Below are positions 1-64,000 of a stretch of 64,000 nucleotides of DNA, in pieces. Made by a program: the position numbers and the translations under genes. The stretch covers positions 124,001 through 188,000 of the forward strand of contig BGKB01000069.1 of NCBI GenBank assembly GCA_003116975.1. Reading direction: 5' to 3'. The notes under the pieces were generated by a model. It was not told where the DNA came from. It searched no databases and saw nothing but the letters and a program-made list of their open reading frames with translations. How positions within the stretch are numbered: the first letter of the stretch is position 1; each line of letters begins with the position of its first letter. This DNA is from Aurantiochytrium sp. KH105. Its lineage: Eukaryota; Sar; Bigyra; Thraustochytrida; Thraustochytriidae.

Positions 1-203
1 CAAGTGCAAGAATACAAGAGTACATCATTTCCCCCCCCGTGCGCAGACTTTCTTTTCGGCAGACTGTTTCTCTTGTTTCTTGAGAGTAATGTAAGCGACT
101 GGACGCAGAATTGCATCGCAGAGAAATTAGGACTGCAATTGCGCAGGAGCTACTTTCATGGACTATGTCAGCAAGACGTCTTCTCCTCGCGACGCAGTCC
201 TTG

Positions 204-232
204 CATCCATCCATCCATCCATCCATCCATCA
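204..232. repeat. (ATCC)n microsatellite
   Basis: About seven copies of the tetranucleotide CATC in direct tandem, read directly from the sequence. Confidence 0.9.
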
Positions 233-552
233 ATGCATCCATTTCTCAATCCATCGTCGCGTCACGTGGCCGTCGAAAATTCCCCTTTTCGCATTTTGAA
301 AAGACCGCGTTGAGCAAGATCTTGGCGACGACGGAGACGGATCAGCTCTTTTGCCTGACGTCAACGAAGCGGCGAGAAGCGTCCTACATTCCAAGGCTGC
401 TTCTGCGACTCAAAGCACCCTTGTTGGCGATCTTGCAGTCTCCGCCAGAGCATGCCTCGATCGCGCTCTTGCAGCCGAGGCGGAAGCGGGCCAGCTTCAC
501 CGTGCGCGCTCGCGCGTGCTTCCAGGAAAAGCGGGTTGACGACCAAGGACCG

Positions 553-585
553 GCAGTCAGTCAGTCAGCCAGTCAGTCAGTCACG
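553..585. repeat. (CAGT)n imperfect microsatellite
   Basis: Tandem CAGT units with one interruption (AGCC) in the middle. Confidence 0.85.
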
Positions 586-1603
586 CGGCGCCATTTTCTT
601 CCCTTCCCCGCCCTTTTCTCTACAGTCCTGCCCCGCAGAGGCTACCTCTCCCCGCCCACCCGCTGCGCTCCGCGCGTGGCGCTCGCTTGATCGGCAGCAG
701 CCTCGGGCTGCAGCTGCTCGCGTCGGTCGCGTCGCGCAGCAAGGCCCGTGCTGCATTCCCTGCAAGTGTGCGCCTGCTCTCTTATCTAAGCGCAGCGCGT
801 TCTTCCACCAACACGCTTTTTCTCTCCTGCGCGGGTGCCCAGCGCGACCCGAATTCCCGCGTCCGTCCCCGCCTCTTCGCCGCCCACGCCATCGACGGCG
901 AGCGGCCTCCGGAGCAGCGCGGATGGCCCGGCGCAGCAGCGAAGGTCTGGCGAGGCGCGGCGCGGCGAGGCGCTGCGAGGCGCCGCGAGGTGCTGCGACC
1001 TCGAGCTGTTGCCGGGCGGTCGTGACCGACCGAGGACATCCGCGCGTGGCTTCTTCCTTCCAGCTAGCTCAGCTAGAGCTGGCTGGTCGGCGGCTCGTTG
1101 CGATCGTAGCTCTCGCGTGCGCGCCGCTGCCGGCAAATTGCGGCCGTGTCGGTGCGAGGCCTCGCGAGGCTCTCGCGCAGCAGCAGCACAGCAACAATGC
1201 GGCGCGCGCAGCAGAGCCTGCAGCTGAGCCGCGCGGCACGTAGCGTCGTCATCGTCCGTCGACGTGCATGCCGCAGGGGCTGCCGCAGGCAGTCAGTCAT
1301 TCGCGTGGAAAGAAAGAACGACGTCTGGCAGGCATGGCGGAATGAGGTTTTGACTTTTCGCGCGAGCGAGGAAGGGGGGAGGGAGGACATGCATGTGCGC
1401 GAGAAGAGGGAGCGCCATGGATGAGACGGCGCGCGGCGGAGAAGGGCCGCCGGGCGCCAGCTGCAAGTGCAGAGCCATATATTGTGAAGACCTCCGACAA
1501 AAGCCCTCCTTCTGCCAATGAGCGCAGTGCTTCGGGGACATCACGGGCGCCTCCATCGTGGTGCGATGGCCCGCACCTCTTCCTCTCTCCTCCCTGGCGA
1601 GAA

Positions 1604-1663
1604 GACAAGCAAGCAAGCTATCGAGCAAGCAAGCAAGCAAGCAAGCTAGCTAGCTAGATAGCA
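1604..1663. repeat. (AAGC)n / (TAGC)n microsatellite
   Basis: Runs of CAAG grade into CTAG units. The same CAAG motif recurs upstream of other genes in the window, near 15744 and 37168. Confidence 0.85.
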
Positions 1664-2080
1664 AGTAACTGCAAGCAGCAGCAGCAGCAGCCACCAAGCG
1701 ACAGCGGCCAGCTGCAGGCGGCTCCGAGTCATCAACGCGGAGCAGAGCAGCGCAGGACACTGGCCGCACGGGCACGCTGACGTCCGCGCAGGGACATAAA
1801 TCCACAGCGGTATCCCCGCACATCTCCACAGCAAGGTGCATCGCGCACACCTTCCACTGCGGCCATATAAAACTCCCGCAGCAGCAAGTCCTTTTGAGCG
1901 CAACGTTGGAACGGGCGGGGCGAACGTGTGTTGATGACCTCACCGTACCGATCGATCACCAAGCGCGCGAGAAAGCGCCGCGCCTCGCGCGAAGTCGAGG
2001 CGGCCGAGCCGCTCCGCGCGTCCTCGCGCCGCGAGCTGCGACGAGCGAGACGTAGCCGCGACGAGGCGAGATGAGATGAG

Positions 2081-2160
2081 CTGCGCTGCGCTGCGCTGCG
2101 CTGCGCTGCGCTGCGCTGCGCTGCGCTGCGCTGCGCTGCGCTGCGCTGCGCTGCGCTGCG
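2081..2160. repeat. Perfect (CTGCG)16 pentanucleotide array
   Basis: Eighty bases made of sixteen uninterrupted CTGCG units. It is the longest perfect microsatellite in the window and lies in a non-coding GC-rich stretch. Confidence 0.95.
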
Positions 2161-2576
2161 ATGAAGGGCACCAGAGGCTTCCCGGCGCGTGAACCAAGCC
2201 AGCCATCCGCCGCGCCACGCCGCCCTCGGCCGCGCCCTCGGCCGCCGCTCGCCCGAGCTCGAGCTCGAGATTGCGATTGCGCGCGCGCTCGGCGACCGCG
2301 CGGGCCGCGGGCCGGACGCAGGCGGCGCGGAGAGCGGTTCGCCCGCAGGTTTTCGCGCGGGCGAGTCTGGCCGGGAGGCGAGCGTGCACGCGGCCATCGT
2401 GTCGTGCCGGGTCGGGTACGGTCGGGTCGTGCCGGCCATGCATGCCGCGCGCCGCCAACCCGCGCAGGGCGGAGGGAGCGGGAGGCCGCGCAGGGCGGGC
2501 GCAGCGCGAGGCAGCCAGAGGGCGCTCGCTTGCTCTGGAGGCCGGCAAGCTATCCAGCCTCGAGTCCACTTGGCCG

Positions 2577-2637
2577 ATGGTGATGATGATGATGACGATG
2601 GTGATGAGGATGGAGATGATGGCGATGAAAACGGCGA
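2577..2637. repeat. GATG-rich imperfect repeat
   Basis: Imperfect GATGAT / GGTGAT / GGAGAT units. They would encode an Asp-rich or Met-rich run in some frames, but no gene is supported here. Confidence 0.7.
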
Positions 2638-2731
2638 GGCCTCGCAGCGCGGGCGCAGCGCAGGCGCTCTCGCGCGCGGCTGCGCGGCCAACGCGGCCCG
2701 CGCGCAGCGCAGCGCATGCGCGTGCTGCGCG

Positions 2732-2771
2732 CGGGAGGGAGGGAGGGAGGGAGGGAGGGAGGGAGGGAGGG
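2732..2771. repeat. (GGGA)10 microsatellite
   Basis: Ten tandem GGGA units directly visible. The G-run spacing is compatible with G-quadruplex formation on this strand. Confidence 0.9.
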
Positions 2772-4428
2772 CGCGGCGGCCGCGGCGGGCAGGGCGGGTT
2801 GGTCGCGCTAGCCAGCTCTAACCATCATCACCCACCCGCGCAGCCCTGGAGCAGATCGTTGACCAACTCTGCTCGCACTGCCTGCCTGCCTGGACGGTGT
2901 CGACAGCCGCGCACGCCCCGCTCGCAAGATCGCCGCGCGACACGCGGTGGCGCGCCGCGCCCGGCCGCGACCTGGGCCGCTGCTGCATCGACCTCGCGGC
3001 TCGAGCGGGCGCGAGCAACCAAGCGATCGAGCGTGAGCGTCTGCATCGTCTTGCCATCGGTTGTCATTGTGCGCGACACACTGCGAGTCTTTCTTTCTTC
3101 CTTCCTTCCTTCCTTTGGCCATGGTTTCTTTCTCTGTGTCCTCCAGTTTAACTGACTGTATGGACGCGCTTTTTTCAGCCAGTGGCAGGTGTTCCGGTAG
3201 AAGTCTCCTGCCTGGCTGGCAGGGACAGTTTCCCCACAACCCCTCTTCTCTCTCTCTCTCTCTCGCGTCCCACTGCAAGCCAAGATTCCTGGCTCGCCGG
3301 CCAGACCCGCCGGGCCTCGACCTCGGCCCGACCTCGACCCCGCCTCAAGCCGCTGCTTCCCGGTCCTCCTCGCCTACGCGGCGCCCGAGGCCGCGAGGAG
3401 CACGCGAGCCCGTCGCGCGGCGGGGCGGAGCAGCCGGGGCAGAGCAGGCCAGAGCGGGAACGCCAGCCGCCGCTGGTCTCGCGCGCGTCCGTCTGTTTTA
3501 CTCACGCACGTGCGTGCGTGAAAAGAGGCGGGCAGCTTAGTATCGAGGTCGCGCAGTAGCGTCGCGTCGCTCGCGCGCACGAGCGCAGACTCCGTCTCGA
3601 GCGCGGTCGCGCCGTCGCGGCGGGCTGTCAACCGCGGATCGAGCGCCGCCGATCCTCGGCCGCGCGCGAGGCCGACGCGCGCACCGCGGACGCGCGGCTC
3701 TGGAGCGGCGTCGGGCGCGGCTGACCGGGGCGGGTTGGTGGAGCGAGCTAGCGAGCGAGCGAGCGAGCCGGAGGTCGATCATCGGCGGGCACGCCGCCAA
3801 ACAAAAGCGCAACGAGCCCCCGCCCTCTCTCGCGCGCGGCGGGCGAGGCGGGCGAGGCGCGAGCGAAGCGGCTCGAGGCCGGCCCTCGCGAGCGAGCGAG
3901 CGGCGGAGGCAGGCGCCGGCCTGGACGCGACTACTTGGCGGTGGGCGGGTTGGTCGATCGTTCTCGTTCCTGCAAGCACCGCCTCCAATTTCTCGCCTCT
4001 GCCGCGGACAAAGCCGCGCGCGACGGCGGGAGGCTGGAAAGCGTCGCGGGGGAGAAAGGCGCGCACGAGCGACGGCGGCAGCGAGCTGCGTCGAGCGGGC
4101 CGCGGCCAACCTGCCGGGCTGGTTGGTTGGTTCATTGATTGATTGATTGATTGGCTCATTGATTGTGGTTCACTGTCCGCTGCGACCGCTGCCTGTGAAG
4201 AGAAGAGGAAGAGTACAGGGAGGGAGAGCCCAGCTCTGCGAAGATTAAGACGCTCGGCAACGGCGAGCGCGCTTCGCGACGGCCTGCCCGCGTGGCTGCT
4301 CCGCGGGAGGAGCGGCAAAAGCGAGCGGGTGAGCGACAGGACGACGTGGAGTTTGCCGGAAGAACGACAGAAAAGAAAGAAAAGAAACGAAAGCGACCGT
4401 CGGCATTGGGGGCCCCTACAAAGGCGGT

Positions 4429-4944
4429 ATGATCCAGCAACCTTATGTCGCGTACCCGTGTGAACCCAGTCTCGCCAGAGGGGCCTTTGTCGAGGAGGTG
4501 CAGAGTGCCAGGGAAGTTCGGCAGACGCAGGGCCGGGAAAATGCCGCGTCGACGACAGTCATCTCAGAGAATACACCCGAAGTTGTCGTTCGGGCCACGC
4601 CGGTGCCTTCACATCAGCATGTGCAAGCTGTAGACGCCGGGCAAGTCCAGGCAGACATCGTGCTGGCCCAGGCCGTCCCGACGCAAAGATTACCAGAAGC
4701 AGTCTACATTACCGTGAATTCCGCGACAAATAATCCACAAGACGATGATGACTGTCCGTGCAAGCGCGGCCGTTTGGATGAAGTGATTGTGACCAGGCAA
4801 ATCAGCATAAGTCAGGTCTTTTGGGTCGCCGTCCTCCTTATTGTCTTTTGGCCCCTCTTTTGGCTGCCCTGCGTCATTCCAGCCTGCTACAATACCACAT
4901 GTCGCTGTCCAGTGTGCAACAGAAAGCTGCATCTCACCGGTTGA
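4429..4944 (+). CDS. BRI3/LITAF-like small membrane zinc-ribbon protein
   Basis: A 171-residue protein starting at ATG 4429. The first ~105 residues are polar, rich in Gln, Val and Pro, and end in an acidic DDDD run. A C-P-C pair (residues 109-111) followed by an RGRL segment is then joined through a ~27-residue hydrophobic stretch (about 124-150) to a terminal CPVC (160-163). Two Cys pairs flanking a membrane-embedded hydrophobic segment is the plan of the brain-protein-I3 and LITAF families. These are monotopic endosome or lysosome membrane proteins whose cysteines bind one zinc. The first pair is CPC rather than CPxC, so zinc binding may be altered. Location and function are inferred from the family only. 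The gene stands alone and is followed by about 1 kb without a gene. Confidence 0.7.
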   Translation: MIQQPYVAYPCEPSLARGAFVEEVQSAREVRQTQGRENAASTTVISENTPEVVVRATPVPSHQHVQAVDAGQVQADIVLAQAVPTQRLPEAVYITVNSATNNPQDDDDCPCKRGRLDEVIVTRQISISQVFWVAVLLIVFWPLFWLPCVIPACYNTTCRCPVCNRKLHLTG

Positions 4945-5961
4945 CAACAAAGAACTATCGCGTCCGAGGCCATGAGTATTCAGTTTTTCACTCGGGCGTT
5001 TCTGTACAGTATACTGCCATGCACTTTGATTATCCCTATCGCCATTTTTGCAAAATTTATTTTCTTACCACGGGTTACCACTGAGAGAGTATTTATTTTT
5101 ATTGGGAAAAGATGGCTCGCTCATTGCGCAAAAGGGATCGACTCAATACCTCAAGTTTTCGAGTATACTCTTCATCTCAGAAGTGAACCCAGTCGTAGAG
5201 GCAAACGAACTTGTTTGCAAAAGTCTTGGCCTCCAAGTCCGAGCCGACGTTGTTCGCATGTGGAGCGCCGTCTTTCGTCCGTTGCGCGACGACGTTTAAT
5301 AATTCTTTCTTGCTTCTTGCCAAGTGTGTCAAGACAATTACTTCAATTATAAAAGAAAAGCGGCCAAAGTACATTCTTTCTTGCAAAGCTGCAAAATGTA
5401 AAACAACCTCCTCATCTGTTTCTGTCAACCACGAGTTATCGCTTATACGTTTGTTGCTTCTGGGCAACTGTGCCAAGATGATCATAAATTGAGAGAAATC
5501 GTCAAGAGAACGCAGGAAAAACGGAACCTCGAGCAACTTGTTTCTCTCACACGGCAAGCTTGGTTACCCCACCCTCCTTTCGAAAGGCATTCCCAGTATC
5601 AGTCGAGCTCACAAGCTTGCTGGCCTGCCTGTGCGCTTGCTGGCCTGCCTGTGCGCTTGCTGGCCTGCTTGTGCGCTTGCTTACACGAGGACGAGAGTAC
5701 AAAGCAACTTTATGCGATCTACCTTCTCGTGATGTCTACGCACATAAGATCTACGGCCTACACTGTCTGAGTGAAGCGCGCGCGCGCGCGCACTGGCAGT
5801 GTCCATGCAATTCGCTTTCAGAATTCCAAGATTGTTCCAGTGGGACGTGCGATGAACGAGCGGCTACAGCTCAACCTTTCTTCTCCAGTGAAAGCCAGAC
5901 AGACAGACAAAGCAAACCGAGGCACTACAGCCGCCGGCGAACGATACCGCCAGCCGCAGGG
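4945..5961. other. Intergenic region with tandem repeat, upstream of ASCC2 gene
   Basis: This region is less GC-rich than its flanks. Short frames exist on both strands, but none carries a recognisable motif. Two imperfectly related stretches, near 5300-5345 and 5450-5490, share the theme of a TTGCTTCT core followed by AACTGTG/AAGTGTG-CAAGA. The 3' part holds a three-copy 20-nt tandem repeat and a short GC alternation, and it should contain the promoter of the next gene. Confidence 0.5.
5621..5680. repeat. 20-nt tandem repeat, three copies
   Basis: The unit TGGCCTGCCTGTGCGCTTGC occurs at 5621-5640, 5641-5660 and 5661-5680. The third copy has one C-to-T change. It lies upstream of the ASCC2 start. 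Confidence 0.9.
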
Positions 5962-8250
5962 ATGGGGGACACGCTGCGGAAACGCGGAGAGGCGCTCGTG
6001 CGCAAGCACAAGCTCACCTTTGTGCCGTTCGTAGAGCAAGACAACGATGCAGGCAGCCTCGAGGCCGTGGGCTCTGAAGCTGGCCTTCGCGGTGGCGATC
6101 TCGACGACCGCGGCATCGTCGAGGTAGCCAACCAAGCCCTCGAGGTATTGCTCCGCGCCCCATACGTCGACTTTCTCGGCGCCATACTCTTTGACAAGGA
6201 CCTTGGCGCCTTTTTCGACACCTATCTCGAAACGAGGCGCAGGCCCTGGGATCAGGGTTGGCGCGCTCTGCTCGACGCAGAGGAGACTCTCGAGGGCCTC
6301 GTCTTTGCCTGCTTGCACCGAGTCGTTCTCGACACCAAAGGCATCGAAGAATTGCGCGCCGTTGATGCTCAGACCGCCAACACGCTTGGCATGGAGCTCG
6401 CCGCCAGCGGCGTCATCTCCGCGCCGCGCATCCTCGACATTTGCGCGCTCTTTGCACAAGGCTACCCTAGCGAAACCTCGCGCGTCGTCAAGGCCATGCT
6501 TTCGCTCAACGACGCCCTGCAACACCAGCTTGCAAAGAACTTTGGTGGCGTCAAGGACGGAGTTCTCTCTACCCTCATTGACCAACTCGCCGACGATGAT
6601 GTTGGCGATATGTCCACGGATCGTGACGACCTCACCTTTTATCTCGCAGACGTTATGAACACAATTGCGGCACTGATACGCGTTATGGGCATCGATGCCG
6701 CCAGCCGTGTCCTGGGCGCATCGTGGGAATCCCACGATGATTTGGTCGCTTGCTTCGATGGCTATTCTCGCGTAGTACCTTCATTGACGGGCCCTTCTGG
6801 GGCCACGGATCTCATTCTTCGCACCCACGGCCAGCAAATTCGTCGCGGTTGGCTTGCCCTCTTGCACGCGGTGCTGTGGCATCGTTTTTGGAGGCCTCTC
6901 AACATCATTCTCCCCTCTGATACCCATGGCGATGACCAAGACGACGACGCGTCTTCGACGCTTCCGTCCCATACTGACGAGCGGATCGAGGCCTTGCTCG
7001 AGGTCTTACTCGCCGTCATCAACCCGAACGCAGAACAACGCTCTGGAGACGAGGACGACGAAGACGATGATTCCGCGGAAGACCCGTCGCAAAGCGTCGG
7101 TATTTGCGATTACGATGCAGCCTATGACTTGCAGCGAAGACTCGATTACCTCGCGGATGAGGTCTTTGCCATGAATCACAAGGAAAGGATAGAATACACT
7201 GCGTCAATCATTGCAGACCTCGTGGACGCATCGTCCTCGGGCGCCGAGCGCGATCGAACTTCGCAGCTCGACAGTCTGCGTCTCGACAATTCGACTGCAT
7301 TCTCGGCCAAGGAGAGCGCGCGCAAGGCGCAAAAGGAAGCACAAAAGGAAAATGCAGCCAAAATCCAAAAGGTCAAAGACGTACTTCCTGATCTGGGTAG
7401 CTTCTTTATCGATCAGCTCCTGCGTGCCAAGGGTGGCAAAGCGGAAGCCGCCATCCAGGCCATGTTAGAAGGGGATTTGCCTCCGCAAGTTGCAACGCTT
7501 GACACCACGCTCGAGCACGCGCCCTTGCGTGCGGTTGACCGTGGGCCCTCGACTGCGCGCGAGTTGTTTAGCCAATTCGATGGCTCTCATAAAGGTGGCG
7601 GCGGCGACGGCGACGACAACGGCGAAGACGAAGACGAAGAGATGCGCATTATCAAAGACCGTATCCGTGCAGCGGCTGCGGCTTATGACGAGTATAACGA
7701 CGAGTACGACGACGCCTACGATGACGCTGGCTTTGAGGTCGGCGACGACGGCACGCTCACAGAAAAACCCTTTGACGCGGCCACCTGGAGGCCAGGCATG
7801 CGCGATGTGGACGGTGTCCGTCGCGACGCCGACGGCAGGGTCGTCAAGGATCCCGAGGAGGAAGATGGAACTCCTGTCGAAGATCTTTTACGGCCTAATC
7901 TGAATCACCTTGTGGAGGCACCAACCAACACCAAGTCGAAAAAGCGTCGTGGTGGCGGTGGCGGTGGTGGTGGTGGTGGTGGTCGAAATGCTGGGAATTC
8001 CGCTCCCTCGCAAGGCAATGCTAGTGCAAATGCCAAAAGTCATAGTGGCGGCAACAACGCCAAGGGCAAGGGCAACAATGCAAAATCAGGCGGCGGTGAA
8101 AAGGATGGTGGCGGCGATGGCGGTGGCCCGACCGCGCAGCAACAGCAACGTCAGCGCCGGCGAAAAGACCAGCAAAAAGCCAAAGTTGCAAATCATTCGC
8201 GCAAACGCGGGGCAGCCAAGAAACAGCAAAAGACCATGTTTGGGGCATAA
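5962..8250 (+). CDS. ASCC2: ASCC2 homologue (activating signal cointegrator 1 complex subunit 2)
   Basis: A 762-residue protein from ATG 5962. The same frame stays open upstream to about 5560, but that part holds a tandem repeat and no in-frame ATG suiting the family. The N-terminal helical region has the ASCC2-type stretch around LGAILFDKDLGAFFDTYLE. A CUE ubiquitin-binding domain lies at about residues 471-515 (VLPDLGSFFIDQLL, then a Leu/Pro tail LPPQVATLD). An acidic segment with the family's Tyr-Asp-Glu-Tyr repeats (about 575-590) follows. The C-terminus is a basic Gly/Asn/Lys-rich tail with a polyglycine run near residue 665. In animals ASCC2 binds K63-linked ubiquitin and acts with the ASCC3 helicase in alkylation repair and in splitting collided ribosomes. 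The yeast counterpart is Cue3/Rqt3. The 3' end faces the MIP gene 154 bp away. Confidence 0.85.
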   Translation: MGDTLRKRGEALVRKHKLTFVPFVEQDNDAGSLEAVGSEAGLRGGDLDDRGIVEVANQALEVLLRAPYVDFLGAILFDKDLGAFFDTYLETRRRPWDQGWRALLDAEETLEGLVFACLHRVVLDTKGIEELRAVDAQTANTLGMELAASGVISAPRILDICALFAQGYPSETSRVVKAMLSLNDALQHQLAKNFGGVKDGVLSTLIDQLADDDVGDMSTDRDDLTFYLADVMNTIAALIRVMGIDAASRVLGASWESHDDLVACFDGYSRVVPSLTGPSGATDLILRTHGQQIRRGWLALLHAVLWHRFWRPLNIILPSDTHGDDQDDDASSTLPSHTDERIEALLEVLLAVINPNAEQRSGDEDDEDDDSAEDPSQSVGICDYDAAYDLQRRLDYLADEVFAMNHKERIEYTASIIADLVDASSSGAERDRTSQLDSLRLDNSTAFSAKESARKAQKEAQKENAAKIQKVKDVLPDLGSFFIDQLLRAKGGKAEAAIQAMLEGDLPPQVATLDTTLEHAPLRAVDRGPSTARELFSQFDGSHKGGGGDGDDNGEDEDEEMRIIKDRIRAAAAAYDEYNDEYDDAYDDAGFEVGDDGTLTEKPFDAATWRPGMRDVDGVRRDADGRVVKDPEEEDGTPVEDLLRPNLNHLVEAPTNTKSKKRRGGGGGGGGGGGRNAGNSAPSQGNASANAKSHSGGNNAKGKGNNAKSGGGEKDGGGDGGGPTAQQQQRQRRRKDQQKAKVANHSRKRGAAKKQQKTMFGA

Positions 8251-8404
8251 AATAGTGCAAATAAATCATCTTTCTCTCGCGCGCGCGCGGGCGCCCCCTC
8301 AAAATGCAAACCTAGCTGGACGCCTCCTCTCACTTCGGAGAGCTTTGAAATCAAAATATCACAAGAGACTCAAGAGCAACCTCCTCTCGTAAGTGATCCC
8401 TCCC

Positions 8405-10912
8405 TCAAAAGCTTGACGCGTCCGTAGTGAGCTCGTGAATGAGAGGATCCACGGAAGTCTCACGGCCCAAAAGATCCTTGAGCATGACATGCGGGTCACG
8501 CGCGCCACCATGAGACAACATGAGATTCCGCAAATCGTCGCCCACCTCACGGTTGAGCGGGTCTGCAGCGAAACGAGTGTGCCACAAATCAGCCGCAAAC
8601 GCACGCGAATAGGTGTAAGAATAGTACGCTGCACCATAATTGACAAAGTGTGAGAAACGCGACAACCAAAAGGTTCCCTCCGTGTAGGGAATGTGCGAAT
8701 ACCTATGATTGAGCTCGCGCAAAACGTCCGAAGCAGCGCCTGGGTCGCGAACCATATTCTGAACGCTTCGTGCCTCGGGACCATCGCCAAAGAGAAGCTG
8801 GTCGCAAGCAGCGTACATGATTTGTTGCTGAAACTCCATTCCCTGAAACTTGCGCCGAGACATGTTCAGAGCATCGACAACATTCTGCGGAATCGGTTCA
8901 CCCGTGCGATGGTGAAAGGCAAACGTGCGAACGACCCGACTATCGAAACAAAAGTACTCCATGAGCTGACTTGGCGTCTCTACAAAGTCGAGCTCGCCGC
9001 GTGTACCGGACAAATGCTGCAGCTTGGTGCGAGACATGAGGCTGTGCAAAGCATGTCCAAACTCATGGAAAAGAGTCTGTACCTGCGTATGGTGCAAAAG
9101 CGCGCCAGGACGGTCGAAATTGCACACCAAGACAGACGAAGGTAAGTGATAGGCTGTGTGCGACTCTTCTCGCGCGGCAGCGGCCGCAGCCGCCTTGGAG
9201 GCTGGAGTCGAGGCCTTGCTGACCCCAAAGTACGAAAGAGGCCTGTGCAAATGACTACAGCGGACCTGAAAGTGAGCAGGGTTTGCAAATTTGCCGGGTC
9301 GTTGGTACAGGTCCAAGTACAAAGTGCCCGCCGGCGTGCCGTCCTCCTCGCGGACCTCAAGTTTCTGGACGCCCTCGGCCCAGGACTCGCCAGGGTCAAG
9401 AGGAACATTCTCAAAGTGAAGTCCAAAAAGGCTGTTGCAGATACCACGCAGGCCTTGTAAGCAACCATCGAGAGTAAAATACTCGTGCGAACGTTCAATG
9501 AGCGACCCAAACTCTGTCTTGACTGCCAAGTTCGAGTAGTAAGGCACGTCCCAGGCCTGCAAGGGCCCTGCGTTGGGCTCGTGTTCCTCCTTGAGGGCTT
9601 CGAGGGCGCGTGTTTCTGCTTTGGCCCGCGGCGCGATACGCTCGTTGAGTTTGTCTAGGAAATTGAGCACCTCGGACGGGTCGCCCGCCATGCGGTAGCT
9701 CGTAGAAAGGTGTGCAAAGGACTTGAAGCCAAGCGCATTGGCAAGATTGCGACGCACGCGCATGAGATCTTCAAGAGCAGCAAGGTTGCGCTCGACGCCC
9801 TCGGCGTGGGCCTTGATATAGAAGCGTTTACGGAGGTTGCTGTCCGACACGCGCCGCATCGCAATGTTAAGCGTTGTACTGTTCACAATGACGCGGTACG
9901 AGGGAGGTATCGACTTGGGATCGACACTTCCAAAGCGTCCGAGCGAGCTGGCATCCAAAAAGATTTTGCCGCTTTCCTTGAGGCTGAGACGAAGCTCGCT
10001 TGACGCGTAACGTTCAAGCTGCGTAAATTGCGTCTCCGACTCGCGCGTCTTGGCTTGAAGCTCCTCGACGCGTTCTTTTTCCTCGGGTGATAAATGTATG
10101 CCATCCCGCTCAAACTCGAGCTTGAGCGAAATAGAAACGAGTTGCTCCTCTGGCGAGAGAGTGGCCAATACCTCGGGGTCATTGACCATGGACGCAAGCG
10201 GGTGGTATAGGGCAGGGTCCATGTTGAGTTTGGTCACGTAGGCCGAGAGCCGCGCATAGGCACCTGCGGCGGCTTTGCGAATGTCGGCATCGGCGTGACT
10301 GCTGGCACAAATCTCTGCTGTATCGAGCAAGAGACATAGCCGCGCCGAGACGGAGTCGAGGAGCTGGAGGAACATGCGACCATTCGTGACAGCAGTCTCT
10401 TTGTCGCTTGTCTCGACGTTAAACTGGTCGGCAACCTCGCGAAGGGCCTTGCAGTCAGCCTCGACTTCGCGTCTCCATTCTTCGAACGAAGTCTCGCTCA
10501 CGAGACGTGGTTCGCCGTATAGCCCCAGAGGGTGCACGGGGGTTTCTGCGCTGTATGTTTTACCAGGTTCGTTGCTGTTGCCTGCTCCGAATATGGACTG
10601 CACACGACTCCAACTGCGGACCATGAGCGTCTCTGGTTTGCTCGCAGCTCCGCGCTGCTCCCTGACGGCGTTCACGTCGGATAAGCTCGAATTGTTGCAT
10701 GCTGAGGATGGAGATGAAGTAGGTGAGCTCGAAACATATTGGTTCGCGGAAGACGATACAACGTTGGGCGTGTTGCCAGCATCGGAGGCGCTGCTCAGCG
10801 CCGCACAAGATCGCTTCCAGGGACCTTTTGAAGAGAACACATTCGACCGTCGCAGCGCAGAGTTGCTGCGTATGCTCGAGAATGATTCCACGAGTCGTCT
10901 TCGCGCGAGCAT
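8405..10912 (-). CDS. MIPEP: Mitochondrial intermediate peptidase (M3 family zinc oligopeptidase)
   Basis: An 835-residue protein from ATG 10912. The N-terminus (MLARRRLVESFSS...) is rich in Arg and Ser and free of acidic residues, typical of a mitochondrial presequence. The M3 thermolysin-like zinc site HEFGH lies near residue 614 in LFHEFGHALHSLM, and the third ligand Glu lies downstream in FVETPSQLMEYF. The family signatures for the helical N-domain (RRNLANALGF) and the C-terminal Tyr-rich loop (NYGAAYYSYTYSRAFAADLW) are present. MIP removes an octapeptide from proteins already cut by the matrix processing peptidase. Length fits the family; the ~110-residue Ser/Asn-rich segment before the conserved region is long. 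The gene is divergent from the SDR gene and convergent with ASCC2. Confidence 0.9.
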   Translation of the reverse strand: MLARRRLVESFSSIRSNSALRRSNVFSSKGPWKRSCAALSSASDAGNTPNVVSSSANQYVSSSPTSSPSSACNNSSLSDVNAVREQRGAASKPETLMVRSWSRVQSIFGAGNSNEPGKTYSAETPVHPLGLYGEPRLVSETSFEEWRREVEADCKALREVADQFNVETSDKETAVTNGRMFLQLLDSVSARLCLLLDTAEICASSHADADIRKAAAGAYARLSAYVTKLNMDPALYHPLASMVNDPEVLATLSPEEQLVSISLKLEFERDGIHLSPEEKERVEELQAKTRESETQFTQLERYASSELRLSLKESGKIFLDASSLGRFGSVDPKSIPPSYRVIVNSTTLNIAMRRVSDSNLRKRFYIKAHAEGVERNLAALEDLMRVRRNLANALGFKSFAHLSTSYRMAGDPSEVLNFLDKLNERIAPRAKAETRALEALKEEHEPNAGPLQAWDVPYYSNLAVKTEFGSLIERSHEYFTLDGCLQGLRGICNSLFGLHFENVPLDPGESWAEGVQKLEVREEDGTPAGTLYLDLYQRPGKFANPAHFQVRCSHLHRPLSYFGVSKASTPASKAAAAAAAREESHTAYHLPSSVLVCNFDRPGALLHHTQVQTLFHEFGHALHSLMSRTKLQHLSGTRGELDFVETPSQLMEYFCFDSRVVRTFAFHHRTGEPIPQNVVDALNMSRRKFQGMEFQQQIMYAACDQLLFGDGPEARSVQNMVRDPGAASDVLRELNHRYSHIPYTEGTFWLSRFSHFVNYGAAYYSYTYSRAFAADLWHTRFAADPLNREVGDDLRNLMLSHGGARDPHVMLKDLLGRETSVDPLIHELTTDASSF

Positions 10913-11524
10913 TGTCTCAGCGACTCGCTATTTTTGGAAAGAGCAGTTCTTTTTTTTCTTCTTTGGTATTTTCGTCTGCGCGAGGTTGGCAGTGTCCGTA
11001 GCAGGACCGGACGTGGGCTCGTCCTGACAAAACAGCTCGGCGTCCACACGTGCAAAGCTACAGCCGCAGAGACCCCCGCCTCCGCTGCCGCTGCTGTCGC
11101 CTTTGCAGCCGCCGCCAACGCACGTCCGCCGTCTTTTCCTGCACTTCGTTCCTCCCAGCGAATGATCGATCCCCAGCCGCGCGTCGGTGCCGCCGAGCTT
11201 CGACGACGACGCAAAGCCACGCCGAGACGGCGACGCCGACGCGAGCCGCTCGCTGCCTGCCGCCGCAGCCGGGGCCGCCGCCGCACGCAGTCTGGGTACC
11301 TCAAGTTGTCGTTGTTGTCGATGATGAAGGTTTGGTCACGACTTCGTCTTCTTCGTAGATCGTAGCGCGAAGACGGAGCAGGGTTTCGGGCCAACTCCGG
11401 CGGCGCGGGTTTCCCCGATTCGCCGAGGGTCGCCGTCAGCCTGTCAGCGCGTAGAACCCGTTCAAGATCTTGGCGCTTGGGAACTTTGAGCGAGCGGGCG
11501 GGCGGGCGAGTCGCGGACGAGAGG
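10913..11524. promoter_or_regulatory. Divergent intergenic region, MIP (-) and SDR (+)
   Basis: About 610 bp lie between two oppositely directed start codons, so both promoters and 5' leaders must be here. It is GC-rich with clustered GCCGCCGC and CGACGACG triplets. No clear TATA box was seen, and no supported gene. Confidence 0.5.
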
Positions 11525-12394
11525 ATGGCCACGGCGGCGATGGAGGGCGCGGGCGCGGGAGGGACGAGCGCTGCGGAGACCGCGGAGGTCGACTTTCTGT
11601 TTGACGGCAAGGTGGTCATGGTGACGGGCGCCGGCGGCAACTTTGGACGCGCCGGAGGCGTCTACTTTGCCAAGAGTGGCGCCGACGTTGTCCTCTGCGA
11701 CGTGGCGGAAGGGCCGCTCAAGGAGGCGGAAGAAGAGGTCAAGACTTATGTCAAGGAAGGCCGCCGCGTGATGGCCATCACGTGCGACATTACAGATGCG
11801 GAAAAGGTAAAGGAGGTGGTCGACAATGTCGTGGGGACGCTTGGGCGCATCGATCATTTGTGGAACAATGCCGGGTACCAGGGTCTCATGAAGCCCACGC
11901 ACGAGTATCCCGTCGAAGACTTTGCGCGTGTAATGAACATCAATGTGGTTGGGTCCTTTTGCGTCCTCCAGGCGGTCGCTAAAAGCATGATTGACAAGGG
12001 CATTCATGGTACCATTGTCAACACTGCCTCGGTGGCGGCGCTACGTGGCACACCGACCATGTCAGCGTACGCGTCTTCAAAAGCAGCCATTATAACACTT
12101 ACGATTAGCACTGCCAAGGATCTTGCGCCTTATAACATTCGCGTCAATGCCGTCAGTCCTGCGCTCATCGGGCCCGGGCACATGTGGACGCGGCAAAACA
12201 CCTTGCATGCGGAATCTGGATCGCCGTACTTTAGTCGCGATGCGGACGAAGTCGCAGCGGCCAAAGTCAATAGCGTCCCGATGAAGAGACTGGGCACCAT
12301 TGATGAGGTTGTCCAATCTGTGGCATTTTTGCTCTCACGCGCATCATCGTACACGACAGGGACCAATTTGGTGATTGCGGGCGGGCTTGCTTGA
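11525..12394 (+). CDS. Short-chain dehydrogenase/reductase
   Basis: A 289-residue classical SDR from ATG 11525. The frame is open to a TTG at 11477, but the ATG gives the usual SDR length. The Rossmann glycine motif is TGAGGNFG (34-41), where the last glycine of the usual TGxxxGxG sits one place differently. The acidic residue after the second strand (CD in VVLCDVA) favours NAD over NADP. NNAG lies near residue 112. The catalytic Ser is in NTASVAA and the Tyr/Lys pair in YASSK near 181-185. The C-terminal TTGTNLVIAGG matches the cofactor-covering end of the family. The substrate cannot be told from sequence. No signal peptide is evident. Confidence 0.85.
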   Translation: MATAAMEGAGAGGTSAAETAEVDFLFDGKVVMVTGAGGNFGRAGGVYFAKSGADVVLCDVAEGPLKEAEEEVKTYVKEGRRVMAITCDITDAEKVKEVVDNVVGTLGRIDHLWNNAGYQGLMKPTHEYPVEDFARVMNINVVGSFCVLQAVAKSMIDKGIHGTIVNTASVAALRGTPTMSAYASSKAAIITLTISTAKDLAPYNIRVNAVSPALIGPGHMWTRQNTLHAESGSPYFSRDADEVAAAKVNSVPMKRLGTIDEVVQSVAFLLSRASSYTTGTNLVIAGGLA

Positions 12395-12828
12395 TTTCGC
12401 TGATCGTGTCTAGGTCCTACGTCATCTCCTTTCGATCCAATAAGTCGAGCTGTACAAGCCTACGGCGGATCGCCGCTCGTCAAGAACCCTATCTTCACAT
12501 GTGATAAGAAATTTGAATCCCTTTTTCCTTCTGCTATCTCCATTCGTTCCTTCGTTCCTTCATTCGTTTATACATGGGGTACAGCTTCTTACTTATAAAT
12601 GTTGGTCTACTTAGCGGGCGGGCACAGCGCAAATGTATTTTCGCCGCGCCAGGACATTGTTTTTCTTTTTCCTCATGGACCGGCCATCGTCGCTCGCTCG
12701 CGACCAGACCTTGCCTTGGAAGAAATTACGATTCGAATAGATGTTGTCGAATGCGCGTCGCATTTCCCTTGTGCGCGCGCGCACGTCGCGTCAGGATACA
12801 CATGACCGTCGGTCAGCATGAGCATCGG
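12395..12828. other. Convergent 3' intergenic stretch
   Basis: Between the SDR stop and the stop of the putative small minus-strand gene. It is A/T-richer, contains a (CGTTCCTT)-like run near 12543-12566, and holds no supported gene. It probably carries both 3' UTRs. Confidence 0.4.
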
Positions 12829-13047
12829 CTATCCGGCCGAGCAGCACGCAAAAGCCAGAACGACGACGCCCAGCATGCTCATGGTGAGAATCATGAGCAC
12901 GTTCATCGCATTGCCCTGACCATTATCATCCAGCTCCACGGTGTCCGCCAGCACGCGCGTGAACCGCTGCTCGGCCTCCACCGCGGCGCGCAGCAGCCTC
13001 GCCGGCAGCTCGCGCGCCGCGACCTCGGCGGCCCGGTCCATGGCCAT
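12829..13047 (-). CDS. Putative small tail-anchored membrane protein
   Basis: A 72-residue frame from ATG 13047; a second in-frame Met is two codons downstream. Residues ~5-40 look like an amphipathic helix (AEVAARELPARLLRAAVEAEQRF). After a short polar break (DDNGQGN), residues ~48-70 are strongly hydrophobic, giving one C-terminal membrane helix ending in CCSAG. This layout suggests a tail-anchored or single-pass protein. I recognise no family. In favour: it sits in its own slot between neighbouring genes, and its composition differs from the Arg/Pro-rich noise frames around it. Against: it is short and no homologue is known to me. Confidence 0.35.
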   Translation of the reverse strand: MAMDRAAEVAARELPARLLRAAVEAEQRFTRVLADTVELDDNGQGNAMNVLMILTMSMLGVVVLAFACCSAG

Positions 13048-13626
13048 GTATGTCCACGTCAATCTCTCCGCTCCTCCTCGCTCCCCGCGCCCGTCCGCCA
13101 GCGCGCGCGGGCGGGCCCGGGGCAGTCCTGGCGCGCCGCTCTCGCGCTCGGGCCGGGTCCGGGTCCGGGTCCGGGTCCGAGTCCGAGTTCGGGTCTGCTG
13201 CCCGCCTCGGAGCGCGTCTCGCCCTGCTTGTTCTCCTCGCCCGATTTCTTCTCCTTGGCCCTCATTATGCGCTCTGCCTGGCCCTTATTTTACTTGCTGT
13301 CTGCCTCTCCTTGGCCCTACTATTTTCTGCTTCTTGGCTTCGCTTCTCGGCCCTTACAGTTAGCAGAGAGCCTCGGCTTCGGCACTGCATCAATCCTTCA
13401 ACCAGGCCGGGCGGGGCTGCGAGCGCGGCGCGGAGGGCGCGCGGCAGAGCGGCTTCGCGCGCGCGGGGCCCGGGCTGCGGCCGATCGGCGCGGCGCGAAC
13501 GCGGTCTGCGTCGGGCCGGCCCCTCTTCGCGCGCCGGGGCGAGAAACGAGGCCGCGGCGCCGCGATCCATCGGATCCCGGCGACGGACGCGCGCTGTGCG
13601 CGCGCGCGAGCTAGCTCGCGAGCAAG
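13048..13626. promoter_or_regulatory. Divergent intergenic region with (CCGGGT)n
   Basis: It lies between the small minus-strand frame and the ABC1 kinase start, very GC-rich and without a supported gene. A hexanucleotide array, CCGGGT grading into CCGAGT, runs from about 13152 to 13195. The 3' 200 bp should hold the kinase promoter. Confidence 0.4.
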
Positions 13627-15345
13627 ATGCTGCGGCGCGGCGTGGCGGCGGCGGCGGTGGCCGCCGGCGGACTCGGCGTCGCTGGGGTGTACAAGCACGA
13701 GAACGACGAGGGGTTCCGCAGGGCCGTGGCGCTGTACTCGCGCGCGCTGCCCGCCGTGGCCCACTACAGGTTCGTCCAGGCGCGACACCGCCTGCAGGGA
13801 GACGGGCTCTCGGAGGAAGAAAAGCAGCAGGAGTGGCTCGCGCTCGATGAAAAGTACAGCGATGGCATCGTCGACATGGTCAAGGAGCTCAAGGGCATGT
13901 ACACCAAGTATGGCCAGATTGGCGCAGGGCTTCGCAACACCTTGAGCGACGTGTGGCTCGAAAAGTTGCGCGAACTCGAGGACTCTGTCCCGCCGCAGCC
14001 CCTCTCCGTGGTGCGCGCAACCATCGAGGAGGATCTGGGCAAGCCGCTGGAGGAGGTCTTTTCTGTCTTTGAGGAGCAGCCTCTGGGGTCCGCAAGTATT
14101 GGCCAGGTCCATCGCGCCAAACTGCGCGGTCGCGAGCGCGAGGGGTGGGTCGCTGTCAAGGTCCAGTACCCAGACAGCCAAAAGCTCTTTCGACAAGACA
14201 TGCTGACCATTCGAGGCTTCATGGAGCTGGCCGCTCCGGAGCAGGTCATTATTCTCGACGAGCTTGAACGATCCTTTGAGCGCGAATTTGACTACAACTG
14301 CGAAGCATCAAATCTGGAAATGGTCAGTCACAATTTGCGCGGGCCCGAGTTCGAACGCGACATTCGTGTACCCCGGCCGCACTTTTCGACGCCCCGTGTG
14401 CTCGTCATGAACTATCTCAAGGGCGAAAAGCTGATTGACGGGATTCGAGCGTATGGCAAGGTCGTGGCAGAGCAGGAAGGCAAGAGCTTTGAAGCATTTG
14501 AGACCGAAATGAAGGAACGCATTCTGCAAGAGGGTCTCCCCAGTCGCTATGATGGACCGAGTGGCGCGCAGATTGCGCTCTACGCCGGCGCCTTGCGGCT
14601 GCGTGACGAGGCTGCCAATGTCTTTATCTCTGCTTGGAACACCCTCACGGGCAGCCACGTGCAGGCATGGCATACGCCGCGCCCTCCAAACGCGCCTCGA
14701 ATGATGGATGTCCTCATGCGCGTGCACGGCAAGCAACTCTTGGTGGACGGGTGCTTTAATGCTGATCCTCACTCGGGCAACTTTCTTTGGCTCGAAGATG
14801 ACCGGATCGGCCTCATCGATTTTGGTGCAACGAAGATACTTGCGCGAGAGGAGCGTCTGGCGGCATGCATGCTCTACGCCACCCTGTACAAGCAGGACAA
14901 GGAGCGCCTGATTGACATGGTGCGCGTAAGTGGGTACCGCTCCAAGTATTTTGATCAAGATGTAATATACCAGCTGGTTCGCTTTGGCTTTGACGACTTT
15001 TCTCAAGATGTGCTCAAGGGCAAGAACATTCAGACCTTTATGGACGATTTGTATGCACGGGATCCCTGGCACGAGTCGCCGGACAATCTTACCATGGCGC
15101 AGTTTCTTTCGATTCGTCTTCGAGGCGTAGGCATGTCGATGCTCTTTCCCGTTCGCTGCTCCGAGTACTGGGGACCTCTTGCGCTCCAGGTTCTGGAGGA
15201 TGAGGGTCTTCCCTATGAGACCTGGGACGCAGCCCAGATGCAAGAAATTTTCGGCAAGAAACTCAACATGGCTAAAGGCTCAACGCTTGAGTCGTGGGGT
15301 GCCTCGTTCAAGAGATGGTTTACCGGCAGCAGCAGTAGTGACTGA
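13627..15345 (+). CDS. ABC1/ADCK/UbiB-type atypical kinase
   Basis: A 572-residue protein from ATG 13627. The N-terminus has Arg residues and an Ala/Gly/Val-rich hydrophobic stretch (residues 5-21), suggesting an organellar target or membrane anchor. The family-specific KxGQ motif is KYGQ near residue 94. The nucleotide loop is GSASIGQVH (about 155-163), where many members have AAASIGQVH. The invariant Lys is in VAVKVQYP. The catalytic loop is FNADPHSGN near 377-385 and the metal-binding motif LIDFGAT near 396-402. In mitochondria and plastids these proteins support ubiquinone or prenyl-lipid biosynthesis; COQ8 is an ATPase rather than a protein kinase. A ~100-residue segment between the two halves of the kinase core (about 270-370) is longer than in COQ8. 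Which ADCK subgroup it belongs to is not decided here. Confidence 0.85.
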   Translation: MLRRGVAAAAVAAGGLGVAGVYKHENDEGFRRAVALYSRALPAVAHYRFVQARHRLQGDGLSEEEKQQEWLALDEKYSDGIVDMVKELKGMYTKYGQIGAGLRNTLSDVWLEKLRELEDSVPPQPLSVVRATIEEDLGKPLEEVFSVFEEQPLGSASIGQVHRAKLRGREREGWVAVKVQYPDSQKLFRQDMLTIRGFMELAAPEQVIILDELERSFEREFDYNCEASNLEMVSHNLRGPEFERDIRVPRPHFSTPRVLVMNYLKGEKLIDGIRAYGKVVAEQEGKSFEAFETEMKERILQEGLPSRYDGPSGAQIALYAGALRLRDEAANVFISAWNTLTGSHVQAWHTPRPPNAPRMMDVLMRVHGKQLLVDGCFNADPHSGNFLWLEDDRIGLIDFGATKILAREERLAACMLYATLYKQDKERLIDMVRVSGYRSKYFDQDVIYQLVRFGFDDFSQDVLKGKNIQTFMDDLYARDPWHESPDNLTMAQFLSIRLRGVGMSMLFPVRCSEYWGPLALQVLEDEGLPYETWDAAQMQEIFGKKLNMAKGSTLESWGASFKRWFTGSSSSD

Positions 15346-15842
15346 AAGAGTGAGTGATGCTTGCGCAATGGAGGGAACTGGTACGCGCGAGCCTAGCGAG
15401 CGATCTCCTTAGGAGATGCGATCCTCCAAGAAATTGATTTTCTAGCTTGATGACGACAGCGAACGACAATCGCCTCTTTCTGTCCTTGTTCGCAAGCACC
15501 AGCAGTAGCAGCATGCAGCATGCAGCGGCACTGAGCGCCTGCGGTCCACCCTAGTTTATAGAACCAGTCTTTGATGAGGATGGAGTGAATCTGAGTGAAA
15601 CGAAAAATAAAATAAAATCGAACCCATCCTATCGGCCCCCTCGGACACGGTGAGCCTTGCTTCAGACTGCAAGAAAGATTCATCGTTGCCAATCCTTGGC
15701 AGCAACGAACGATCGATCGATCGATCGAACGAACAAACGAGCAAGCAGCAAGCAAGCAAGCAAGCGAGAAAGCAAGCAAGCAAGCGAGAAAGCAAGCAAG
15801 TTTGTTGAGGTTAGCACGCGCGCACGCACGCCCGCACGCACG
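15346..15842. other. Intergenic region with (GATC)n and (AAGC)n repeats
   Basis: No supported gene. The stretch holds a short (GATC)n run near 15712-15730, then (AAGC)n from about 15744 to 15802, ending just before the start of the 7-TM protein. It probably contains the 3' UTR of the kinase and the leader of the next gene. Confidence 0.5.
15744..15802. repeat. (AAGC)n microsatellite in a 5' leader
   Basis: Tandem CAAG units, interrupted twice by CGAGAAAG, end about 40 bp before ATG 15843. Confidence 0.85.
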
Positions 15843-16505
15843 ATGGTGATGATGGAGGCGCTCCGCTGGACGTTGGGCGCCGCTACGGACCTGGCCTTTG
15901 TCCCAGCGCTGCTAGAGGTGTACAAGCGACGGCGACACTTTGAGCTTTTCATTGGCTCGTTGCAACTTGTCTCATCCTTTCTCTTTAACTCGTCTCAGGC
16001 TCTTGGGGAAAAGCTCTTTATCGGCGAGCTCGATTGGCATTTTATCAGCGACGTGCTAAGTCTTACATACGTGTGTTGCTTGCTCATACACTGCATGGGT
16101 ATCGAGGACGAAGTGAAGAACATGATTTTGCGCTATGTTGCCTTTTCCTTGGCGTGGATCTTCAAGCTGCGCGACGCTTGGGACAGCGCGCTTTGGGAAG
16201 CTGCACTCGTCATCATCTATGTTTGTCTCGCCGTGTATAGTGTCGCGCAGCAGTCAAGCCGCATTAGTGCACAGTACGGCATGCAGTCGCTTCGGTATGG
16301 TGCCGGTTGTCTCGTGGGCGCGTGCCTGCTCCTCGGCGTTGAGCTTGCGGGTTTTGCAGATTCATATGGCTTTGTGCTTGCAGCTGTTCACCTGCTCGGC
16401 GCAGCGACTGCATTCTTTCTTTGGCGAGGAGTCCCTTCTTTTGACACGAAAAAGAACGACGACCTTTTGCCCCGGTCGGGTGCCTCGTCGCAGCAATTCG
16501 TGTAA
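15843..16505 (+). CDS. Seven-TM membrane protein, possibly TMEM8/myomaker-like
   Basis: A 220-residue protein from ATG 15843; later Mets at codons 3 and 4 are alternatives. Hydrophobic segments lie at about 6-24, 33-52, 66-86, 93-108, 114-134, 150-167 and 172-193, giving seven probable membrane helices and a short polar C-terminal tail. Size, helix count, a Ser-rich second helix (VSSFLFNSSQ), a LDWHFISD segment before helix 3 and a His in the last helix resemble the CREST hydrolase-like superfamily, especially TMEM8/DUF3522 proteins. The canonical SxxxH is not clean, so this assignment is tentative. The stop codon is 35 bp from the stop of the convergent minus-strand gene. Confidence 0.6.
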   Translation: MVMMEALRWTLGAATDLAFVPALLEVYKRRRHFELFIGSLQLVSSFLFNSSQALGEKLFIGELDWHFISDVLSLTYVCCLLIHCMGIEDEVKNMILRYVAFSLAWIFKLRDAWDSALWEAALVIIYVCLAVYSVAQQSSRISAQYGMQSLRYGAGCLVGACLLLGVELAGFADSYGFVLAAVHLLGAATAFFLWRGVPSFDTKKNDDLLPRSGASSQQFV

Positions 16506-16540
16506 ATTGAACGTATGTAATAATTGACATAGCTTCTTCA

Positions 16541-18415
16541 TCAATCTGCGAGAAGTACAGCGTCTATGCGAGCCTTGACGAGGCTTGGTGAGAGCGTGGC
16601 CTTGGCATCAGAAGTAGGCGTTGCCATTGGTGACCGTGCGGAAGTGGACACTGCATACATTGCTCGTTGAATGTTGTCTTTCTCCGTACGAACGGCCAGC
16701 GACGAGTTGCTCGAAAAGAGGTGCGCGAGCTGACGCTTTCCGATCGGCTCGGCCCCACCGCGCGTTCGAATTGGATCGTGTACAAGGACGCTTGGGTTCC
16801 AGGGAGGGCGTTGACCTGCATTTTGCCCCCAAGCAGCACCAGCAGCATGTTGTGAGGTCTTTGGACTCGAGGATGACTTGGGGCTCTGACTTGTTTCCAA
16901 GCTCAACGCGCAAAGGGCGGGAATCTGCACGCTATTGCACATGCCACTATCGTCTTCTTGTAGGAGTAGTTTGATAAAGTCAGCAATCGGCAACTCGTTG
17001 TGTGCGTCTTGGCCGAGAGGAATGGGAGCAACGATTTCAGAGGACGAGCTAAGTGGACGATCAATTTCGTGGTACAGCGGCTCATACACACTTTCAGAGA
17101 GCTCGGGCCAACGCGAGGCAAGGCTCTGGGACGCGCCACGCACAAAGTTGTGCTTTTGCTCGAGCGCGGAAATGTAAGCTTCGACATGATGCGTGAGACG
17201 ACTGGAGGCGATGAGCTCGCCACTAAGTGCTTCCGCTGCCATCCAGCGCGCCAAAAGATGGCGTCGTCGATGCTCGAGCTCGACTGTCCCAAATCGAGCG
17301 ACGAGTCGCGCTAGATCGGCAGAGGCGCATTCCGCAGCAGCATACTCGACCTGGGCTTGCGCAGATTCTGTGGCGCGCAAAAGATCTCGCGCAACACAGC
17401 CTCTGTCATGCAGGTAGAGCACCAGACGCAAAACTACGAGACCCTCTGGGGTAAGAGACCCCGCTGACGTCCGCGATGACAGCCCTGCTGCAGATTTCCT
17501 CCTTTTGACACCTATTTTAGCTTTCCAATCTTGCTCAATTTGCTTTTTCTGCTGCAGCTTTTTCGTGCGAAGATTTCGAGCCGCAACGGCAGATGTGGTG
17601 GAGATGACGCAAGCTTTGCGGGCAAGTCTCACGACTAACGAAGTTGCTTCCTGCAGAGCACGCCATGGCCCAATGTGGCGGCGGGGAACGACAGACTCGA
17701 GGTCGGCCAATCCTTGCCGCAAATTGCGCACGGCGCGAAGATTGGGGCTCGCAAGTAGCTCTTCGCAACGCTCAAGGACGTCTATGATTTGTAAGCGCAG
17801 CGTAGATGAGCGATGGCTGGGCTTTGTCGCGAAAAAGAAGCGCTGGAGGGCGCTTTCGAGACGCTCGCAATCACTTTTAATCTCGCCATTTTGGTCGTCT
17901 GAGGATAACTCAATTTGGGAAGACGAGGTACCAGCTAGGCTCGCATCCCGGGCAAGTAGTTGCACAAGCGGGTCTTTGTCGTCGGTGTCAATTTCGGCGA
18001 AGCGTGCGGCCAGAGCTGCGTCCCGCGCGGCGATCTTGTCATTGATTCCATGGGCTTCGAGGCAGTCTTTGGCCCAGGCGGTCCGCTCTCGCCAAAGCTG
18101 CGCAAAGACTGCGTCTGTGTTTTCCGCCCGGGCCTGCGCGGCCTTGACAGCGTCGAGTGTCGCCCCGATGTCCTGCATCCTGCAGTTCTGCTCGTCCTCA
18201 GATGGGCGCAGATCGTGGCTATCCGTTGTAAAAGGCCTGTCCCGGTTCCCCGTAATTCCGGGAAACATTTTCGAAAATTCGGGATTTATGTGCCGGGATT
18301 CATTACATGCAGAAAGATGGGCCATCTGGGAGAGGGAGGCACGCGATATACCGTCATGCATGCCATTTTCTTTATCTCTGAAGGATTGCAGACAAATTGA
18401 AGTGGATACTGTCAT
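16541..18415 (-). CDS. Unknown mainly helical protein
   Basis: A 624-residue frame from ATG 18415. I do not recognise it. The first ~75 residues are polar and look disordered. Residues ~80-430 are Ala, Leu, Arg and Glu-rich and predicted by eye to be long helices, possibly partly coiled coil (for example ARNLRTKKLQQKKQIEQDWKAK). The last ~150 residues are Ser/Pro/Gln-rich and probably disordered. No transmembrane segment or signal peptide is seen. It shares a 201-bp divergent promoter region with threonine aldolase. Length, even composition and a gene-sized slot support a real gene. Function is unknown. Confidence 0.7.
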   Translation of the reverse strand: MTVSTSICLQSFRDKENGMHDGISRASLSQMAHLSACNESRHINPEFSKMFPGITGNRDRPFTTDSHDLRPSEDEQNCRMQDIGATLDAVKAAQARAENTDAVFAQLWRERTAWAKDCLEAHGINDKIAARDAALAARFAEIDTDDKDPLVQLLARDASLAGTSSSQIELSSDDQNGEIKSDCERLESALQRFFFATKPSHRSSTLRLQIIDVLERCEELLASPNLRAVRNLRQGLADLESVVPRRHIGPWRALQEATSLVVRLARKACVISTTSAVAARNLRTKKLQQKKQIEQDWKAKIGVKRRKSAAGLSSRTSAGSLTPEGLVVLRLVLYLHDRGCVARDLLRATESAQAQVEYAAAECASADLARLVARFGTVELEHRRRHLLARWMAAEALSGELIASSRLTHHVEAYISALEQKHNFVRGASQSLASRWPELSESVYEPLYHEIDRPLSSSSEIVAPIPLGQDAHNELPIADFIKLLLQEDDSGMCNSVQIPALCALSLETSQSPKSSSSPKTSQHAAGAAWGQNAGQRPPWNPSVLVHDPIRTRGGAEPIGKRQLAHLFSSNSSLAVRTEKDNIQRAMYAVSTSARSPMATPTSDAKATLSPSLVKARIDAVLLAD

Positions 18416-18616
18416 CAGCAGCAGAGCTTGCTTGTCGCTGACACGTGCGACAAAAAGCTAGCCCTTGAGACTTTTTGCTTGTTGTGGACGCGTGGGAAGA
18501 ACAAGCAAGCACAGAACAAACTTGAAGGCAGGCACAGAGCAAAACTTCTTGCGCGTGTCGCCAGCATTGATCGCGAGGAGGGGACGAGGAAGTGGAGTGA
18601 CAAGGAGCACGGCACG
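18416..18616. promoter_or_regulatory. Bidirectional promoter region (201 bp)
   Basis: It separates the ATG of the minus-strand unknown gene (18415) from the ATG of threonine aldolase (18617). Both promoters and leaders must fit in 201 bp or overlap the flanking genes. No TATA box was noticed. Confidence 0.5.
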
Positions 18617-19672
18617 ATGACGGACGCGATGGTGGATCTGCGGAGCGACACCGTGACAAGGCCGTCAAAGGCCATGTACGCGGCCATGGCAGCGGCAGAA
18701 GTGGGCGATGATGTTTTGGGTGACGACCCGACAACCGCGCGACTCGAAGAGGAGGCCGCGGAGATGCTCGGCAAGGAGGCCGGACTGTTCGTGCCAACAG
18801 GAACGATGGGAAACCTGGCTGCCATCATCACACATGCCAGCGGAGTGGCCTTTCCGGAGATGATTTCGGGCAACAAGCAGCACACGTATTTGTACGAGGT
18901 GGGCACAACGGCGCGACTTGCGGGCGTACACAATTGGGCAGTGCCAAACAAGGCGGATGGCACGCTCGCTCTTGACGAGATTGAAAATGCAATCCGTATA
19001 GAGGACGTGCACCACCCGCAGACGCGGCTTGTGATTCTTGAGAATACGCACAACTCATGCGGTGGCGTGCCACTGCCCACCTCGTATGTGGATAGTGTCG
19101 GTGCGCTGACCAAGTCGCACAAGATTGCGCTGCACATCGACGGCGCCCGTATCTTTAACGCTGCGACGGCGCTGGGCCAGCCGGCATCGAGGGTCTGCCA
19201 GGCGGCCGACTCTGTCACATTTTGCCTGTCCAAGGGGCTTGGAGCTCCGGCAGGTAGCGTTCTCGTAGGGTCTCGCGACTTTATCACGCGGACCCGCAAC
19301 GTGCGCAAGGCTTTGGGTGGTGGAATGCGCCAGTCTGGTGTCCTTGCGGCCTGTGGGCTGGTAGCTCTACGGGAAATGACCACTCGGCTCGCTGAGGACC
19401 ACGAGGCGGCGCAAATTCTGGCGCGTGGTCTCGCCGAGATGCCAGGCATTACTATTCGTGCGCAGGATGTACATACGAACATTTTGTACTTTGATGTCGC
19501 CGACGGCAAGGGCGAGGTTTTGTGTGAAAAGCTCGCCCAGGACCATGGTGTGCTCGTTGGCGCGTACTCTACAGCGCAAGTTCGCGCTGTGACTCATGTG
19601 GACGCGCCTCCAAGCGTCATGCCGCGCGTGCTCGATGCCTTTCGCGCGACTCTCGGTAGTATTTTTCCTTAG
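18617..19672 (+). CDS. L-threonine aldolase (PLP-dependent)
   Basis: A 351-residue fold-type I PLP enzyme from ATG 18617; the frame is open further upstream but only from a TTG. The start VDLRSDTVTRPS is the hallmark of low-specificity threonine aldolases. GDDVLGDDPT and the LHIDGAR segment, whose Asp pairs with the PLP ring nitrogen, follow. The Schiff-base lysine is in TFCLSKGLGAP near residue 205. GGGMRQSGVLAA completes the family set. The reaction splits L-threonine or allo-threonine to glycine and acetaldehyde. No targeting signal is evident, so it is probably cytosolic. Length is normal and the gene appears intact. Confidence 0.93.
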   Translation: MTDAMVDLRSDTVTRPSKAMYAAMAAAEVGDDVLGDDPTTARLEEEAAEMLGKEAGLFVPTGTMGNLAAIITHASGVAFPEMISGNKQHTYLYEVGTTARLAGVHNWAVPNKADGTLALDEIENAIRIEDVHHPQTRLVILENTHNSCGGVPLPTSYVDSVGALTKSHKIALHIDGARIFNAATALGQPASRVCQAADSVTFCLSKGLGAPAGSVLVGSRDFITRTRNVRKALGGGMRQSGVLAACGLVALREMTTRLAEDHEAAQILARGLAEMPGITIRAQDVHTNILYFDVADGKGEVLCEKLAQDHGVLVGAYSTAQVRAVTHVDAPPSVMPRVLDAFRATLGSIFP

Positions 19673-20195
19673 ATTCACTGGTGGTACTAAAACAAGAAGA
19701 AGAAATAAAAATAGAAGAAGAGCCAAGAAGAGCATGAAGACGAAGACGATCGATTGGCGTCTCGTGCGTTGTCATACGTGTTCGGAATTGCGTCCGTGGC
19801 TTCGTTCTCTAAAAGAGTACAGTCAGATGGCCTAGCTTGTTTGCTAGTGACAACCTTTGGGTGGTGAGAGGCTCGCTCGTCATGTCACAGTGCAAGCAGC
19901 AGTACTAGTAGTCGAAGCAGTAGGACCGACTAGGCCTTGTAAAACGACATTGTTTCTGTGTGCAATGCAATCACACAAAGCAAGCAAAGACGAACTAGAT
20001 TGATCCGTGGGCACGCAATCAACAGAACCAAACGGGCGCGCGCGTGTGCGCGCGTGTGCGTGCGCGCGCGTACGCTTGGCGTCGCACCGCTCCTCCCTAA
20101 CTCAAGAGTGCCGGGTCGTTTGTAGTGTGTAGTTAGCGTGGAAAGAGGTCGGTTGGCTCGCAAGCGGGCAGATCTTGACTGTATCCAACACGCAG
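19673..20195. other. Intergenic region between threonine aldolase and first ROCO gene
   Basis: It holds an A/G-rich 3' tail (19690-19740), then, at about 20036-20080, an alternating CG/TG purine-pyrimidine tract of a kind that can adopt Z-DNA. No supported gene. The ROCO promoter should be in the last 150 bp. Confidence 0.5.
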
Positions 20196-23100
20196 ATGGC
20201 GGAGACCGCAACCAATGGAGCGATTGCCCAAGCGATCAAGGAGATCGAACAGGGCAGTCCTACGGTTTCGTACGTGACAGATTCTCGAGGAAATCAAGTC
20301 TCACAGAGACGAAGGAACTGACCGTTTGTTTGTTTATTTGTTTGTTTGTTTGTTTGGTTTGCACCACAAGGCTCTCGTCTGGAGACGTTGACAATGGCGG
20401 CGCCAAGCTTGTCGCACAAGTACTTGCGAAAAACAAGACTCTCCGACAATTGAAGTAAGTTCGAGTAAGCGCAACGGATGAGAAAGAAGGCCTCGTCTGA
20501 CTGATGGTTTGACTTAGTCTTGAATGGAATATGGTGAGCGATTCGGGTGCCCTTGCCTTGGCAGAAGCGCTAGGATCGAACGGCACGTTGGAATTTCTAT
20601 TGTAAGTTTTTTTGCAACGAGCCCAACATGCGAAAATATGCTCACAAATTCTCTTGCACAGCCTTACACACAACAACGTGGGAAAAGTAGGGGCCGCGGC
20701 GCTTGCCAAGGTTCTCGAACAACCCTCATCGACTCTGCGGTCGCTCAAGTACGTGAGCCGTGCGCTTGGCATTTCGTTGTACCGAATGACAAGAAGGACC
20801 GAAAACTAATCTCGACAAACACAAAGCCTTGCAGGAAATCTGATTGGAGATGGTGGTGCAGTATCACTGGCAAAATCACTGGAACAGAATGAATGCCTTC
20901 ATACTTTGGAGTAAGTGTATCGACTCTGAAGCGGATGTGCGCGAGAAAAAGAGATTGACGATCGTGTTTTTACGTTATGGAACAGTCTGGCGAGTAACAA
21001 CATTGGCGATGAGGGCGCCATGGCAGTCGCTCAAGTCCTCGCGCAAAATCACAGTCTTTGTGTGCTCAAGTAAGTGGTGCTTTTCTGATTCTCGCAAAGC
21101 CATTTCGGATTGAAACTTACAACGCTTGTGATACTTTTGAAAGCATGGAAAGCAACAACATTAGCACAGCGGGTGCGCAGGCTATCGCTCGAGGTCTCGA
21201 GGACAACTCCACACTCACAATTCTCAAGTACGAAATAGAAATCACTTTTGATGATGGCTTCGATCTGCCCACGGAACGGAAAATGTATGTATACTCACAA
21301 TACGCTCTTTCTTCTTTTATCGACACGTTTGCGCATACACAGTCTCTCGAGCAATTCTGTAGGCGCCGAAGGTGCGATTGCCCTTGCAGACGCGCTCGAG
21401 CGCAACGCAACGTTGCGAAAACTCAAGTACGTGCAAACGCAAAGAGAATGGTAAACCGTTGTAAAACTAATGGCCATGCTTACGACAAAGGATTCGGAGA
21501 GACAACGTCCCTCAGGAGGTCCTGAGGCGCATCGCGGCTGCTCTGAAGCGAAACCAATCTGGGCCCTCTCCGCCTGAAGCTACCGAAATCTCGGACAAGT
21601 GGCTCAACGCAGTCAAGTCTGCAGTCGCAGAGGGTGACCAGCTCGCTTGGAATTTGGCCAAGCTCATGGTTGTGGGACGTGGCGCTGCCGGAAAGACCTC
21701 AACGGTGCGCTCTTTGCTCGGACAGACGCCGGTGCTGGAGCATCTAAGCACAGAAATGGCCGATATTTCACGCACGCGAGCACAGGACTGGAAACCTGTA
21801 AACGAAGACCACAACGACTTTCAAACCCAAGTGCGCTTGGCAGCCTCCCAGCGGCTTCAGCAAAATGCTACGAGCGAGCAATCATCAGTGGGTGTGGACG
21901 CAGCTCTGTCCATTGCTCGTGCGACGACGACTGATTCAGATCGAGGTCTCCACGCGGGAAATCCAGGGACCTCGGACGACACGTCCAAAGCAGAAACCGC
22001 CCCTGAAACTACCTCGCGCCCGGTTCAAGATCTCCAAAAGCCCTTGCTTGCGCCTGAAGAGGTGGCGCGCAGATTCCAATTGCGGGACGAAGATGAGGCG
22101 TTCTTGCAACGCGCTGCTCCTGCGCGAAAGGTGAGCTTCTCCATCTGGGACTATGGAGGTCAACGCGTATTTTATGCGCTGCATCACATTTTCCTCACTG
22201 AAAAGGGGTTATACCTGGTTGTCTTTGACATGCGCGAACTTGTCGGTGCAGACAAGTTCAAAACGGATCTACGTCCCGAAGAGTATGCCCGTTTGGGGAC
22301 ACAAGATGAATCGATTGACTTTTTGCGCTTTTGGCTCAACAGCATCAAGCTTCACGCACCCGGGGCTCCCGTCTTACTCGTGGGCACACACAAGGACAAG
22401 GTGCAAGACGTGCATGCGGTGGATTGTGTTCTGCGAAAAGCCGAGATTGTCAGTTCAGACTGCAGACTCGTCAAACCGAATGACGGTCTCTTATTCTTTG
22501 CTGTAGACAATTGCAGCGCTGAGGGAGATCGCGCAAGTGCGCTTCGCGAGGCCGTCGTCTCTACCGCGGTGACGCAGGCTTACATTCATGACAAAGTCTC
22601 GCTCGCATGGCTCAAGATCCGCGAAGACCTCATCAAGAGCGGAAAGCCATTTGTACCCATGGAAGAGGTGGTTTCAATGGGCATAGGCTATGGTCGAACA
22701 CGAGAGGATGTGGGTAACATGCTGGCATACTTTCACGAGTTGGGAGTCGTGGTTCACTTGCGTGGCTCGCCAACGCTGGAGCGAGTTGTAGTAATGGATC
22801 CGCAATGGCTCTTGAACAAGCTTGCACGTGTCGTGGCCGACGATTTGCACGCCGCAAAAATACTTTGGGATGAGCGTCTTGGCAAAAGCGGTCTCTTGCA
22901 AGTGTACAAGACGATGCGAAAGGAAGCCATTGCCCCCAAACCTCTACTGGCATGGCTGTGGGACGAAGACGAGGTGAAATACCTGATTGAATTCATGGAG
23001 GCTAACATGCTTTTGTGTCCGTGGCGGTTCGATGCCGATTCGAGCAAAGAAGAGTATCTGGTGTCGGCGCTTCTTTCTGTGACGGACCAGGCGGTGGACA

Positions 23101-24101
23101 CGACGCGATTTGAACGAGGTTTGACTTGCGAGCTAGACTTTTCCGAATTCTACCTGCCAGATGGTATTTTTTACCGTCTGGTCGCGCAATGCGCAGTATT
23201 CGCCACACGACCGGAAGTGGTCGAGCCGGGCTTGTCTCCTCGAAAACCCAAGTTGGGCACGAGACTCGCTGCAATATACTTTGGCTTGAACCTTTTTCTC
23301 CTCGAGGTGATCAAGGATGATGTCATTCGTTTGACTGTGAGCGCCAAGGCACCGCGACCGGCGCTGGTGATCAAGGTTCTCGTGTCAATGCTCCGCGAAC
23401 AAGAAGATACCATGTTTCGCAAGCTCCCTTGGCGCTTACTGCTGCTTGCCCCCGGGACCGAGAAGCGCGCAGAGTACAAGATCGTCGAAAGAGCTATGTC
23501 CGTCACAGAGGCAAAGCACGTGTGGAGTGTCGATGATGGAGACGAGGAACCCATCGTCGTAGCCAAATTTGCTCCTTTCTTTCATGAGCAAATCGGGCCC
23601 CTCGATACCGACGAAGACGGGCCTGCAGTCCCCAAGGTAAAGCAGACGCTTACGTTGGGACCCGGCATGCTCACGCACATTTTCCTGAGCCACAAACAAT
23701 CATCGGGCGGTGATCTCGCAGACATGCTGCGCCTGAAACTCGAGAATCGGGGCCTCAAGGTGTGGTTTGACCAAGCATATAACCACGCATTGAATCACGC
23801 GGCAATGCTCGAAGGAGTGCGTCAATCTCGAGCCTATGTCTTGGTCTTGACAAAAGGGGTCTTTTCAAGCGAGGCCGTCATGACCGAGTTGCGATGCGCG
23901 CTCGAGATCGGGAAGCCCGTCATTCTCGTGCACGAATCCGAGACGCATCGCGAGAGCTATACACCATTTCCCCAGTACGTCGAATCGGCGCCCGCATTCT
24001 GCAAAGACATCTTTCTCAAGACCGAATCCCTGCCAGTGCGACGCAAGTGGTACGAAGAAGACGGATTCTTGGGCGAACTTGTGCGACGAGCTCTATCGTA
24101 G
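20196..24101 (+). CDS. LRR-Roc-COR-TIR protein 1 (ROCO family), 9 exons
   Basis: Exons: 20196-20269, 20371-20454, 20518-20601, 20662-20748, 20827-20910, 20986-21069, 21144-21227, 21343-21426 and 21491-24101, all with GT-AG introns of 60-115 nt. Joined, they give an uninterrupted 1091-residue protein. Exon 1 encodes a short leader. Exons 2-8 each encode one ~28-residue leucine-rich repeat of the ribonuclease-inhibitor type. The last exon encodes Roc (P-loop GRGAAGKT at 284-291, G3 DYGGQ near 442, G4-like GTHKDK near 520), then COR, then a C-terminal TIR domain from about residue 951 (HIFLSHKQ, VWFDQ, MTELRCAL). ROCO GTPases are dimeric switches; TIR domains signal or cleave NAD. The arrangement resembles an NLR receptor. 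About 150 residues lie between P-loop and G3, longer than in LRRK2. It is first of three tandem paralogues. Confidence 0.85.
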
Positions 24102-24761
24102 ACATTGTAAAAGGAAACCGAAAAAAGTAATTTTGAAACAACGAGAATGTTATTTGTAGAGAGATGAGGTCGTCTTGCGTCTTCAAGTGATCGACTCGTT
24201 GCCTTTGTCCGGTTGTCTCCCGCGAACGAGTATACAATGAACACAGCATTGCGCAACTTTCCCGCCCTCTGTTCTCTCCTGGCTGTTGCGCAAGACCTTT
24301 CATCTCTCTTGTCAGCGGCCTGGCAGCGAGAACTGCTCGCAGAGCCACCAGGTTCTGGCTGGCGAGCCGTACCCGGTTCTCCGAAAATCCTGCTTGCACG
24401 GTGACGGTGACGAAGCAAACCTGCTTCGCTGTCGAGAGCGGCCGCGGCGCAGAGACAGCGACTGCGGCGCGGAGACCGAGGCGAAGACCGAGACGGAGAC
24501 GGAGACGAGGACCGAGACGACGATCGAGACGAGGACGGAGACGAAGCTCGAGACGAACACCGGGAGGTGTACTCGACTCGGAAAGGGAGATCGAGAGGAT
24601 ACGAAGACGGAGAGGGAGAGGGAGAGGAGGTGTCGCTGGCGCAGCGTTACGTGCCCTGCACGCTATACTGCTCTCTCGAAAGGGCATCCGAACCAAGAAG
24701 AGCTCTTGCTTGCTTTCGTCTCCTTTCATTTCGCTAAACTTTGCAAAGCTCGCTGGCGCAA
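24102..24761. other. Intergenic region with (GAGACN)n repeat
   Basis: It lies between ROCO-TIR genes 1 and 2. The notable content is an imperfect hexanucleotide array of GAGACG/GAGACC units at about 24470-24560. No supported gene. The gene 2 promoter is expected just before 24762. Confidence 0.5.
24470..24560. repeat. (GAGACN)n imperfect hexanucleotide repeat
   Basis: Around fifteen units of GAGACG, GAGACC or GACGAG in tandem. The complementary strand would encode Val/Ser-rich dipeptides, but this is a repeat artefact rather than a gene. Confidence 0.8.
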
Positions 24762-27700
24762 ATGAAAAATGCGGACGAGAGAAACGAAAAGCTTTTGGAA
24801 GCGATCGAAGGAATCAACGCGGGAGCTTCGTCGGTAACGTGCGTTGGCAGAGATGGGGGTCCCTCGACGTGTACTTTGATAATTAGACTAACGAATGCGT
24901 CTCCCGCTCTCTTTCTCCGGTGCACAGGCTTGTCTCAGAAGCTCTTCGAGACGATGAAGCCAAACTTATTGCCGAAGCACTTTCGCTGAATCGTACGCTT
25001 GGAACTCTTGTCTACCTTAGGTAAGTCAATGTTGCTCGATATGACTTTCACGAAATCAAATTGAGTAAACTGCGACCGGGCCAAAGCTAACTTGCAGGAA
25101 AACCTCTTGAAATGTTGTAGCCTTGACTGGAATTTGATTGGCAACGAAGGCGCTTTTTTTATAGCGCAAGCCCTGGAACAGCACAAGTCGCTTGAAACCT
25201 TATTGTGAGTTTTAGTTGCCCATCGCAAGACCGTATCTCTCTCGCCACTTTGCTCACATATACTTTCTTTCGACCACTCGTAGAATCTCCCACAACAACA
25301 TTACCGAAGAAGGCGCGGTTCACCTGGCACGCGCTTTACGTACATCGTCGTTGAAGCGTCTCAAGTACGTTTGACGTCGTTTCACGAGTCTCAAGACCAT
25401 TGACTAACTGTGTCTTGCATGTTTGACTTTTCCAAGCATTTCGGGAAATAAAATTCAAGATGGCGGAGCGGTCGCGATCGCTGAAGCCCTGATCCAAAAT
25501 GAATCGCTCGTCACTCTCGCGTACGTTTGCTCGAAAGAAATAAGTCCTCAGAATAAGTGGCAAAAGCTGACTATGGACGCCTGAAACTCCCCTAAAACAG
25601 CATGCCAAGTAATGGCATTCGACAAAACGGTGGCGTAGCCGTCGCGCGGGCACTCAAACAAAATTCTACGCTTCAGGTGTTGAGGTAAGTGTCAAAAGCA
25701 ACTGCACTCTTACAAGGCGATGCAGACTCACGCACGCGCACATTCAGTCTCTTGAACAACGACATTGGAGAGGCAGGGGTATCAGCATTTGTAGACGCAT
25801 TGGGAACGAATCGCTCGCTTTTGCAACTGAAGTAAGTTCGATTTGTAGTAACGAGGCTCCGTTCTTTCTACGGAAGACAATGTACCTAACGCGAGCATTG
25901 AGTCCTCTTTATAGGCTGAGAGAGGATGACATTCCCCTCAGTGTCCTCTCGCGCATCAATTCGTTGCTCAAGCGAAATCAAGCAGGCCCCATGATTTCTA
26001 CCAACTTAAACGATGGCGAAGCCAGATGGATGGATGCAGTGCAAGATGCAGTTGCGCAAGGCGACGAGCACCCGTGGGCATGCATCAAGCTCATGATTGT
26101 CGGCCGCGGCGCGGCAGGCAAAACATCCTTGGTTCGATCTTTGCTAGGGCAAACCCCTGTGCTAGAGCATAACAGTACCGAAGTGGCAAGTATCTCTCGC
26201 ACGCGCGCACAAGACTGGCAAGCTCTCTTCGGAGACCACAGCGACTTTGATGAGCAGGTACGCTTTGCTGCTTCGCAACGAGTGCACGGGTCTTTGAGTG
26301 ACAGCGCAACACAAGCATCTCCCGCATCGCAAAGCGTGCAGCCGACATCTTCTGTGGAGACAGTGGTACAAGCACCTCACCCATCGCAAAGCGCTCAGTC
26401 GACTTCTTCTGGTGGCGCGACGACGTTCAGACCCGGAGAAGGCGCTTCTGCTGCAAGCGCAACCTTTACAAACGCCAGTCCTGTATCCCCTGCTCACACA
26501 GCATCACCATCAGCTTATCACAATCCGGCTCCCTCGGACTCGCAACCCATTCTCGTTGCTCCGGAGGAGGTCGCTCGACGGTTCCGCCTGCGAGCCGAAG
26601 ACACGACACTCTTGCAAAGCGCGGCTCCCGAGCGAGACGTGAGCTTTTCGATTTGGGACTATGGCGGCCAAAGAGTCTTTTACGCTTTGCATCACATCTT
26701 CTTGACCTCAAAAGGGCTGTATGTCGTCGTCTTTGACATGCGCGAGCTTCTCGATGTTGACAAGCTGAAAGACAAACTCACGCCGCAAGAGCTCGCTGGC
26801 TTGGCGACACGCGATGAGTCGCTGTGGTTTGTACGGTTCTGGCTGAACAGCATCAAGTTGCATGCGCCCGACGCGTCCGTCGTGCTGGTGGGCACGCACA
26901 AAGATCAGATCGACGATCTCGAGGAAGTGGACGATGTGCTTCGCGCAGCTGGCGTAGTTCGTCCGGACTGCAGGCTTGTGCTTCCCGAGAACGATCTTCT
27001 GTTCTTTGCCGTTGACAACTGCAGTCCTGATGCGAATCGGGCCGAGGCGCTGCGAAAGGCTGTGACGGAGACGGCTACACAGCTGGACCACGTTCACGAC
27101 AAGGTGCCTCTGGCATGGCTCAAGATCCGCGAAGACTTGGTGGAAAGCAAAGAGGCGTTCGTACCGATTGAGGAGGTACTGGCGATGGGCGCGACCCTGG
27201 GACAGTCTCAGACAGACGTGCGCAAGATGCTGGCGTACTTTCACGATGTTGGTGTGGTGGTATACCTGAGTGGGTCGGAAACGCTGGAGCGCGTGGTGGT
27301 GATTGAGCCGCAGTGGCTGCTAGACAAGCTTGCGCGCGTGATTGCAGATGATTTGCATGCGAGAAAGCTGTGGCGGGATCGCCGGCTTCGACTGGATGGT
27401 TTTTTTGAGGCGTACGAGCGTTTGCGCGCACGTGCGATTGCCTCGAGGTCGCTCTTGGCGTGGCTTTGGGGTGGAGAGGAGGTGGACTATTTAATCGAGT
27501 TCATGGAGGCCAACATGCTTCTCTGTCCTTGGCGATTCGATGCCGAGTCGAAGGAGGAAAAATATCTGGTCTCAGCGCTGCTTTCCTTGGCAAAGGAGAC
27601 TGTGGACACGTCACAGTTCCAGCGGGGTTTGGCTTGCGAGCTGGACTTTTCAGGGTTCTATCTGCCAGACGGGGTCTTTTATCGCCTGGTTGCGCAGTGT

Positions 27701-28609
27701 GCGGTGTACGCCACGCAATCGGAAGTGTGCGAGCCAGGGCTAAAACCTCGAGAGCCCAAGCTGGGCACCGGGATGGCAAAAATACACTTTGGCTTGAATT
27801 GTTTTCTTCTCGAAGTGCTCAGCGGCGATGTCATTCGTCTGAGCGTCAAAGACACGGCGCCTCGGCCTGCGTTTGTGATCAAGGTTCTTGTGTCAATGTT
27901 GCGCGTACAGGAGGAAACAATGTTTCGAAAGCTCCCCTGGCGACTTTTGCTGCTTGTGCCAGAGACTGGCGAGCGTGCAGAGTACAAGACCGTGAGGAAG
28001 GCATACCATGACACAAAAGCAAAGTACGTGTGGAGTGTCGATGACGAAACGGAAGAAGCCCTTGCTGTGGCAAAGTTTGAGCCGTTCTTCAAAGAGCAAA
28101 TTGGGCCACTCGACACCGATGAAGACGGGGATGCAGTGCCCAAGGTGAAGGAGCCGCCTTTGTTGGGACCAAACTTGGACTATCACATTTTTTTGAGCCA
28201 CAAGCAATCATCCGGTGGCGACCTCGCTGGTATGCTGTGGCTCAAGCTCGAGAACCGCGGCTTCAAGGTTTGGTACGATCAGGTATTTGAACAAGTGCTG
28301 ACGCACGAGGCTATGCGCGATGGAGTGCTTCGTTCAAAGGCTATTGTCTTGGTATTGACAAGAGGAGTGTTTGAAAGCAATGCCGTTCAGCACGAATTGC
28401 AGTGTGCACTCGAGGCCAAGAAGCGCATTGTTCTTGTGCACGAATCCGAAACGCATCGCGACGGCTACGCTCCTTTTCTTGACTACCAACAATCGACACC
28501 CACGTTTTGTAAGGACCTCATTTCCAAGATCGAGTCGCTGCCAGTTCGACGCAAGTGGTACGAGGAGGACAGCTTTCTGGGCGAGCTTGTACGACGATCA
28601 CTCTCCTAG
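24762..28609 (+). CDS. LRR-Roc-COR-TIR protein 2 (ROCO family), 8 exons
   Basis: Exons: 24762-24838, 24928-25020, 25121-25204, 25284-25364, 25437-25520, 25601-25684, 25748-25831 and 25915-28609. All introns are GT-AG and phase 2. The product is 1093 residues. Exon 1 matches the leaders of genes 1 and 3 (a xxAIExINxGxSSV pattern). Exons 2-7 encode one leucine-rich repeat each; exon 2 is 93 nt and the least regular. The last exon carries the Roc P-loop GRGAAGKT (259-266), DYGGQ near 444, GTHKDQ, a COR domain and a TIR domain from about 953 to the end (HIFLSHKQ, VWYDQ, QHELQCAL). The ~178 residues between P-loop and G3 include a Ser/Gln/Thr-rich segment with an internally repeated SQSxQxTSS theme. 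Much of Roc and early COR is nearly identical in DNA to gene 3. Confidence 0.85.
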
Positions 28610-29352
28610 GCCAAGCACAATTGATGCTCACGAACGCAGGAATAGAAACAAAAAAGAAAGAAGCGCATTTCGTTTTCCTCTGCGGGACAAGTTATTACCT
28701 GAGTTGACGGGAAATGTATACGCCACGGTGTAGGGGCGCGGAGAAGGGAAGGATGCAGCCCATAAAATTAAGAGTAAAAGTTGCGAAGAATGTATCAAGT
28801 TTCACGATGCGTAGCGCTCGGGAAAATGCATCATCGAAAAGAAGACTGTTCGCGACTGTTTTCATGACAACAACCGCTCTGCTACGACTTGCTGTTGCAG
28901 TCACAGACGAGTCCGTCACTGAGAAAGTTGATTGGTTAACGGAAGAGCAATGCGGCGGACACCGTATTTGGACGACGCAGAAGGTTATCCTGAGGGGTCC
29001 CCGCAAGTCGCAAAAAGAGGCAAACCCGCTTCGCGGAAGCTCGCGCACGCCTCGCTCGCGCGTCTCACGCCTGACCACGGCGTACGTCGCGCGGCGACCG
29101 GGGGCGCGCACCCCGGGAAGCCAGCCAGGCGCACGTCCGCGCGAAGGCGTCCTCTAGGAATCGCTCTTCGAGGGATCGTGCCAGTGGCGGACGTCCGCGC
29201 AAGCGCGTTCCGTGCGCTTTCAAGCGCGCGCGGCCGAAGGGAGAGAGCCGAGCACGGGCTCGTGCTCGCCTCGCGTCTGCTGCACTGGAGCGCGAGGCAG
29301 ACCAGCATCACGAGAAAACCCTCCTTTTCTTTTCGTCTCTTTCGCTCGCTCA
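28610..29352. other. Intergenic region between ROCO-TIR genes 2 and 3
   Basis: The first ~330 bp are A/T-richer and probably 3' UTR; the second half is GC-rich and should contain the gene 3 promoter. Short frames on both strands show no motif. No supported gene. Confidence 0.5.
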
Positions 29353-32300
29353 ATGTCTTCTTCTCCTCAACATGAGGACCTCGCCAACGCGATCGAGGAA
29401 ATCAATCAAGGTAGTTCATCAGTATCGTGCGTGATTATATATCTTTTTGGCTCGAAGGAGCTTCAAGACTGATCCGAAGTAAGCTGACTGACGTATCCCT
29501 CGCTTCAATTCGCTGTTGCAGGCTCTCTTCGAAAAACATAAACGATGACGACACCAAATTGCTCGCCGAGGTTGTCGCGCAGAGTAGTACTTTGGTGGAC
29601 CTGAGGTAAGCCACAATCTTGCCTCAGCAACGAGTCGTATGGCATACTAACAATAAGCTTTCTTTGTGTTCACGAATCTTTTTAGCCTCGAGTGGAACGT
29701 GATTGGCAACGAGGGCGCTCGCTCGTTGACTCAAGCTTTGGAGCAGAACAGATCGCTTGGGTCTCTACTGTAAGTTATACAGCGATTTTCTTCAAGAGTG
29801 CGTGGCGCGATTTGATCTCGGATCACCCAACTGACTTTGATTGCGACCGCAGTCTTACACACAACAACATCACTGAAACAGGGGCAACATATTTGGCTCA
29901 AGCTCTGCGGACCTCAGCTCTACATAACATCAAGTACGTTGGAAAAGCCTGGGCTCTTTCTCATATCATACACACTTCTGACACGCATTTCTAAAATTCC
30001 ACCAGCCTCGCGGGGAATCAGATCAAGGACGACGGGGCATGTGCACTCGCTAATGTTCTGATCGGAAACACTGCATTGCGCACTCTGGAGTACGTTTTAT
30101 CAAAATAAAAATGGAAGGGTCAGGGATTGGGGAGGGGAAATGCGAAAGAATTGCTAAACTTACACTTGTCACTTGGGGTCAAATTTGCACAGTCTCGCAA
30201 ACAATGGGATCTTGCACAAAGGGGCAGTGGCTTTGGCCCGCGCACTGAAACAAAATTCAACGCTCATGATTCTCAAGTACGTTGGTTTGGGTCACGTTAA
30301 GTGTTTGATTCGTTTCGTCGAGGAGCTAGAAAGTCTAACATGCGCATCGTCAGTCTTACCAACAATTCTATTGGCTCTGAAGGAGCGACAGCGCTGGCGA
30401 ACGCCCTGGAAACGAATTACTCGATTCGAAAGCTCAAGTAAGTCAAAGCGTCGCGGATGACAGGTAGTGTTATCCTTGATAACAAGAAATAGCGTTTCGC
30501 AGAGCCTAACAACTTGTGTACAGAATCAAAGAGGACGGCATTCCCCGCAACGTCCTCTCGCGCATCAATTCGTTGCTCAAGCGAAATCAAGCAGGCCCCA
30601 TTATTCCTCCTCGAGATGACGATGAAGCGAGGTGGATGAAGGCAGTGCAAGATGCAGTTGCGCAAGGCGACGAGCACCCGTGGGCATGCATCAAGCTCAT
30701 GATTGTCGGCCGCGGCGCGGCAGGCAAAACATCCTTGGTGCGCTCGCTACTTGGTCGAACGCCCGTGATGGAGCACGACAGTACCGAGGTGGCAAGTATC
30801 TCTCGCACGCGCGCACAAGACTGGCAAGCTCTCTTCGGAGACCACAGCGACTTTGATGAGCAGGTACGCTTTGCTGCTTCGCAACGAGTGCACGGGTCTT
30901 TGAGTGACAGCGCAACACAAGCATCTCCCGCATCGCAAAGCGTGCAGCCGACATCTTCTGTGGAGACAGTGGTACAAGCACCTCACCCATCGCAAAGCGC
31001 CCAGTCGACTTCTTCTGGTGGCGCGACGACGTTCAGACCCGGAGAAGGCGCTTCTGCTGCAAGTGCAACCTTTACAAACGCCAGTCCTGCACCCCCTGCT
31101 CCCACAGTATCACCATCAGCTTATCACAATCCGGCTCCCTCGGACTCGCAACCCATTCTCGTTGCTCCGGAGGAGGTCGCTCGACGGTTCCGCCTGCGAG
31201 CCGAAGACACGACACTCTTGCAAAGCGCGGCTCCCGAGCGAGACGTGAGCTTTTCGATTTGGGACTACGGCGGCCAAAGAGTCTTTTACGCTTTGCATCA
31301 CATCTTCTTGACCTCGAAAGGGCTGTATGTCGTCGTCTTTGACATGCGCGAGCTTCTCGATGTTGACAAGCTGAAAGACAAACTCACGCCGCAAGAGCTC
31401 GCTGGCTTGGCGACACGCGATGAGTCGCTGTGGTTTGTACGGTTCTGGCTGAACAGCATCAAGTTGCATGCGCCCGACGCGTCCGTCGTGCTGGTGGGCA
31501 CGCACAAAGATCAGATCGACGATCTTGAGGAAGTGGACGGTGTGCTTCGCGCAGCTGGCGTAGTTCGTCCGGACTGCAGGCTTGTGCTTCCCGAGAACGA
31601 TCTTCTGTTCTTTGCCGTTGACAACTGCAGTCCTGATGTGAATCGGGCCGAGGCGCTGCGAAAGGCTGTGACGGAGACGGCTACGCAGATGGACCACGTT
31701 CACGACAAGGTGCCTCTGGCATGGCTCAAGATCCGCGAAGACTTGGTGGAAAGCAAAGAGCCGTTCGTACCGATTAAGGAGGTACTGGCGATGGGCGCGA
31801 CCCTGGGACAGTCTCAGACAGACGTGCGCAAGATGCTGGCGTACTTTCACGATGTTGGTGTGGTGGTATACCTGAGTGGGTCGGAAACGCTGGAGCGCGT
31901 GGTGGTGATTGAGCCGCAGTGGCTGCTAGACAAGCTTGCGCGCGTGATTGCAGATGATTTGCATGCGAGAAAGCTGTGGCGGGATCGCCGGCTTCGACTG
32001 GATGGTTTTTTTGAGGCGTACGAGCGTTTGCGCACACGTGCGATTGCCTCGAGGTCGCTCTTGGCGTGGCTTTGGGGTGGAGAGGAGGTGGACTATTTGA
32101 TCGAGTTCATGGAGGCCAACATGCTTCTCTGCCCGTGGAAATTTGACGTGGAGTCCGACGAGGGTCCATTCTTTCTTGTGCCGGCGCTGCTTTCCTTGAC
32201 GAGGCATATCGTGGGCACGTCACAGTTCCAGCGGGGTCTGGCTTGCGAACTGGACTTTTCAGGGTTCTATCTGCCAGACGGGGTCTTTTATCGCCTGGTC

Positions 32301-33332
32301 GCGCAGTGTGCGGTGTATGCAACCCAGCCTGAAGTGTTGGGACCTGGTCTGCCTCCGCGCCCACCAAGTCTTGGGGCGAAGATTGCCAAGGTGTTCTTTG
32401 GAGTGAATCCTTTTCTACTGGAGTTGATTGAAGGGGACAGGATCCGGCTAAGCGTGAGTGTCTCGGCGCCTCGGCCTGCGTTTGTGATCAAGGTTCTTGT
32501 GTCGATGTTCCACAAGCAAGAAGAGACCATGTTTCGCGGTCTGCCGTGGCGATTCCTTTTGCTGGCGCACGGGACTGAGGAGCGTGTAGAGTATAAATGC
32601 ATCCAAGGCGCAATGTCCCCTGGTGCCTCAATCAGGCAAGTTTGGGATTTTGATGAAAGGAATGATTCCGCGATTCCAGTGGAAAAGTTTGCATCTTTTT
32701 TCCAAGAAAAGATCGGGCCGCTTGACACCGATGAAGACGGGGATGCAGTGCCCAAGGTGAAGGCGTTACCTTTGTTGGGACCAAACGTGGACAAACACAT
32801 CTTTTTGAGCCACAAGCAATCGACAGGTGGAGACACTGCCGGTATGCTCAAGGTCAAGCTTGAGAACCGCGGCGTCAAGGTATGGTTCGACCAGTCATAT
32901 ACCCATACGCTGCACCACGACGCGATGCTCGACGGTGTTCGTCGCTCTCAGATGTACCTTCTGGTGTTGACGAAAGATGTCTTTTCAAGTGATGCCGTCA
33001 AGAACGAGCTGCGATGTGCAATCGAGGCTGGTAAGCAGATTGTGCTCGTGCACGAATCCGAGACCCATCGAGTCAGCTTTGCCCCGTTTCACGAGTACAC
33101 TGAGACGGTACCCTATTTTTGCAAGGATTTGTTTACCAGGACCGAGTCTCTCCCCATCCGCCGCAAGTGGTACGAGGAAGACACTTTCTTCTCGGAGCTC
33201 CTCCGTCGCTGTAATCTCAGCGTCTCTTCGGGCGTTGGCAAGCAAGGTTTTGATGATCCTATGGGAGAGTCTCCAGCGGTGCTCGACTTTTCTGAATGCG
33301 ATGTCTTATCAGGAATGTGTCCCTGTTTGTAG
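29353..33332 (+). CDS. LRR-Roc-COR-TIR protein 3 (ROCO family), 8 exons
   Basis: Exons: 29353-29426, 29522-29605, 29686-29769, 29853-29933, 30006-30089, 30193-30276, 30354-30437 and 30524-33332. The product is 1127 residues. Exons 2-7 encode one leucine-rich repeat each, 84 nt apart from exon 4 (81 nt), all phase 2. The last exon has Roc (P-loop GRGAAGKT at 254-261, DYGGQ, GTHKDQ), COR and a TIR domain starting near residue 950 (HIFLSHKQ, VWFDQ, KNELRCAI). A tail of about 37 residues follows the TIR domain, rich in Ser, Gly and Asp and ending in CPCL. Genes 1 and 2 stop just after the TIR domain. The tail could be a prenylation-like end or simply a shifted stop. DNA identity with gene 2 is patchy: almost complete in Roc, low in the second half of COR and TIR. 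Confidence 0.85.
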
Positions 33333-34952
33333 GCATATCTTTCCCTTAACGTTTTCAACCACCCACCATCGATGTTGTTTTCTAGCTTTGTATCCCGATA
33401 TTTTGTTATTATTTATTTATTTTTTTTAACACGGAGTCCACGAGAGAAATACATGATTTTGCGAAGGCCAATCGGCACCTAGACCCCTCCGGCTTTGATT
33501 TTTTTTTCGAATCGGTTGGTCGACCGTTCGCCCACCGGCGAGAAACGTCGATTGCCGCAGTCTTGGTCTGCAAAGTCAACTCGTTGCAAAGTTAGACCGC
33601 GGGCGCCCCGGGGCGCCCTATATAATATATGGGCAGGCGGGCGCGTGAAGGGCGGAGCAGAAGGGGGAGGGCGGCGCGCCTAACGGCGGGAGCAGACGGG
33701 GATCGCAGGGGTGCGGCGGGCTCGCGGTGCCGCCGCGGGTGTACGGGCCTTGCTGCCCAGGAAAACCTGTGAGAGGGCGCGCGGTCAAGGGTAGCCTGTG
33801 CGCGTGGTTCACGCACGGGCTTGCGCAGGAACAGGGCCATATGGAGGCAGCTGAAGAGGCGCCGCCGCCGGTTCTGCCGTGTGGATGATATGATGCGCAG
33901 CGACCAACCTGAGTACGAAGACGCGAGGGGTTTTGTCACNTAAAATGTATGCATGCACGTCGTCCGCCTGCAGGTACTTTCAGCTCTCTGGCTTTTCCCC
34001 CCTCCTCGTTACGTCCACGTTGGTCCCCGGGGACCCACACAGATTTTGCGTATTCCACTAAGAAAGTCACAAATAAAAACTATCTCATTAAACTGATTCG
34101 GCGGTGGTGCTCTCTCTTATTGTACCGACGCACTTCGGGAGATGGCGCTCCCCAGTGCGCGCGTGTCGTGGGGGCGGGCCCCAGGTCGCGGGGCGGGCAT
34201 CCTCGCGCGCACGGGGAGTCTGCGCGACGCGGAGTGCGCCGCGCCAGCGCTAAGGTCTCTCCTTTTTTTTGTCCGCGGCGGCCTTGCTATGTTTGAATGT
34301 GGTGCAAGGAATGCACGCATTGAGAAAACAGAAAAATAAAAAGAGCTGGGACCAAGCAGTGGTTCTAGGCTGACGAAGTCGGCTTGCCGCTTGGCGATTT
34401 ATTGAAAAACCTAAAATAGATGAATAATCCGAACCCGAACAAAACAAGAAAGAAGAAAAAGGGAAGGCCTGCCTCAAGAAAAGATTTTGCGTGGCGGGTT
34501 GGGAAGGTATTTGTGGCCGGGCTCACTGCTTATCGATCGGGAGCTAAAAGAAAGTTAATCTTCCATGCACATGTGCGACATGACTTGATCGACTGCGGAA
34601 GATTACGTCTGTGATTTGATCATGTGCGTCTTACTTGGCGGAGTCGGGTTTGGACAAGAGTTCAGATGCTAGCTGTTTTCCCAGTGTGGTTGATGTGATA
34701 TCAGGATACTTTTTGTTGCCGCCATTTCAAATAAATAAGTATGCTTCTGCGCTTCTCTTTCCTCGACCGGCCTTCTTGCGGCAGTGACCAAAGACGTGAA
34801 GATATGGCGAGATGCGCTTCATATTCCGCAAACAGGGTGGATGGAAATTTCCATGTATTCTCCAGTGCGCAGTCGGTATATAAAAAGCAAAAACGAAGAG
34901 CATGCCGCTAGTTCATTTATATTTGTGAGGACTTTGTCCACGACACGCACCG

Positions 34953-35150
34953 AGTGAGGCTACCGAGAACTGGACCCTTGCATCATATTGTGAAAACTAG
35001 CATCGCGCCATCATGATCTACGTTTTTGCGCGGGGGCTGCGAAATGAATCCTTCACCCTGAAGTTCTCAAGTGCACAGAATTCTCCCACATGCACGAAGG
35101 AATTGGTCTCGCAGAGAGCAGCCCGCCATACGTTTGCGATCTAGCGGGAG
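34953..35150 (+). repeat. Direct repeat copy 1 (~198 bp)
   Basis: It is almost identical to 35494-35690 and begins GAGTGAGGCTACCGAGAACT. A TATATAAAAAG sequence lies about 75 bp upstream. No RNA family or coding frame was recognised in it. The far end runs into the poly-G tract before the N gap. Confidence 0.85.
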
Positions 35151-35163
35151 ACTGAGAAAAAAA

Positions 35164-35415
35164 GGGGGGGGGGGGGGGGGGGGGNNNNNNNNNNNNNNNN
35201 NNNNNNNNNNNNNNNNNNNNNNNNNNNNNNNNNNNNNNNNNNNNNNNNNNNNNNNNNNNNNNNNNNNNNNNNNNNNNNNNNNNNNNNNNNNNNNNNNNNN
35301 NNNNNNNNNNNNNNNNNNNNNNNNNNNNNNNNNNNNNNNNNNNNNNNNNNNNNNNNNNNNNNNNNNNNNNNNNNNNNNNNNNNNNNNNNNNNNNNNNNNN
35401 NNNNNNNNNNNNNNN

Positions 35416-35459
<44 letters not shown>
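35164..35459. other. Assembly gap (N 35185-35415) flanked by poly-G
   Basis: Twenty-one G precede and forty-four G follow 231 N. The long G homopolymers are probably a sequencing or assembly artefact next to a real C/G run: the second repeat copy ends in a short CCCCCC run at the equivalent place. The two flanking ~198-bp copies suggest that a tandem array was collapsed or misjoined here. Confidence 0.8.
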
Positions 35460-35460
<1 letters not shown>

Positions 35461-35493
35461 GTGTTTTCGTAAAGGAAACCTTCGGAGCGATAA

Positions 35494-35690
35494 GAGTGAA
35501 GCTACCGAGAACTGGACCCTTGCATCATATTGTGAAAACTAGCATCGCGCCATCATGATCTACGTTTTTGCGCTGGGGCTGCGAAATGAATCCTTCACCC
35601 TGAAGTTCTCAAGTGCACAAAATTCTCCCACATGCACGAAGGAATTGGTCTCGCAGAGAGCAGCCCGCCATACGTTTACGATCTGCGGGA
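35494..35690 (+). repeat. Direct repeat copy 2 (~198 bp)
   Basis: Second copy of 34953-35150, with a few substitutions. It is also bounded by a shared AAAGGAAACCTTCGGAGCGA box at 35471 and 35712, so the local tandem period is about 241 bp. Confidence 0.85.
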
Positions 35691-36539
35691 TTTCGTGTTT
35701 TGCCCCCCTTTAAAGGAAACCTTCGGAGCGATGAATGCACGCCCAAAACAAAGGTTTTCCTGGCTCCCGGCCTCCCTTCCTGGATACGCGTGGCTGTGGC
35801 ACGCGGCTGAGACACACAGCTTGACCAAATCTCCTCTCCTGGCGCGTTTGGCTTTCATAACGCTCTTCGGGGACAGATGGCAAGCATCTGTCGACAACGA
35901 GCCCTGCAGAGACGGCTCCCTGCCTGTGTCTCCTCTGGCGGTCGGCGCAATAGACAGCGTCTAGCGTCCCCTGCGCAGCCTGGCCACCCCGAGCGTACCT
36001 CCACGCGCGCCGAGCAGTGGTAGTATTCCCCCTAATTAGCACCTACACCTGGACACGGGAAGCAGCGCGTGCAGCACGTGCCGCGGGTGTAGTGTCCGGC
36101 TATCGCAAACGCTAGGCCCCGCGAGGCGCGGCAGCGCAGGCGAGGCTGCACGCGCCGCGCCGTCACGAGGCCGCCCTCGCCAGCCTCGCGCGGCGCGCCC
36201 TCGCTCGCCCGTCCTCCCAAGGCGCCCTCTGCCGCTGCACGCATGCCGCAGCCGGCCGCTGCATGCGTGCCGGGCACCCGGCCCGCGGCCACGACTCGCG
36301 ACCGCCGGTTGCGGCTGGGCTGCGCGCGCCGGGCGGGCCGGCCGAGGGAGGGAGGGAGGGAGTGCGAGGTGGAGGTGCGAAAAAGGTGCACGCGCCGCTG
36401 CGGTGCACACTCCGGAGGTTTAGGCCCGTGAAGGGCGCAAAGCGCGGTGCGGCGACTCGCTCCCGCACGCACGCACGCACGTACTCGCGGAGGCCGCCGA
36501 GGTGACTTTACGCCCGCACGCACGCAGCGCAGCAGAGCG

Positions 36540-36607
36540 AGGGAGGGATGGAGGGATGGAGGGAGGGAGGGAGGGAGGAAGGGAGGGAGGGAGGGAGGGA
36601 GGGAGGG
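36540..36607. repeat. (GGGA)n microsatellite
   Basis: Tandem GGGA units with two GGAT interruptions at the start and one GGAA further on. Confidence 0.9.
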
Positions 36608-36714
36608 ACGTGCGGGAGTGGGCGCGCGCCGCTTCTGGCGCGTATGCTCGGCCCGGCTGGGCTGGCGGCTGGGCTGGCAGCGCGTCGGAGGAGCCAGAAA
36701 AGCGGGCCTTTCGT

Positions 36715-36777
36715 TCGTTCTTTCTTTCTTTCTTTCTTTCTTTCTTTTTCTTTTTCTTTTTCTTTTCCTTTTTCATT
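36715..36777. repeat. (TTTC)n polypyrimidine tract
   Basis: Tandem CTTT units grade into TTTTTC units. About 63 bases are almost pure pyrimidine. Confidence 0.85.
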
Positions 36778-37165
36778 TTCGTCTGTTTTCATTTTCTCAC
36801 ATCAGGTCTCGCTCCTTGACTCGCGCTGCAATCGCGCGGGAGGGCGCTGCACCCGCTCGCGCCGCGGCCTGGCTCCGTCCCCGCCTCCCTCGCTCCCTCC
36901 TCCCGCCCGCACTCCCCCCTCCCTCAGCCCGATTCTCCCGCTCGCTCGCCCGCGCGAAGGCGATTGACCGACCGACCGAAGGCGTGCAGCAACCAAGTGT
37001 CGCCGCAGGTAGCGCAAGCTGCAGCGCCGGAGGCAGCAGAGCTGAGCTAGCCAGTCACCACGGTCAGTCAGAAGCGCGCGCGCCAATGGAGCAAACGGGC
37101 GCCACTACCGGCTATCCGCGCAGCCCGAGTCGGCCGCACACGCACGCGCACACACCCGGCCGGCG

Positions 37166-37206
37166 CGCCGCCAGCAAGCAAGCAAGCAAGCAAGCAAGCA
37201 AACAAA
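37166..37206. repeat. (CAAG)n microsatellite
   Basis: About eight CAAG units followed by CAAA. The same motif occurs in the 5' regions at 1604 and 15744. Confidence 0.85.
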
Positions 37207-37309
37207 CAACCAGCAAACGACGGAACTAACTCGGAAAAAGCTGCCGGGAAGGAAACAGTGGCAGAGGAAACAGAGGCGGAAAAGCAAAAAGCCTGAGAAA
37301 AAAAGAAAG

Positions 37310-37360
37310 AAAGGAAAGGAAAGGAAAGGAAAGGAAAGGAAAGGAAAGGAAAGGAAAAGA
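37310..37360. repeat. (GGAAA)n pentanucleotide repeat
   Basis: About nine GGAAA units in the region upstream of the myosin start. Confidence 0.85.
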
Positions 37361-37596
37361 AAGAAAGAAAAAGAAGAAAGAAGGAAGGAGGGGAAGGAGC
37401 GGCGGCGGAGCAGCCAGACAGACCCTGAACGAGCGAGTGCAGCAGGTGCACGCGCTCGATTCGATCGAGCAGCAGCGGCAGCAGGCGCACCGCGCGCGCA
37501 AGCAAGGAGCAGGCCGTCGTTCGCTCGTCCGTGCGTCCGTCCGTCCGTCCGCGCGTTGGCTGGGGCGGTGCGTCGCGCGCGCGCGAGCAAGGAAAG

Positions 37597-40500
37597 ATGC
37601 TGGCGCGGCTGTCGAAGCGGCTGAAGAAGACGGGCCCGGCGGACGTCAAGGGATGGCAGGAAAAGCAGACCATCGACGGGCAGCCGTACTACTTCAACGA
37701 TGACACCATGGAGCTCTCGTGGGAGAAGCCGTTCGAGCTGCTGAGCAAGGCCGAGCAGGAGGACGGCCAGGGCAGCTGGGTCTGGGTCCCGCACCCGACC
37801 AACATCTGGCAGGCGGCCAAGATCATCAAGGACAATGGCGAGACCGTCCAGGTCAAGACCGAGGGAGGCAAAAAGGTCAGCGTCCTGCGCGAGCAGGTCA
37901 TGTGCGATCAGCTCACCGGCGGACGCGCACAGCTCGTGCCCCTCTGGGACCTCAACTACTCATCCCTTCGCCGCCCCGAAGAGGATCTCGTCATGCTCGA
38001 CTCGCACAACGAGGCCATGCTCATTAACACCCTCCGCCTCCGCTACGAGTCCGACGATCTGTACACCTGGGTTGGTGCCGCGCGCACCGTGCTCATTAGC
38101 GTCAACCCTTACAAGAACGTCAGCTCCCTCTACGGCAGCGAGCAGATTGACCTGCACGCCAACCGTCCCCCCAACAAGCCGCTGCCCCCGCACGTCTACG
38201 ACATCGCCGACGGCTCGTACCGCGACCTCGTCTACGCCAAGCAGAACCAGAGCATCCTCATCAGCGGCGAGTCCGGCGCGGGTAAGACTGTGTGCACCAA
38301 GCAGTGCCTTGAGTTCCTCGCCAACGTCGCCGGCTCGGACGCCGACGTCGAGGAAAAGGTCATCCTCGCCAACCCTCTCCTTGAGGCCTTTGGCAACGCC
38401 CAGACCCTGCGCAACAACAACTCCTCGCGCTTTGGCAAGTACATCAACATTCACTTTGATGGCGCAACCGGCGTCATCACCGCCGCCTCCATCACCAACT
38501 ACCTTCTCGAAAAGTCCCGCGTCGTCTACCAGCAGGAGGGCGAGCGCAACTACCACGTCTTTTACCAAATGTGCACGCACCCGGCCACCCGCGCCAAGCT
38601 CGGCCTCGACGACGCCAGCTCGTACACCTACCTTACGCGCTCGTCCGTTATGCTGGCCAAGGACATTGACGATAAGGACGCCCACGACGAGGTCCTCGAG
38701 GCCATGAGCGTGCTCAACTTTTCCGAGGATGACCAGGACTTTGTCCTCAACCTCACCGCCGGTGTCCTCACCCTCGGTAACATCGAGTTCGCCGCCATCG
38801 ACCTCGAGAACGGCGTCACGGGATCCAAGATTGTCGACTCGACCCCGCTTCAGGCCGTCGCCTCGTACCTCAAGGTCTCGGTCGAGACCCTCGAGCACGT
38901 CCTCTGCCACCGCTCTATTTCCGTGCGCGGCAAGACCGACACCATCCCACTGGACCCCGCCGCCGCGCGCAAGGCCTGCGACTCGCTCGCCATGGGCATC
39001 TACGCTCGCCTCTTCATCTACCTCGTCGAACACATTAACCTTTCGCTCGAGGGTGACGAGACCAACCGGACCATTGGCATTCTTGATATTTACGGCTTTG
39101 AGGTCTTTGAGCAGAACTCCTTTGAGCAGCTCCTCATCAACTTCACCAACGAGGCGCTCCAGCAGCAGTTCAACCACACGACCTTTACCGAAGAAGAAAA
39201 GGTCTACGAGTCCGAGGGCATCGACTTTCAGCACGTCGAGTACAAGGACTCCCAGGTCGTGCTCGATCTCATCCAGGGCCGCCCCCATGGTATTCTCCTC
39301 ATGATTGATGACGAGATTCGCATCCCCGAGGGATCCGAGGCCGCCTTCATGAACAAGATCGAGACCATGTACAAGCGCCACCCCAAGTTCCAGACGGACA
39401 AGCACCGCCGCCTCGAGAACTCGCTCTCCTTTGAGATTGCCCACTACGCTGGCGTCGTCAAGTACAACGCCGATGGCTTCATGGAGAAGAACACCGACAC
39501 CCTCTTCCAGGACGCCTACGACATGCTCGCCTCGTCCGAGTTCGAGGCCATCTCGGAGCTCTTCCCCGAGCTCGACGGCCGCCGCCAGCTCGTCTCACTC
39601 AGCACGCAGTTCCGCCGCTCCCTCAACTCGCTCATGGAAACCCTTGACGAGACTAATTCGCGCTACATTCGCTGCATCAAGCCCAACGACGAGCAATTGG
39701 CGAACCAGTTCCAGGCCGGCCGCGTCATTGAGCAGCTCCGCTACTCGGGTGTCTTTGAGGCCGTTGAGATCCGCTCGCGCGGCTTCCCCTTTCGCCTCTC
39801 GTACGCGGTCTTTGCTTGCCGCTACTCGTGCATCAACATGGGCCACCGCTACAAGAACAAGGACGACGAGGAGGACCTCGTGCGCGAGATCCTTTCCACC
39901 TCGAAGCAGGACTTTTCCGATGTTCGCTTTGGCCGCACTCTCGTCCTCTACCGCGCTCCCGAGTACAAGCTCCTCGAACTCATGCGCAACCTTGCGCTCG
40001 AGACGATCATCCCCAAGCAGCAGGCTGCTCAGCGCGGCCACCTCGCCCGCGAGTTCCGCCGCCGCTGCCTCGCCGCCCAGCGCGAGATCCAGGACGCTCT
40101 CGACGTCGGCAACGACATTGACATGCTCGACGCAGCCATTGCCAACGTCGAGCCCACCATCGGAACCTTCCGCACCCTCTTCCCCAACGGCCAGCCCGCC
40201 AACCTTAAAGAGGCCATCGCGCACCGCGCCAATCTCGCCAAGTGGAAGGCGCTCGAGGCCCGCCTCGAGGGTCTCGTGACCCAGGACCCCAACAAGGTCT
40301 ACTACGAGCTCGCCAAGGCTGTCGATGAGGGCAAGTCCCTCATGCACATCCCGCAGACCCCGCGCCAGCGCGAGCTCATCGAGGAGGCCATCCAGCTCCG
40401 CGAGAACTCTGACCTCGGCAAGATCGACGCCGCCTGCGAGGAGGTCATCGCCAACCTCTACCGCGAGGAGCTCGAGGACCTCAGCGCGCGCTCCAAGAGG

Positions 40501-41322
40501 CTCGGTCACCGCACGCCCCAGATCGACGAGATCAACCGTCTCCTCCGTCTTCCCGAGATCGAGTACGTTCAGCTCGAGCTCGAGGTCGCCAAGAAGCAGC
40601 ACGACCGCAAGCGCGAGATCCACCGCGAGATTCGCTACGAGGAGCTCTTTCTTGAGGCCAACGAGGGCGACTTTGCCAACATTGGTGGCCTCGAGTCCTT
40701 CAAGGACCCCGAGGAGTTTGCCAAGTTCTCGGTCACTGGCATGGCCAAGCTCTTTGGCAACAAGCAAAGGCGCATGGAGACCATGTTTACCTGGACCAAG
40801 GCCGCGCCCGCCACCCCGCTCACGGCTGCCGTCGAGTTCCCCGAGAAGCCGCTACTCAAGGATTTTGTCAACGCGCTCAAGGCCATCCGCCGCTTCGCTG
40901 GTGATGCCAAGTCCCCGGAGCCGGACGCCGACGCTGCGAGCTTCCTCGCTTACCTCAAGAATGCCTCCTCGCCGGAGCTGGTCGATGAGCTCTACCTTCA
41001 GCTCGTCAAGCAGTGCAACGAGAACCCGACCCCGGAGTCCACGCTCGCGTACTACGATCTCATTGGTCTTTCGCTCGAGTGCCGCCTTCCTTCCGAGGAC
41101 CTGCGTCGCTACCTGCTCGTCTTTGTCAAGGCGACCATGCCCGACACCTTCCACTACAAGAACTTCACATCGGCCATCCGCAACACCCAGTATGACCGTG
41201 CCACTAGCATCTCGGCTGGTCAGGTCGCCGCCGAACGCGAAAAGTTCCACTCCACTGTCAACTCTCGCTACAGCTACAAGAGGCCTGGTGTTGAAGACGC
41301 TGGTGACGACGACGAGGAGTAA
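37597..41322 (+). CDS. Unconventional myosin with N-terminal WW and C-terminal MyTH4-like domain
   Basis: A single-exon 1241-residue protein from ATG 37597. A WW domain lies at residues 19-45 (W20, YYF, W42, P45), followed by a small SH3-like segment. The motor domain has P-loop GESGAGKT (224-231), switch I with NNNSSRFGK, switch II DIYGFEVF and the actin-binding region. One IQ-like segment (QAAQRGHLAREFRR) lies near 810. A helical region then leads to a MyTH4-like domain at about 1083-1215, with ELVDELYLQLVKQ, and an acidic end. No FERM domain follows. It is an actin motor; MyTH4 domains usually bind microtubules or cargo and WW domains bind proline-rich partners. Strong third-position C/G use suggests high expression. 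Myosins with an N-terminal WW domain are known in stramenopiles and related protists; I do not assign a class. Confidence 0.9.
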   Translation: MLARLSKRLKKTGPADVKGWQEKQTIDGQPYYFNDDTMELSWEKPFELLSKAEQEDGQGSWVWVPHPTNIWQAAKIIKDNGETVQVKTEGGKKVSVLREQVMCDQLTGGRAQLVPLWDLNYSSLRRPEEDLVMLDSHNEAMLINTLRLRYESDDLYTWVGAARTVLISVNPYKNVSSLYGSEQIDLHANRPPNKPLPPHVYDIADGSYRDLVYAKQNQSILISGESGAGKTVCTKQCLEFLANVAGSDADVEEKVILANPLLEAFGNAQTLRNNNSSRFGKYINIHFDGATGVITAASITNYLLEKSRVVYQQEGERNYHVFYQMCTHPATRAKLGLDDASSYTYLTRSSVMLAKDIDDKDAHDEVLEAMSVLNFSEDDQDFVLNLTAGVLTLGNIEFAAIDLENGVTGSKIVDSTPLQAVASYLKVSVETLEHVLCHRSISVRGKTDTIPLDPAAARKACDSLAMGIYARLFIYLVEHINLSLEGDETNRTIGILDIYGFEVFEQNSFEQLLINFTNEALQQQFNHTTFTEEEKVYESEGIDFQHVEYKDSQVVLDLIQGRPHGILLMIDDEIRIPEGSEAAFMNKIETMYKRHPKFQTDKHRRLENSLSFEIAHYAGVVKYNADGFMEKNTDTLFQDAYDMLASSEFEAISELFPELDGRRQLVSLSTQFRRSLNSLMETLDETNSRYIRCIKPNDEQLANQFQAGRVIEQLRYSGVFEAVEIRSRGFPFRLSYAVFACRYSCINMGHRYKNKDDEEDLVREILSTSKQDFSDVRFGRTLVLYRAPEYKLLELMRNLALETIIPKQQAAQRGHLAREFRRRCLAAQREIQDALDVGNDIDMLDAAIANVEPTIGTFRTLFPNGQPANLKEAIAHRANLAKWKALEARLEGLVTQDPNKVYYELAKAVDEGKSLMHIPQTPRQRELIEEAIQLRENSDLGKIDAACEEVIANLYREELEDLSARSKRLGHRTPQIDEINRLLRLPEIEYVQLELEVAKKQHDRKREIHREIRYEELFLEANEGDFANIGGLESFKDPEEFAKFSVTGMAKLFGNKQRRMETMFTWTKAAPATPLTAAVEFPEKPLLKDFVNALKAIRRFAGDAKSPEPDADAASFLAYLKNASSPELVDELYLQLVKQCNENPTPESTLAYYDLIGLSLECRLPSEDLRRYLLVFVKATMPDTFHYKNFTSAIRNTQYDRATSISAGQVAAEREKFHSTVNSRYSYKRPGVEDAGDDDEE

Positions 41323-41721
41323 ATGTCTTTTTTCTCTTCGCATTTTCGGACCATCGTTCCATTTCTCGCCCCTGTGTGTCGCTCCGCTGTTCAAGTTGTG
41401 TGAGAATTACCCGATTTCCTCACCTCCACCACCGCAATACATTTTTATTGCGAAAGAAGATAATAAAAAAGACGTAAAAATGAACAAAAACTTCGTTGTC
41501 TCTTTCTTCCTCACTGTCAATCAACCCATAAAGAGATACACATGCCAATGGTCGGTTGACTGTGCGTGCTCCGTTTGTTTTGTTGTATCATGGCATCCAT
41601 TAGCTCGCCCCTGCGTCTACACAACAGCAACATGTTTTGATTTGTCTTGTTTTTATAGATATACATCCTTCCTTCCTCCAGGGGTCCTCAGTGTCGGGTT
41701 TCTGACTTGTTGTTATTCTTC
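41323..41721. other. Convergent 3' region between myosin and SAS-6
   Basis: About 400 bp, A/T-richer, with A-rich runs that may include polyadenylation signals (AATAAAAAA near 41461). No supported gene. Confidence 0.5.
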
Positions 41722-43773
41722 TTACTGGACCTGCACGGTTGGACTTGCGCCCACAAAGTCTGTGGCGATTTTATTGCGAGGTGGTGAAGGCGTGTTTGAC
41801 GCAACGGAAGCGGCTGGCCTTGCACTGTCGCGGGCAAGCGGAGTCGTCGATGTTGCTGCTGCTGCTGCTGCTGCTGCATGGCCTCCAGAAAAAGTGCCGT
41901 CGCGGTCATGCGTTTCGTGGCGAGAATAGAGATGGTGTGGTGGATACGAATCGCCGCGTCCCAAATCGTCACGTGTCAATGGGCTGCTCGCAGCGTGTGC
42001 GCCGATGACGCCCGCTCCGCTCGTCGACGCGTCAAAATCGTCATGTGTCGACGCGTGGGTATGCTGCTGCTGCTGATGATGCCCATGAAGCTGAAATCGG
42101 TGTGGCGATGCGTACGGAAATGCCTCGGGCGCCGGTGGCGAGGTGGTTCCAGCAGACGCCCCAAAGCGCGGCGAGATACGAAAGTCTAACGGCCCTGCGG
42201 GTGAGGACGAAGTGTGCGAGAGCGCCGAGCTTGAAGTTGAAGACGAGGCGTGCGCAGCAGCAGCAATGCGACCGGCAGGACCGAGTTGCGCCTCGTTAAT
42301 TTCCTTGTTCAAAAAGGCAATGACATTTTGATTTGACTCGAGCATCTTGTTGCACTCCTCGAGACGTTCTTTGGTCGCCTGAAGTGCGGCGCGAAGCTCC
42401 GCAGACACATCCTTTTCGTTGTCGAGCTGATCCCGAAGGCGAGCTGCGCCTTCGCGCTCGTCTTCAAGGTTGGCCCGCGCGTCCTGAAGGACGCGCTCTT
42501 GCTGGCGAATGACAATGTTCTTGGTACGCACCCTGTCTTTTGATTGTCGCACCTCGGCTTGGAGAGTTTCAATGACGCCATTGCCCTTGTTGATTTCCTT
42601 GATGCTAAGTTCCAGTTTGCGCTGCAGCTTGGCTGACGAGGCCTTGTAGTGGTTCATCTTGTCCTCTACGGCTGCTCTACGGTCTTGCGCCTGCTCGAGC
42701 ATGGCTGCCGTCTTTGCCAATAGGTCTTCCTTGTCTTCGAGCTGTTGCTTGAGCGCAGCCATGGTCAGTTGCTGTTCGCTCACCTTCTTTTCGAGATCGT
42801 ACACGGCGCCTTCGAGTTCGCGGTTCGCCTTGCGAAATCGATCGAGCTCCGAGGTGCCATCCTCGGAAAACTTTTCAAGCGATGCATTCTTGATTTTCAT
42901 CTGCTGCAGATCCGCGTCGACCGCGGCCTTGGCCTCGTACAGTTTGCGGTGCTCAATCTGCAGCGCCGAGAGCTGCGACTCGAGTTCGGAAATGCGTCGG
43001 TCGGCGGTTTCCTGCTGTTTGCGAGCTTGCTCTGCAGCAGCGTTTTGCGTCTGCGAAAGCAGGCGCAAAGACTCTTCCTTTTGGCGCGCAAGCGTCTCGG
43101 CGTGCGCGCTCAAGAGCTTTTCTGCGCTCTTGTCAAGGTCTTCGCGCAATCGCAACGTCTCACGTTCGGCCTCGCCTAGTTTTGCCTCGCGCTCGAGCGC
43201 GGCGGTTTCCAACGCTGAAATGCGTGCCGCACGCTGTGCAGACTCATGTTGTGCACGGCGAAGTCTGCTCGCCAAATAAGATTTGATAGAGGCGTCTGTG
43301 CCCGGCTGAAAACGCAAGGCCAAGTGCGTGAGCTGCTTGAACTGATTGGCCTCGACAATTTTAAAGGACGGAAGACCTGCGAGGTCCAGCACGGCAATGA
43401 ACTTGCCGGCATTGAGCTCGCCGCTCTGGCCACGCTGACACGCGGCCAAGAGCTCGACGAACTTGGGCGCGAACCCAGCAAAGTCGACCAAGAGGCTTTG
43501 TTCCTGTTTGAGTTCGTGGTACTCTTCCTCGGAGACTTGCAGCGTGTACAAAAAGTACAAGTCGTCCTCGCGCGTGACCTCCATGTGCAGTACGGCGACA
43601 TGCGAGTCCTGGAGCGTCTTCTTCACGCCGCGCACCACGCGCAGCGTCAGTTCGGTGGTCCGAGCGCCCTCGCTGCCCTCCACGGCATGGCCCCCTTGTG
43701 CAGGCGCGCGTTCGACACGAACGGGCACGGTGCCCTCGAACACGGGCCGCTCGCGGTCCAGCTCCACGGACAT
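41722..43773 (-). CDS. SASS6: SAS-6 centriole cartwheel protein
   Basis: A 683-residue protein from ATG 43773; the frame is open upstream to a TTG at 43959, but only this ATG gives the family start. The N-terminal globular head (about residues 1-150) carries SAS-6 hallmark segments: LHMEVTREDDLYFLYTLQVSEEEY, LLVDFAGFAPKFVELL and FKQLTHLALRFQPGTD with IKSYLA. A long parallel coiled coil (about 165-500) follows. The C-terminus is His, Ser, Gln and Pro-rich and disordered, with a (GCT)-type Ala run encoded by a CAG-like repeat near 41855. SAS-6 heads form nine-fold rings that template the centriole cartwheel, so the organism builds centrioles or basal bodies. Single exon, complete. Confidence 0.92.
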   Translation of the reverse strand: MSVELDRERPVFEGTVPVRVERAPAQGGHAVEGSEGARTTELTLRVVRGVKKTLQDSHVAVLHMEVTREDDLYFLYTLQVSEEEYHELKQEQSLLVDFAGFAPKFVELLAACQRGQSGELNAGKFIAVLDLAGLPSFKIVEANQFKQLTHLALRFQPGTDASIKSYLASRLRRAQHESAQRAARISALETAALEREAKLGEAERETLRLREDLDKSAEKLLSAHAETLARQKEESLRLLSQTQNAAAEQARKQQETADRRISELESQLSALQIEHRKLYEAKAAVDADLQQMKIKNASLEKFSEDGTSELDRFRKANRELEGAVYDLEKKVSEQQLTMAALKQQLEDKEDLLAKTAAMLEQAQDRRAAVEDKMNHYKASSAKLQRKLELSIKEINKGNGVIETLQAEVRQSKDRVRTKNIVIRQQERVLQDARANLEDEREGAARLRDQLDNEKDVSAELRAALQATKERLEECNKMLESNQNVIAFLNKEINEAQLGPAGRIAAAAHASSSTSSSALSHTSSSPAGPLDFRISPRFGASAGTTSPPAPEAFPYASPHRFQLHGHHQQQQHTHASTHDDFDASTSGAGVIGAHAASSPLTRDDLGRGDSYPPHHLYSRHETHDRDGTFSGGHAAAAAAAATSTTPLARDSARPAASVASNTPSPPRNKIATDFVGASPTVQVQ

Positions 43774-44363
43774 GGTCTGGCCCTTCTCTGCCTCCTTCCC
43801 GCGCGCGCCGCTCTCCGTCTGCGCGCTCGCTCGGCCCGAGGCGAAAGGGGGCCGAGTCCGGGTCGAGTCAGCCGGGCTCGGGCGGTTTTTCCGGTCTGGG
43901 TGATTGATTGATTGACTTCCCACTTGTTGACATTTTTTTCCCGCCGCCGTCTCGCACAATCAACCTAACGACCACGCTCCCAGCGCAGCAAACTGCGACC
44001 CGTAGTAGGTGGGGCCTAGCCTGCCTGACAGTGAGGCTGGTGAAGCAGCATGACCCCGAGGGAAAATCTGTGCTTGGACTTTGGGGACGCAACGGGACCG
44101 ACTGTCCTGCGAGCGAAGCTGTGCCCATGCCCATGCCCATGCCCGTGCAAGGTCGGAGGTGGAAAGCAGTCATGCCGCCACATGTCGGGGCTACGGACCA
44201 CGTCGTGTTGCTTTGGTGGTTTGGGGAAAAGAACAAAAGCAAGGAAAGCGAAGGAAAGCGTAAAAAAGGTAAGGGGGTTCAAGTAGTTCTACAGTCGAGG
44301 AGGGTGTCCTGTTGCATTGCATCTTCATGCCCGCAAGATCTCGGGGCTTACTTGCAAACGTAT
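43774..44363. other. Intergenic region upstream of SAS-6
   Basis: It lies between the SAS-6 start and the stop of the four-TM gene, both on the minus strand, so it should hold the SAS-6 promoter and the 3' UTR of the upstream gene. A short (CCCATG)n run occurs near 44125-44145. No supported gene. Confidence 0.5.
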
Positions 44364-44882
44364 TTACGCTTGGTTCTGGGGTGCATCGTTGTGCCACTGG
44401 TTCTTGTCAAGATGGCTGTTGCGGCGAGGCTTGCTCTCGGCATGGGCGGCAGCAGCCGAAATGAAAATGAAGATAATGGCCAAGCCCGCGGTGATAATCT
44501 CAAAGGCAAAGCCCCAGGAAAAGCCAAAGTGAGTGTTGGGGAAAAGGTCGCGAAGATCCCACGTGTGCGAGACCACCATGCCAAAAGCAGCCGTGGCAGC
44601 GGCCGCAGTTCCGGCGTGCGAGACGGCCGTGGCATAAAAGAGCTCCTTGGTGTCGCCAAAGTCCGCCGCGAACGAGAGGCACACGGACAGGACCGAAAAG
44701 GCGAGCGCCACGGCGCTGCTCACCATTGCGCCGTAAGCCCATTGCGTGTCGAGCGCATCATCGCCAACAATGTGAATAAACTCCGTGTCGTCAATGTTCC
44801 ACCACACACCCGCAAAGGAGATCACGGCGCAGGCCATGATAAAGATGCTGCCCACATGGGAGACCCAGCTGACGCCACCCAT
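44364..44882 (-). CDS. Four-TM membrane protein of unknown family
   Basis: A 172-residue protein from ATG 44882. Hydrophobic segments lie at about 8-27, 49-71, 83-105 and 122-144, giving four probable membrane helices. A ~20-residue acidic loop (WNIDDTEFIHIVGDD) follows helix 1, a shorter loop (TWDLRDLFPNTHFG) follows helix 3, and a polar His/Asn/Gln-rich tail ends the chain. This layout, with a larger first loop containing a Trp, resembles claudin/PMP22/MARVEL-type tetraspan proteins, but no diagnostic motif is present. Function is not assigned. The start lies directly next to a TTG/TTC trinucleotide run. Confidence 0.65.
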   Translation of the reverse strand: MGGVSWVSHVGSIFIMACAVISFAGVWWNIDDTEFIHIVGDDALDTQWAYGAMVSSAVALAFSVLSVCLSFAADFGDTKELFYATAVSHAGTAAAATAAFGMVVSHTWDLRDLFPNTHFGFSWGFAFEIITAGLAIIFIFISAAAAHAESKPRRNSHLDKNQWHNDAPQNQA

Positions 44883-44935
44883 CTTGCTTTGTTGTTGTTG
44901 TTGTTGTTGTTCTTCTTCTTCTTCTTCTTCTCTTT
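44883..44935. repeat. (TTG)n(TTC)n trinucleotide repeat
   Basis: Seven or eight TTG units followed by six TTC units lie immediately upstream of the minus-strand start at 44882, so they are in its 5' leader. Confidence 0.85.
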
Positions 44936-48667
<3,732 letters not shown>

Positions 48668-49112
48668 AAAGTGTGAACACCACCTCTGCTCTTCTTTCAC
48701 GGTACCTTGCCGTGCGCCATTTGTTTCCTTTTACTACCACTACTACGACTACGTATACACCAACCCTACCCCTTTTCAAAGATTCTTTTCTTATTTCCTT
48801 ATCTTTTCCCTTTCTCTTGACGACAGCAGACACACACACTCACACGCAAAGAAGTTGATTCTACTTTTCATTAGACTTGACACGTTGCATTGTGTATTGA
48901 TTGGTTCCTCCACATGTTGCAATTCACGACAACATCAGACGCGCATGCACACACAGAGATAGATAGTAAAGCTGAGCGCTCACGTCATTTTTTGCACGAG
49001 AAACACCTTCTGCCGTCCTCGATCCAACAGTCAATCTCCTCTCCTCCCTGAAACGATGAAGACACAACGCGACTTTTCTTTCAATGCACAGGATGAAACG
49101 ATCCGGCTCACA
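48668..49112. other. Convergent 3' region after GAPDH
   Basis: About 445 bp between two convergent stop codons. It holds pyrimidine-rich runs, (CTACTA) and (CACA) elements and no supported gene. Confidence 0.5.
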
Positions 49113-52100
49113 TCACTTTCGTTTCGTGACTTTTTGATCCAGACGATGCTTGAGCGTATTAATTGATGTCTTCACCCCGTCCTCACCCGTCTTTGCGTCC
49201 TTTAGCAAATTAGCGCGTTTGAGGGCTCGATACTTGATTGCCTTTTTGAATTCTCCATAGGTTCGCAAAGTGTGAATCATCTCCCTGGCGTGAGCGAATA
49301 CGGCGGGTGGCAGACGAGCGTCCTTTCGCTGATAGACGTACAGTTCATGCAAAATGATCCCTCTCAAGTCCTGTAATAACGAATCACCAGGCTTGGACGG
49401 CACGTTCAAGGTGACTCCTTCCTTTTCCAATTCACCAGATTTCACACCTTTCAATGAACTCGAGTCTGCATCATTTTGCAGATCGAGGATCCGAATCGCA
49501 GGCTCTTCACTCATGAACACCACCTCGGTGTCATGCGATGACCCACTTTCTCCCTCCGCCACAGCCTCAACTATAGCCTCTTTCACATGTCTTGCATCTC
49601 TTGACTTTGCTGCCATCGCCGACAGTGATGCCGACAACGACGATGCTGATGTCGATGACACCATGTCCGGTCGTGTCCTAGTCACACTTTCAGCATGACT
49701 CTCCACGCGTGGACGCTTTTGCTCATTTCGGAATGCTGTCGTCCCTTTACTGCTCGCGCTCGCATTCGTGAGAGCCAAAATAGAGTTTCGGCTTTCGTCG
49801 CGTGGTCGCTTCTCGTTGCGAATCGGCTCGTCAATGTCGTTTTGTGCAAGGCTTTTCTCACACTTTGCCTCTGAGCCGCTCTTGCCGCCTGTAATTGAAC
49901 CCGAGACAGTCTCCGGTTTACTTTGAGTTTGCAAAAGCTTGCGAGCGCATTTCGCATCCTCTCCCCGGAGTACAAGCACGACACCCCTGGCACCTCCATC
50001 CTGGCCATTTCGAACGAGAATAACGCGAGAATCAAAGTCTTCAAAGATGCTAGCTTCCAGCATGCGTGAGAAATCATTGGATGATTCCTCGAGCTCCACG
50101 AATTCAGGCATTGACTTTACCATTCCTCGCAATGGATAATGCATGGTGCGATTTTCAGGGGAAATCCGTTTCGCAGCGAGGTCCTCAAGTACTTTTGCAA
50201 TATATTGATTCTCCGCCGATGGGCGCAAGACCGCGCCGCGGGAGTCTGCAAGCTCGTGCAGCAGTGCACTTTGCGGATCATGTGCAAGAATGGCGAGGCA
50301 GAGCGCAAAGAGCTCCAGACCATCTACGGAATCGTACCTTTTCCGGAGTCCGTCGAGTTCATGCAGGCCAGCCCCTGTCGTGCCTTGCGTCCACCATACA
50401 CAAAGAAGCTGCTCCAGCGCCTCAATTCGCACTTTGTCTTGAAGTCCCTGGAGCGCCGCGGTCCATCTTTGCTCTTCAGGAGCGGTTTTCGCCGACCGCC
50501 TCGCATTCAGCACCAAAATCAGAGGCTTTCGCACAACCTGATGCGGAGTCAACGTGCTCGCTGCAGTTGCCCCCTTTTCTAGCGCGTACTGTTCAAGACC
50601 GCTCTTGCATGCAGAAATTGCTTGCGCCACGTCTGCCCAGCGCGTTGCTGCGCGAGCGTAGTAGGAAATCGCACAAGCTAGAAAGTGACGGGCCTTGTCA
50701 TAAAAATTCTGCAAGAGGAGACTCAGCGCAGACCAAGTCGCCAACTCTGCATTGAAAGCCTCCTCGACAGCTTGAACGCAGGATCGTAAGTCCTCGTTGC
50801 GCATTGAAGCACGGACCGCCATAAAGCTGGTCTGTGATATTCCCAGCCGTTTTGCAACCTGGTCAAAGTCATCCATTGCTGATTTCGTTTTCTGGCGCGA
50901 AGTTTCCAGAGAAGTGTTGTCCTGCAGCGAAGTGGCTGCAGCAAAGGCTACCTGACGAGCATCTTGAACTTGCGCAAAATCAGCATCGGCCGCTATATAA
51001 GAGCGCTGCTCTATTCCGTGACGACTCAAAAAGTACTGCTTCCAAAACGCCATGCACTCGGCACCAGTGCACTGAGACTTTTTTTGCGCCTCGATAGCAA
51101 TGATCTCCAGCTGATCGAGCGTGGAGCGGTCGTCGCTGCGAATATCCTCGTTTCTCGTGGAAGTCTTGAAATCGTCGAGACGCTGCCTCGTATACATATA
51201 CTTGGAAAGAGGATCTCGGCATCGATTTTGTAAGCAGATGAATTCAATCAGATCAAGCGGTAGGCCCTGCTCTCTTTGGCCGTGCACTGCTGTACGAGCA
51301 CGCCCCACTGTAACAGCGAGTTGCTCGACACGTAAAAGGGCAGAACTTTTATCCACTTCATCAGCGATGGCTCTAGCAACGTCCCAGGGTCGACGCGTAT
51401 CGACCTTGAGACGACGAAAAAGACTTTGTGCTTCGCCTTCTGTTCGCACCTGCAAGGTGTAAAGGTCGACAAGTGCTTTGCACGGAAGTCTGAGCTCGTT
51501 GAGCCACACATTGGCAATGGTCGAATGGGCCATAAAGTCGAGAAACGTCGCAGTCTTCAGAAAACCCCTTTCACGAACGAAGCGAAGCGTCTCAATCACG
51601 CCCAGGTCAGCAGGCGAGATGATGCCGTTTGCTTTGCAGAGCATCATGGACAACGCGAGGGCTGTTGCATCGTCTTTTGCAGTAGAACACGCAAAGCGGA
51701 GCGCAAGGCGAGGAGAATTCGCGCAGCTTGATTGATCATCTACAAAGCGCCCCATCTCGTTGCCACCCACGACGTGCGATGGAAGAGGAGACTCTGACCT
51801 GCTGACGGAACGCAGAGCAGGTGATGGGACTGGCTCGACCTTTTGCTCAGACGCCGAAAGGCCTTTTGGCGAAATCGATACTGCTTTTTCATCCCAGATT
51901 TTTGATAGGGCGTCAAACGAGTCATGGCGTGCAGTTATCTCCAGACGACCGCGATAGCAGTTTTTCTCGGCGTCCTTTCTCAGTGTACAATCCGTCACAC
52001 AAAAGGGACTCTCGCGATTTCGAAGCACTCGATTGATTGTTTCTGCAAAATCAGGAGTCGACAAGCGCTCCATCGTCGCTTCAAGAGAAACGAGAAAGTA

Positions 52101-52514
52101 ATTTGTCTTGGTCTTCTTTTTGATGGGCTTGTCAGGCGCGTGTTCGGGGCAAACGGAATTGCTCCCTCGGCCTTTGGGCTGAAATTCGAAGATGACGGCA
52201 GCCTTGCGTTCGCCAGGTCGTGAGGCACCTTGAAAGGCCTCTTGAACAAATTTGACAATGTGCGTGGCTTGCCGCCGGTTTGATATTGTTTTGCTCGAGG
52301 GAAACTCCCGCCGGCCGTGCTTCGAGTACTCTTCCTCGGCCGAAGCACGAAAACCGCTGTCTTCTCCATCTCTTGTCGAATGCTGCTCATTCGAGTCGTC
52401 ATCGGCTTCCGGAACCTTTTGGCCATCGTACGTTCTTACGCTTGAAACCGACTCGTCGTCGTCGTCGTCGTCGCGGCCGCCGCTGCCGCGAGCGCAGCTC
52501 CCGTGTTCGTCCAT
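49113..52514 (-). CDS. Core-less paralogue of the GREB1-like protein
   Basis: A 1133-residue protein from ATG 52514. It opens with an acidic DDDDDDE run. Residues ~50-650 match nothing I know; they are mainly helical, with a possible small mixed domain at 60-200. Residues ~660-890 (PLILVLNA, RIEALEQLLCVWW, GLELFALCLAILAHDP) clearly resemble residues ~10-240 of the larger minus-strand gene upstream (PLVLVLNA, RVEALPQLLRVWW, GLDLFALCLWIIIRD). After a Ser/Lys-rich linker, the last ~75 residues are one copy of the module that ends that protein (KDARLPPAVFAHAREM ... INTLKHRLDQKV). The helicase and glycosyltransferase between these parts are absent. Partial duplication with loss of the catalytic core is the simplest reading; a regulatory partner or competitor of the larger protein is conceivable. 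Confidence 0.75.
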   Translation of the reverse strand: MDEHGSCARGSGGRDDDDDDESVSSVRTYDGQKVPEADDDSNEQHSTRDGEDSGFRASAEEEYSKHGRREFPSSKTISNRRQATHIVKFVQEAFQGASRPGERKAAVIFEFQPKGRGSNSVCPEHAPDKPIKKKTKTNYFLVSLEATMERLSTPDFAETINRVLRNRESPFCVTDCTLRKDAEKNCYRGRLEITARHDSFDALSKIWDEKAVSISPKGLSASEQKVEPVPSPALRSVSRSESPLPSHVVGGNEMGRFVDDQSSCANSPRLALRFACSTAKDDATALALSMMLCKANGIISPADLGVIETLRFVRERGFLKTATFLDFMAHSTIANVWLNELRLPCKALVDLYTLQVRTEGEAQSLFRRLKVDTRRPWDVARAIADEVDKSSALLRVEQLAVTVGRARTAVHGQREQGLPLDLIEFICLQNRCRDPLSKYMYTRQRLDDFKTSTRNEDIRSDDRSTLDQLEIIAIEAQKKSQCTGAECMAFWKQYFLSRHGIEQRSYIAADADFAQVQDARQVAFAAATSLQDNTSLETSRQKTKSAMDDFDQVAKRLGISQTSFMAVRASMRNEDLRSCVQAVEEAFNAELATWSALSLLLQNFYDKARHFLACAISYYARAATRWADVAQAISACKSGLEQYALEKGATAASTLTPHQVVRKPLILVLNARRSAKTAPEEQRWTAALQGLQDKVRIEALEQLLCVWWTQGTTGAGLHELDGLRKRYDSVDGLELFALCLAILAHDPQSALLHELADSRGAVLRPSAENQYIAKVLEDLAAKRISPENRTMHYPLRGMVKSMPEFVELEESSNDFSRMLEASIFEDFDSRVILVRNGQDGGARGVVLVLRGEDAKCARKLLQTQSKPETVSGSITGGKSGSEAKCEKSLAQNDIDEPIRNEKRPRDESRNSILALTNASASSKGTTAFRNEQKRPRVESHAESVTRTRPDMVSSTSASSLSASLSAMAAKSRDARHVKEAIVEAVAEGESGSSHDTEVVFMSEEPAIRILDLQNDADSSSLKGVKSGELEKEGVTLNVPSKPGDSLLQDLRGIILHELYVYQRKDARLPPAVFAHAREMIHTLRTYGEFKKAIKYRALKRANLLKDAKTGEDGVKTSINTLKHRLDQKVTKRK

Positions 52515-53217
52515 TCTCGCCAGTTCTTCGTGTAAAGGCTTGTCTCTTCTGCAAACTTGGCTTCGCGCGAGGCCGTCTGCTGCTGCGACCCAGCGCGGAG
52601 CACACCGCTGAGCGACTTGCCGTCGCCCGCCGCCCGCTCGCCGCTTCGCCGCGGCCCGCCGTCCGCTACAGCGGAGTTAGCTGGCACTCTGGTCTATCGC
52701 CCGGCAAAGAGGGAAAAAAGGGGAAAAGCAAATTGACGCATCAGCAACGTGAAGTGAGAGCGCTTTGGGAGCGCCGCGAGAGTGGAGCGCTGCGAGAGCG
52801 GAGCGCTGCAAGAGCCATTGTGAGGAACTGATCTCGATCTTGGATATCGGCTGGAAATCGGAAATGCTTACTCGAGCAAAACACCTCAGCTCGAAAGCTG
52901 CGATCTTGACAAAGATAATAAAAAAATCCGCAACCAGTTATCCTTGCAAACATGGTATCGCAAGGCACGCGTATCGAGCAGCCATTTGTGTTTTCAAGGT
53001 AACAGGATTAAGTCACATCCGAAAAGAGACGCCGATGACCCGACTTCTTACATGGGCTCAAATAGGCACGAGAACACAACGATCAATCTCCGTTCTGGCA
53101 ATATCTGCTTCGTAGACAGTCTGCAACACTGCAAATGCGCTCTCACAGTCAATCATTTGTATATTCTTTCATTGATTCTTTCGATATTCTGTAAATCCAC
53201 ACTCAGCTCAAAGTCGA
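52515..53217. other. Intergenic region between the two paralogues
   Basis: It should hold the promoter of the 1133-residue gene and the 3' UTR of the larger one. A GC-rich part (52515-52830) with GAGCGCTGCGAGAG-like short repeats near 52790 is followed by A/T-richer DNA. No supported gene. Confidence 0.5.
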
Positions 53218-53667
53218 TCAGTTCTTCCTTCCGGTGACCGCTCGATCAAGCTTCTGCTTTAAAGAGTTGATGGCCCGCTTCAACTCCGCTTCGTTACCGT
53301 CCGATGGCAGCAGAATTCCCGCTCGCTGCAAAGAAGAAAGACCAAGCGATCTTTTGAAGTTCCCATATATCGGAGACATCTGCAATAGAGTTCTTGCATG
53401 ATCATAGAACCTAGGTGGCAGCCGTGAGTCTTGGTCATCGAGCAGTGGACGAATGATGCCTTGAACTTGATCCATTGGAAGCTCTCCAGGTTTCTGGCTC
53501 GGCGAAGGGGGTACGATTGCATGCTGGTGATCTGCTCGGGAAGAAGTTGCAGACTGCGGTCTTGATGTGCGCTCAGGTAGATGCTCGCTCGTTGTCGATA
53601 TTTTCGCTCCTCGGTCTACAGAAGCTGGGGCCGAGACGTTGGCTGGCTGAGACGAGTCTACTGAGGC
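53218..53667 (-). pseudogene. In-frame continuation of the GREB1-like gene beyond a TAA
   Basis: Directly after the TAA at 53670-53668, the same frame stays open for 149 codons to a stop at 53218. The first 64 codons are a Ser/Pro/Ala linker like those between the modules upstream. The last 85 residues are a further module copy (DSRLPPRFYDHARTLL ... INSLKQKLDRAV), closest to the terminal module of the neighbouring 1133-residue protein. The parallel linkers read GExxAxSSS where this one has GE-stop-ASxxSS, so the TAA looks like a nonsense change in once-coding DNA. Alternatives are readthrough, a sequencing error, or a 57-nt in-frame intron at 53717-53661 (GTAAAT ... CTCAG) whose removal would fuse both parts. 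Confidence 0.7.
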
Positions 53668-56600
53668 TTATTCTCCATGTGACTTTGGGCTCTGCGCAAG
53701 CCTTTCATGGTATTTACTTTTCACAAATCGGTTAAACCTCTGCTTGAGTGCATGGATGGCCTTAATCATATCCTCCTGTTCACCGCTCGGTAAGATGCCA
53801 GCTTTCTGCAAAGTTCGAAAACTCGTGGCACTTACGAACTCTGCCAATGTGGCCGATGTTTCCAGTTTCTTCATTGCATAAGTATAGAAACTCTCTGGCA
53901 GATGTGTGTATTTGCCTTTGAATTCCGCGAGCTGTGCAAGGACAGCAACGCGCACGGCCTCGATTGGAATGTCCTTCGACGGTCGCCCCGGTGAGCTTGA
54001 GTTGTATGGTATTGCTGATGGGGCCACGGGTGCAGGAGTTGGAGCCGGGGCGTTGGCTTGCTGGGACGAGATCGATGTGGCAGGAACAAGACTCTGTGAT
54101 TCTTCGACCTGACCAGACAAAATTTGTCTCGCCCTGAGACTCGCTTTCAGAGCATCAATACTTTTTTTCAAAGTATCCTGATCCACACCTGCTAATGTCT
54201 CGTCTCGCTGCGACTGTCGGTATTTCAACCTTTCCGTCAAGTCAGAAATGTTACTGCAGCTTCCCAGCGAATCGCTCACATGTCTGTAGAACTTTCCTTG
54301 GAGGCGCATGTGCTTGACTTCATACGACTCGATCTTCTTTCGTGCGTCTTCAATGGACGGATCGGGAAATGGCGGACGAGGCCGAGACGGGGTCATTGAT
54401 GATGAAGCTGCGCGCACTTCTCCTGACTGAGCGGACTGCTCCACGTAACCTTGTTTCGCTCGTACAAACCTCTGCTTGAGTGTACTGATGGCTTTTTTCA
54501 TATCCTCCTGTTCACCGCTCGGTAAGATCCCAGCTTTCTGCAAAGTTCGAAAACTCGTGGCACTTACGAACTCTGCCAATGTGGTTGATGTTTCCAGTTT
54601 CTCCTTTGCGTAAGTATAGAATCTCTCTGGCAGATGTGTGTTTTTGCCTTTGAATTCCGCGAGCTGTGCAAGGACAGCAGCGCGCACGGCCTCGATTGAA
54701 ATGTCATTCGACTGTTGGCGCGGCGAGCGTGAGTTGTGCGGTGGTGTTGATGGAGTCGCAGGTGCAGGAACCGGAGACGGGACGTTGGCTTGCTGGGACA
54801 AGATCGATGTGGCAGGAACACGACTCTGTGCTTCGTCGACCTGACCAGAGAAACCTTGCATCGCCCGGTTTAGTCTTGCTTTCAGAGCCTCAATGGCCTT
54901 TTTCATGGCATCCTGCTTCCCACCTGGCAATATCTCGTCTCGCTCCAGCTGTCGGTATTTCAACCTTCCCATCAAGTCTGAAATGTCACTGCAGCTTCCC
55001 AGCAAATCGCTCACATGGCTGTAGAACTTTCCTGGAAGGCGCATGTCCTTGGCTTTGAACAATTCGATCTTCTTCCGTGCGTCTTCAATAGACGAATCGC
55101 GAGGTGTTGGAGGGGACTGAGGCAAAGGCATCGATGACGAAGCTGCGCGCACTCCTCCTGGTTGCGTGGACTGCTCCACGTAATCTCGTTTCGCTCGTAT
55201 AAGCCTCACCTTGATTGCATTGATTCCTTTCTTCATCTCTTCTTGTTCACCATCTAGCAAAACCTTATTTTGCTGCAACGCTCTGAAGCTGATGCTGGCC
55301 ACGAAATCCTCCCAGGTTTCGCAGCTTTCCAATAAGTCAGCAGTATGGCTGTAAAACTTCCCGGGAAGACGGGTATCTTTGGCTTGCGCCATTTCCAGCT
55401 GAGCGCGAAGAAACTCTCGCGCGTCTTCCATCGGTATACTGGCAGGGTTTGGGCTCGGTGAAGGATGTGTGGGAGATTGAGAAAAGTGTTTTTCCTCTCT
55501 CTGGGAGGACAATGACGGCATGGAGGGCATTTCTCTAGGTTGGGACTCATGGGCAGCCTGATCACGAGAGGCTTGCGAGTTTTCGGAGCCTGACTCTTGC
55601 GTTCCTTGCGATGCTTGAGGACGATCACCAGGGCCAGTCTTCCGTGACTTCTTGGAGGATGTGCTATCCGAACTCAAGTCAGTCTTTCGTTTCGTATTTC
55701 CGTCAGTGGACGAGCTGCTCGTGTTGTTATCTCGCTTCTCGTTTTCGGGAACGCCGTGTTCACCGAGACTAGGTTTTGGCTTCTTAAGAGTCGGGTTGAC
55801 TTTCGTTCCGCTTTCTCGCTTTGTCACTTTTTCACTAACGCTTCCCGGTGGTAGCCTGTTCGGGGCGTGCGGTTTCAGACCTTCGGAGTGCTCGGTATTG
55901 AGGGCAGGGGATACAGGTGCTTCCATGTGAGATCTGCCCCCCGGTGCCTCTAAAAGTGAAGAGGAAGGCAGATCAGCGTTGGCCCCAACAACGAAAAGTT
56001 GCATCGGGAATGGATTCTGAACTCGCGACTTGCGATAAATCTTAAGCTGTCTATTTCCGCGCAAGAGATTGATACCATCGTCTGCATCGCCAATCTCAGG
56101 AAACGCATCGATGTCGTCATCGCGGACTATGAGCAGCAGATTCGACAGTTCTCCAGACGTTCGCACCACGATTCGATTATATGCATCATCCCGGGAGACC
56201 TCCAAAAAGCACGTTAGCAACGCATTTGAGGGCGTCACACCAGCCTCACCAGAGATTCGATCCCAGAACTCCGCAGCCCATAGTTTATTTTGCTCGAAAA
56301 ACGTTGGCATCGTCTTCGACCAGAGTGGCGCCGGCCTCAACCCCCCCTTCAATTTGCCAAAATGATCCAGCGCCTCCGAAAGGTCCGTAAAGCATGGCGT
56401 CAACGCAGCAGCCCGCTCCCTGATCTTTCTCGCACTCAGCTTGAGGTTCTTCTTGTGATGAAAGAAGCGATTCACCTTGAGGCAGACCAAGCCAGCCTCA
56501 TCAACCAGGTGATTGAACTCCACGTCTTCCCAAAACGTCTTGACCGGGAAAAAGACTCCGGCGTTCACTGTGCTCGTGACATTCAGGTAGACGAACGAGT

Positions 56601-59600
56601 ACACCGAATACGTGACCATGAACGGATGCACGGACTCTGTTTGGCGGGCCCGGGGGTCACGACGGATCCCAATCAGTCCGTACTGATTTGCACCTCCTGT
56701 CAGCTCCCCTTTGGAACGTACATTTCGATTGCTCGCTTCAGGAGCTGGCCTTTTCCGAAGCACGGGCCCATTGGGCTTCCACTTCTTCATGCGTTTCTGC
56801 TGGTGTGCTTCGGTGTGTTCTTCATCCTCGTTGTGCACAATACTCTCGACGCCTGTCATAACCGTTGAGAAAGTGCACGCATCTGGGTGAGCACTCAGTG
56901 CATGTGTCGGGACTTTGTCCTCAAGCTTCCGCTCATAGCACACATCGACGTTGTCGTCGAGGATCCAGACCCAGGGAAGGCCGAGCTGATGCGCCGCAAG
57001 CTGGATGAACAGCCGAGCATATCCGATGCCACCTCGATCTGCATACACACGAGATCCTTCCGAAGTCTTGGACGCCATCGATTCCGGAAGACCGAGAATA
57101 AGATGAGCGGATCCATACGCCGCTACGTAGTCATCGAATTGCTTGCCACTCCGGACCACGAGGCACACGACAGTTGGCTTGCTGCTATCGTCTCTGGGTA
57201 TCGCCTTTTCGTAGTCCACGAGCGCAATGCCAGCACGGTTGTACGAGGGCACGAACACCCAACGAACGGATGTGGCATCATCCAACGTTCTCATGGTTCG
57301 CGTCTCCGAGGACGGACTCACGTTGAGGAGCTTGCGATGCCCGACATTGATCTGCATGTTGCGACCATCCTCTTCGAGGTTCAGGCCATGGAAACCAGCA
57401 TAGGGTGCAGACAAGCAGACACCCTCGTCTACAAGCTTGACATCCTTGACCACGTACTGCTTGCGGTGGTACTTATCGGTAAAGCCTGATGATGTGGATC
57501 GAGCAGCGACGCTCTCATAAGCATTCGCTGCTTTTATCGACTGCGTAAACCTGTCAGCCTCGCCGTCTTTAGGCTGATCCATGCGTCCGCGTCGAGACCC
57601 GGCATCCCAGAGCTGACGTTGAACGTGCTCACGTGCAATGCGTACTCGATGTCCCAACGATGTGCCTGTTTTTTTTTCATGCTTGTCCAAAATGTCACGA
57701 AGCTGAGCCGTGTCGTTTTGGAGAAACGATTTTGCGGGAGTATCTCCTTCTCTGGAAGAAAATCGACCGTCAAAGTCGATACAGTCGAATGCGAGTTGAA
57801 AGTTCGTACACCGAGAACCATCAAAAGGAGCACCGAGCTCTTCGACTGTCTTATCGAGCTCTTCAATCTTGTCAAGACCCGCCCTCGAGACAATAGCCTC
57901 GCCATCTTCGTCAACCAAGTAGTCGCGATATGCCTTGTACCAGCCAGATCCATTCTCACTCGCAATGATGAGTGCAAGCGTGCGTTGTTGCAAAACACTT
58001 GCGTGGTATTGGCCCTTATTAGGCATCGCGTAGGAGCTTCTAAGTGCTGGAAAGCCGGGCGATTGAGCGCTGACAATGAGGTTCCTCCAGTGCGGCAGAG
58101 TCCACTCTGCCCGCGCAACCAGCGGAAGCGCATCAGGAGGCGTTGGAATCGCAATCTCCACGCGCTCCTTGAGCAAACGCAGGAAATGTAGATATGTCCC
58201 GGTCTTGCCCTGCTGACACTGCGCCATGAGCAAGAGACGACGTGGATCAAAGCCACCACTGTGCCCGCTGTCGTAGTGAGTAGCTTGCCAACTCGTTTGT
58301 GCACTTCTTGATCGGTAAGCATCAATGCCATGCATCGGATTGATGACGACTTTCTCTTCTTCAATGGTTTCGACTCGAGGACGGGATGCTGCGGCAGCGC
58401 GTCTCGGCCCAGAAGACAAGTACAGATCAAGTGGACCAGGAATGCACTGATCAATGCGCTGAAGTCCTTCCGCATCACGATACTTGTGCTCGATTGCCTT
58501 TTGCAGCTGCGCGTTGTATCTCTTTGCGTTCATCAGCACCGTCGGGAGCACATGTACGTAGCGCTTCACTGTCCACGTGCCGAATCGCGCCCGTCCATAA
58601 TCGCGTTTATCCCAGGCCTTCTGGAAACCGGACTTGAGCTGCAGCTCTGAATCGGCGTGAAAACGCACCTCATTGCCCGGGTCCATAACGGCATAGCTCC
58701 CGCCTTTGGCAAAATACCTTCTCACTTCAGGATCCTTGAAGAATCGCTCGAGCTGTTGTTCAAGCGCCGTCCAGCCCTCCTCTTCCTCAGAGACCTCAAA
58801 GGTGACTGCACTGCTGGAGTCAAGGCCCGGATAGCGGCAGACGCGACCGAACTCTTGCACAAACGTCGAGTGCACCTTTGATGAGCGCAGACGGATGTCA
58901 AGGAAGCGAAATGAGTGCGGAAAGGTGTCACCCAAGCGCCCCTTCTCGCACATGATCACGATGGTGGGCAAGTTCTCCAGGTCCTCGTACTTGGCTGTTT
59001 TCTGGACAGCTTTAGAAGGTAAAGGACGAGATCCTTCTCTGAGATGTTTCCATGCCTCAGCCTCCTGTGCTCGTGCCTCAGCCTCCTGTGCTTTTGCCTC
59101 AGCAAAAGACTTATTCACGCGGTCAACAATGGTCTCGCGCTCAGTTCTCGCCACGTCCTGCTTGGAAGGATGCCGCAGGTCGCGTGTCAGTGTCCATGGC
59201 TCGATCTGGGTGAAAAGATTTGTCGCGCGTTGAGCAACCTTTTGCACCTCCTGGCCTCCAAACATTCGCTTCTTCCCATCGCTGCCACCAACATCTGCAA
59301 CAACGCTGAGAAGGCCGCCATGGTCGTCACTGGTGAGCCCTAGCTTTTTCAGTGCACTACGGAGACAGTCTTCTATCGAGAGGTTCTCGTCCGTCTCGTA
59401 GACGCGAATGACAGCCATGCGTCCTGTTCTGTACTTGGGATGGACGTCGAGCAGGTCGTGCAAGAGACGATCGGTCTCGTTGTACCACGACTGGGATGTG
59501 TTGCTTTGCGATTCCGTGCGATCTTCGCGGTTGCGTTCCAGTTTCTCAGAGATGATATACTGCCAAGCGAATCGCCAATGCGCAGGCGTATCAGGATTTT

Positions 59601-62253
59601 CTGCTATTGCAAGACTCTTTGCTTCTTCGACCCATTCTGTGTTGAACCGACTCATCAGGGTCTTCCATTCGGCCACGTCCAGGTTGCTCAATTCAGACCA
59701 TGCTGATCTTACGGTCGCCTCGAGAAGAACCTTGAGAAGGTGTTGAACGGAGGCTTCTTCAACGCCATCAGCGATCTCGAAACGCCCCACTTCTTTGTCT
59801 GTTTCGTGGACAACACCTGGCCATACTCTATCTGCAAAGCCAAGGTGAAGAGCAAAGGCCTTGAGCATCTCATCGTCAAGGGCAAGTCGCCTCACATCAT
59901 TGTCCTCTAGGGGTGCAAAAATATCGTCGCGGTCGTCCTTCACCCAGAGATTGCCATGGTCAACCCGATACACCGCAAGATATGTGAGCGAGAGAAGGTA
60001 GTCTGCCATGATGATGTGACCATCATAGAGAGGAGTTGATTCGGCCACCTTGATTCCCTTTTGCTTACGCTTTTGATGTCCTCGCTTGCCAAACGACCTG
60101 TTTGCGAGTCCACGTACGATATCAAAGGCCTCATCTTTGAGTACACGCTGACGTCGACGTGGAAGACAGTCCACAACATGATTGTTGCCGGATGTGTCGC
60201 AAAAGAGTGGGATACTCGATGCACCAACTCTGTATTTTGGCTGTCGTTGTCCTTCCAGTGCAAGTTGTCGTGCCGAGTTGATGCGTGCACGATCGAGCCA
60301 GAAACCGAGCCAGCATAGAAGACCCCTATCGTCGAAGTTCTGGTCAAAGTTGAGGTCAACATCATGAGGAACGACCAGCAACAAGCTCTCCTTGCCACCT
60401 TGAACCGAAATCAGCTCACTTGCCAAGCTTGGGCCCAGCTCCTTGTGCACCCTGCGATTGAAGACACTGCAGAACGCTCTGTAGTCGTGCATCGGATACC
60501 GGTATGTGCAATCTTCATACGTGGTCACACGCGGGTCCACATCATAAATCTTCCCATTGACCGCGAGTCTCAGCGGCCGTACGTAACTTGGTACCGCCCA
60601 CGTCGCCGTCTCGACGTAGTAGTCCATGCTGCGGTACATCGAGGCGGGCTTGAACCACTGAACGATGTTCTTGTCGGCGATTCGTGAAGTCTCAGAAAGT
60701 ACGTTCTGCGGCGTTGCAGAGACAAGCAAGCGAAGCACATTCTCACCACTCAGCGCTGGGTTATTAAGAAGCCAGTCGTGTGCGCCATATTTCGTCGGCG
60801 CAAAGTGACAATCGTCGGCGATGATGACAAAGAGAGTCTTTGGGTTCTTGGCCTCCTCTTCCATCCACTCTCGGTGCGCGTTCATAGCCGCATGCGGTAC
60901 CTTGGTGTGCTTGAGCACGCGTCCGCCCTCGAGCTTTGCGCGTGCGACTCTGTCTGCAGTCTGGGACTGCAGGGAGTTAAAGTTTGGTGTAAGCACGACG
61001 AAAGAAATGCTGTCGAACTTGGACGTCCAGTCTGCGTCTGAATGACCAAAGAGGGCCAGCTCAGCCCTGCGAAAGACTTCTTCGGCGATCTCGCGTTGCT
61101 CAGGATGCGCAACATCAGGCTGTGGCGTGCCGACCCACTTGCGAAGCAGGCTCTGCTCCTGAAAGGCATCGCTCTCGACGTGCAGCTTGGCACGCATCAG
61201 CGCCGGTTTTTCTTTGACGTCAAGCTCGTTGTCACGTTCTTCGTCAAGCTTCATTGAGATATGATCGCGAAAGTCTTGTGCAAGAGACAAGCCAAAGCTT
61301 GCAATCTCGCGAGTCACTTGTTCCCAAGCTCTCTCTGCGTGTGCGCCTGCGGAGGTGAGCAGCGACTTTGCGAACGTCTGACGCCATTCCAGCTCGATCT
61401 CGAAGCAAGGTCTGATGAGCTCGATGGTTCCTTCTTGGCCATTCACTTCTTCGTTTGAGCTGTATACGATGAAGACGATTTCTACAAGCCAATATGAAGT
61501 TACGTTGCCATCGGATATGTTGCCCCCGAATTCTGTCTCGTCACCAGCTTCTTCAGCAATGTCCACCAAGTCTGAGATTTTTTGACTCGATTCGAGAAGA
61601 CCACGAATAGTTCGAGCTGTTTCAGGTAATGTGAACACGAGAAGAACACATTGCGAGGTATCGCCGACTAAATCGCGAAGGAGTATGACACGAATATGCG
61701 GAGCACTAGTCCTTTTCAGTTCTGCTCGAAGCTGAGCTGGCAGATCCTCGGACTCGTCAAACTCAATCAAAGAAGTTTCACACTCTGCCTCATTTTCGTG
61801 CGAGACTCTCAATGATTCTACGGATCGAGAAGCTGTTCTCGACACAAGGTCCCTAAGAGTCTCCACAATGTCCTTGGTACGCTCAGATGCGACAATCTCT
61901 GCACTCTGCCCATCTTGACGTACGCGAAGTAGATCACCGGGTGTGTCTCGAATGATAATCCAAAGGCAAAGAGCAAAGAGATCAAGTCCTTGTCCTTGCG
62001 GGTATACGTGTCTGAGACCAGCAACATTGTCCAACCCAAAATTCGGCAGATCGCCGTCTTCCGCGTCAGGAATCCACCATACTCGTAAAAGTTGCGGGAG
62101 CGCCTCAACTCGTACGTCGTTTTGCAGCACTCTTAGAGCCTCTGGACTGTTCTCGACCTCTTCTTCGAAACTCGTCGCCGAGTCTGCGTTAAGCACGAGC
62201 ACAAGTGGCCGGTCGAAGCTCTCCCTCTGGGCTACCGCGTCCTCGCTCGCCAT
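53668..62253 (-). CDS. GREB1-like protein: circularly permuted SF2 helicase plus TAGT-type glycosyltransferase
   Basis: A 2861-residue single-exon protein from ATG 62253; an upstream in-frame GTG at 62304 is not used as start. Order: a domain shared with the neighbouring paralogue (about 10-240); helicase motifs Ia-like FVVLTPNF (near 421), II-like DDCH (near 479) and III SATP (near 512); motif V-like VIMCEKGRLGDTFP (near 1105) and VI QEFGRVCR (near 1130); then the Walker A strand RRLLLMAQCQQGKTGT (about 1336-1351). Motif I after motif VI is the circular permutation described for GREB1. Next is a glycosyltransferase-like domain with ILDDNVD near 1763-1769 and downstream FWEDVEFNHLVDEAGL. A Ser/Lys-rich nuclear-type linker follows, then five ~75-residue modules from about 2275 to the end. 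Animal GREB1 is a chromatin cofactor reported to glycosylate the estrogen receptor. Substrate here is unknown. Nuclear location is inferred. Confidence 0.85.
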   Translation of the reverse strand: MASEDAVAQRESFDRPLVLVLNADSATSFEEEVENSPEALRVLQNDVRVEALPQLLRVWWIPDAEDGDLPNFGLDNVAGLRHVYPQGQGLDLFALCLWIIIRDTPGDLLRVRQDGQSAEIVASERTKDIVETLRDLVSRTASRSVESLRVSHENEAECETSLIEFDESEDLPAQLRAELKRTSAPHIRVILLRDLVGDTSQCVLLVFTLPETARTIRGLLESSQKISDLVDIAEEAGDETEFGGNISDGNVTSYWLVEIVFIVYSSNEEVNGQEGTIELIRPCFEIELEWRQTFAKSLLTSAGAHAERAWEQVTREIASFGLSLAQDFRDHISMKLDEERDNELDVKEKPALMRAKLHVESDAFQEQSLLRKWVGTPQPDVAHPEQREIAEEVFRRAELALFGHSDADWTSKFDSISFVVLTPNFNSLQSQTADRVARAKLEGGRVLKHTKVPHAAMNAHREWMEEEAKNPKTLFVIIADDCHFAPTKYGAHDWLLNNPALSGENVLRLLVSATPQNVLSETSRIADKNIVQWFKPASMYRSMDYYVETATWAVPSYVRPLRLAVNGKIYDVDPRVTTYEDCTYRYPMHDYRAFCSVFNRRVHKELGPSLASELISVQGGKESLLLVVPHDVDLNFDQNFDDRGLLCWLGFWLDRARINSARQLALEGQRQPKYRVGASSIPLFCDTSGNNHVVDCLPRRRQRVLKDEAFDIVRGLANRSFGKRGHQKRKQKGIKVAESTPLYDGHIIMADYLLSLTYLAVYRVDHGNLWVKDDRDDIFAPLEDNDVRRLALDDEMLKAFALHLGFADRVWPGVVHETDKEVGRFEIADGVEEASVQHLLKVLLEATVRSAWSELSNLDVAEWKTLMSRFNTEWVEEAKSLAIAENPDTPAHWRFAWQYIISEKLERNREDRTESQSNTSQSWYNETDRLLHDLLDVHPKYRTGRMAVIRVYETDENLSIEDCLRSALKKLGLTSDDHGGLLSVVADVGGSDGKKRMFGGQEVQKVAQRATNLFTQIEPWTLTRDLRHPSKQDVARTERETIVDRVNKSFAEAKAQEAEARAQEAEAWKHLREGSRPLPSKAVQKTAKYEDLENLPTIVIMCEKGRLGDTFPHSFRFLDIRLRSSKVHSTFVQEFGRVCRYPGLDSSSAVTFEVSEEEEGWTALEQQLERFFKDPEVRRYFAKGGSYAVMDPGNEVRFHADSELQLKSGFQKAWDKRDYGRARFGTWTVKRYVHVLPTVLMNAKRYNAQLQKAIEHKYRDAEGLQRIDQCIPGPLDLYLSSGPRRAAAASRPRVETIEEEKVVINPMHGIDAYRSRSAQTSWQATHYDSGHSGGFDPRRLLLMAQCQQGKTGTYLHFLRLLKERVEIAIPTPPDALPLVARAEWTLPHWRNLIVSAQSPGFPALRSSYAMPNKGQYHASVLQQRTLALIIASENGSGWYKAYRDYLVDEDGEAIVSRAGLDKIEELDKTVEELGAPFDGSRCTNFQLAFDCIDFDGRFSSREGDTPAKSFLQNDTAQLRDILDKHEKKTGTSLGHRVRIAREHVQRQLWDAGSRRGRMDQPKDGEADRFTQSIKAANAYESVAARSTSSGFTDKYHRKQYVVKDVKLVDEGVCLSAPYAGFHGLNLEEDGRNMQINVGHRKLLNVSPSSETRTMRTLDDATSVRWVFVPSYNRAGIALVDYEKAIPRDDSSKPTVVCLVVRSGKQFDDYVAAYGSAHLILGLPESMASKTSEGSRVYADRGGIGYARLFIQLAAHQLGLPWVWILDDNVDVCYERKLEDKVPTHALSAHPDACTFSTVMTGVESIVHNEDEEHTEAHQQKRMKKWKPNGPVLRKRPAPEASNRNVRSKGELTGGANQYGLIGIRRDPRARQTESVHPFMVTYSVYSFVYLNVTSTVNAGVFFPVKTFWEDVEFNHLVDEAGLVCLKVNRFFHHKKNLKLSARKIRERAAALTPCFTDLSEALDHFGKLKGGLRPAPLWSKTMPTFFEQNKLWAAEFWDRISGEAGVTPSNALLTCFLEVSRDDAYNRIVVRTSGELSNLLLIVRDDDIDAFPEIGDADDGINLLRGNRQLKIYRKSRVQNPFPMQLFVVGANADLPSSSLLEAPGGRSHMEAPVSPALNTEHSEGLKPHAPNRLPPGSVSEKVTKRESGTKVNPTLKKPKPSLGEHGVPENEKRDNNTSSSSTDGNTKRKTDLSSDSTSSKKSRKTGPGDRPQASQGTQESGSENSQASRDQAAHESQPREMPSMPSLSSQREEKHFSQSPTHPSPSPNPASIPMEDAREFLRAQLEMAQAKDTRLPGKFYSHTADLLESCETWEDFVASISFRALQQNKVLLDGEQEEMKKGINAIKVRLIRAKRDYVEQSTQPGGVRAASSSMPLPQSPPTPRDSSIEDARKKIELFKAKDMRLPGKFYSHVSDLLGSCSDISDLMGRLKYRQLERDEILPGGKQDAMKKAIEALKARLNRAMQGFSGQVDEAQSRVPATSILSQQANVPSPVPAPATPSTPPHNSRSPRQQSNDISIEAVRAAVLAQLAEFKGKNTHLPERFYTYAKEKLETSTTLAEFVSATSFRTLQKAGILPSGEQEDMKKAISTLKQRFVRAKQGYVEQSAQSGEVRAASSSMTPSRPRPPFPDPSIEDARKKIESYEVKHMRLQGKFYRHVSDSLGSCSNISDLTERLKYRQSQRDETLAGVDQDTLKKSIDALKASLRARQILSGQVEESQSLVPATSISSQQANAPAPTPAPVAPSAIPYNSSSPGRPSKDIPIEAVRVAVLAQLAEFKGKYTHLPESFYTYAMKKLETSATLAEFVSATSFRTLQKAGILPSGEQEDMIKAIHALKQRFNRFVKSKYHERLAQSPKSHGE
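53735..55431 (-). repeat. Five tandem ~75-residue C-terminal modules
   Basis: Coding repeats inside the GREB1-like gene, starting (minus strand) near 55431, 55095, 54700, 54355 and 53970. The consensus features are an Ala/Arg-Lys start, KDxRLPxKFY, a Leu-rich helix, a R-x-LQ step, GEQEDMKKAI and LKxRxxRA. Modules 2 and 4 share ARKKIE...RLxGKFY...SDLxGSC, and modules 3 and 5 share VLAQLAEFKGK...LPExFYTYA...SATSFRTLQKAGILPSG. A two-module block was therefore duplicated. Confidence 0.85.
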
Positions 62254-63011
62254 GGCGGTTCGCGTTTGCTCGCAAGCAAAGCCGCGGCGAAGTCGACGTG
62301 ACACAATTTTTGATACTACTGGGTGGGTATAAAATCACCGTCTCTACGACTATGAGTAGGTGAAATATGGGTATAAAAGAATGGACACAGGAGCAGTGGA
62401 GTAACTTAACAGCTGGTTGAAGTTGGTTGCAGGTGCAGCAGCCGTGGGAAACACAAAGTCGGCCAGTCGTGATCGAGTCATGGTGGCGTCGGGTTGACGC
62501 GATGAAACCTCGGCAAGACGCTGACGAAGTTTGTAAAAAATTTCATTGTGGATGGTGATTGCGAGCAAGCGATGAAGGGAAAGGCTGAAAAATTTCCTGA
62601 TGGGGCTATTTTTGGATCTTTGCCGCGGTCTGCAATACGCAATTTGAAGTTCGTTGCAAACAAACGGGCAATCAATCAACAGCAAAAATCGCCAATCGCG
62701 AGTCGTCGGCGTGCTGCACGTGCTCCTGGGACCTGCTTGCCCATCTCGCTGTATGCTCGCCGCGCCAGACGGCGGTGAGGCGGCGTTTTTGCTCGCGCTC
62801 TACGAACACGTAGCACACCCGGTCGCAAGCAGAGTCGAAGACTTCTAGGCGTCGTGGTCGAGAAAGACTCCACCTCTTTGCAGCTTTTCACTTGTTTCCC
62901 CCGCGTGCTTTGCAACCCTTGTAGTCATCCGAAGGGTACACTAACACGTCAGACAAAATACGTCTTTGCTCTCTGACGTCACCTCGCTCTACTAATACGC
63001 AGAGGCAAGCG
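62254..63011. promoter_or_regulatory. Bidirectional intergenic region, GREB1-like (-) and LRR gene 4 (+)
   Basis: About 760 bp separate two divergent start codons. Both promoters must lie here. Short frames show no motif. A TTAGTAATAC-like A/T-rich patch precedes the plus-strand start, and GGGTATAAAA-type boxes appear at about 62324 and 62370. Confidence 0.5.
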
Positions 63012-64000
63012 ATGGAGATCATGGACGCGAAAGGAGTTGAGGACGCGATCAAATTAATGCCTAAAGACGCCAAGCAGCTATGGTACGTCAACAACGGCAC
63101 AAAGACACAGGAAGTGAGATTCGCTGACCGTCATGCGCGTTACAACGCAACGTTTCAAAAATTGTATGGCCGTGTTACCTATGTCATCTTCTTTGGTGAC
63201 TTTCCACGACTCTGCATTTTTCCACCACATTGTTCATGATGTTCGAGCGCAGTTTCGGAGGAACTGAAATCAGCTTGGATGGCGCAAAAAAGCTAGCAGA
63301 TATGCTTGCAAAGGATGAATTGCCCCGAGAGCTAGAGTAAGTGACAGCGATTAAAGATGAACCATGAGCAAGGATCAATAAGGACTGACCAGCAGACCGT
63401 TGGGATGAACTTATCACTACAAATGGACGCACAACGCTGCCGTCAATGGTTCCTGCACTGCGCTATACACCTTTGTTTTATAACACTGTCCATCATGCAC
63501 AAGCTCAGTCTCGGGGATATGAATCTTGGCGATAATGGCGTGAAGCATCTGGCCAAGGCGCTCGCAACAAATTCGTCGCTGCAGACGCTCTGGTAGGTAA
63601 CAGTGAGGGTAGAAAAATCGTGCGCAAAGAATAAGAATGGCTGATCAGCGAGCATATTGCAATAATCTTTTCGCGTCAAACATTGTCGTCAATGGTTTTT
63701 ACACTTCGCCGTGCACGGTTCGGTTTGCAACATTGTCATTGATGCACAAGCGCAGGCTAGGTTCTAATAAAATCGGTCCAGATGGCGCAAAGGCGCTAGC
63801 AGATGCGCTTGAAGAGAACAAGTCGCTGCTAATGCTGTGGTAAGTGACAATGAGGAAAGAGATACTATGTGCAAGGAGCAAGAACGACTGAACAGCAAGC
63901 ACACGTCGCGATAAATCTTATTTACAAAACCCATGCACAACGCTGTTGTGAATTATTCTGACACTGCGCTTTGCACATTTATTTATCACATTGTCTTCAT
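63012..64000 (+). CDS. Fourth LRR gene of the ROCO-like type, 5' end only (truncated by window)
   Basis: Four exons can be joined: 63012-63082, 63253-63336, 63509-63592 and 63756-63839, all GT-AG and phase 2, with exons 2-4 exactly 84 nt. Exon 1 encodes a short leader (MEIMDAKGVEDAIKLMP...) like those of the three ROCO-TIR genes. Exons 2-4 encode one leucine-rich repeat each (for example LGSNKIGPDGAKALADALEENKSLLMLW). Introns are longer (163-172 nt) than in the ROCO genes, and introns 2, 3 and the start of 4 resemble one another. The final bases of the window match the 3' part of the earlier introns, so another repeat exon is expected just outside. Whether Roc, COR and TIR follow cannot be seen. 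Confidence 0.75.

What the first reader, a model, noticed from the sequence alone, without database searches (positions are those of the whole stretch)
53668..62253. A protist GREB1-like protein with complete-looking permuted helicase motifs and a TAGT glycosyltransferase domain
Seen: strand order DDCH, SATP, CEKGRLGDTFP, QEFGRVCR, then GFDPRRLLLMAQCQQGKTGT, then ILDDNVD. Known: animal GREB1 has a circularly permuted SF2 helicase (cpSF2) followed by a TET/JBP-associated glycosyltransferase (TAGT) domain. The Walker A segment here matches GREB1's GFHPRRLLL...[10 protein letters not shown] strikingly. Inference: the DDCH box, the SAT box and the two arginines of motif VI are kept here, whereas as I recall the animal protein has lost several. 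This copy may therefore be an active ATPase coupled to a glycosyltransferase acting on modified DNA bases or chromatin proteins.
Basis: partly seen in the sequence, partly recalled or inferred. Interest (0 to 1): 0.95.

Follow-up and report, generated by a model that had tools for sequence, protein, structure and literature searches.

The report
Protist GREB1-like helicase–glycosyltransferase gene family
A marine protist carries a clustered family of giant proteins that join a rearranged nucleic-acid motor domain to a sugar-transferring domain, and unlike the vertebrate cancer-linked GREB1 proteins most of them still have the full set of motor residues.

Summary
The frame at 53668-62253 (minus strand, 2861 aa) matches Pfam cpSF2-GREB1 (E 8e-110) and TAGT (E 3e-10), with motifs in the order Ia-II-III-V-VI-I. 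A predicted TAGT model is GT-A-like; alignments of the cpSF2 model fit a permuted RecA fold but are weak. The genome, Hondaea fermentalgiana or a relative, holds 12 copies, read as six genes on two haplotypes. All 12 keep motif I GKT, III, V, VI and the glycosyltransferase DD pair; the catalytic Glu of motif II is kept in 10, while the window gene and its allele have Asp ("DDCH"). So the window copy is the least convincing active ATPase of its family. In 112 vertebrate GREB1 entries only motif I is intact; a coral-like set of 120 keeps nearly everything, so loss is not an all-animal trait. No TET/JBP match passes its cut-off and both methylase genes read look DNMT2-like, so base glycosylation is weakly supported; protein glycosylation, as reported for GREB1, is likelier. 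Neighbouring copies show gene conversion. Known family; catalytically complete, expanded variant. Function is inferred.

The parts
53668..62253 (-). GREB1-like gene A, single open frame, 2861 aa, TAA stop at 53668-53670
61564..62253 (-). N-terminal family-specific domain (aa 1-230), no Pfam match; the genome search found it only in the 12 copies and in the companion ORF and its allele (14 places)
58162..61113 (-). cpSF2-GREB1 domain (aa 381-1364)
   Evidence: 368.9 bits, E 8.2e-110; model
60949..60993 (-). motif Ia-like LTPNFNSLQSQTADR (aa 421-435)
60802..60825 (-). motif II IIADDCHF (aa 477-484); Asp where 10 of 12 own copies have the catalytic Glu
60703..60723 (-). motif III VSATPQN (aa 511-517)
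58918..58950 (-). motif V CEKGRLGDTFP (aa 1102-1112); Leu where the other 10 own copies have Met
58834..58857 (-). motif VI QEFGRVCR (aa 1133-1140), both arginines present
58192..58254 (-). relocated motif I GFDPRRLLLMAQCQQGKTGTY (aa 1334-1354)
56440..57282 (-). GT-A-like core of the TAGT domain (aa 1658-1938 by fold match; Pfam match aa 1666-1802)
56944..56967 (-). WILDDNVD, DxD-like metal/UDP-sugar site (aa 1763-1770)
   Evidence: role inferred
56515..56532 (-). WEDVEF, candidate catalytic ED motif (aa 1908-1913)
   Evidence: role inferred
53671..55461 (-). C-terminal tail with five repeats of roughly 85-100 aa (aa 2265-2861)
53218..53667 (-). in-frame continuation after the TAA: 149 codons holding a sixth repeat and an ending shared with the allele; nothing here shows that it is translated
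49113..52514 (-). companion ORF (1133 aa) with the N-terminal domain and a C-terminal repeat; no Pfam match at E<=0.01

Best explanation
It is one of six clustered paralogues of a cpSF2-TAGT protein, the module at the core of GREB1. Shown: domain identity, permuted motif order, GT-A-like fold class of a predicted model, constraint on the sequence, conservation of ATPase and glycosyltransferase residues over the family. Inferred: in most members the two RecA lobes bind and hydrolyse ATP to move along or clamp nucleic acid (chromatin DNA or RNA), and this places the UDP-sugar-dependent glycosyltransferase next to its acceptor, most likely Ser/Thr of a nucleic-acid-associated protein, as reported for GREB1 and the oestrogen receptor. 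The C-terminal repeats and the N-terminal domain would bind partners. The window gene itself probably binds ATP but hydrolyses it slowly or not at all, because its catalytic Glu is an Asp; its glycosyltransferase residues are intact.
Confidence: 0.5

Rival explanations
1. DNA-base hypermodification: a dioxygenase hydroxymethylates T or 5mC and this protein, tracking on DNA with its motor, adds a sugar, as JGT does for base J.
For: The domain is TAGT, named for its TET/JBP association; JGT glucosylates 5hmU in DNA (passages of PMC11065753; hypothesis in a passage of PMC4111573). One divergent candidate dioxygenase pair with weak Tet_JBP similarity exists (L009/L010).
Against: No Tet_JBP match over the cut-off in the genome (19.4 of 34.9 bits; no control genome passed the cut-off either, so the search had no positive control). 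The DNA-methylase search gave three places over the cut-off; the two read look DNMT2-like (motif recalled), so 5mC in DNA is doubtful. The candidate dioxygenase has no PDB match by sequence.
Confidence: 0.2
2. Defence or self/non-self system: an expanded, recombining family that senses foreign nucleic acid with the SF2 part and marks targets with sugar.
For: Clustered expansion here and several entries per contig in corals; gene conversion between neighbours; repeat number at the C-terminus differs between copies; three Roc-COR-TIR genes in the same window.
Against: Roc-COR-TIR relatives are common here (82 matching stretches from the 50 of 219 candidates scored), so proximity is weak; dN/dS was below 1 in every pair and region computed; the RIG-I alignment shows SF2 shape at most; no induction data.
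Confidence: 0.2
3. The window gene is a decaying pseudo-helicase paralogue: glycosyltransferase or scaffold only, on the way to a vertebrate-like state or to loss.
For: Asp for Glu in motif II and Leu for Met in motif V, shared by both alleles; a different stop in each allele shortening the repeats. Copy C_C196 also has a TAA inside its N-terminal stretch.
Against: Long open frame; the other motif residues counted are kept; dN/dS 0.35 between the A alleles over cpSF2 and 0.34 over TAGT.
Confidence: 0.3

Closest known systems
GREB1-like proteins of Hondaea fermentalgiana (P0001-P0003)
   Same: Same two domains and motifs; the E and F copies here are 94.7-99.5% identical to the two halves of P0002 over the matched stretches
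   Different: All four motif II copies in the three Hondaea entries read DECH; the window gene reads DDCH. A, B and C copies are more distant from P0001 and P0003 (window gene: 76-87% over the stretches listed). P0002 (4793 aa) and P0001 look like merged models of neighbouring genes
Vertebrate GREB1
   Same: cpSF2-GREB1 followed by TAGT; GKT of motif I with the HPRRLLL lead, and the DD pair (111 of 112)
   Different: Residues of II, III, V, VI and the ED Glu changed in nearly all of 112 entries; carries GREB1_N, GREB1_2nd and GREB1_C (P0132), not reported for the window protein
Stony-coral GREB1-like proteins (13 of the 120 listed carry an organism name, all stony corals)
   Same: Helicase and glycosyltransferase motifs kept in nearly all; several copies per contig
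   Different: Many carry ankyrin repeats, not reported for the window protein
Kinetoplastid JGT (base J glucosyltransferase)
   Same: Recalled as a TAGT-type enzyme; acts on 5hmU in DNA (passages)
   Different: No cpSF2 partner recalled; not fetched or compared here

Membership tests
cpSF2-GREB1 (PF20692) | profile match over the curated cut-off | tested here: met
   368.9 bits against 26.2, aa 381-1364, profile 2-704 of 716
cpSF2-GREB1 (PF20692) | permuted order: motif I after motif VI | tested here: met
   positions by sequence
cpSF2-GREB1 (PF20692) | relocated motif I completes the ATP site of the first RecA lobe | tested here: inconclusive
Active SF2 ATPase | motif II D-E-x-H with catalytic Glu | tested here: not met
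   DDCH in the window gene and its allele; DECH in the other 10 of 12 own copies
Active SF2 ATPase | GKT of motif I, SAT of III, two Arg of VI | tested here: met
   12 of 12 own copies; motif I has Gln instead of the first Gly of AxxGxGKT (consensus recalled)
Active SF2 ATPase | measured ATPase or unwinding | not testable with these tools
   -
TAGT (PF20691) | profile match over the curated cut-off | tested here: met
   41.0 bits against 27.5, profile 3-121 of 205 only
TAGT (PF20691) | GT-A fold | tested here: met
TAGT (PF20691) | DxD-like pair and ED Glu | tested here: met
   12 of 12 own copies each; ED Asp 10 of 12
TAGT (PF20691) | accompanied by a TET/JBP dioxygenase | tested here: inconclusive
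   best 19.4 bits, cut-off 34.9, in L009/L010
GREB1 protein proper | GREB1_N, GREB1_2nd and GREB1_C domains | tested here: not met
   none reported for the window protein at E<=1; present in vertebrate P0132
GREB1 protein proper | O-GlcNAc transfer to a nuclear receptor | not testable with these tools
   reported for animal GREB1 (passages)

The most novel reading that the evidence does not exclude
The ancestral GREB1 module was a working ATP-driven nucleic-acid motor carrying a glycosyltransferase; vertebrate GREB1 is a pseudo-helicase relic. In thraustochytrids and, independently, stony corals this module became a clustered family, gene-converting here, with variable tails, used to recognise foreign or mobile nucleic acid and glycosylate it or its proteins.
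Probability: 0.15. Interest if true: 0.85.

Novelty: new variant of a known kind. Interest (0 to 1): 0.5.

Why it matters
GREB1 is studied as a hormone-receptor cofactor and reported protein glycosyltransferase, and its helicase part is described in a review as having no catalytic activity (passage of PMC6163654). The census here fits that statement for vertebrates, while protist and coral-like members keep the ATPase motif residues. That gives testable, possibly active homologues from long uninterrupted frames for asking what the motor does for the sugar transfer. The DDCH gene beside its DECH paralogues is a natural comparison.

Tried and rejected
Prokaryotic or viral relatives: pattern scans with the cpSF2 and TAGT alignments in viral contigs and with cpSF2 in the GTDB contigs gave 150, 16 and 184 pattern matches, none confirmed by tblastn; such scans miss distant relatives. 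TAGT itself does occur in bacteria: the PF20691 control search rang over its cut-off in Bacteroides ihuae. Solved relatives by sequence: none useful (P0007; profile of A1). Link to the Roc-COR-TIR genes: set aside because relatives are numerous. Coral literature: GREB1 with coral returned 49 papers, of which I saw the listing of 20, none on coral GREB1 by title. Print: no held paper has both GREB1 and thraustochytrid; one search gave 2 papers, one, one, none about protist GREB1 from listings and passages; one search listed 10 of 1,491, none of which holds the word GREB1. Iyer et al. 2013 (recalled; by DOI) and Shin et al. 2021 are not held, so their species tables could not be checked. SIS, PurE and TIR structures at the top were read as generic Rossmann-type matches, not relatives. 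A Foldseek PDB search of the cpSF2 model was never accepted, nor a viral-structure search of the TAGT model, nor a PF20692 search of the own genome.

Biases: the coral-like set (120 listed of 191, including the query P0007) was found with a query spanning motifs V, VI and I, so only II, III and the glycosyltransferase residues are unselected there; the vertebrate set was found through motif I. Nine coral-like rows have gaps at motif II, probably truncated, and three to four at the glycosyltransferase motifs. Hondaea P0001 and P0002, which look like merged models, contribute one copy each. In one search only 17 of 33 candidates were scored, so 12 copies is a lower bound.

Full report
What is there. 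The minus-strand frame at 53668-62253 codes for 2861 residues without interruption. Pfam gives two matches over their cut-offs: cpSF2-GREB1, aa 381-1364, 368.9 bits, and TAGT, aa 1666-1802, 41.0 bits. Motifs lie in the order Ia (421-435), II (480-483), III (512-515), V (1102-1112), VI (1133-1140), I (1334-1354), then the glycosyltransferase DDN (1766-1768) and WED (1908-1910).

Where it is. The window is G000:C69:124001-188000 of a 76 Mb assembly. Copies E and F are 94.7-99.5% identical to the two halves of Hondaea protein P0002 over the matched stretches, while the A, B and C copies are more distant from P0001 and P0003; so the organism is Hondaea fermentalgiana or a relative (inferred). The genome search gave 27 matching stretches (17 of 33 candidates scored); besides tail repeats and a companion ORF they make 12 copies, which I read by position and identity as six genes on two haplotypes: A and B on C69/C138, C on C15/C196, D, E and F on C96/C182. 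A separate TAGT search gave 12 places, all in these copies. Outside the genes, C69 and C138 align at 91.6-96.9% over long stretches, with one 1.3-kb stretch at 84.5%, which fits haplotypes.

Motif census. In an alignment of the 12 own copies and 240 retrieved proteins the own copies keep motif I K and T, motif II D and H, SAT, GR..GDT, both arginines of VI and the DD pair in 12 of 12. The catalytic Glu of motif II is present in 10 of 12; the exceptions are the window gene and its allele, with Asp. The ED Asp is Asn in 2 of 12 (gene E). Three of three Hondaea entries and five of five other entries (P0004-P0006, P0127, P0128) have the Glu; one of these five (P0005) has Gln for the second Arg of motif VI. 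In the coral-like set of 120 the Glu is present in 110 of the 111 without a gap and both arginines of VI in 120 of 120 (V, VI and I were selected by the query). In 112 vertebrate GREB1 entries motif I K and T are present in 112 (selected by the query) and the first Asp of motif II in 109, while the catalytic Glu is His in 109 and Glu in one, SAT is TSF in nearly all, GR of motif V is EP (97) or DP (14), and the arginines of VI are Leu (112) and Tyr (111). The DD pair stays in 111; the ED Glu is His in 95 and Asp in 13. So the helicase residues changed in the line that led to vertebrates, not in animals as a whole. A tree of 41 chosen sequences groups thraustochytrid copies with Hondaea (UFBoot 98), joins them to P0004, P0127 and P0128 (100), and keeps corals (100) and vertebrates (100) apart; it is midpoint-rooted and the vertebrate branch is long.

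Selection and exchange. dN/dS is 0.28-0.50 in the nine of twelve pairs where it could be computed; in the other three dS is saturated. Divergence along the gene is uneven (uncorrected synonymous differences). Between the A alleles it is 0.018 and 0.030 in the first two windows (to residue 353) but 0.43 in the last. From residue 1233 on, in 8 of 8 windows, the window gene is closer to gene B of the same contig than to its own allele. A and B of contig C138 differ by 0.008 in one window (2371-2532) but by 0.562 at the 5' end. I read this as gene conversion between neighbours.

Ends. The C-terminal repeats (five in the window gene before the stop) and the N-terminal domain were found, genome-wide, in these genes and in one companion ORF with its allele, window 49113-52514, which shows no helicase or TAGT match; the more divergent tails were matched weakly or not at all by the repeat query. 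The window gene ends with TAA and the same frame goes on for 149 codons with a further repeat; its allele has a TAG at another place and then also goes on to the same ending. Either the last repeats are being lost twice, or there is read-through; I favour loss.

Mechanism. Shown: the two domains, the order of motifs, the fold class of the TAGT model, conservation. Inferred: ATP-driven movement or clamping on nucleic acid brings the sugar transferase to its acceptor. For the acceptor I prefer protein: GREB1 is reported to O-GlcNAcylate the oestrogen receptor (passages of PMC12645433, and PMC10908778; the primary paper is not held), whereas the DNA route lacks a convincing TET/JBP and the two DNA-methylase genes read carry the CFT signature that I recall as DNMT2. 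The review PMC6163654 says that the GREB1 helicase has no catalytic activity (passage), and PMC11065753 that JGT homologues in metazoa were predicted inactive (passage). By motifs, the census limits the first statement to vertebrates. For the window copy itself the Asp at the catalytic position makes ATP hydrolysis doubtful, so the finding's central claim is better made for its paralogues.

Novelty. Both Pfam families and the Hondaea name 'GREB1-like protein' exist, so this is not a new kind. I found no paper on thraustochytrid GREB1 in the held library (searches, most seen as listings), but the two papers most likely to list species are not held. The catalytically complete, expanded and gene-converting form is a variant worth testing.

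Noticed in passing
window 21654-24101, 25880-28609, 30516-33332 (+): Three tandem Roc-COR-TIR genes; the genome search gave 82 matching stretches from 50 of 219 candidates scored, and the stretch at window 30498-33209 has one TAA. A large ROCO-TIR family in a protist.
   Followed up: partly
window 53218-53667 and L013 8960 onward: Each allele of gene A has its own stop that cuts the C-terminal repeats, and the frame goes on in both to the same ending.
   Followed up: partly
window 49113-52514 (-): Companion ORF with the family's N-terminal domain and a C-terminal repeat but no helicase or TAGT match.
   Followed up: partly
L009 7-1965 (+), likely allele in L010: Frame with weak Tet_JBP similarity (19.4 bits in the genome search; 16.6 in hmmscan; cut-off 34.9) and an HxD-like stretch; perhaps a divergent 2-oxoglutarate/iron dioxygenase.
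   Followed up: partly
L033, L034: Two DNA_methylase genes, both with a CFT motif recalled as typical of DNMT2; one search listed three places, the third likely the allele of L034.
   Followed up: partly
L021 (C196): The copy of gene C on C196 has a TAA inside its N-terminal stretch.
   Followed up: no
   Followed up: partly
control genome: The TAGT family rang over its cut-off in the bacterium Bacteroides ihuae.
   Followed up: no
window 41725-43959 (-): SAS-6 N-terminal domain protein (E 1.4e-25).
   Followed up: no
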